From a virus, in IMG/VR virus record IMGVR_UViG_3300032397_001426, positions 1-30,241 of that record: 30,241 nucleotides of DNA; one strand, given 5' to 3'. The notes under the pieces are model-generated. The model was given only the letters and a program-made list of their open reading frames with translations. It was not told the origin of the DNA and ran no database searches. This document shows, piece by piece, positions 1 to 30,241 of the stretch. The stretch's first letter is position 1. Every line of letters starts with the position of its first letter. A program made the position numbers and the translations under genes.

Positions 1-1
1 C

Positions 2-1291
2 GCGTTGAAAGCAAGCGGAAACTATACTGTTGATTGGGGTGACGGCTCAGCACCAGAAAACGTAGCTGCAGGCATCAAGGCTGAACACCAATTTAACTAC
101 GCTGATGTCTCAGGAACGGTGACGATCAACGAGCTTACTTACAGACAAGCCATCATCACGGTTGTTCCGCAAGTTGGTCAGAATTTTACTAGCCTAAGTT
201 TACATCAAGCACATTCTGGCTGCGGACAGTCAAGCGGACACCCATGGGACACGCCGTGGTTGGACTGGACGGTGAACTCACCTAACCTAAGCGTGCTGAC
301 AGTTGCAACTAACTTACCAGATGCTTCTTTAGTGACTGTGTTTAATCGCACAGAGCAAATCACTGTCGGGGAAAACGTCATAGTCACGTTAGAGGGTGAG
401 TTTGGTTCATACGAAAACTTGTTTAGAACACACTCGCTTGCTTCATTTGTAAGCGGTGATTTCCCAGCCTTAACATCCGTAAACAAAGCGTGGCTTTATT
501 GTCGTGCTTTGAGATCTTGGACCGGCGGTAACTTTCCAGAGTTAATAAACGCTGATTCAGCGTGGTCTAATTGTCTCAATTTACAAACATGGGTTGGCGA
601 TGATTTTCCAGCCCTGACCAGCGCAATTAACTCATGGAAAGAATGCGTAGCTTTGCAATCATGGACAGGCGGTGATTTCCTAGCTCTGACTAACATAAGC
701 GAAGCGTGGTACGATTCACTCAATTTACAAACATGGACCGGAGGTGATTTCTCGGCTGTGACTAACTTATCAAATGCGTGGGTTTACTGCTACTCATTAC
801 GATCATGGACAGGCGGTAATTTCTCGGCTGTGACTAACTTATCAGCTGCGTGGTGGAATTGTTACTCGTTACAATCATGGACCGGTGGTAATTTTCCAGC
901 CCTGACTGATGTATCATATGCGTGGAACGGATGTCTCATATTACAATCATGGATCGGGGGTGACTTTCCAGCACTGACTAACATGAACTATGCGTGGTTT
1001 GGTTGCTACGCATTACGCTCATGTGTCGGTGGTGATTTCTCAGCTGTGACCGATGCAGCTGATCCATGGTTATACTGTTTTTCTCTTCAAAACATAACAG
1101 GACCTACCGGCATCACAGCTGACTTTTCAGTTGCTAACTGTCAACTTGGTCGGGCGGCGCTTGTGACTATCTTTAATGCTCTCGGTACGGCCGCTAAGAC
1201 AATCACCGTCACTGGCAACTACGGCGTTGTTGCGCTGACTGGACCTGACCTGGCTATCGCTACAGACAAAGGATGGACGGTTGTAACTTAA
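2..1291 (+). CDS. Repeat-rich adhesin-like protein, BspA/DUF285-type repeats (5' end off the window)
   Basis: The reading frame is open to the left edge, so the gene is probably cut by the window; a TTG at position 5 is the first start-like codon but has no ribosome site visible. The N-terminal part contains YTVDWGDG, a motif seen in PKD-like beta-sandwich domains. It is followed by nine 24-residue repeats with the pattern L-x-S-W-T-G-G-(D/N)-F-x-A-(L/V)-T-N, then A-W and a Cys. This resembles the BspA-like leucine-rich repeats (DUF285) of bacterial surface proteins. The tail after the repeats ends in a beta-rich piece. In a phage such a protein could be a tail-fibre or receptor-binding component, but that role is inferred. 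The function is not certain; the coding call is. Confidence 0.85.
   Translation, partial: ALKASGNYTVDWGDGSAPENVAAGIKAEHQFNYADVSGTVTINELTYRQAIITVVPQVGQNFTSLSLHQAHSGCGQSSGHPWDTPWLDWTVNSPNLSVLTVATNLPDASLVTVFNRTEQITVGENVIVTLEGEFGSYENLFRTHSLASFVSGDFPALTSVNKAWLYCRALRSWTGGNFPELINADSAWSNCLNLQTWVGDDFPALTSAINSWKECVALQSWTGGDFLALTNISEAWYDSLNLQTWTGGDFSAVTNLSNAWVYCYSLRSWTGGNFSAVTNLSAAWWNCYSLQSWTGGNFPALTDVSYAWNGCLILQSWIGGDFPALTNMNYAWFGCYALRSCVGGDFSAVTDAADPWLYCFSLQNITGPTGITADFSVANCQLGRAALVTIFNALGTAAKTITVTGNYGVVALTGPDLAIATDKGWTVVT
437..1084 (+). repeat. Nine in-frame 72-bp tandem repeats
   Basis: Repeat units begin at 437, 509, 581, 653, 725, 797, 869, 941 and 1013, each exactly 72 bases, encoding 24 residues. 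Units from 653 to 941 are the most alike at DNA level (for example repeated 'tcatggac' and 'gctgtgactaactta' words); the first and last are diverged, and a decayed tenth copy starts at 1085. The exact spacing means that copy number could change by recombination without breaking the frame. Confidence 0.9.
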
Positions 1292-1308
1292 CAAACGGAT
1301 GTGTTCAG

Positions 1309-2307
1309 ATGAAATTTAATCAAATTTTAGAGCTTGCATACCCTAAGAACTTAGGTGTCATGGAGATGTTCAAGTTTTATCAGCTTGCATCTAAAGCTGA
1401 AAAAGACCAGATGCAAGCTTTGATTAACAAGAACGATTTTAACGCGTGTTGGGAGCTCCTTCAGCGAGTCACTGGTGTCAAGTTAGCGCCTGTGAATGAG
1501 TCGATCTCAGCGGTTAAAAACTCGATTCAGATCACGACCCAGCATGACCGAAGCGCTTCTACGATTGACTCGATCTCAACATATTTTAAGAAAGTCCCAT
1601 ATCACACTGCGCTCCAACATAACGAGATCTACTCGATCTTAAACTACATCAGCACGCCTGAGACCATGAAGCTGCTAACATCTCTCAAAGGACGTGGTCC
1701 TTACAATGTCTCAGCGGAACAGCTAGATAGATTTCTAACACAAGTAACTGATGCATGTGCTGGGTTGATCAAGCGGTTGAACCCAGAGGTCATCATCTAC
1801 TCAGCATCGACATCACCTTTGATAGGTGGGTTTGTCTCACATCTTAAAGAAACTCATCCTAAGATTAAAGTTGCGAGCGAAGCTTTCATCAAGAAGAGCC
1901 TTGCTGGCGCTGATGTCAAAGCCGTGCTTAACACAGAGCATCCAGAGTGGACGAAGTTTGCTGATGAGAACCCGAAGGCTGTCTTGCAGCTCAAGCAATC
2001 TTTGAAACATCATCTAGAGAGCGGCGAGCTTGAGCTAAAGAAGCTTTATAAGCCGTACCTCAAGTTCATCAAGAACTTTATCCAGCTTAAAGACGTGTCT
2101 GACACCATTGACGTTGTCAACGAGAAGAGAGTGCTTATAGTCGATGACGTGCTCTCGACAGGCACGACAATTCGTGAGATGATTCGTCAGATCGAAGAGC
2201 TTGAACCTGCTCAAGTTTCTACCTTGACTATCTTCAAGCGAACTAACTTAGTATCAGTTTCGAGGATGATTCCTGTTGCAAAAAATGTTACAGGACATGA
2301 AATTTGA
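1309..2307 (+). CDS. Phosphoribosyltransferase-like protein with possible capsid-targeting leader
   Basis: The C-terminal third holds RVLIVDDVLSTGTT at about residues 274-287, the PRPP-binding loop of type I phosphoribosyltransferases: hydrophobic strand, two acidic residues, then a (S/T)GTT loop. The first 270 residues are mainly helical and not recognised; YSASTSPLIGGF near residue 165 may be another part of the PRTase fold. I chose the ATG at 1309 (MKFNQILEL) over the ATG at 1273 because 1273 lies inside the preceding gene and because other genes here start with the same kind of MK-x-x-x-I/L-L-E stretch. The substrate base is unknown. A terminator follows at 2363. The fold call is moderate; the reaction is not known. 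Confidence 0.75.
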   Translation: MKFNQILELAYPKNLGVMEMFKFYQLASKAEKDQMQALINKNDFNACWELLQRVTGVKLAPVNESISAVKNSIQITTQHDRSASTIDSISTYFKKVPYHTALQHNEIYSILNYISTPETMKLLTSLKGRGPYNVSAEQLDRFLTQVTDACAGLIKRLNPEVIIYSASTSPLIGGFVSHLKETHPKIKVASEAFIKKSLAGADVKAVLNTEHPEWTKFADENPKAVLQLKQSLKHHLESGELELKKLYKPYLKFIKNFIQLKDVSDTIDVVNEKRVLIVDDVLSTGTTIREMIRQIEELEPAQVSTLTIFKRTNLVSVSRMIPVAKNVTGHEI

Positions 2308-2362
2308 TATAAAATTTTCTTGTACCGATTGATACACGGTACAGTCTCCTGTCAAGACCTTT

Positions 2363-2387
2363 GCCCCGCTTCGGCGGGGCATTTTTT
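2363..2387 (+). terminator. Rho-independent terminator with UUCG loop
   Basis: A perfect 7-bp GC-rich stem (GCCCCGC / GCGGGGC) closes a TTCG tetraloop and is followed by six T. It lies 55 bases after the phosphoribosyltransferase-like gene and ends that transcript. Confidence 0.92.
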
Positions 2388-2404
2388 GCATGTTTACATC
2401 GTGA

Positions 2405-2740
2405 ATGTTTTATGATACCATGGTCAACATGGAACCTGTCTTTGAGTTTAAGGCTGACACGACGACTAAGTTAAACGAGTCAGCTTTTGGTTTTACACCA
2501 GGAGCTACGACGATCAGCGTGAGTTGTCTTACTTGTCCTTATCCGGTCAGGTGGGGCATCAGCCTTGGGTTGTATCCAAAAGCTAGCCTCTTGAATCGCT
2601 TGATCATGGCTATTGAAAGCGGTGATGTGCTAAGCAACCCTGAAGTAAAAGCTGATGTTAACGGTGACCTGTACATAGCAACTGATATCAATGTGTTTGG
2701 TTTTACTTTGGAGTCTGATCTTACTCGTTTAGGATACTAG
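2405..2740 (+). CDS. Conserved-looking protein of unknown function
   Basis: A 111-residue product with no motif I recognise. It is probably beta-rich, with a central C-L-T-C-P pair of cysteines (about residues 41-44) and an acidic C-terminal half. The start is uncertain: in-frame ATGs lie at 2405, 2420 and 2429 and none has a clear Shine-Dalgarno sequence. It ends directly against the SprT-like gene at 2741 with no gap, so the two are likely translated together. It follows a terminator and so begins a new transcription unit. Confidence 0.75.
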   Translation: MFYDTMVNMEPVFEFKADTTTKLNESAFGFTPGATTISVSCLTCPYPVRWGISLGLYPKASLLNRLIMAIESGDVLSNPEVKADVNGDLYIATDINVFGFTLESDLTRLGY

Positions 2741-3163
2741 ATGACACGCTCTGATGATGACTTGAAAATCAAAGCACAAGCAACAGCAAATGCTTTTGCT
2801 AAAGCATACAATGAAAAACACGGCTCGAAGATTCCTCTTCCTGTCGAGCTTTCATTCGAGCTTGAGCTGTCTAAACCTCGCACGGCTGGGCTCGCTATAG
2901 GCTCTCAGCGGATCGAGATCAACATGACGTTGTATCGTGACCACGCACTTGACTACCTCAACTGGGTAATTCCGCATGAAGTAGCTCATCTCGCCCAAGT
3001 CTCCCTTAGCATGGAAGGGGGCGATCATGGCCCGCAGTGGCGTAAGCTGATGGAGAGCATGTTTCGAAAGACACATAAGACCCATAACATGGACACGAAG
3101 AAAGCTATCGCTGTCTATGAAGCCCATAAAGTCGCGTCTAAGGCTTTGCGTAAAAGGAAATAA
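2741..3163 (+). CDS. SprT-like zinc metalloprotease
   Basis: The 140-residue product has the zincin motif HEVAH at residues 79-83 and a downstream HGPQW with a likely third zinc ligand at His96. This layout (HExxH, then about a dozen residues, then H-G-x-x-W) is that of the SprT/Spartan family. Cellular Spartan proteins cut DNA-protein crosslinks; phage copies are common but their targets are mostly unknown. The C-terminus is strongly basic (KALRKRK), which would suit nucleic-acid binding. The gene abuts both its neighbours and the start follows the previous stop without a gap, so translation is probably coupled. Confidence 0.88.
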   Translation: MTRSDDDLKIKAQATANAFAKAYNEKHGSKIPLPVELSFELELSKPRTAGLAIGSQRIEINMTLYRDHALDYLNWVIPHEVAHLAQVSLSMEGGDHGPQWRKLMESMFRKTHKTHNMDTKKAIAVYEAHKVASKALRKRK

Positions 3164-3165
3164 CC

Positions 3166-3495
3166 ATGACATCAAACTACAAGTCAAACTACAAGTCTTT
3201 CGGTCTTCAGTGTGCTAGCGGGTGGAAGAGTCTCTACGAACCGCTGATCGATGAGGTTACTCGGCTAGACGGAGAAGTTCTTCAAGTCAAAGAGAAGTTT
3301 GCCGGCTTGAGGTTCTACTACTCAGTGCCAGCGACGATCTCGAAAGAAGTTCATGAACAGCTGACCAAGAAGGTAGCGGCAGCTGAAGACAAGAGCTTTG
3401 AGATCTGTGAAGAATGCGGTGAACCAGGTCAGCGCGCTGGCAAAGGGTGGATTCGCACTCTCTGCGAGAAACACGCAAAAGAGTGGGACCGATAA
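3166..3495 (+). CDS. Small Cys4 zinc-binding phage protein, unknown role
   Basis: The 109-residue product has a C-terminal C-x2-C ... C-x2-H-like cluster: CEECGEPGQ, then W-I-R-T-L-C-E-K-H-A. The central VKEKFAGLRFYY is typical of a small protein family widespread in phages and prophages of Proteobacteria, which I know only as hypothetical. The zinc ribbon suggests protein or nucleic-acid contact. It starts three bases after the SprT-like gene. A repeated NYKS at the N-terminus comes from a 12-base direct repeat (aactacaagtca) at 3175-3198. Function unknown. Confidence 0.82.
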   Translation: MTSNYKSNYKSFGLQCASGWKSLYEPLIDEVTRLDGEVLQVKEKFAGLRFYYSVPATISKEVHEQLTKKVAAAEDKSFEICEECGEPGQRAGKGWIRTLCEKHAKEWDR

Positions 3496-3496
3496 A

Positions 3497-3525
3497 TTTA
3501 CCTCTGAGAGCTTAGTAAGTATAAT
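3497..3525 (+). promoter_or_regulatory. Sigma70-type (early) promoter
   Basis: TTTACC at 3497-3502 and a perfect TATAAT at 3520-3525 are separated by 17 bases. They overlap the end of the zinc-protein gene and sit 25 bases before the membrane-protein start, as expected for a T4-like early promoter read by unmodified host polymerase. Confidence 0.7.
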
Positions 3526-3550
3526 GTTCTTCTTTACTCAGGAGAACTTT

Positions 3551-3802
3551 ATGCTCAACGCAATCCCAGTTATCGGTTGGCTGATCAGCTTTATCCTCTC
3601 GGTCTCGCTTGCAATTCCGTTTTATTTTATCTGGAATCACCTAGCATCAACATACTTTTACTTTCTGCCTGAGGTCTACTTAAACCTTCCGTTCTGGGAC
3701 ACAGTAGGGCTCTTCATGATCATCCCAATCTTGAAGTTCATGCTCGTCCCTAAGTTTGGCGGCAGCTCAAGCAGCAGCTCAACAGGAAAGAAAGACAACT
3801 AA
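3551..3802 (+). CDS. Small membrane protein
   Basis: An 83-residue protein with two hydrophobic segments (about residues 4-30 and 48-66), the first interrupted by polar residues, and a flexible Gly/Ser-rich tail ending in KKDN. The start at 3551 has a good Shine-Dalgarno sequence (CAGGAGAA, 3540-3547); a longer frame opening at 3398 lies inside the previous gene and lacks such a site. It sits right behind a strong sigma70 promoter and just before the RNA ligase gene, so it is probably expressed early. Holin-like topology is conceivable but not supported by context. Function unknown. Confidence 0.78.
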   Translation: MLNAIPVIGWLISFILSVSLAIPFYFIWNHLASTYFYFLPEVYLNLPFWDTVGLFMIIPILKFMLVPKFGGSSSSSSTGKKDN

Positions 3803-3803
3803 C

Positions 3804-4844
3804 GTGGCAAAGCATATCTCTTTTCCAAGCATTGAACAGTATCGTAACGTTGTCAAGACGGTGCAAGAGCGTTGTCGTTTTCACAACGTTCCGCTGCCGA
3901 AGCTTGTGTTTCACGGCACGATCAAGCTGCATGGAACAAACTCATCAGTTGTGTTCAGTGATCATGAGCTGTGGGCTCAGTCACGCTCTCAGGTGATCAC
4001 GCTTGAAGCAGACAATGCTGGGTTTGCTCGTTTCGTAGAGGAGAGCCGTGCGGACCTTCAAGAACTCTGCATAGTAGCGTTAGACATCACTCACGCTATG
4101 GATCCTAGAAGCATAGTGATTCTCTACGGAGAGTGGTGCGGTAAAGGGATTCAAAAAGGTGTAGGCATCTCACAGCTCGATCATAAGAGGTTTGTCATCT
4201 TCGCGATTCGAGTTCTCGCGCCGCCTGAGCAAGAGTCTGGCGGCTGGCTTGATCCGTCAGTAGTTAAGATGATTTACCAAGAAGTCAAGATGTTTCGTGA
4301 GCTAGAAAACATCGATTGCATCGAGCTTTACAAGACATGGGAGCTCGAGATTGATATGTCTTTCCCTCAAGCTAAGCAAAACCTCTTAGGTGAGCTTACG
4401 TTAGAGGTAGAGCAAGAATGTCCTGTTGCAGCTGTGCTCGGGATCAAGGGAGTCGGCGAGGGGATTGTTTGGAGATGCACCAGCGTCGATGCTCCTATTC
4501 GCGTTGATGACTTGATCTTCAAAGTAAAAGGCGAGAAACATTCTGACACAAAAGTAAAGGTCTTAGCGGCTGTTGATCTCGAGAAGGTGCAAAACATCAA
4601 AGAGTTTGTCGAGAAAGTCGTGACCGATCATCGGCTAGAGAAAGGCATAGATCACCTGAAAGCATCGACGCTTGATGTTGACGTGAAGAACACTGGAGAG
4701 TTCTTAAAGTGGGTCGGAACAGACGTGATGAAGGAAGAGATCGAGCTTATGACCGAGAGCGGCCTTGATCGCAAGTCAGTGATGGGTGAGGTCAACAAGA
4801 CCGCTCGTCAGTGGTTCATGACATATTGCAACGAGAATTTATGA
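3804..4844 (+). CDS. Rnl2-type RNA ligase
   Basis: Nucleotidyltransferase motifs appear in order: motif I KLHGTN with the likely AMP-accepting Lys41, motif III/IIIa YGEWCGKG (108-115), motif IV EGIVWR (219-224), motif V KVKGEKHS (240-247). The KxHGTN form points to the T4 Rnl2/kinetoplastid editing-ligase branch rather than Rnl1. Rnl2 enzymes seal nicks in double-stranded RNA, and phages use RNA ligases to repair tRNAs cut by host defences. GTG at 3804 is the preferred start: it is one base after the previous stop and follows AGGAAAG. The longer frame from 3756 would overlap the membrane-protein gene. At 346 residues it is close to T4 Rnl2 length (334). Confidence 0.88.
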   Translation: MAKHISFPSIEQYRNVVKTVQERCRFHNVPLPKLVFHGTIKLHGTNSSVVFSDHELWAQSRSQVITLEADNAGFARFVEESRADLQELCIVALDITHAMDPRSIVILYGEWCGKGIQKGVGISQLDHKRFVIFAIRVLAPPEQESGGWLDPSVVKMIYQEVKMFRELENIDCIELYKTWELEIDMSFPQAKQNLLGELTLEVEQECPVAAVLGIKGVGEGIVWRCTSVDAPIRVDDLIFKVKGEKHSDTKVKVLAAVDLEKVQNIKEFVEKVVTDHRLEKGIDHLKASTLDVDVKNTGEFLKWVGTDVMKEEIELMTESGLDRKSVMGEVNKTARQWFMTYCNENL

Positions 4845-5263
4845 AATCTCCGTTCACAGTAGGTGTCATTCGTTACTTACGGCCTAAGCGCTTCAATGAA
4901 GAGGTTAAGCTTACACATGACAACTTAGGTGGCATAACTTTTGCTATCACGATCGATCACATGAACTCGAGGTTATGGGTCGCGTGGTCGATCTGTAAAC
5001 ACGATGATAACTTTAGCAAAGAGCTTGGTCGAACTCAAGCGTTTCACCGGTTGCATCAAGGAAAGTTTATCGTCTTAGCATATGACAAAGACAGTGACTT
5101 GCTTTCTAACATCGTCAATCAAGTCAACTCCAAAGCCGTCATCAGCTCAACAGTAAGTGCTGATAATCTTCGAACGCTGAGCAAACAAATTCAGATATGT
5201 GATGAGCGACATATCAGCTCAACAGTTTGCTCAAGCATCGTTGACAGTCATCGATCTATCTAA
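4841..5263 (+). CDS. Protein of unknown function
   Basis: A 140-residue product whose ATG at 4841 overlaps the RNA ligase stop (ATGA), which favours this start over 4811 and suggests coupled translation. The sequence looks like a small alpha/beta domain, with several hydrophobic strands (GGITFAITI, FIVLAYD) and a Ser-rich C-terminus. No family is recognised. Its C-terminal end overlaps by four bases the end of the oppositely oriented gene at 5260-6816, so the two transcription units converge here without a visible terminator. Confidence 0.75.
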   Translation: MKSPFTVGVIRYLRPKRFNEEVKLTHDNLGGITFAITIDHMNSRLWVAWSICKHDDNFSKELGRTQAFHRLHQGKFIVLAYDKDSDLLSNIVNQVNSKAVISSTVSADNLRTLSKQIQICDERHISSTVCSSIVDSHRSI

Positions 5264-6816
5264 GTAGCAGCTGCCGCTTCTGACTTGCTCATCAAGTCAA
5301 GTCCTTCGATCGTTCCTTTGTCGTTATACTTGACCTTGTACATGATCATCTCTGAACGGTTTGATGACCAGCTTCCTGACTGTTGCAAGCCTATCTCATG
5401 CACAGTTAAACCTAGACCTTGAAGCTTTAAGAAAAACATGATCTTGCTAGGAGGAGTCATGTCTGCAAGCTCACGGTCCAAAGTTTGAATTCTGTGTTCA
5501 CCTTCTTCTTTTGTTAGCTCCTTAGCTTCGACTTGAGCTTCGATCTCACGAGCCTTGTCACGATATGCTTTCTTAATGTTCCATAGCTCTTCACCCTTTT
5601 CTGCAACGTGAAACTCGATGTACGGGAGATCACTCTCCCACATCTTCTCACCCTTTTGAGCCGCGATCAGCTTGTTAAACCTAAGGTTGCGCTCATCATA
5701 AAAGTTGTAGACAAACTGCTTCCCGCCGACTGTAAGCTTAAACTTGTCGTGAAACTTACCAGCTAAGATCAGCTTATGAAGATCAGAAGCTGAATCAATA
5801 GTAACAGCTTCCTCGTTAGCTTTCTTAGTGCGAAGCTTGTCAGCGCGGTCAATAAGCGTTTGTTTTAGCTCATTCATGTATTTCTTATAAGCCGGCGGAA
5901 CATAAGTTCGATCTTTGATAGCATCGAACTGAGACCTCTTAAACGCTTTCTTGACATAGAGATTTTCTTCGTCTCGAGGAATAGAACCTGCTCTCTGTTC
6001 CTTACGTTCTTTGTGAAGCGCTTCACGCTCTGGATCAGCCGTGATGCCGATGTACTTTACTTCAGCTTCTTTGTTGCCTAGCTCAAGCCTGACGAACTCG
6101 ATCAGGTGAGAGATCCACTCAGCTGTTCTTTGCTTTGACTGACCGACGATAGCACCCTTGCTCAGGTCATAGCCGCTGATCGTGTTACGCCCTGACTTGA
6201 ATGAGGCCTTAGTGAGCTTTTCTAATGCTTCGGCTTCGAGCCGTTCACGAGAGTTCACTAGCTGTTTAGCGTGTGATGCTGGTTCGTTTACTTCTTTCAT
6301 CTTGCGAGCATTTTCTTCAGGCGTGTCATATTTTTTGTTGTTATTGATGTAGTTGATAGTATCAGCTTTCTGCTTCATTGCGTGCCTGACCACGTCTGTT
6401 TCTGAGATGTCTTTTGCCGCCATCTCTCGAATCTTAGACGAGATGCCGAAAGAAAATGTTGTTACGTGTGTTTTGCTATCAGATTGCTTGAAAAGCAAAC
6501 CTACTTGTTGACCGGCTACCTCGATGATCAACGCTTTGATCTCTTTTGTCGTCTTGAACAAGTCAAGCATCTTGTACGGTGTTGTCGTCGCAGCAATTCC
6601 TGGAAGAGCTTTTAACTGAGATCCTGTGCCAAAGCCAGCTTGCAGCGTTGATCGCTTTGGGTCTTTATAAGAAAACTTATAATAGCGATCAACTTGTGTC
6701 AACAGCAAACGTTTTAAGCCAGCATCAAGCGAGTTGAGGTTGCCCATTCCCTTGAGATTTGGGTCACGCCGTGCTTCGTCTAACAAGTTAAAGTATTCTA
6801 GGAGGAGAGAACTCAT
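5260..6816 (-). CDS. Large unknown protein, possible packaged or head-associated protein
   Basis: The only minus-strand gene of the window. It encodes 518 residues, rich in Lys/Glu and mostly helical, with a likely coiled coil near residues 415-455 (KAREIEAQVEAKELTKEEGE). The N-terminus SSLLLEYFNLLDEA resembles the leaders of T4 prohead components and contains an L-D-E|A site matching the gp21 protease pattern. The start is supported by AGAGGT five bases upstream on the minus strand and by a GGTAAATA late-type box at 6846-6839. No catalytic motif is recognised. The late promoter makes a virion or assembly role plausible; this is inference. Confidence 0.85.
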   Translation of the reverse strand: MSSLLLEYFNLLDEARRDPNLKGMGNLNSLDAGLKRLLLTQVDRYYKFSYKDPKRSTLQAGFGTGSQLKALPGIAATTTPYKMLDLFKTTKEIKALIIEVAGQQVGLLFKQSDSKTHVTTFSFGISSKIREMAAKDISETDVVRHAMKQKADTINYINNNKKYDTPEENARKMKEVNEPASHAKQLVNSRERLEAEALEKLTKASFKSGRNTISGYDLSKGAIVGQSKQRTAEWISHLIEFVRLELGNKEAEVKYIGITADPEREALHKERKEQRAGSIPRDEENLYVKKAFKRSQFDAIKDRTYVPPAYKKYMNELKQTLIDRADKLRTKKANEEAVTIDSASDLHKLILAGKFHDKFKLTVGGKQFVYNFYDERNLRFNKLIAAQKGEKMWESDLPYIEFHVAEKGEELWNIKKAYRDKAREIEAQVEAKELTKEEGEHRIQTLDRELADMTPPSKIMFFLKLQGLGLTVHEIGLQQSGSWSSNRSEMIMYKVKYNDKGTIEGLDLMSKSEAAAAT

Positions 6817-6838
6817 GTAAACCTCTTAACAGTGATGA

Positions 6839-6846
6839 TATTTACC
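6839..6846 (-). promoter_or_regulatory. T4-type late promoter box (GGTAAATA, minus strand)
   Basis: Read on the minus strand this is GGTAAATA, one of two TAAATA boxes in the divergent intergenic region, 22 bases upstream of the ATG at 6816. It would drive the minus-strand 518-residue gene. Confidence 0.6.
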
Positions 6847-6873
6847 AAGCAATGAAGACGAAACAACTAAACA

Positions 6874-6894
6874 ACGGCCGACATAGACGGCCGT
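6874..6894. repeat. Perfect 7-bp inverted repeat between divergent genes
   Basis: ACGGCCG and CGGCCGT flank a 7-base spacer (acataga). The repeat directly abuts the AGTAAATA box at 6895 on its upstream side, and has no T-run, so it looks more like a protein-binding site or upstream promoter element than a terminator. Confidence 0.6.
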
Positions 6895-6902
6895 AGTAAA
6901 TA
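6895..6902 (+). promoter_or_regulatory. T4-type late promoter box (AGTAAATA)
   Basis: AGTAAATA lies 29 bases before the start of the gp13-like gene and opens the morphogenesis cluster. It matches the TATAAATA late consensus in its last six bases. Confidence 0.6.
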
Positions 6903-6931
6903 TCTCATAAGAGACTCTTCGAGGTAGACAT

Positions 6932-8512
6932 ATGGGTGCTTTAAGCCAACTAGCAAATGCTGTAGACACTGAAGGTCGAGAGCTCGCGCCAAACACGGTG
7001 CGCTTAAGCCCGACGTCAATCAAGATTACATGGAAAATTCCTGCTGATCCATCGGTCTATAACGGAGCGCTTGTGCTTGCTTCACCGGTGATGCTCAACG
7101 CTTCAACTTTTCCGACAAACAGTGTTCGCTACACTGCTTCCGCATCATGGTCAAACCCAGCAGACATGATAGGACAAGCTCATGTTGTAGGGGCTTTCTA
7201 TGATGACTTGACGACAAACACCGTCACTATCACAGACCTTGATTCTGATGCGCCTATCTACATAGCTGTCCACTTAGCAACAGAGATCTACACATACTTC
7301 TCTGAAGGTATCCGTGCTTACCCTGACGACGGTCTCTCGATAGCTTGGGCTGGTCGAGTACCGAGCAGCTACGGCCCACCTACAAACCCAGTCGTCGGTC
7401 AGGTCTATTACGACCCAGACCAGAAGATGATGTATGTCTGGGACGGTGCTGCTTGGCTCACGACTAAAGAGCAGACTTGTCCTACCGGCTCGGTTGACCC
7501 AGTCCCGCCTATCTCGACGGACCCGAACTCACCTAACTACCCGATCGACTATGTCGGCTCAGCGAGAGCGGCTCTGCCTCCTGACTGGCCGCATCTAGGA
7601 AACTTCTTCTACAACACGACGACGCGCTTGCTTAAGACGTGGACAGGCGTTGACGGCAATGACGCCAACGGCAAGTGGTACTCTGATGTTGAGACGAAGC
7701 GAGGCGAGCCTACATACGGTGAGCAAGACGTCGGCACGACCGGTGAGCCGTCGGCTCGCGCGACGATCAAGAACATCCTCAAGTATCAGCTCGGCTATCC
7801 GCAAGTCTGTGTCGAGCTAGTCGAAGAGCATTTTGACATCGCGCTTAACAACGCTCTTCAAGAGATTCGTCGAAGAGTTGACACGGCTTACTATAAGCAG
7901 TACTTCTTCATGACGATCATGAGACAGCAAGATGTGTACTACCTTAATGATCGAACATTGGGGTTAGACCACGTTGTTGACGTGTTGAAGATTCATCGAC
8001 TTAACATGCTTGGCTTGGTCAACTGGGGTCCTGATAACCTCTATGCCCAGCAGTTCTTAAATCAGTTTTATGCACCAGGCGTCGGCTATGACTTGGTGTC
8101 AATTCACCTGATCCACTCGCTCTCTGAGCTCTACTCGCAGCTGTTTGCGGGTGAGATAGCTTTCAACTGGCGCGAGGCTCGTCGTGAGATGCGAATTTAC
8201 CGTAGCTTTGGTCATAACGAGAAGGTGCTGCTCGAGTGCTCGATGGAGAAGCCAGAGCAGGAGATTCTCGTTGACCGTTGGATGCAGCAGTGGATTCAAC
8301 AGTGGGCCGAAGCTGAGCTTATGATGATCTTAGCAAACATCCGCGGGAAGTTTGCCTCTCTGCCAGGTCCGGGTGGGGGTCTTCAGCTTAACGCATCAGA
8401 GCTTCGTGCTGAAGGTCAACGCTTGCAAGAAGACTGCTTGAGGCAGATTAAAGACTATGAAGTAGGACAGAACGGTCCTGAAAATTGGTATCCGCCGTTC
8501 ATCATCGGATAA
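6932..8512 (+). CDS. 13: gp13-like neck protein with N-terminal accessory domains
   Basis: The C-terminal half (about 270-526) follows the T4 gp13 pattern: a helix pair with NNALQEIRRRVDTAYY, then YYLNDRTLGLDHVVDV, and a terminal GGLQLNASELRAEG ... PPFIIG, matching the conserved PGG-x-x-LN ... PPxFxxG end of gp13 neck proteins. gp13 closes the head-tail junction. T4 gp13 has 309 residues; here about 250 extra N-terminal residues form a fibronectin-III-like module (LSPTSIKITWKIPADPS) and two short repeats of the type GQVYYDPDQKMMYVWDG and GNFFYNTTTRLLKTWTG, probably surface decoration of the neck. The start follows GAGGTAG and a late promoter box. Position before gp14-like and gp15-like genes supports the call. 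Confidence 0.8.
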   Translation: MGALSQLANAVDTEGRELAPNTVRLSPTSIKITWKIPADPSVYNGALVLASPVMLNASTFPTNSVRYTASASWSNPADMIGQAHVVGAFYDDLTTNTVTITDLDSDAPIYIAVHLATEIYTYFSEGIRAYPDDGLSIAWAGRVPSSYGPPTNPVVGQVYYDPDQKMMYVWDGAAWLTTKEQTCPTGSVDPVPPISTDPNSPNYPIDYVGSARAALPPDWPHLGNFFYNTTTRLLKTWTGVDGNDANGKWYSDVETKRGEPTYGEQDVGTTGEPSARATIKNILKYQLGYPQVCVELVEEHFDIALNNALQEIRRRVDTAYYKQYFFMTIMRQQDVYYLNDRTLGLDHVVDVLKIHRLNMLGLVNWGPDNLYAQQFLNQFYAPGVGYDLVSIHLIHSLSELYSQLFAGEIAFNWREARREMRIYRSFGHNEKVLLECSMEKPEQEILVDRWMQQWIQQWAEAELMMILANIRGKFASLPGPGGGLQLNASELRAEGQRLQEDCLRQIKDYEVGQNGPENWYPPFIIG

Positions 8513-9405
8513 TGAAGCTAACTGAAGTTCTCAGAGAAGTACCTGACCCAGGTCCTCATCCTAAGGTATCCTGGACGATATTTAATAGAGCATTTGATGA
8601 TCTTATCTTGAAGAGTCTTAGGTATAACAGCTCGAATGATAAGCAAACAATAGAACCAATCATCAGCCACAACTTACGTGTCATTGGTCGGTATCATTTT
8701 GACAGTCTTGATCAGATAGATAACGCTCTCCACGGTGATGACTTTAATGAGCTTTCTGATGCTATTTTTCGCGCGTTGATTCAAGTTACACATAAAATTA
8801 TAATTGATGCTAAGTCTAACTCTTTTCTCGGAACTAGCTGGGAGCTCAAGTCAGTTATCGATCACACGGATTCTGTGCCTATCACATATAGAGAGCTGAG
8901 AAACTTGATTGAAGCTGGTTGTAAAGGTTTTATGGTCTGGTCTGAGCAAAAAACCAAGCATGACAGATATCAGATGCAGCTTAAGTACAAAAAGATTTCA
9001 AGCGAATCAGAACATCTTCTTCAAGACTTAAAACATGAGATAACTCAACATTTTGATGAAGCTATAGATTATAAGCTTAAAGAATTGAAAAAAAATCCAC
9101 GACCGTTTGATTTGTTTTCGGCCACCTCTACCGGTATTGTTGAGTTCGACGTTGCGAGCTTTAAAACTTCAAAGGACCTGTTAGCATGGATTTTTTCACA
9201 CGCTGATACTCCTAAAAAGCTACAAGGGGTTTATCAAGACTTTTATTATTGGGTCATCAGCCATGAAGAGTTCGGAAGCACAGATCCAGAGGTGAAAACA
9301 GCGGCTCTTCACGCGATGTGGAAAGATGATGAGTTTAAGAAAAAAGCGCTTAAGCTGTTGAGTCCCTTTTTCAAAGAAAAGCTAAGAAAGGCAGCACATG
9401 GCTGA
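8512..9405 (+). CDS. Unknown protein with putative capsid-targeting leader
   Basis: A 297-residue, mostly helical, charged protein beginning MKLTEVLREVPDPG, which fits the leader type shared by many accessory genes here, with L-R-E|V as a possible prohead-protease site. The ATG at 8512 shares one base with the gp13-like stop (TAATG), preferred over an upstream ATG at 8485 that would overlap. The DNA looks more AT-rich than the flanking neck genes (runs such as gaaaaaaaatcc near 9090), which suggests later acquisition. No domain is recognised. It lies between two neck genes, so it is transcribed late; packaging in the head is inferred. Confidence 0.8.
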   Translation: MKLTEVLREVPDPGPHPKVSWTIFNRAFDDLILKSLRYNSSNDKQTIEPIISHNLRVIGRYHFDSLDQIDNALHGDDFNELSDAIFRALIQVTHKIIIDAKSNSFLGTSWELKSVIDHTDSVPITYRELRNLIEAGCKGFMVWSEQKTKHDRYQMQLKYKKISSESEHLLQDLKHEITQHFDEAIDYKLKELKKNPRPFDLFSATSTGIVEFDVASFKTSKDLLAWIFSHADTPKKLQGVYQDFYYWVISHEEFGSTDPEVKTAALHAMWKDDEFKKKALKLLSPFFKEKLRKAAHG

Positions 9406-11026
9406 TAAGCCGACTATTGAGAACTGTCCACCGCAGACCGACTGTGATGCGGTCCCTGATGTCACGTTTGCTTTTCCTGGGCCGACAGGACCTTATGTCC
9501 CTCCTGAGCTTTGTGTAGGTAAGGTTGATTATTCAACGTCTGAGTGTGCTGAGAGAGAAGCCGCATATGTAGCAAGCCTTCAAGCTGAAGCATTTAACAT
9601 GGCTGCAGGACCAGTTAATGTTTTCCCGATGTTAGGTGTTCACAGCCAGGGTTCAACACAAGATCTCGTTAACTCAACCGGATATCCAGTCACGTCTGGT
9701 ACTCCGTCAGGGTTCAACGCGCTTGACGCGTTCAATGTAAGCGGTGGTTCTTGGCGCTCTGTGCAGCAAGGTCAAGACGTGCTTACAACGCCTGCATACA
9801 TAGGTTGGTCATTTGGCACGAAGAAAGCTTGGGAGAAGATCGGTCCTCCTCAAGAGCGATATCAAGTTCCTGCTCCTGTGCTTAAACAGATCGGTTCATT
9901 TAAGATAGCTCAAGGCATCGACCCGAACAACAGGGTGTTGCAAGTAAGAGTCGAATCCTCTGATGACGGGGTCACGTGGAAGCGCGTGGACATAGTCAAC
10001 CTCCCTGACACTGATGCTCTAGTGAAGATCGGTGTCAAGGCATATGCTAAGCATAACATGTGGAGGCTCGTTCCTACTTTCTTTTCAAACGGAGTAGCTT
10101 CAAACTCACAATGGGAGGTTGCTCAGCTTCAACTGCTTGAAGAGACAGCGGTAGAGCTTGACAACATCGAAGACTTCTTCCTCTTAGAGAACCGAGACCG
10201 TGCATACTGCCGCACGTCTGTCGGAATCAAGTGCACATATGACTTGCTAGACGTACAGACAGAGCTTGCTAAGTTCGGCATCAACTTGCCGCAGACTTAC
10301 ATCTTCAACTGCAGCTTCGGCGTGATGGTTCAAACGCTTGGGCGGCCTATCGTCATCGGTGATATTCTTGAGCTCCCTGGCGAGGTCCAGTATGACCCAA
10401 ACCTAAAGCCCGTGCGCAAATGGCTTGAGGTGACAGACACAGCTTGGAGCACAGAAGGGTACACGTATAACTGGAAACCTAACATCTTTCGTTTCTACGG
10501 CCAACCTATCCTACCTTCAGTTGAGCATAAAGATATCCTCGGCTTGCCTGGGGTTGTCAACACGCTACAGCCTGATGATGACGTGCTAGCAAACGGGTTC
10601 CTTCAAAACGACCAAGCATACAAAGCCTCTGAAGCAATCAAGCAAGACGCTGAAGACAACGTGCCTCAAACAGGTAGTGACCCACAAGATATCCGAAGCG
10701 GTAAAGCCTTGAGCAAGCCGCCTGGGTCTTATGACGGCACTGACCTCTATGTTCATGATGCGATCCCGCCAGACGGCATAGCTTACACGACAGGAGACAC
10801 CTTGCCAGCTCTTAACACGTTAGCTGATAAAGCTTATCATCGTCAGACTTACACCATGCTCGCTCCTTCGCTACGGCCGCCTGATAGGTTGCTTCAGTGG
10901 GATGCTGGAATCCAACGCTGGCACGTCATCGAGATCAACCAACGGATGACTTATGAGTCACATAAGAAGACGATGGCTAAGATCATGGACTCGCCGCAGA
11001 CGATGAAACCTGACGAGAAGCTATGA
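9398..11026 (+). CDS. 14: gp14-like neck protein with inserted discoidin-like domain
   Basis: The segment from about residue 255 to 375 resembles the gp14 neck fold: DLLDVQTELAKFGINL, a beta strand, then GRPIVIGDILELPG and KWLEVTDTAW, and a W-K-P-N-I-F-R-F-Y strand, matching the KFG ... GRPxxGDxI ... FEV order of T4 gp14. Before it, residues about 110-245 look like an F5/8 type C (discoidin) jelly roll: W-S-F-G ... SFKIAQG ... VESSDDGVTWKRV ... WRLV ... WEVAQLQL; these domains commonly bind sugars. The total of 542 residues is twice T4 gp14 (256). It follows AAGG at 9389 and overlaps the previous gene by eight bases. The position between gp13-like and gp15-like genes supports the call. Confidence 0.75.
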   Translation: MADKPTIENCPPQTDCDAVPDVTFAFPGPTGPYVPPELCVGKVDYSTSECAEREAAYVASLQAEAFNMAAGPVNVFPMLGVHSQGSTQDLVNSTGYPVTSGTPSGFNALDAFNVSGGSWRSVQQGQDVLTTPAYIGWSFGTKKAWEKIGPPQERYQVPAPVLKQIGSFKIAQGIDPNNRVLQVRVESSDDGVTWKRVDIVNLPDTDALVKIGVKAYAKHNMWRLVPTFFSNGVASNSQWEVAQLQLLEETAVELDNIEDFFLLENRDRAYCRTSVGIKCTYDLLDVQTELAKFGINLPQTYIFNCSFGVMVQTLGRPIVIGDILELPGEVQYDPNLKPVRKWLEVTDTAWSTEGYTYNWKPNIFRFYGQPILPSVEHKDILGLPGVVNTLQPDDDVLANGFLQNDQAYKASEAIKQDAEDNVPQTGSDPQDIRSGKALSKPPGSYDGTDLYVHDAIPPDGIAYTTGDTLPALNTLADKAYHRQTYTMLAPSLRPPDRLLQWDAGIQRWHVIEINQRMTYESHKKTMAKIMDSPQTMKPDEKL

Positions 11027-11505
11027 AGCTAGAAGCTCTCTTAGGAGCGACCCCTTTACCGCGACGACCTCGAGAGCCAGGAACGTTTGAGCTTACTGAC
11101 TTAGACTGTTATGTTGATGAAGAAGTCTTGCGTGAGATTCTAAAAGATAAAAAACTAAGGTTGACGTTTCATCATGTCAAGATAATGGTGATCTTAATAG
11201 CCTCTAGTGTCATAGAAGCTCAGTATTCTTACATCGAGAACAAGTATAAAAACATTAACAGGAAGAAGCTGTCAAATGACAACGTCTCATCATTCCTCTA
11301 TAATCCTCTCGACAAGCATATCTACGTAACTATTCATTATAAAGTAAATGAGCAGCAAGATCCTAGAGACATCCACGTTTCGTTTAAAGTAGGAAAAGGC
11401 GCTATATCGATGAAGATCATCGATGATGCTGAAGTAGAAAAAATAAAAGCATCCCCTGACGCTATTCATCTTTTTAAGCTGATGTCAACGGCAGCTGACC
11501 TATGA
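11023..11505 (+). CDS. DEEV-family paralogue 1, unknown function
   Basis: First of three adjacent related genes. It encodes 160 residues: a short leader (KLEALLGATPLPRRP), then the family signature FELTDLDCYVDEEVLREIL followed by KKLRLTF, a helical middle and a mixed alpha/beta C-terminus. The signature also occurs in the genes at 11502, 11972 and 22529, and in diverged form at 23007 and 25092. The ATG overlaps the gp14-like stop (ATGA), so it is translated with the neck genes and is probably made late. The leader lacks an obvious (I/L)xE site, unlike many neighbours. Function unknown. Confidence 0.82.
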   Translation: MKLEALLGATPLPRRPREPGTFELTDLDCYVDEEVLREILKDKKLRLTFHHVKIMVILIASSVIEAQYSYIENKYKNINRKKLSNDNVSSFLYNPLDKHIYVTIHYKVNEQQDPRDIHVSFKVGKGAISMKIIDDAEVEKIKASPDAIHLFKLMSTAADL

Positions 11506-11975
11506 AGCTAAACGAAGTCTTAGATTTTCCTGTTGACCCAGGTAGCTTTGAGATCCTCAACCTACAAGGTTATGTGGACGAAGAGGTTTTTGCTTCTCTG
11601 CTTAAAGAGAAAGGTTTAATGCTAACTTATAACGGAGTTGAGCTTCGCAAGGCAGAGGCCTTCGAATCGATCTTACATCGCTTCTTTGGTATGGTGCGAG
11701 AGAAGTACAAAGCTGAGGTCAACAAAGGTTGGGTTCTGAATTTTAGCACCACGCTTAGAGCATATTATAACTGGAACAACATGTGCTTATACTTCGTAGA
11801 GGAGTACACGCTAAAGCATTCTGTTTCGTTGTCTGTCAAAGACTTTGAAGTCTATCAGCGAATTTCATATACAAGCACGCTGAAGAGGTTTGACTTTAAG
11901 ATCCTCGAACTTGACCAGTATGAGGCTGAGACTAAAGACAGCAATGACCTCATAGACTTGATGAAAGTGCTATGA
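11502..11975 (+). CDS. DEEV-family paralogue 2, unknown function
   Basis: 157 residues, beginning KLNEVLDFPVDPG and then FEILNLQGYVDEEVFASLL with GLMLTYNGVEL, parallel to its two neighbours. The ATG overlaps the preceding stop by four bases (ATGA), and its own stop overlaps the next start in the same way, so the three paralogues form a coupled tandem. Similarity among them is clear in the first 45 residues and weak afterwards, which points to old duplications with fast divergence of the C-terminal part. Function unknown. Confidence 0.82.
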   Translation: MKLNEVLDFPVDPGSFEILNLQGYVDEEVFASLLKEKGLMLTYNGVELRKAEAFESILHRFFGMVREKYKAEVNKGWVLNFSTTLRAYYNWNNMCLYFVEEYTLKHSVSLSVKDFEVYQRISYTSTLKRFDFKILELDQYEAETKDSNDLIDLMKVL

Positions 11976-12475
11976 AGATTACTGAGCTTCTGCTTGCTAA
12001 GAGACCTGGATTTTTCGAGCTGCTAAGCCTTGACAGCTATGCAGACGAAGAGGTTCTTAAAGCTTTGCTCTGGGAACACCGCTTGATATTGTCATATAAC
12101 GACTGGGAGCTCAACATTAAAAGAGCAACTAGCTCTCTGCCTGTGTTAGACAACGCTTATAATCTTGTAAGGACATACTTTAGACAGATCGGCCACCGTC
12201 CTGACAAAAAAGAAGATCCGAGCTACATCGATTTCCTTTTCAAGAAAACTTTATCACTTTTTTACGACCCGAATGACAAAAGCTTATATGCATCAGAAGC
12301 ATTTGGCCCTGAAGACTCTAATCCTAAGAGTATGCATGTTATAGGGTATAAAGTTTCAGTCAAACAACAGTGGATATCTAACAACTATGAAGTGATGAAG
12401 CCTCTTGAGTATAGTAAGCTTATTGCTGGTAAAAATGACCTTATTGATGTCTTAAAAATACTTCTTGGACGCTGA
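11972..12475 (+). CDS. DEEV-family paralogue 3, unknown function
   Basis: 167 residues, with the leader KITELLLAKRPG and the family signature FELLSLDSYADEEVLKALL plus HRLILSYNDWEL. The C-terminal half has a strand-rich stretch (SLFYDPNDKSLYASEAF) that parallels SFLYNPLDKHIYVTIHY of paralogue 1 and AFVYDPKAKELMMKFII of the copy at 22529. This second shared block suggests the whole protein is one conserved fold. It ends two bases before the metalloprotease gene. Function unknown. Confidence 0.82.
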   Translation: MKITELLLAKRPGFFELLSLDSYADEEVLKALLWEHRLILSYNDWELNIKRATSSLPVLDNAYNLVRTYFRQIGHRPDKKEDPSYIDFLFKKTLSLFYDPNDKSLYASEAFGPEDSNPKSMHVIGYKVSVKQQWISNNYEVMKPLEYSKLIAGKNDLIDVLKILLGR

Positions 12476-12477
12476 AG

Positions 12478-13401
12478 ATGACATTTAAACCGTTTCTCGC
12501 TGAAGGTTTGATCAAGCTGCCTCCGAAGATCGTAGCGGAGGCAACGAAGTTCTTGCTTGAGAAGCTACTAGCATACCTCTCGTCTTATGAAGAAGGTGAC
12601 AAGCTAGACCGCGAAGTCTATGCTACGAACCTCAAGCGCTTCGCTGCTAAGCATGACCTCTCGAAGCCTTCAAGAGCTGAAGTTGAAAAAGCAGGTCGTT
12701 CAAAGCTAGCACAGACTGTGCTTAAGCTTGAAATCCCTGAGTCATACGTCTCAAGCATCAAGCGCCTCCATAAAGGTGAGATACATAAAGCATCATTCGC
12801 GATCAAGTATGTCATCGTGTTTTCGGGAAAACATGAGCTGCTTAACCCTGACGAGAGCGGAGCGTTTATAGAGAAACCTCCGACGTTGCTGCTTAACATC
12901 AACGCTCTTAACCTCGCTCGCGAAGATGTCGCGCAACAAGTCTATGTCGGCGCGTTTAAAGAGATCGAACGAAGGATCGAGTACGCGGTCACGACCCTTG
13001 AACACGAGCTGACTCACGCTGTGCAGTTCATGGTGCTAAAGCAACTTCACCCAGAGCAAGTCAGCAGCAGCGGAACACACGGAGCATCAGACAAAGGGTC
13101 GTTTGATGAGATCTACTACACCTCACAGCTTGAGTTTGATCCTCAGCTCAAGTCATCGTTAAAAGACTTTGAGCATCTTGTGCGTCGCAAGGGAGCGAAG
13201 ACTAAAGAAGCAAAGCGTGAGCTTCTTCATAAGTTCACGTGGAGCGACACAGCAAAAGCTGACATCCCAGACGTTGGAGAAAAGGTAGTCTCAGGTCGAA
13301 GCCCGTTCTTCCAAAGCTTGAAGCGCGTTGACCACGCTAAGTGGAAGAAAGCTCTCAAGCTGTTCAGCACAAAGGTCAACATCGAAGAATTAACTAAATA
13401 G
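12478..13401 (+). CDS. HELTH zinc metalloprotease with putative capsid-targeting leader
   Basis: A 307-residue protein with HELTH at 176-180 (TTLEHELTHAVQ), the HExxH zinc site of zincin proteases. A third ligand is probably an acidic residue in DEIYYTSQLEFD (210-221). The N-terminus MTFKPFLAEGLIKLP holds L-A-E|G, a good match to the T4 gp21 cleavage pattern, so the leader may be removed during head maturation. It is unlike the SprT-like protease at 2741 in size and motif spacing. It is the last gene of the tandem after the DEEV paralogues; its stop codon overlaps a late promoter box. A peptidase packaged in the head and injected is my inference; a peptidoglycan or host-protein target is equally open. 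Confidence 0.82.
   Translation: MTFKPFLAEGLIKLPPKIVAEATKFLLEKLLAYLSSYEEGDKLDREVYATNLKRFAAKHDLSKPSRAEVEKAGRSKLAQTVLKLEIPESYVSSIKRLHKGEIHKASFAIKYVIVFSGKHELLNPDESGAFIEKPPTLLLNINALNLAREDVAQQVYVGAFKEIERRIEYAVTTLEHELTHAVQFMVLKQLHPEQVSSSGTHGASDKGSFDEIYYTSQLEFDPQLKSSLKDFEHLVRRKGAKTKEAKRELLHKFTWSDTAKADIPDVGEKVVSGRSPFFQSLKRVDHAKWKKALKLFSTKVNIEELTK
13393..13400 (+). promoter_or_regulatory. Possible T4-type late promoter box (ACTAAATA)
   Basis: ACTAAATA overlaps the metalloprotease stop codon and lies about 60 bases before the gp15-like coding sequence. It shares the TAAATA core with the other boxes here. Confidence 0.45.
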
Positions 13402-13460
13402 AAGCATGGATCACAGGCTCGAAGGCATGACATGAATTATCATGCTAGAGGAGAATTATC

Positions 13461-14324
13461 ATTATAAGGCATTACTACTATAACGGACAGCTTAAGAAGG
13501 CTATCAAAGTCTTCGCTAACATCTTCGCTGGGATGAAGGTTCATACCGGGCTAGATGCGTGCGGTGAGATTCGTGAGCTTGAAGTCCCGATCCGTTACGG
13601 CTCGACCGACCGTGTGGCTTCAGCTATAGGGGCTCGTAACACGCAAAATCAACCATATACCTTGCCGATGATGACGTGCTACATGACAGGCATCGAGCTC
13701 TCACCTGATCGGTTGCATGGTGTCAACACCGTTGATCGTCGAACTTACCTCGAGCAAGGCGGTGTATATCCTGATGATGTAAAAGCGCTACGGCGAGTCA
13801 TGCCTATCCCGTTTAATCTTCAGATGGAGCTCGCTATCCACTCGTCTAACACCGAACAAGCTTATCAGATCTTAGAACAGCTGATGATCTTGTTTGACTA
13901 TGACCTTCAAGTTCAGTTTAATGACGCGACATTTGACTGGGGAAAAATCTCAAAAGTAACGCTTACTGGGTTAGGCAACGAAGAGGTCTATCCTACAGGG
14001 ACTGAACGCCGTGTCCTGGTGTGGAACTTGACATTTGACTTTCCGATCTGGATCTCCCCGCCGTATGAAATTCGAAACAACATCATCGAGAGCATCTCGC
14101 TTAGCATCTCAGACATCACGGACTTCACGCTTGAAGAGATCGATGAAGACGGCAACCTCGCGCCGTTTGACCCAGTGCCACCGACCTTTGTCACGGTGCC
14201 TCCTACAGTTACTCCTGTCGAACCTCTCCCTCCGCCGTACACTCCGCAGCACTTTAACCCAGCTGAAGAAGCGTGTAGCGTTGATCCAAACACACCGTCA
14301 ATCAACTTAACACACGAACTGTGA
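13461..14324 (+). CDS. 15: gp15-like tail sheath stabiliser/completion protein, apparently with a non-canonical start
   Basis: The product aligns by eye with T4 gp15: RHYYYNGQLKKAIKVFANIF corresponds to the recalled T4 N-terminus FGYFYNSSFRRYATLMGDLF, followed by VPIRYGS, a Pro-rich LPMMTCYMTGIEL strand, and FNLQMELAIHSSNTEQAYQI with LEQLMILFDYDL. gp15 caps the contractile tail and joins it to the neck. The first ATG (13533) lies 24 codons inside this conserved region. Upstream are an in-frame TAG at 13446, AGGAG at 13449-13453, and codons ATT, ATC, ATT (13461) and ATA (13464); none is ATG, GTG or TTG. ATT at 13461 has the best spacing (7 bases), so I place the start there. The C-terminal 60 residues are Pro-rich and acidic. 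Confidence 0.78.
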   Translation: MIRHYYYNGQLKKAIKVFANIFAGMKVHTGLDACGEIRELEVPIRYGSTDRVASAIGARNTQNQPYTLPMMTCYMTGIELSPDRLHGVNTVDRRTYLEQGGVYPDDVKALRRVMPIPFNLQMELAIHSSNTEQAYQILEQLMILFDYDLQVQFNDATFDWGKISKVTLTGLGNEEVYPTGTERRVLVWNLTFDFPIWISPPYEIRNNIIESISLSISDITDFTLEEIDEDGNLAPFDPVPPTFVTVPPTVTPVEPLPPPYTPQHFNPAEEACSVDPNTPSINLTHEL

Positions 14325-14330
14325 TAAATA
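14323..14330 (+). promoter_or_regulatory. T4-type late promoter box (GATAAATA)
   Basis: GATAAATA overlaps the gp15-like stop codon region and lies 29 bases before the start of the next gene. Confidence 0.65.
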
Positions 14331-14359
14331 GTTAACAGTCATTTTAAGAGGGGAACTTC

Positions 14360-14869
14360 ATGGCAGGTAACAAAGTAATCAGAACTGTAGCGACAACCTC
14401 GTCAAACATCGTGAGCTTTAGCGCTGCACCAAACATCGTTGACGACGTGACGCTGACGACAAACGCTTCTGTTCTTGTCAAACAACAGACTAACTTAGCC
14501 CAAAATGGAATCTACAAAGTCACGACTGTAGGCACAGGAGCCAACGGAGTTTGGGTTCGCACCACCTCACCTCACAAGCACGAACTGACCTCAGGAAGCG
14601 TGATCTGGGTTGACGGCGGCACTCGTCAAAAACAGCTGTATTACACCTGCGTGGGCGCTGAACCGTATGTTCCTGGAACCACGAATGTTTGGTTTGTGAG
14701 CATCGTGGGCCCGCTCAGAGCGACGGTCGCTACGCTACTTCCTGTTAACGCGATAAATGTAGGCAGAGAAGCTTTTGTGAGCGATGCTAACGGTGGTGTC
14801 GGAACAATTGCATTCTCAAACGGCACCAACTGGATTGATGTTAAAACTGGTCTTCCTGTAACCACATAA
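14360..14869 (+). CDS. Virion protein with tail-fibre-type beta repeat
   Basis: A 169-residue Thr/Val/Asn-rich protein. VLVKQQTNLAQNGIYKV (about residues 34-50) followed by GVWVRTT matches a repeat common in phage tail-fibre and structural proteins, in which a 'vLVKdQ...NGIY' hairpin is followed by 'W.R'. The C-terminal part (INVGREAFVSDANG ... FSNGTNWIDV) also resembles fibre-type domains. It has its own late promoter box and a good ribosome site (AGAGGGGA), which suggests high expression, as for a decoration or tail protein. It lies between the gp15-like and tail tube genes. The exact virion role is unknown. Confidence 0.82.
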   Translation: MAGNKVIRTVATTSSNIVSFSAAPNIVDDVTLTTNASVLVKQQTNLAQNGIYKVTTVGTGANGVWVRTTSPHKHELTSGSVIWVDGGTRQKQLYYTCVGAEPYVPGTTNVWFVSIVGPLRATVATLLPVNAINVGREAFVSDANGGVGTIAFSNGTNWIDVKTGLPVTT

Positions 14870-14900
14870 TGTTTTCAGCCTGTCTGTTGAAGCGAAGGTG

Positions 14901-14908
14901 GATAAATA
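14901..14908 (+). promoter_or_regulatory. T4-type late promoter box (GATAAATA)
   Basis: GATAAATA lies 49 bases before the tail tube gene start, in a non-coding gap. It is identical to the box at 14323. Confidence 0.65.
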
Positions 14909-14957
14909 ACTTCTATCAGAACTTGAGCGACGAAGCGCGTCAAGACTAGGAGATTTC

Positions 14958-15551
14958 ATGGGAACATTATCACAAGTCGGTATCGCAGGCGTTGGCAACG
15001 GTATTCTTCATCCGAAACATAAGAACCGTTGGCGCGCTCTCTTCACCGGATTAGGTGGAACGCTAGGCGCTAGCGCAGGCGTGCCGAATGAGCTTTCGAT
15101 GCAGGCTGTCACGGTTACTCGGCCTAGCCTCTCGTATGAGGAAGTTCAGCTCGATCGTTACAACTCGAGAGCGTATGTAGCTGGTAAGCATACATTTGAG
15201 GCTTGCAACCTGACGGTCGAAGACGATGTCACCAACAAAGCATCGAATGCTATCCAGACACAGCTCGAACGTCAGCAACGTTTGATCGGAGCTTCAGGCC
15301 CATGGCTGAACACCGAAGCTACAGCGTTCGGTTACAAGTTCGGGCTGGTCGTTGAGATGTTGGACGGCAACGAGACGGTAGTTGAAGCTTGGAAGTATGA
15401 AGGTTGCTTCCTCTCAGCCGTTGACTGGACCGACCTCGACTACTCGACAGGTGAGAAGGTCATCATCAACCTGACCATTCGCTTCGACCACGCACGTCAA
15501 GTCTTGATCCCGTCCGTCACCGGTTCGGCTATCGGTGGCTTGATTCAGTAA
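14958..15551 (+). CDS. 19: Tail tube protein (gp19-like)
   Basis: 197 residues, close to T4 gp19 (163). The C-terminal signature AWKYEGCFLSAVDWTDLDYS, then STGEKVIINLTIRFDHA, is the conserved 'W.l.gcf...v.ygdldYs...v.i.ltirfDna' of the gp19/T4-like tail tube family. The middle VEDDVTNKASNAIQTQLERQ is also typical. The product would polymerise in hexameric rings to form the inner tube of the contractile tail. It has its own late promoter, an AGGAG ribosome site (14948-14952) and a downstream hairpin, consistent with one of the most abundant virion proteins. The tail sheath gene (gp18), next to it in T4, is not in this window. Confidence 0.9.
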   Translation: MGTLSQVGIAGVGNGILHPKHKNRWRALFTGLGGTLGASAGVPNELSMQAVTVTRPSLSYEEVQLDRYNSRAYVAGKHTFEACNLTVEDDVTNKASNAIQTQLERQQRLIGASGPWLNTEATAFGYKFGLVVEMLDGNETVVEAWKYEGCFLSAVDWTDLDYSTGEKVIINLTIRFDHARQVLIPSVTGSAIGGLIQ

Positions 15552-15569
15552 CAGTCTTTAACATGACAA

Positions 15570-15606
15570 AGAGGGGATAGCCGCTCACAAGGCCGCTATC
15601 CTCTTT
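15570..15606 (+). terminator. Hairpin terminator after the tail tube gene
   Basis: A 12-bp stem (AGAGGGGATAGC / GCTATCCTCTTT) with two G-U pairs and a 13-base loop starts 18 bases after the tail tube stop. The following tract is only moderately T-rich (ttt-aag-ttt), so termination may be partial. Confidence 0.6.
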
Positions 15607-15624
15607 AAGTTTCTAAAGCAAACT

Positions 15625-16023
15625 ATGAAGCTATCCTCGTTCTTCGAATCTCATGCTAGTCTTATAGCCAGCATTAGAATCTCAAAAGAAGTGCTTGATG
15701 CTGTCACGTTTGCTGATATCTTAGCAATTGTATCAGATGAAGATCACCTTGATTCATTTTTTCAGCTTACAGAAAATCATGACTTTTTAGTGAATGTCTT
15801 GTTCAATGAACAAGCGACCAAGCCAGGCTCAGGTTTTATCTTTGACATCTATGCTGTTCCTCTCACTGATGTCGCAAATGACATGTTAGGCGAGCATGGA
15901 ATGCATTTTCAAGTACAAACTTGGTTCAACTACCGAAAGTTGAAATTTGAAAGTTCAGAGCTAAACAACAGAGCCATGTCAGAAACAGAAGCTCGTACAT
16001 CCTTTCCAGATCATAAGTTTTGA
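15625..16023 (+). CDS. Small unknown protein with leader-like N-terminus
   Basis: 132 residues beginning MKLSSFFESHASLIAS. The start resembles the MK-x-x-x-F/L-x-E leaders of the accessory set, though F-F-E replaces the (I/L)xE site. The body is acidic and mixed alpha/beta (DAVTFADILAIVSDEDHLDS; SGFIFDIYAVPL). The DNA is visibly AT-richer than the flanking tail genes. It lies behind the tail tube hairpin and has no clear ribosome site (weak AAAG) and no promoter box, so expression probably depends on read-through. Function unknown. Confidence 0.7.
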   Translation: MKLSSFFESHASLIASIRISKEVLDAVTFADILAIVSDEDHLDSFFQLTENHDFLVNVLFNEQATKPGSGFIFDIYAVPLTDVANDMLGEHGMHFQVQTWFNYRKLKFESSELNNRAMSETEARTSFPDHKF

Positions 16024-16037
16024 TTGTCATCCAGCCG

Positions 16038-16045
16038 GGTAAATA
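16038..16045 (+). promoter_or_regulatory. Possible T4-type late promoter box (GGTAAATA)
   Basis: GGTAAATA is only six bases upstream of the ATG at 16052. If transcription starts the usual handful of bases after the box, the message would have almost no leader. Confidence 0.5.
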
Positions 16046-16051
16046 GCTTAT

Positions 16052-17371
16052 ATGTCACAGCTAGATGCGGCTCTCAACCAAGTAGGTGTCAACCTTAGCG
16101 GCTTTAACCAGTTCGGTTCAGCTGTTGAACAGTTTTCGACCCAGAACTTAACAGCCGCTGCGTTGTCAGAGGCGGCACAGATCGTTCAAAGCAGCCTGCT
16201 GACACAAGTAGCAGCTGGCATGGGTAATGTTCCGGTCGGCTCAGCAGGAGGTCTCGCGTTCGGAGGAGCAGGCGGTACGTGGGAGGCAATCCACTATGCA
16301 AATGACCTGATCCCTCATCAGCCTAAGTTTAAGTTCCTCTTCAAAGTAAGCTTTGTAGGTTTCGGAGCTCAAAACTTTGACTATTATGTCCTTCGTTGTG
16401 ATAAACCTCGTGTGCAGTTTAACCACACAGATGTCAACTACTATAACTTTCGCACTCGTGTGCTGACATCGACCACTTTTCAACCGTTGACGTGCACGTT
16501 CTACGACGAGATCGGCAACACGACTAACGACATGTTTGCGATGTATTGCAAGATGGTCTCAGGGACGGCAGCAGGGAATTGGGGAATTGACAAAGGGTTT
16601 GGCATCGCATCTAGCACCAAGCCGTATCAGCAAGCATATTCAACCGCACGTGAAATCGTCGTCGAGCAGATCTTCGCTAACGGGCTGTTGTCGAATCGGT
16701 TTCGCTTTAAAAATCCTCGTGTCGAGTCATTTGACTTCGATGACTTAAACATGGAGGACAACGCTGGTAGCTTGCTCACGGTGACATTCTCATATGACGC
16801 CTTGAGCTGCGAGACGGTAGGACAGTCAACGATCAACACGTGGGGAAGCACAGACCTCTTGCGAGGCGGCGGCACGTCAGGTCCTTCAGCTGGCGGGGTG
16901 TCTTCGGTCTACGAAGACGGATACATGGCTCCGCTTTCTGCAAACGGGAACGGGATCGGCGGAGGTGTGAACCCTCGTACTCCTCAAGGTAGTGCCTTCT
17001 ATGATGCCTTACGCGGCGGGATTGCGGCATTAAGCGAGCTCCCACCTTCTCTCGCTGACTTGGTTAGCAGCGGTCTAGGTTCGTTAGTAAACTCAATTTC
17101 AGACGGAGGTGAGATCTTCGTTGACTCTGGTCTAGATAACATCTCACGAGACGTAGCTGAGACCTTGAGCTCGATTCAGTCAGGCGCTAACCTTTCATTT
17201 CCGCCAGGAACAAGCTTTGGGACTAACTTTGGAGTTCCTGGGTTCAGCGAGTCTCTCACTGTTTTCCCGACCAGCGTCCCCGAAGGAGCTGAAGTTTTCT
17301 CGACTCCTGGCTTCTCATTCGGCTCAGTTGCTGATTCAGCACCGCCGTTCTCATTCGGATCTTTCCCTTAA
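16052..17371 (+). CDS. Tail-tube-fold structural protein, possibly gp54-like baseplate tube initiator
   Basis: 439 residues. The core from about 88 to 260 (FKFLFKVSFVGFGAQNFDYY, then RCDKPRVQFNHTDVNYYNFR, LTCTFYDEIGNT, and AGSLLTVTFSYDAL) follows the tube-fold order of gp19/gp54: a strand with 'kmP', then 'yy.....l..Ltvtf.d', and a final 'ltvtf.Y'. T4 gp54 (320 residues) starts tube assembly on the baseplate. The first 80 and last 170 residues are Gly/Ser/Ala-rich and low complexity (ending in FSFGSFP), as in an extended or disordered appendage. There is no Shine-Dalgarno sequence. Alternative: a second tail tube or tail terminator protein. The structural role is fairly sure; gp54 identity is not. 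Confidence 0.62.
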   Translation: MSQLDAALNQVGVNLSGFNQFGSAVEQFSTQNLTAAALSEAAQIVQSSLLTQVAAGMGNVPVGSAGGLAFGGAGGTWEAIHYANDLIPHQPKFKFLFKVSFVGFGAQNFDYYVLRCDKPRVQFNHTDVNYYNFRTRVLTSTTFQPLTCTFYDEIGNTTNDMFAMYCKMVSGTAAGNWGIDKGFGIASSTKPYQQAYSTAREIVVEQIFANGLLSNRFRFKNPRVESFDFDDLNMEDNAGSLLTVTFSYDALSCETVGQSTINTWGSTDLLRGGGTSGPSAGGVSSVYEDGYMAPLSANGNGIGGGVNPRTPQGSAFYDALRGGIAALSELPPSLADLVSSGLGSLVNSISDGGEIFVDSGLDNISRDVAETLSSIQSGANLSFPPGTSFGTNFGVPGFSESLTVFPTSVPEGAEVFSTPGFSFGSVADSAPPFSFGSFP

Positions 17372-17383
17372 CTCCTTTGCCAC

Positions 17384-17391
17384 AGTAAATA
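17384..17391 (+). promoter_or_regulatory. T4-type late promoter box (AGTAAATA)
   Basis: AGTAAATA lies in a 45-base gap, 25 bases before the head completion gene. Confidence 0.6.
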
Positions 17392-17416
17392 GCCTGCATA
17401 ATCATGCTACAAGGCT

Positions 17417-17845
17417 ATGGCAAAAGGACTCTTTACACCTAAGCATCCCGCGAAGTACCTAGGTGACCCGAGAAAGATTCGTTTTCTCAGCACGTGGGAA
17501 CTCCGCTTTATGCACATGTGCGACTCGAACCCAAACATCTTGAAGTGGGGTTCAGAGGAGTTTCGTGTCAAGTACTTTCACCCTATCAAGAAGAAAGTCT
17601 GCGAGTACATCCCAGACTTCATCATCAAGTATCAAAACTTGAAAGGTGAGGTGCTCACAGAGGTGATCGAGATCAAGCCGGCTAAGCAGTCAGGTTTGGT
17701 GAGAGGAAACTTAAGCACCTATGACAAGATCCAGCTTGTGATCAACAACGCGAAGTGGACAGCAGCAAAAGCTTTATGTGACAACGCTGGGATCAAGTTT
17801 CGCGTGATCACTGATCACGACATGTTTCCTAAGAAGAGGGCATAA
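17417..17845 (+). CDS. 4: Head completion protein gp4-like
   Basis: 142 residues, close to T4 gp4 (about 150). KYLGDPRKIRFLSTWELRFM, then LKWGSEEFRVKYFHPIKKK, and YIPDFII ... VIEIKPAKQ are the conserved features of gp4. The PDF ... E-x-K pair is a PD-(D/E)xK nuclease-type arrangement, though in T4 the protein acts with gp2 to complete DNA-filled heads before tail joining. The ATG follows AAGG (17411) and a late promoter box. Its neighbour downstream is the small gene at 17849. Confidence 0.9.
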   Translation: MAKGLFTPKHPAKYLGDPRKIRFLSTWELRFMHMCDSNPNILKWGSEEFRVKYFHPIKKKVCEYIPDFIIKYQNLKGEVLTEVIEIKPAKQSGLVRGNLSTYDKIQLVINNAKWTAAKALCDNAGIKFRVITDHDMFPKKRA

Positions 17846-17848
17846 CAC

Positions 17849-17950
17849 GTGAAGCTCGCTGAAATCACTGATCTTAAATCAAAAAGCCAAGAGCTCGCAG
17901 ACGTACCACGAATGTCTGATGAAGAGTTCAATATGATTGCGAAGCTCTAA
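17849..17950 (+). CDS. Small 33-residue protein with leader-like start
   Basis: GTG at 17849 follows AGAGGG with 8 bases spacing, and the frame ends at TAA 17948-17950, three bases before the next gene's ATG. The product begins KLAEITDLKSKSQELAD and continues VPRMSDEEFNMIAKL, an amphipathic, helical pattern with normal codon use for this phage. The start resembles the MKLxEI leaders of the accessory proteins, so it may be a bare targeting-type peptide or a remnant of a larger gene. The good ribosome site and the tight spacing argue that it is translated. Function unknown. Confidence 0.6.
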   Translation: MKLAEITDLKSKSQELADVPRMSDEEFNMIAKL

Positions 17951-17953
17951 AAA

Positions 17954-18817
17954 ATGAAAATACTCGAAATTCTTGACCACAAGCTTGACAGCGCGTTAAA
18001 GAAGTTAGACATGTCAGATGACAAAGACCGGGCTATGATGCATATTCTTTTGAAGTCAAGATACGACTTTCAAAAACATCTGTTAGGTCGTGAACCTTCA
18101 AATCCCCCGAAGGACATGGGTGATGTAATTATCTGGCTACACTTGCTAAGCTATAGCGGAAGAGACGGGATTGATGAAGAAAGTTATCAGATAGATGATG
18201 ATCTGTCAGTTAAACTACTTTTCGGTTTGAAACTCTACCTTCGTGACATAAACACTGACGATGTTGACGGTAGAGCTCATGAAGGCACCAAGCATCAAGT
18301 AGATCCGTTACCGATAAAATTCAAACCTCTGACTGGTGCTGGAGCGTTAGATGTCTCTATAGAGACACAAATCTCTAACCTTGATAACTTTCCTAATGGT
18401 TGTAATCTGTCTATCAGCAATGGAACGCTAAAGTCATTTAAGTCAAATACGCTTTCTAAGCTCGAAAGGTTTGAAACAGGTAATAACGTAAACGTGCCAG
18501 AAGTTGATGCTAAACTTTCATTTGGACAGATGGTGCTAGGCCATCATAGCTCGTCAAATTTTGAACTTACATTTAAAGAGATGTATAAGCGTGGATGTAA
18601 GGTAGATACATTTTATTTTGACATACCTGACAAGCACTTCATTCAGATGAAACCATTATACTTGGCTGCGTTAGGGCTTAAACACGTGCACGATACCCAG
18701 TCAAATAACAAGAATCATCAAAAATTTGCCAAGTTACTACAAGAAAATCCCGACAACATCATCGGCTTGCAACACGCTTTGATGGATGAAGGTTTAGACA
18801 AGTATGCACAGCTTTAG
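17954..18817 (+). CDS. Unknown protein of the 'QHxLIEAGL' C-terminal-motif family
   Basis: 287 residues starting MKILEILDHKLDSAL. The C-terminal IIGLQHALMDEGLDKYAQL matches the ends of the two LRR proteins at 19721 and 20587 (IDAQHELIEAGLEDLAEL, IIECQHLLIEAGYEELAQI). The middle, around residues 135-180 (ISNLDNFPNGCNLSISNG, then LKSFKSNTLSKLERF), looks like a few decayed leucine-rich repeats. The first 110 residues are helical and unrecognised. Base composition is AT-rich compared with gp4-like and gp16-like neighbours. The AGGAG ribosome site of the next gene overlaps its stop. Likely a member of the accessory, perhaps packaged, set. Confidence 0.8.
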   Translation: MKILEILDHKLDSALKKLDMSDDKDRAMMHILLKSRYDFQKHLLGREPSNPPKDMGDVIIWLHLLSYSGRDGIDEESYQIDDDLSVKLLFGLKLYLRDINTDDVDGRAHEGTKHQVDPLPIKFKPLTGAGALDVSIETQISNLDNFPNGCNLSISNGTLKSFKSNTLSKLERFETGNNVNVPEVDAKLSFGQMVLGHHSSSNFELTFKEMYKRGCKVDTFYFDIPDKHFIQMKPLYLAALGLKHVHDTQSNNKNHQKFAKLLQENPDNIIGLQHALMDEGLDKYAQL

Positions 18818-18825
18818 GAGATCAT

Positions 18826-19362
18826 ATGGATGAGATAAATTCTACACCGCTTGAAGACATCTTTAACCTAGAACCTGGTTCGACGCCTAAAGCCGTGATT
18901 GTCAAGGCTAGCTCGGCTGATCTTGTTGACCCGACAACCGGTGAGATCATCGAGCGAGCTGTAGACGCAGATGCGCCAGCATTAGCTAAAGAGGAGAGGA
19001 TCGAAGACCTCAAGCTTGATGCTCAGCTCACGACAGTTCATATCGCGGCCATGGAGGCCTTCGAAGCTCAGCATGCTCTCTCGCAGCAAGTTGATCCTAA
19101 GTTCTCAGCTCGGAACTCAGAGGTAGCAGCTCAGTATCTCAACATCGCTCTCGACTCTGTCAAGACCAGAGGTGACTTGAAGTACAAGCGTCAGAAGATC
19201 CGCATCGCGACTAATGTTGACGGTTCTAGCAGGACTCCGACACAGAATAACCTCATCATCGCTGACCGCAATGACGTGCTTCGCTCGCTCTTCAGCCAAG
19301 ACTTTGAGAAGACTCTCAAGGGTACGGTGAAAGATGACATCTTAGCGGACAAGAACGGATGA
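18826..19362 (+). CDS. 16: Small terminase subunit (gp16-like)
   Basis: 178 residues against 164 for T4 gp16. The architecture fits: an acidic N-terminus (LEDIFNLEPG) and VDPTTGEIIE, a central helical pair (FEAQHALSQQVDPKFSARNS, then AAQYLNIALDSVKTRGDLKY) that would form the oligomerisation core, and a polar C-terminus with NNLIIADRNDVLRSL, like the 'n...vfvGs..el' of gp16. The protein would recognise phage DNA and stimulate the gp17 motor. AGGAG (18815-18819) precedes the ATG. In T4 gene 17 follows immediately; here nine other genes come between. Confidence 0.75.
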   Translation: MDEINSTPLEDIFNLEPGSTPKAVIVKASSADLVDPTTGEIIERAVDADAPALAKEERIEDLKLDAQLTTVHIAAMEAFEAQHALSQQVDPKFSARNSEVAAQYLNIALDSVKTRGDLKYKRQKIRIATNVDGSSRTPTQNNLIIADRNDVLRSLFSQDFEKTLKGTVKDDILADKNG

Positions 19363-19721
19363 AAATCAGCGAGCTCTTAGTTGAAACTCACTTAAGCGAC
19401 AGGAAGGTGAAGCTTAGCAACGGCACTGTCAACATCGTGTGCAGCGCTAGCTTAGGATTTGCTAAGACGGTGGAGTTTCAGTGGATTCGATTTTATGTCT
19501 GGAGAGACACGGACAGCCTTCATCCAGACGGGCCAGAACTGACGGAAGAATTTGAGCTGTCAGATGTCTATGACACACAAGAAGTTAGAAAGCTGATCAA
19601 AGGTCTTCTTAAGTATTTTAAGAAAGCTGGCACCGTCGAAGCCGTAGAGGAGTTCTTAGAAGGCGCTAAAGAACATGACAACTTTTCAATGTTAGCCGCT
19701 AAGATGATCAAGGAGCCATGA
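19359..19721 (+). CDS. Small unknown protein with putative capsid-targeting leader
   Basis: 120 residues beginning MKISELLVETHLSDRK, with L-V-E|T as a candidate prohead-protease site at residues 7-9. After the leader come two beta-rich segments (KLSNGTVNIVCSASLGF; EFQWIRFYVWRD) and a helical C-terminus. The ATG overlaps the small terminase stop (ATGA), so it is translated with the packaging gene, and its own stop interlocks with the next start (ATGATG). No family recognised. Confidence 0.78.
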   Translation: MKISELLVETHLSDRKVKLSNGTVNIVCSASLGFAKTVEFQWIRFYVWRDTDSLHPDGPELTEEFELSDVYDTQEVRKLIKGLLKYFKKAGTVEAVEEFLEGAKEHDNFSMLAAKMIKEP

Positions 19722-20590
19722 TGCGGTTTAAGTCACACATCGATGAAGCTGCACCGAAGAGCGCGAAGGGAGAGGTAGAAAGAGCTCTGACTGATCTCAA
19801 GACGACGGCCGCCGATACATTGTTTTTGCGCAACAAGCATCTTACCTCTCTTAAGATGTTAGCAACTCCTAAGATTGTACATGCTGTGCAAGCTGATCAT
19901 AACTTGCTTAAAGACCTCGAAGGCTCACCTCAAGCGGTGAACGGGTCCTTCTCGGTTGATCACAATAAGCTTATATCTTTGAAAGGTTGTCCTAAGAAAG
20001 TAGGATCATACTTTTCAGTTTCAGATAATAGCTCACTTTCGTCTCTCGAAGGCGGGCCTGAAGAAGTAGGCACGGCATACTACTGTGGCAACACAAGCAT
20101 CAAGAACTTTAAAGGGATCGGAACAATAGGTTCTAGCCTTTATGCCTCTAACTGTAAGCTTACTTCGCTTGAAGGCTTGAGCATGAAATTTTTACAAGAG
20201 CTTGATGTTTCTGGAAATCAGCTTACAAGCCTGATCGGGTGTCCGACTCAAGACATCACTGAGCTTGACGCGAGCAGCAATTTGCTGACAAGCTTAGAAG
20301 GTGTTCCTCAGAGAATAGGAACTCTTAACGTAGCACAAAACAAAGGTTTAGTTTCTTTAGAAGGGATCGGTCATAAGTTTCTCAAGGTGTGTGAACGCAT
20401 CGACGTGACAGGTTGCAAGATCAAGACTAACGCGTTAGGCCTCCTCATGATTTCTGGTCTTGATCAGATTGACGGAGACTTCGAAGGTTTAGAAATCATT
20501 CAGAAGCATCTAGGGACCGGTCAGTCTGGGCTCATCGATGCACAACACGAGCTGATCGAAGCTGGCTTAGAAGACTTGGCGGAGCTATGA
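19721..20590 (+). CDS. Leucine-rich-repeat protein with putative capsid-targeting leader (LRR 1)
   Basis: 289 residues from the ATG at 19721, which has better spacing to AGGAG (5 bases) than the ATG at 19718. MRFKSHIDEAAPKS contains I-D-E|A, a textbook match to the gp21 site. Residues about 40-225 hold roughly eight repeats of about 21 residues with the pattern L-x-S-L-E-G-x-P-x-x-V-G ... N-x-L (for example NKLISLKGCPKKVGS, NLLTSLEGVPQRIGT). The C-terminus GLIDAQHELIEAGLEDLAEL is shared with the genes at 17954 and 20587. LRR solenoids bind other proteins; phage copies of this repeat type have no known partner. Packaging is inferred from the leader. Confidence 0.85.
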   Translation: MRFKSHIDEAAPKSAKGEVERALTDLKTTAADTLFLRNKHLTSLKMLATPKIVHAVQADHNLLKDLEGSPQAVNGSFSVDHNKLISLKGCPKKVGSYFSVSDNSSLSSLEGGPEEVGTAYYCGNTSIKNFKGIGTIGSSLYASNCKLTSLEGLSMKFLQELDVSGNQLTSLIGCPTQDITELDASSNLLTSLEGVPQRIGTLNVAQNKGLVSLEGIGHKFLKVCERIDVTGCKIKTNALGLLMISGLDQIDGDFEGLEIIQKHLGTGQSGLIDAQHELIEAGLEDLAEL

Positions 20591-21354
20591 GATTCAAAGA
20601 ACAGCTTGTTGCTAGGCCAGGTGATGAGGCTAAGACACCAGCTGAGAAGAAGGTCCTGATCTTATCTTGGCTTAAGAAAAATAACTTTCACAACTGCATT
20701 GTCAATGATGACGGTGAGGTAGACTCACCCACCTCTATTGACTTAGGAATGATGAGGTTTAAAGCCTCAAGCTATGCTGGGCTTAAATCAGTGTTACCTA
20801 AGTTTGGAACTATCCACGGATCTTTTGACGCATCGACTATCGGAGCAACCGAGCTGTTAGGATGGTGTCCCCATACCGTGACAGAAGCATGTAACCTCAA
20901 CAACAACCACTTAAGCGATTTAAGAGGCGCGCCGAACACCGTAAACGGGAAGTTTGATGTCGCTCATAATGAGCTTTCAACCTTTGAAGGCGCCCCTCGT
21001 TTAGTCGATGCTTTCGCTGCATCAGGCAATAACCTCTCATCATTTGAAGGTTGTACTCCTGATATCGGGATGTATCTCGACATCAGAGAAAACAAGTTCA
21101 AGTCTCTTAAAGACATCAACAAGCACGTCAAGAAGCTTGACGGTTTCTTAGCTATCAGCGGGAATGATATCACAAGTCACGTCATGGGTGTCTTCTTAAT
21201 CGAAGGTCTCACAAGCCTCCAGTTTAACAGGGGTGATCAACGCTGGGCTGAGATCGTGAATGACCACTTAAGCTTACCAGACCGCAACCCAGCCATAATT
21301 GAATGTCAGCATTTGCTGATCGAAGCAGGATATGAGGAGCTAGCTCAGATATGA
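20587..21354 (+). CDS. Leucine-rich-repeat protein (LRR 2)
   Basis: 255 residues. The N-terminus MRFKEQLVARPGDEA resembles the leader of LRR 1 but lacks a clear (I/L)xE site. Residues about 70-190 contain about five repeats of the same type (NHLSDLRGAPNTVNG, NELSTFEGAPRLVDA, NNLSSFEGCTPDIGM). The C-terminal IIECQHLLIEAGYEELAQI is the shared end motif, preceded by a similar helical block (GVFLIEGLTSLQF against GLLMISGLDQIDG). It overlaps both neighbours by ATGA, so the pair probably arose by duplication and is co-translated. Confidence 0.84.
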   Translation: MRFKEQLVARPGDEAKTPAEKKVLILSWLKKNNFHNCIVNDDGEVDSPTSIDLGMMRFKASSYAGLKSVLPKFGTIHGSFDASTIGATELLGWCPHTVTEACNLNNNHLSDLRGAPNTVNGKFDVAHNELSTFEGAPRLVDAFAASGNNLSSFEGCTPDIGMYLDIRENKFKSLKDINKHVKKLDGFLAISGNDITSHVMGVFLIEGLTSLQFNRGDQRWAEIVNDHLSLPDRNPAIIECQHLLIEAGYEELAQI

Positions 21355-22532
21355 AGTTCAAAGCATATATGCTGACTGAAGCAACAACAGACTTGCACGA
21401 GCTCGCTGTCGAGCTAGCTAACAGCATGAAGACTATCATGCCGCCAGAAAAATATTCGACGACTAAGGCTGACAAGCTGATAGATGCTGTTGATGAGATA
21501 GCAGCCGGGATCAAGGATGACAAGATCTACAACGCTGCGTGGACCGATGCTAAGAGCACGATCTACTATCGGTTTGAGGAGCTGTACAGCTCTCTCTATT
21601 ATCGAAAGATCGCGGCTGACTATGACGGTGACAAGAATCACAACTACAACCCGAACATGCATCGTTGGGTCCTCGACAATTATGACATCAGCCCAAATAT
21701 CAACGCTAACAACATCAAGAGTCAGCTAAAGCTGATCGACAAGGTTTTACCAAAGCTGAACGGGCATGACAAGAAGCACGCGGAGGAGCTTGGTGAGATG
21801 TTGAAGAAGTTCGAGCTGATCAGCGACGGGATCAAGTCTTTGAAGTCTAAGACTATCAAAGGACGTAAGCCAACTGAGCCAGACCCGAATGCTTTTTACA
21901 ACAAGGTCGGCTCAAAAGATGCTCAAGAGCTCGTTCGTAAGCACTTGCTAGCAAACATCACGCCGTCTCTAGACGAGTATGAAAAGGAGATGACTAAGTT
22001 TTTCAAGAGCGAGATCGATGACTTAGCATCGAGGACAGAGATCAACGGGAACAGCCTTGACGGCCTGACACAAATTGTCTTGCAAAGTTGCTTTGACTAT
22101 AAGGTCGAGTATGATAAAGGTCGTGTAGGCAATCGAACTTATGTGATCAAGGGAAAGAATGACAGAGCTGTCGGTTGGCCTGCCGCTGAAGCCGGGCGGA
22201 TGCGTAAGTCAATGGAGGAAGGGTTCCTCGCTAAGAACATCCGCAAGCTTAGCAACATCATCGACCTCAAGGGTAACCTGACGAAGATCACCGACTTGCC
22301 GTCAAAACCTGTCAAGGTCTCGAAAGGCCGAGGTTCGTTAGAAGCAGGATTTAAGTTTCTCTTCAATGACTCGGCTGAGTTCTCTGTTGTCAACAAGATC
22401 ATCACAAACTACTCGATGCGTGGGCTGCCGTTCTACCAATATCCTACGACCTTTCATGACGTGAAGCTCGCTGACGGTAAGAAGCTAAGCATGCCGTCTG
22501 AAGAGAAGATGGTCAAGGACTTTCCTAAATGA
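21351..22532 (+). CDS. Unknown protein with putative capsid-targeting leader
   Basis: 393 residues starting MKFKAYMLTEATTDLHE, with L-T-E|A at residues 8-10 as a good prohead-protease site. The body is Lys-rich and helical (for example LKLIDKVLPKLNGHDKKHAE), with a more conserved-looking stretch near 270-285 (RAVGWPAAEAGRMRKS) and a C-terminal beta part. No catalytic motif is recognised. It overlaps the previous and next genes by four bases each, within the block between the two terminase genes. Confidence 0.8.
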   Translation: MKFKAYMLTEATTDLHELAVELANSMKTIMPPEKYSTTKADKLIDAVDEIAAGIKDDKIYNAAWTDAKSTIYYRFEELYSSLYYRKIAADYDGDKNHNYNPNMHRWVLDNYDISPNINANNIKSQLKLIDKVLPKLNGHDKKHAEELGEMLKKFELISDGIKSLKSKTIKGRKPTEPDPNAFYNKVGSKDAQELVRKHLLANITPSLDEYEKEMTKFFKSEIDDLASRTEINGNSLDGLTQIVLQSCFDYKVEYDKGRVGNRTYVIKGKNDRAVGWPAAEAGRMRKSMEEGFLAKNIRKLSNIIDLKGNLTKITDLPSKPVKVSKGRGSLEAGFKFLFNDSAEFSVVNKIITNYSMRGLPFYQYPTTFHDVKLADGKKLSMPSEEKMVKDFPK

Positions 22533-23005
22533 CAGATTCGTTTGAGCTTACTACTCTTGACAGCTATGTCGATGAAGAGCTGTTGTATTTTATCATAACA
22601 GACAAAGGGTTAAACCTTACATTCGACCGCTCTTCTGTCTGGGGAAACATCTATGTTAGCTATCGTAATCGTTCTATAAGAGAGTTTCGAACTCTGACAG
22701 CAGATCATCTTCGAAAAGAGTGGACCGCAAAAGAACGTCAAAATGCTCCTGACATGAACAGCCTTTTGATCGGCGATCATATCGAGGCTTTCGTGTATGA
22801 TCCTAAGGCTAAAGAGCTGATGATGAAGTTCATCATCAGCGCTAAGGGAGTGATCTCAAGAACATTTTGTTTTAAGCTGCTTGACAGCAGTTCTTCTGCT
22901 ATTCCAGAAAACTGGGTTAGAAAAATTCCAAATGTGAGGCTTGAAAAGTATGAACATGTCAACTTGCTAAGGCTTCACAAGCTCACAAGAAATCAAATCG
23001 CCTGA
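22529..23005 (+). CDS. DEEV-family paralogue 4, unknown function
   Basis: 158 residues. The signature lies at the very N-terminus, FELTTLDSYVDEELLYFII then KGLNLTFD, and the second shared block AFVYDPKAKELMMKFII at about residues 87-103 matches paralogues 1 and 3. Unlike them it has no leader before the signature (only MTDS), so either the leader is not needed or this copy is not packaged. The ATG overlaps the previous stop. Function unknown. Confidence 0.82.
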   Translation: MTDSFELTTLDSYVDEELLYFIITDKGLNLTFDRSSVWGNIYVSYRNRSIREFRTLTADHLRKEWTAKERQNAPDMNSLLIGDHIEAFVYDPKAKELMMKFIISAKGVISRTFCFKLLDSSSSAIPENWVRKIPNVRLEKYEHVNLLRLHKLTRNQIA

Positions 23006-23006
23006 C

Positions 23007-23567
23007 ATGAAGCTAACCGATCTTCTCACAGAGGTTATTGCTTTATCAAAAAGCAAGTATGAGCTGCTGAAGTTTGAAGCCGCTGATGAAGACGTGTTGA
23101 TTCACGTCATGAAGCAAGATGATGATACTAATGACTTGGTTTTTAACAGGGTAGTAATCATGCAGCCTGGAGCCAACTATAACAGCAATTATCTCATAGG
23201 GAGCATGGAATCATTTGTTATTAAGAAAGCTGGTGAACAAAATGATGCTGCTTACGGTAAGTTTGGTTGGACAGGTGATGATGTCAGAACAATCAGCGCG
23301 GTCTATAACTTTGAGAAGAAGCAAGTCATAGCTGTGTTTGAGTTGATAGACACTCATTGGAAGTTCGGAAAAGCTGCGAAGCATCCTAAAGAAAGACCTA
23401 GTCCGTTCAAGCATGCCGGTGATGTCTCGCTTGAAAACAAACCTTGGATCGTGACAGCTTCCGCTAGCAGCTCAAGCAAGCGTTGCAAGTTTCAAGCAGA
23501 AGCAGGACGACGTTCAAAACAAGCAAACGAGCTTGACTTGCTCTATATTATAAAGGCTTTCAGTTGA
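23007..23567 (+). CDS. Diverged DEEV-family member with putative capsid-targeting leader
   Basis: 186 residues. MKLTDLLTEVIALSKSK gives a leader with L-T-E|V, and YELLKFEAADEDVLIHVM is a diverged form of the family signature FEL-x-x-L ... DEEVL. A later stretch (SAVYNFEKKQVIAVFEL) corresponds to the second block of the other members. The last 35 residues are basic and Ser-rich. It starts one base after the stop of paralogue 4, so the two form a tandem. Confidence 0.78.
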   Translation: MKLTDLLTEVIALSKSKYELLKFEAADEDVLIHVMKQDDDTNDLVFNRVVIMQPGANYNSNYLIGSMESFVIKKAGEQNDAAYGKFGWTGDDVRTISAVYNFEKKQVIAVFELIDTHWKFGKAAKHPKERPSPFKHAGDVSLENKPWIVTASASSSSKRCKFQAEAGRRSKQANELDLLYIIKAFS

Positions 23568-24319
23568 AGCTGCTTGAGCTCATAGGCGTGAAGAAGTACC
23601 AAGACAAGACCATGGACGAGCTTGGTGTCCTCCTCACGACCATGACACCGTACAAAGGAGCAGGCTTCGGGTTATTCTCGAGGGTGTTCAAGAAAGACAA
23701 CAAGCTCTACAAGTTTTGGATGGGCGACAGCGCATATGACAAGTTCTTAGACTATGTTGTCAAGCATCAAGACAACCCATGCTTGCCGAAGGTGCTCTCT
23801 AAGATCAGGACGATGAAGGTCTTCTTCAAGAGGCACAAGAAAACCCCTGACGTGCTTAAGCATGTTCAGCTAGAAGAGCTAAAGCCTGTGACCGACAAGA
23901 CAAAGATCAAAGCCCACTCAGGAGGACAAAATGGCCTCGGAGCATACGAGCCAGAGGAGGTTGAAATCTATGCTGTCTGCTCAGCGTTAGCAACGGCTGA
24001 AAAAGACGTCGGTAAAGGAGCTGACAAGATCTATGAAAAAGCGGTCAAGTACCTCAACAAAGAGCTTGAGTATGACCAGGTTAAAGACCCTAACTTGATC
24101 AACATCTTGAAAACTGTAGCGGAGATCATCTCGCTACCTGCCATCGAACCAGACCTTCATAGCGGAAACTTCATGATGAGAGGGGATCATCAGCTGGTGA
24201 TCATCGATCCAGGTGTTGTCAAGGAAGACCGTGAGCTGATGTCATGGCTCAAAGACTTAAAGCTGCACGGTGACGAGTCAACAGCAGACATCGTGTCAGG
24301 CACCAAGAAAACAAACTGA
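23564..24319 (+). CDS. Protein-kinase-like protein with leader-like N-terminus
   Basis: 251 residues from a TTG start at 23564 that overlaps the previous stop (TTGA), with AAAGG upstream. Kinase-fold features are in order: a Gly-rich loop GAGFGLFSRVF (32-42), a candidate ATP-binding Lys50 (KLYKFW), a hinge-like VQLEELKPV (101-109), a catalytic loop DLHSGN with Asp197 and Asn202, and a metal-binding DPG at Asp215 (QLVIIDPG). This DxHxxN ... DPG form occurs in aminoglycoside-phosphotransferase-like and atypical kinases. The lobe is short. The start MKLLELIGVKK resembles the leaders of the packaged-type proteins. A kinase acting on host proteins is plausible; the substrate is unknown. Confidence 0.75.
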   Translation: MKLLELIGVKKYQDKTMDELGVLLTTMTPYKGAGFGLFSRVFKKDNKLYKFWMGDSAYDKFLDYVVKHQDNPCLPKVLSKIRTMKVFFKRHKKTPDVLKHVQLEELKPVTDKTKIKAHSGGQNGLGAYEPEEVEIYAVCSALATAEKDVGKGADKIYEKAVKYLNKELEYDQVKDPNLINILKTVAEIISLPAIEPDLHSGNFMMRGDHQLVIIDPGVVKEDRELMSWLKDLKLHGDESTADIVSGTKKTN

Positions 24320-24320
24320 G

Positions 24321-24328
24321 GATAGATA
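24321..24328 (+). promoter_or_regulatory. Weak late-promoter-like box (GATAGATA)
   Basis: GATAGATA differs by one base from the GATAAATA boxes at 14323 and 14901 and lies in a 32-base gap, 23 bases before an ATG with its own AGAGGA site. Confidence 0.3.
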
Positions 24329-24351
24329 TTCAACTGAAGAGGATTTTTATC

Positions 24352-25095
24352 ATGCCTAACGCATTAGTTAAAAAATACGCTGAGAAAGCAAAATGCTCAG
24401 TAGAGCATGTTGAGGAAGTTTGGAGCAAAGCTAAAGAGGTCGCGAAAGAACGGTTCAAAGGAACAACGAGCCCGAGCTATTGGGCATACGTTAACGCGAT
24501 CACCCAGCGTGGCTTGAAGCTGAAAGAATACAGCTTTAAAAAGTTTAGCCAGTTTACACCAGACATGGAAGCGGTACCTCCTGACATGGAGGTAGCTATC
24601 AGTTCGCCCGCTGAGCCGCAAGCAGCACCTCCTCTCGAAGCACCCCAGCCAGAAGCAATTGCTCCAGAAGCTCCAGCAGAAGTTCCAGCAGAACCTCAAG
24701 TCGTACCTGCACAGCCAGAACCTGAGGTGCATGTCGGCGGAGGCAAGCTTGTCTCAATGCTTTTTGGTGCTCGAGACTGGGCGCACACGCTGCATTTGAA
24801 GACCTCAAGCCACGCGGCTCACCTAGCGCTAGGCGAGCTTTACACTGAGTTGGTTGACCTCGCTGACGGGTTCGCTGAGACAGCACAAGGAAAGCATGGT
24901 CTCTTGTCTGTGCTTGCATGCTCGTCTGAATTTGTTGACACGGACGAGCGTGGCTTCATCTCTAAGCTGGCGAGCTGGCTTGAGACTGAAGGTAGGGCGT
25001 GCATCGAACCGACCGACACCTATCTCCTCAACCAGTTAGATGAAATTCTTGCAGCGGTCTATCGCGCTAAGTACAAGCTTGAAAACTTAAAATGA
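24352..25095 (+). CDS. Two-domain phage protein with Pro/Glu-rich linker (C-terminal DUF5856-like)
   Basis: 247 residues. The N-terminal 50 (KKYAEKAKCSVEHVEEVWSK, then SPSYWAYVNAITQRGLK) match a small domain common in phages, a helical pair followed by an S-P-x-Y-W-A-Y-V motif. A low-complexity Pro/Ala/Glu linker covers about 75-125. The C-terminal part (KLVSMLFGARDWAHTLHLKT, then SSHAAHLALGELYTELVDLA) looks like the helical DUF5856 family, with several His and Glu spaced as in ferritin-like four-helix bundles. The role of either domain is not known to me. It has its own ribosome site and a weak promoter-like box, and is the first gene after the leader-bearing run. Confidence 0.78.
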   Translation: MPNALVKKYAEKAKCSVEHVEEVWSKAKEVAKERFKGTTSPSYWAYVNAITQRGLKLKEYSFKKFSQFTPDMEAVPPDMEVAISSPAEPQAAPPLEAPQPEAIAPEAPAEVPAEPQVVPAQPEPEVHVGGGKLVSMLFGARDWAHTLHLKTSSHAAHLALGELYTELVDLADGFAETAQGKHGLLSVLACSSEFVDTDERGFISKLASWLETEGRACIEPTDTYLLNQLDEILAAVYRAKYKLENLK

Positions 25096-25682
25096 GCTTG
25101 ACGCTTAAGCAGTTCGGCGAAGGAAAGAGAACAAAAGCTTCTCCTAAAGAGCTTGAGATCTCTGAGCTCAAGACAGCAGGTGACGAGGACGTGCTCGCTG
25201 AGCTGATCAGCAGCCAGAACATGGTCTTGACATACTTAGGAGATGACATCAACGAGCTATTGAACATCAAGTATCCTACTTTTGCTTATGAGTATCTTAA
25301 AACTACAAACGCAAAAGGTACTGAGATGACATGGAACCATCCGTTAAAGAACATCTCCCTTCAGACGATGCTTAAGAACGGAGGTAAAGAATGTTGGCAT
25401 AGAGGCAAATACTATAACATCGCTTATCTACCTGGGTCTCAGTCACTCTTTGTTTATATGCTTTTTTCGATGCTGGTCAGGCCGATGATCGACGGTATTA
25501 TGAATCAAAAGAGGTTCTCGCTTAATCATTTCATCATCGAAGATCATAAAGGGAAGCTAACTCCTGTACCACAACTTCCAAACCCAAGCGACAGGATAAG
25601 CTTAAATCGTATCTTTCCAAAGCAGATAAATGCACCAGGTACCGAATATCATACATGGCGTAGGACCGTGACAGCATCATAA
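25092..25682 (+). CDS. Diverged DEEV-family member, unknown function
   Basis: 196 residues. After a basic N-terminal stretch (LKQFGEGKRTKASPKE) comes LEISELKTAGDEDVLAELI and NMVLTYLGDDINEL, which follows the same spacing as FEL-x-x-L-x-S-Y-x-DEEVL ... LTY in paralogues 1 to 4. The middle (YYNIAYLPGSQSLFVYMLF) corresponds to the second family block. The ATG overlaps the previous stop, and the large terminase gene begins eight bases after its own stop. This is the sixth and most diverged member in the window. Confidence 0.76.
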   Translation: MSLTLKQFGEGKRTKASPKELEISELKTAGDEDVLAELISSQNMVLTYLGDDINELLNIKYPTFAYEYLKTTNAKGTEMTWNHPLKNISLQTMLKNGGKECWHRGKYYNIAYLPGSQSLFVYMLFSMLVRPMIDGIMNQKRFSLNHFIIEDHKGKLTPVPQLPNPSDRISLNRIFPKQINAPGTEYHTWRRTVTAS

Positions 25683-25689
25683 GGACAGC

Positions 25690-27246
25690 ATGAGTAAGTC
25701 AGAGCTTATAAAAAGAGCATATACAGAGAGCGAGTACACGACCGAGCAAGTCATCGAGCTAAAACGATGTGCGAGGGACCCGCTCTACTTCATGCGCAAC
25801 TATATGAAGGTGATGCATCCGACCAAAGGTGCTGTCAAGTTTGACCTGTTTGACTATCAAGAACGCTGTGTCAAAGCGTTCCAAGAGAATCGATGGGTGA
25901 TCGTCAAGTGCGGTCGTCAGATGGGCAAGACTACGGTCATCGCGGCATACCTTCTCTGGTTTGCTTGCTTCCACTTTGAAAAGTACATCCTCGTCGCTTC
26001 GAAGGATAACGACGCGGCTGTGGATGTCATGGATCGGATTCGTTTCGGTTATGAAGAGCTGCCGCACTGGCTCAAGCCAGGTTGCCTCTACAACAACCGA
26101 CATGAGATCGTCTTCGACAACAACTCAGCTATCAAGTCAACAGCTACTACCGAGAACACAGGTCGCGGTCGCGCGGTCTCGCTCTTGATGTTGGACGAGC
26201 TGGCTTTCGTGAAGAGCGAGATCCAGGACGATATGTGGGCGTCTCTCGCGCCGACGTTATCGACAGGAGGTTCTTGTATCGTGTCATCCACGCCGAACGG
26301 TGACCAAGACCTCTACGCTCAGCTGTGGCGCGCAGCGAACACGTTCGCTGGTCTTGAACCTGGTGAGAACGGCTTCATGCCGGTCAATGTCGAGTGGGAC
26401 GAACACCCAGATCGCACACCGAAGTACAGGGACGAGATGATCGCCAAGGTGGGTGAGGAAAAGTGGGAGCAAGAGTATGAGTGTAAGTTCCTCTCGTCTG
26501 ACCCGCTGCTCATCAACTCTTTAGTCTTGCAGTCTCTAAACGGTCGCCAACCGTTATTCATAGACAAAGGCTTTAAGTTTTGGCAGCGGATCGAGCCTGG
26601 TAGAACTTACATGGTAGGTTGTGACGTGTCTGAAGGAATCAAGAAAGACTTCTCGACGATTGAGGTGTTCGAGCTTGAGACGTTGAAGCAAGTTGCGGAA
26701 TTTCGAAACAACACCGTGAAAGAAGGACCGTTCTACCAAGCGATGAAGTGGGTGATCATCTACATCTTAAATCATCGAAACCCACAAAGCGGTAAGAAGG
26801 CTTCGGTCATCTGGTCATTTGAAAACAACAGCGTGGGAGCCGCTATAGCGGCTATGCATTATGCGGATGAGAAGTTTCCTGAAGAGGCAGAGCTCGTGTC
26901 TCACGGAACTAAGATCGGGATGCCTACGAGCCACAAGTCAAAGTCTATCGCGTCACGTGACTTAAAACGTTTGCTTGAGCGGTCAACCTATCCGCTTGAG
27001 ATCTACTCTGTAGAGCTCATTAGCGAACTTAAGAACTACGTGCAGTCTGGTTCAAAAGGAACATACCATGCTAAGAGCGGCTCGACTGATGACTTAGTCG
27101 CTGCTACTCTCATCATCACCAGGCTGATCAACTACATCTCGACTTATGAGCCGGATGCTTTCAACAAGCTTTACGGGTCTGATGAGGAGTTCTTTGATCA
27201 GACCACGAGCGAGTTTGACGAGCCTATGCCGATGGGTATCATCTAA
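25690..27246 (+). CDS. 17: Large terminase subunit (gp17-like packaging ATPase/nuclease)
   Basis: 518 residues with all motor motifs: Walker A CGRQMGKTT (74-82), Walker B LLMLDE (165-170), the coupling motif SSTPNG (199-204), and an RNaseH-type nuclease with Asp312 (VGCDVSEG), Glu378 (WSFENN) and Asp467/468 (GSTDDLVAA). It drives ATP-powered DNA packaging into the prohead and cuts the concatemer at headful. It is shorter than T4 gp17 (610 residues), chiefly at the N- and C-terminal ends. AAGGA (25681-25685) precedes the ATG closely. Its last residues are acidic (SEFDEPMPMG). A late promoter box lies just after the stop. Confidence 0.96.
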   Translation: MSKSELIKRAYTESEYTTEQVIELKRCARDPLYFMRNYMKVMHPTKGAVKFDLFDYQERCVKAFQENRWVIVKCGRQMGKTTVIAAYLLWFACFHFEKYILVASKDNDAAVDVMDRIRFGYEELPHWLKPGCLYNNRHEIVFDNNSAIKSTATTENTGRGRAVSLLMLDELAFVKSEIQDDMWASLAPTLSTGGSCIVSSTPNGDQDLYAQLWRAANTFAGLEPGENGFMPVNVEWDEHPDRTPKYRDEMIAKVGEEKWEQEYECKFLSSDPLLINSLVLQSLNGRQPLFIDKGFKFWQRIEPGRTYMVGCDVSEGIKKDFSTIEVFELETLKQVAEFRNNTVKEGPFYQAMKWVIIYILNHRNPQSGKKASVIWSFENNSVGAAIAAMHYADEKFPEEAELVSHGTKIGMPTSHKSKSIASRDLKRLLERSTYPLEIYSVELISELKNYVQSGSKGTYHAKSGSTDDLVAATLIITRLINYISTYEPDAFNKLYGSDEEFFDQTTSEFDEPMPMGII

Positions 27247-27251
27247 TTAGC

Positions 27252-27259
27252 TATAAATA
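27252..27259 (+). promoter_or_regulatory. T4-type late promoter (TATAAATA, exact)
   Basis: An exact TATAAATA, the T4 late consensus, six bases after the large terminase stop and 25 bases before the next ATG. Confidence 0.8.
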
Positions 27260-27283
27260 CATGCTTACACGGAGGTTACGCAC

Positions 27284-27577
27284 ATGCAAACTCTTTACAT
27301 TCTTATCATTGTAGCGGTTGTTGCTGGGTTGGTATACTGGGTTTGGAAGCGAGGACGAGAAGCGAGCGGAGCCGCTGACCTAGATTGGGAACCTACTCCA
27401 GTTGTAACACCTCCAGCGCCAATAGTAACACCACCGACACCAGTACCTGACTGGGAACCCGCTGGTGGCGTTGTTGTATCAGCACCTGTTGCAGAGGCCA
27501 AAAAGCTAGCAGCGGTAGCTGTTCCTAAGAAACCTCGGGTTCCTCGAGCTAAGAAAACAGATCGCCCGATGCGATAA
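27284..27577 (+). CDS. Small single-pass membrane protein with Pro-rich region
   Basis: 97 residues. An N-terminal membrane segment (YILIIVAVVAGLVYWVW, about residues 4-20) is followed by KRGR, so the N-terminus should face the periplasm and the rest the cytoplasm. The middle is Pro/Val/Thr-rich (VVTPPAPIVTPPTPVP) with a twice-used DWEP, and the C-terminus is strongly basic (PKKPRVPRAKK). It has an exact late promoter and a strong GGAGG site and is closed by a strong terminator, so it is a single-gene, highly expressed late unit. Role unknown; a lysis-related or anchoring function is possible but not shown. Confidence 0.82.
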   Translation: MQTLYILIIVAVVAGLVYWVWKRGREASGAADLDWEPTPVVTPPAPIVTPPTPVPDWEPAGGVVVSAPVAEAKKLAAVAVPKKPRVPRAKKTDRPMR

Positions 27578-27601
27578 AAAATCCACCTCCGCGTTTAGTG
27601 A

Positions 27602-27626
27602 ACCGGGCCTCGTGCCCGGTTTTTTT
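27602..27626 (+). terminator. Rho-independent terminator
   Basis: A perfect 7-bp stem ACCGGGC / GCCCGGT with a 5-base loop is followed by seven T. It ends the membrane-protein unit. Confidence 0.93.
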
Positions 27627-27654
27627 GTCAGCAATAAAATATCATTCTTATGAT
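27625..27654 (+). promoter_or_regulatory. Candidate sigma70-type promoter for gene 32
   Basis: TTGTCA at 27625-27630 and TATGAT at 27649-27654 with an 18-base spacer; each differs from consensus by one base. The -35 overlaps the end of the terminator T-run. It would give early expression of gene 32 in addition to the late box at 27674. Confidence 0.45.
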
Positions 27655-27673
27655 GACAGATGTAAAATTAAGC

Positions 27674-27681
27674 TATAAATA
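27674..27681 (+). promoter_or_regulatory. T4-type late promoter (TATAAATA, exact)
   Basis: A second exact TATAAATA, with the same flanking bases (agcTATAAATAca) as the one at 27252, 75 bases before the gene 32 ATG. The region between is AT-rich and contains no other gene. Confidence 0.75.
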
Positions 27682-27756
27682 CAATTGCTGACAGCACATT
27701 GGTGATGTTGATCAGTACAGTAATAATTATTAACTCCTGTCATAAAAGGTACTACC

Positions 27757-28689
27757 ATGGATAAGAAAGAGCAATATGCTCGTCTCAAAGCAGCACTTGG
27801 CAAGCGTAACACCTCCAACGAGAACAGCGGCTTTTGGGATAAGTTTTATCCCTTCTACAAGATGGACTTCGACGAAGTTGCCATCTTTCGCTTCCTCCCA
27901 GACCTTGATGAGATGAACCCGCTTGGGTTTGTCGTCGAGAACAAATATCACGAGCTCCTGATCAACGGGAAGAAGAAGCGCATCGCTTGCGCTCAGATGT
28001 ACGGTGATCCGTGCGCGTGCTGCGAGGCTTCGCAGAAGTACTACAATGAGCTCGGTGACGAAAAGATGGGCAAGTCATTCTGGCGCAAGATTGATTATGT
28101 CGCTCAAGGTATCATCGGCTCGACTCCCTTTGATTATCCGATCAAGCCTGAAGAAAATCCTGTTCGGATGATCTCTCTTGGCCCGAAGCTCTTCAAGAAG
28201 GTCGAGACCGCGATCCTGAGCGGTGACTTCGATGTGCCACCGTATGACTTGACCGAAGGCTTTGACTTCCGCATCATGAAGACTCGTCAAGGTGAATATG
28301 CTGACTACGGAAACTCAGAGTTCTCCCGTAGGCAGACCGCTATCAGCGAAGAGCTGCTCGGCAAGATCGTGCTGTATAACCTGAAAGACTTCAGGTACGG
28401 CAAGATCGAGCGTTCGCAGATGGAGACGATGATCGAAGCGTACTTAACAGGCCGTAGCTACGAGGATGACAAGCCTGCCGTCGATGCATCAACATCGACA
28501 GGCAACTCGAACCTCGACGCGCAGTTGGCTGAACCGAAGGTGACAGCGCCTGCGGCTGAAGTCATTGCGGCAGCAAAGGGTGAAGCCCCGACAGCAGCAG
28601 CCGCGCCTGCGGCCGCCGCAGCAGGTACTTCTCGTGCTCAAGAGATCCTTGCGCGCTTGAAGAACCGTCAAGCAGCTACCCAGAGCTGA
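27757..28689 (+). CDS. 32: Single-stranded DNA-binding protein (gp32-like)
   Basis: 310 residues against 301 in T4. The N-terminus carries a basic LAST-type motif (KRNTS, 16-20) used for cooperative binding. The core has the gp32 features FWDKFYPFYK, RFLPD and a zinc cluster with His65, Cys78, Cys86 and Cys88/89 (ACAQMYGDPCACCE). KSFWRKIDYVAQGI and PVRMISLGPKLFKKVE are typical of T4-like homologues. The Ala-rich C-terminal region holds only short acidic patches (YEDDKPAVD), and the last 15 residues are basic/neutral, unlike the acidic tail of T4 gp32. It acts in replication and recombination with UvsX. Flanked by a terminator and both promoter types. Confidence 0.9.
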   Translation: MDKKEQYARLKAALGKRNTSNENSGFWDKFYPFYKMDFDEVAIFRFLPDLDEMNPLGFVVENKYHELLINGKKKRIACAQMYGDPCACCEASQKYYNELGDEKMGKSFWRKIDYVAQGIIGSTPFDYPIKPEENPVRMISLGPKLFKKVETAILSGDFDVPPYDLTEGFDFRIMKTRQGEYADYGNSEFSRRQTAISEELLGKIVLYNLKDFRYGKIERSQMETMIEAYLTGRSYEDDKPAVDASTSTGNSNLDAQLAEPKVTAPAAEVIAAAKGEAPTAAAAPAAAAAGTSRAQEILARLKNRQAATQS

Positions 28690-28711
28690 GCAGGCTCAAC
28701 AGCCTGTTGCA

Positions 28712-28740
28712 GGGGCCTCGCTTCGGCGGGGCCTCTTTCC
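28712..28740 (+). terminator. Hairpin terminator with UUCG loop after gene 32
   Basis: A 10-bp stem GGGGCCTCGC / GCGGGGCCTC with two G-U pairs closes a TTCG loop and is followed by tttcctctt. It has the same loop as the terminator at 2363. Confidence 0.8.
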
Positions 28741-28756
28741 TCTTCATCGGATTAAA

Positions 28757-29851
28757 ATGCTCCCATTTCTAGAGAAGTTTAAGAAAGACATCTCAAAGCT
28801 AGAGAATGTCAACCTAGATGCTAGGCCGCCTACTTTTTGGTACAGCGTTGGCAACTTAGCTATCAACCGCATCATCTCAGGTTCTTACCGACGGGGCGTT
28901 CCTCAAGGACGAGCGACAGCTATTGTAGGCCCGTCTGATTCAGGCAAGTCATTCGTCCTCTCAAACTGCATGAAAGCGGCCCAGGACGAAGGAGCCTTCG
29001 TGCTAGCTATTGACTCTGAGAACGCGCTCGACTATAACTACCTGCGCCGTGTAGGGGTCAAGACTAACGCTGAAAACTTCCTCGGCATCGGCGTCGTGAC
29101 CGTGTCCGACACGGTCGAAGTCTTGTCTGAGTGGATCGGTGACTACATCAAAGAGTACGGTCGTTACAACGCTAAGGGCCCGAAGGTGTTCATCGGGATC
29201 GACTCGCTCTCGATGTTGCTTACAGAGGCTGAGAACGAGCACTTCGAGTCAGGCGAGCAGAGAGGTGACCAGGGTCAACAAGCAAAGCAAGTCAAGCACT
29301 TCCTCAAGACCATGGTCTCGCGGATGAAGATGACTAACATGTCGCTGGTCGCGACGGCTCACGTCTACGGAGCTGATCCTCTCAAGGGCGAAGGGTTGTA
29401 CTCGGTCACGCCTGCTTTACGCTATGCTTGCTCGCAGATCTTGCTCGTGACGAAGCTTCGCCTCCGTGAAGAGGTAGCCACAAAAGGTAAGGACAAAGAC
29501 ATCATCGGCATCCGGTTGAAAGCTGAGACGTTCAAGTCTCGCTTCGCTAAGCTAGGCAGCAGGATCGAGATCGAAGTCCCGTATGACAGAGGCTTAGACC
29601 CGCATAATGGCTTGCTTGAGATGATGCTCTATGATGACGTTGTCACGCAAGGCGGTGCATACTACACCTTAGACTATCCAGGCTTAGGAGCACCGATCAA
29701 GTTCATGAAGCGTGACCTGTCACCTGAGATCATCGAGAAGATGCTTAACCACCCGTCTATCCTCGAACGCGAAGCGCTCTTTGACGAGTTTAATGATGCT
29801 GAAGAGGAAGAACCAGAACAACTTCCTGAGAGCAAAAAGGAAACAACATGA
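28757..29851 (+). CDS. uvsX: UvsX, RecA-like recombinase
   Basis: 364 residues (T4 UvsX 391). Walker A GPSDSGKS (58-65), a FVLAIDSENALD strand with the RecA-type catalytic acidic residue, Walker B VFIGID (144-149) and the L1/L2 region with GDQGQQAKQVKHFLKTMVSR are as in T4-like UvsX. ATAHVYGADP corresponds to the conserved QTAHTY-type segment. The C-terminus is acidic (DAEEEEPEQLPESKK), as in UvsX and RecA. It performs strand exchange in recombination-dependent replication. The ATG lies 16 bases after a terminator with no clear Shine-Dalgarno sequence, and no promoter is seen, so it may rely on partial read-through. Confidence 0.92.
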   Translation: MLPFLEKFKKDISKLENVNLDARPPTFWYSVGNLAINRIISGSYRRGVPQGRATAIVGPSDSGKSFVLSNCMKAAQDEGAFVLAIDSENALDYNYLRRVGVKTNAENFLGIGVVTVSDTVEVLSEWIGDYIKEYGRYNAKGPKVFIGIDSLSMLLTEAENEHFESGEQRGDQGQQAKQVKHFLKTMVSRMKMTNMSLVATAHVYGADPLKGEGLYSVTPALRYACSQILLVTKLRLREEVATKGKDKDIIGIRLKAETFKSRFAKLGSRIEIEVPYDRGLDPHNGLLEMMLYDDVVTQGGAYYTLDYPGLGAPIKFMKRDLSPEIIEKMLNHPSILEREALFDEFNDAEEEEPEQLPESKKETT

Positions 29852-30132
29852 CAACATTTAAACCTCTACGTGATTTTATCCTTGTCGAGCTGATCAAGCC
29901 GGCCTTAAAGCAAGGTGGAATCATCGTCGCGTCAGAAGAACAGCTGAAACCTACCAAAGGGAAGGTGCTCGCTGTAGGACCGGGCTTGTATGAAAAAGGC
30001 GTGCTCGTCGAAGTACCTGTTAAAGTCGGTGACATCATCACGTGGCCGAAAGGTTCAGTCATGACTTTCAAGGTTGACGGAAAAGATTTTAGCGTTGTGC
30101 CTGCTTCTCAGCTCATCGGGGTCGAGCGCTGA
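29848..30132 (+). CDS. GroES-like co-chaperonin
   Basis: 94 residues with the Cpn10 pattern: LRDFILVELIKP, a mobile-loop-like GGIIVAS, GKVLAVGPG, VKVGDIITW and the terminal FSVVPASQLIGV. Length and pattern are nearer to bacterial GroES (97) than to T4 gp31 (111). GroES-type proteins cap GroEL; T4 gp31 replaces host GroES to fold the major capsid protein, and a similar role is likely here. The ATG overlaps the uvsX stop (ATGA) after AAAGGAAA, so it is co-translated with the recombinase, an unusual partner. Confidence 0.9.
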   Translation: MTTFKPLRDFILVELIKPALKQGGIIVASEEQLKPTKGKVLAVGPGLYEKGVLVEVPVKVGDIITWPKGSVMTFKVDGKDFSVVPASQLIGVER

Positions 30133-30135
30133 CAC

Positions 30136-30241
30136 ATGTCTCTGGTCAACAGCCTCAAGAAACCTGGAGGCTTAGCACAGGTTCCAGATAAGCTAGAGCT
30201 TTACACTCAGCTAATCACCGCCGCTGAACCTCTGTTTGACC
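30136..30241 (+). CDS. Start of an unidentified gene (cut by window edge)
   Basis: ATG at 30136, three bases after the co-chaperonin stop, opens a frame that runs to the window edge (35 codons, MSLVNSLKKPGGLAQVP...). There is only a weak ribosome site. In T4 the genes after uvsX are replication genes (40, 41), and a replication or recombination function is possible, but the fragment is too short to recognise. Confidence 0.6.
   Translation, partial: MSLVNSLKKPGGLAQVPDKLELYTQLITAAEPLFD

Follow-up and report, generated by a model that had tools for sequence, protein, structure and literature searches.

The window analyzed here, 30,241 nucleotides of viral DNA, contains an open reading frame (ORF) that, by its sequence and predicted structure, is a member of the T7 gp0.7-like family of truncated phosphotransferases. 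Its predicted product begins with a sequence resembling the capsid-targeting leaders of phage T4, and its gene is situated among late genes. We consider it somewhat probable that the protein is a late, leader-targeted kinase of a large T4-related phage that is packaged, injected, and phosphorylates host proteins. In this scheme, the kinase would be synthesized late, together with the head and terminase genes, and its N-terminal leader would direct it to the prohead core. It would then be packaged beside the DNA, with or without removal of the leader by the prohead protease, and upon infection it would be injected and would phosphorylate host proteins ahead of phage gene expression. Such a scheme would follow the logic of T4 Alt with a different chemistry.

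A sequence-only reading of this DNA had described a 251-residue, kinase-like ORF at 23564–24319. Re-reading of the sequence confirmed that the ORF is open and genuine, that its N terminus is MKLLELIGVKK, and that its motifs had been numbered correctly (G32-x-G34-x-G36, K50, a hinge region at E104/L106, D197-L-H-S-G-N202, and D215-P-G217). The ORF starts with TTG rather than ATG, and this codon overlaps the stop codon of the preceding gene (TTGA); a ribosome-binding site lies 7 nt upstream (Table 1). The next in-frame ATG (23612, codon 17) was rejected as a start codon, having no comparable Shine–Dalgarno site. Sigma-70 promoter counts were at the level of shuffled sequence.

The assignment as a kinase is now backed by sequence families, a family alignment, and a predicted fold. 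Among PHROG profiles, phrog_15752 (protein kinase) matches residues 30–219 with an E-value of 2.5e-8. Neither direct tblastn of the window kinase against named phages nor scanning viral contigs with a peptide pattern turned up any relatives, and a PDB search with its sequence alone gave nothing significant; searches of NCBIfam and PADLOC gave nothing relevant. Relatives were recovered with a degenerate DNA pattern encoding the catalytic-loop peptide DLHSGNFM, which yielded 42 stretches in viral contigs, many of them encoding kinase-like proteins of 206–265 residues. When a family HMM was built from 22 relatives with the window protein left out, the kinase ORF scored E 5.7e-21 and none of the remaining window ORFs scored better than E 0.5; on the strength of this independent match, a chance occurrence of the kinase motifs was rejected. 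In an alignment of 23 sequences (the window kinase and 22 relatives from viral contigs and named phages, T7 gp0.7 included), G36, K50, D197, and N202 are invariant, and E104, H199, G201, D215, and P216 are nearly so, D215 being present in all 22 sequences that have a residue at that site. All but one of the 23 members match phrog_15752. No clear member of the family was found in XacN1, PA5oct, or Phosso; a weak phrog match in PA5oct was dropped, as it sits over a ribonucleotide reductase gene.

The gene content around the kinase gene identifies a late region, unlike that of the early T7 gene 0.7. A small-terminase-like gene (18826) precedes the kinase gene and the large terminase gene (25690) follows it; head-closure and tail genes are located upstream. 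From 18826 to 24319 the ORFs form a string that fits a single transcription unit, because most of them overlap by a few bases. A related contig (L003), whose terminase is 79% identical to that of the window, has the same flanks and no kinase; in its place (L003:1258–2439) is a nucleotidyltransferase-like ORF with the leader MKLLQQLLE/L (a slash marks the cleavage position) and a weak match to NTP_transf_2. Because the same flanks enclose a different leader-bearing ORF in that contig, the position resembles a slot for interchangeable cargo. On the plus strand, an exact T4-late-promoter-like TATAAATA site occurs twice, at 27252–27259 and 27674–27681, in intergenic gaps past the large terminase gene, and a repetitive ORF occupies the left edge of the window (5–1291). 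A small unknown family (FELxxLDxYVDEEVL...) has six or more paralogs in the window (11023–12475, 22529–23005, 23007–23567, and 25092–25682), and the leader, or its cleavage glutamate, is present in some of them and absent in others.

Table 1. Kinase gene, its motifs, and leader-bearing or neighboring ORFs of the window (a slash marks the leader cleavage position)
Feature	Position	Strand	Basis
Phosphoribosyltransferase-domain protein, leader MKFNQILEL	1309–2307	+	
ORF with leader MKLTEVLRE/V	8512–9405	+	
Three tandem paralogs, leaders MKLEALLG, MKLNEVLD, MKITELLL	11023–12475	+	
HExxH (HELTHAVQ) protein, leader MTFKPFLAE/G	12478–13401	+	Matches virion structural PHROGs
ORF with leader MKLSSFFES	15625–16023	+	
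ORF with leader MKILEILDHK	17954–18817	+	
Small terminase-like ORF, late gene, left border of accessory block	18826–19362	+	phrog_445, E 1.1e-5
ORF with leader MKISELLVE/T	19359–19721	+	
Leucine-rich-repeat ORF, leader MRFKSHIDE followed by A (second ATG, 19721)	19718–20590	+	LRR_4, E 2.6e-7
ORF with LRR-like repeats, leader-like start MRFKEQLVARPG	20587–21354	+	Sequence
ORF with leader MKFKAYMLTE/A	21351–22532	+	
Upstream neighbor of kinase, leader MKLTDLLTE/V; overlaps kinase start	23007–23567	+	
Ribosome-binding site AAAGG of kinase	23552–23556	+	Read from sequence
gp0.7-like truncated protein kinase, TTG start, 251 aa	23564–24319	+	ORF reading, profiles, alignment, model
Leader-like N terminus of kinase, MKLLELIGVKK	23564–23596	+	Capsid-targeting-like core; no L/I-x-E residue at positions 8–10
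Gly-rich loop G32-x-G34-x-G36	23657–23671	+	Alignment: G36 invariant, G34 17/23
K50, beta-3 ATP-binding lysine	23711–23713	+	Alignment: invariant, 23/23
Catalytic loop D197-L-H-S-G-N202	24152–24169	+	Alignment: D and N invariant, H 21/23, G 22/23
D215-P-G217, DFG equivalent	24206–24214	+	Alignment; 34 residues remain after motif, no normal C-lobe
DUF5856/phrog_858 ORF, right neighbor of kinase	24352–25095	+	Profile matches
T4-type large terminase, late gene, right border	25690–27246	+	

The leader core, defined as M[KRN][LIFVAM]xx[LIFVYM][LIFM] and counted in ORFs of at least 100 residues, stands at the start of 11 of the 34 ORFs of the window, compared with 2 of 187 in control jumbo and T4-like loci treated alike (p 1.5e-8), and at none of the 161 internal methionines of the window genes. 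Several window ORFs carry the complete leader with its cleavage site (those starting at 8512, 12478, 19359, 21351, and 23007). The kinase itself has a hydrophobic targeting core of the T4 type, MKLLELI, which belongs to the enriched pattern and is disordered in the predicted structure. It has no glutamate at positions 8–10 and so no L/I-x-E site for a prohead protease; M17-D18-E19 is a non-consensus alternative cleavage site. The leader-like start proposed by the sequence-only reading is supported indirectly: the core is enriched in the window and complete leaders occur on most relatives, although the window kinase itself has no cleavage residue. The missing glutamate does not mark a dead leader, because the paralogs of the small unknown family within the window mix the two forms: those at 11023, 11502, and 11972 have leaders without it, and the one at 23007 has a leader ending in LTE.

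Among the kinase relatives in viral contigs, the majority begin with a complete T4-like leader for capsid targeting and prohead protease cleavage (MKISELLTE/S, MKINEVITE/S, MRINEVITE/S, MKITEILTE/A, MRAEEFLSE/A, and MRAKEFLVE/S). Genes adjoining these relatives often have the same leader, NUDIX proteins included. In one contig (L036:9895–11148), a leader, an ART-PolyVal domain (E 2e-25), and a gp0.7-type kinase are joined in one protein, which adjoins other leader-bearing ORFs, one of them a NUDIX protein. Rhizobium phage RHph_I1_18 has two adjoining kinase-family ORFs (L057:41–1866), of which the first lacks the usual leader and the second (L057:1201–1866) starts with LKSFSEHIAE/S. Stenotrophomonas phage RAS14 (L011) likewise encodes a gp0.7-type kinase that bears a leader.

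Virion mass spectrometry is available for PA5oct and S-CREM2, and in both phages most leader-bearing proteins belong to the virion. PA5oct has a terminase 39% identical to that of the window; 5 of its 6 coding sequences (CDS) with a leader at the annotated start were detected in the virion, compared with about 89 of 439 others (~20%; p 0.002), although p-values for both phages are optimistic because the leader patterns were written after some of their N termini had been seen. The published virion proteome of the T4-like cyanophage S-CREM2 includes an S-adenosylmethionine (SAM) hydrolase, a kinase, and a cytidylyltransferase, and its authors note that contamination of the purified virions is possible (PMC10665884). 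These three proteins begin with MKDFDSFLEE, VKRFDAFLTE, and MKNFSSFLTE, respectively, and the fourth CDS of this shape, gp13, was detected by one peptide, so that all four CDS with a leader of the MKx(F/L)xxFLxE type (OR473000.1; gp6, gp13, gp14, and gp154; L067, L073, and L078) are in the proteome. The paper on these virions does not mention the leader (PMC10665884). Both of the virion kinases reported by mass spectrometry that we inspected for a leader bear one: VKRFDAFLTE/E in S-CREM2 gp14 and MISFDQFLSE/K in S-CRM01 g130. The text of the phAPEC6 and RaK2 papers reports no virion protein kinase.

By analogy with these phages, the window kinase is likely packaged. The earlier suggestion of packaging in the manner of T4 Alt gains indirect support from the way the leader tracks virion proteins in PA5oct and S-CREM2 and loses from the missing cleavage residue in the window leader. 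A further counterpoint is that the kinases supported by mass spectrometry come from other phages and belong to a different, longer subfamily.

The main alternative is a gp0.7-like kinase that is made after infection and acts inside the cell unpackaged, with a leader that is degenerate or out of use. T7 gp0.7, an early protein and an established kinase, is the characterized relative, and its N terminus, MNITDIMNA, is not such a leader. The lack of L/I-x-E in the window protein would also fit this alternative, as would the relatives in the jumbo Salmonella phages 7t3 and Munch, which sit among small hypothetical genes and of which the 7t3 kinase is leaderless. The window gene, however, lies in a late block within a string of leader-bearing ORFs, leaders lacking the glutamate also occur on the small-family paralogs of the window, and most relatives have complete leaders. 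We regard an unpackaged kinase as rather unlikely, and favor the packaged one.

The predicted structure bears on what the enzyme does. In the AF2 model of the window protein, which is of moderate confidence (mean pLDDT 69.8), the strands of a kinase N-lobe are seen together with an alpha-C helix, the catalytic loop, and the strands that surround DPG, and residues 1–14 are unstructured. Foldseek matches the model to T7-like phage kinases (E about 1e-8) and, in the PDB, to APH and Ser/Thr kinases with TM-scores of only about 0.3. The model of a better-sampled relative (L037) has a higher pLDDT (86.7), with disorder restricted to residues 1–11, its leader, and matches APH(2'')-Ia and PknB. The comparison with kinase folds that the earlier reading had called for thus yields a fold of the T7 gp0.7 type, a kinase that ends soon after the DFG equivalent and whose C-lobe is missing or minimal. 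The alignment agrees, most family members ending 4–37 residues past DPx.

These matches raise the possibility of a small-molecule kinase akin to the aminoglycoside or choline phosphotransferases, which would act on a metabolite or antibiotic and might or might not be packaged. The DLHxGN loop is nearer to those of APH, choline kinase, and ABC1 than to HRDxKxxN, the top fold match in the PDB is APH(2'')-Ia, the only Pfam match is a weak one to ABC1, and a PDB sequence search with the family profile gives only a weak match to APH. The nearest viral relatives by sequence and structure, however, are annotated as protein kinases, T7 gp0.7 among them, and the window protein lacks the C-terminal lobe with which APH enzymes bind their substrates. 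Membership in the APH class was rejected on these grounds: a DxHxxN-like loop is present, but the helical substrate-binding C-lobe is not, and TM-scores against the PDB are only 0.3–0.4. We consider a small-molecule substrate improbable; the window phosphotransferase is most likely a protein kinase, and we infer a protein substrate. A catalytically dead, kinase-like component of the head or scaffold would be consistent with the reduced C-lobe and with the absence of the alpha-C glutamate across the 23 aligned sequences, but is very improbable, given that T7 gp0.7 lacks the same glutamate in the alignment and that nearly every member retains K50, D197, N202, and D215 even at identities of about 20–25%, which suggests selection for catalysis.

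The kinase of the window combines features of several known systems. With T7 gp0.7 (phrog_2828/phrog_15752 family) it shares GxGxxxxxxY/F, the beta-3 lysine, D-(L/M)-H-S-G-N, and D-P-x; the T7 protein is early, leaderless, and has a long C-terminal part (147 residues from DPV on), whereas the window kinase, encoded in a late block, opens with a leader-like sequence and lacks the C-terminal extension.

The T4 internal proteins and Alt have N-terminal targeting sequences of 10–19 residues that are cleaved by gp21 after L/I-x-E, and targeting persists when leader processing is blocked (PMC9026906). Alt and IPI–III resemble the system proposed here in the short leader on non-structural effectors, the late genes, and the delivery of an enzyme with the DNA (PMC9026906). 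Alt, however, is an ADP-ribosyltransferase, and the window kinase, a putative packaged protein, has a leader without the cleavage glutamate. Virion-associated kinases have been reported by mass spectrometry in the T4-like cyanophages S-CREM2, S-CRM01, and S-TIM5 (PMC10665884). Those of S-CREM2 and S-CRM01 resemble the window kinase in having a leader (MKxFxxFLxE type), but the cyanophage enzymes are 755–821 residues long, with a long linker, a PF00069/APH-like domain, and marginal similarity to the gp0.7-type HMM. For the kinases of polyvalent proteins, which lack the C-terminal subdomain, packaging and injection have been predicted (Iyer et al. 2017; PMC5512222). The window kinase has the loss of this subdomain in common with them, and one leader-bearing relative is fused to ART-PolyVal. 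Assignment to the polyvalent class was nonetheless rejected: the glutamate before strand 2 and the insert between the conserved His and Asp are absent from the alignment, and the loop is D-L-H with no preceding conserved His.

Already known, then, were T7 gp0.7, virion kinases in T4-like phages (PMC10665884), injected polyvalent kinases (PMC5512222), and T4 capsid targeting (PMC9026906); in the papers searched, we came across no account of a gp0.7-type kinase with a capsid-targeting leader. We tentatively propose, as a possibility just short of an even chance, that many T4-related and jumbo phages use one transferable head-loading leader on swappable accessory genes to assemble a set of injected enzymes, and that T7-type host shut-off kinases have repeatedly been turned from early-expressed proteins into pre-loaded virion cargo. 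Besides gp0.7-type kinases, the set may include ADP-ribosyltransferases, NUDIX hydrolases, phosphoribosyltransferases, nucleotidyltransferases, cytidylyltransferases, and SAM hydrolases. If so, the leader would provide a sequence rule for predicting injected effectors among the many uncharacterized late genes that T4-related and jumbo phages carry, and infection by these phages would open with protein phosphorylation before phage genes are read, as T4 opens with ADP-ribosylation.
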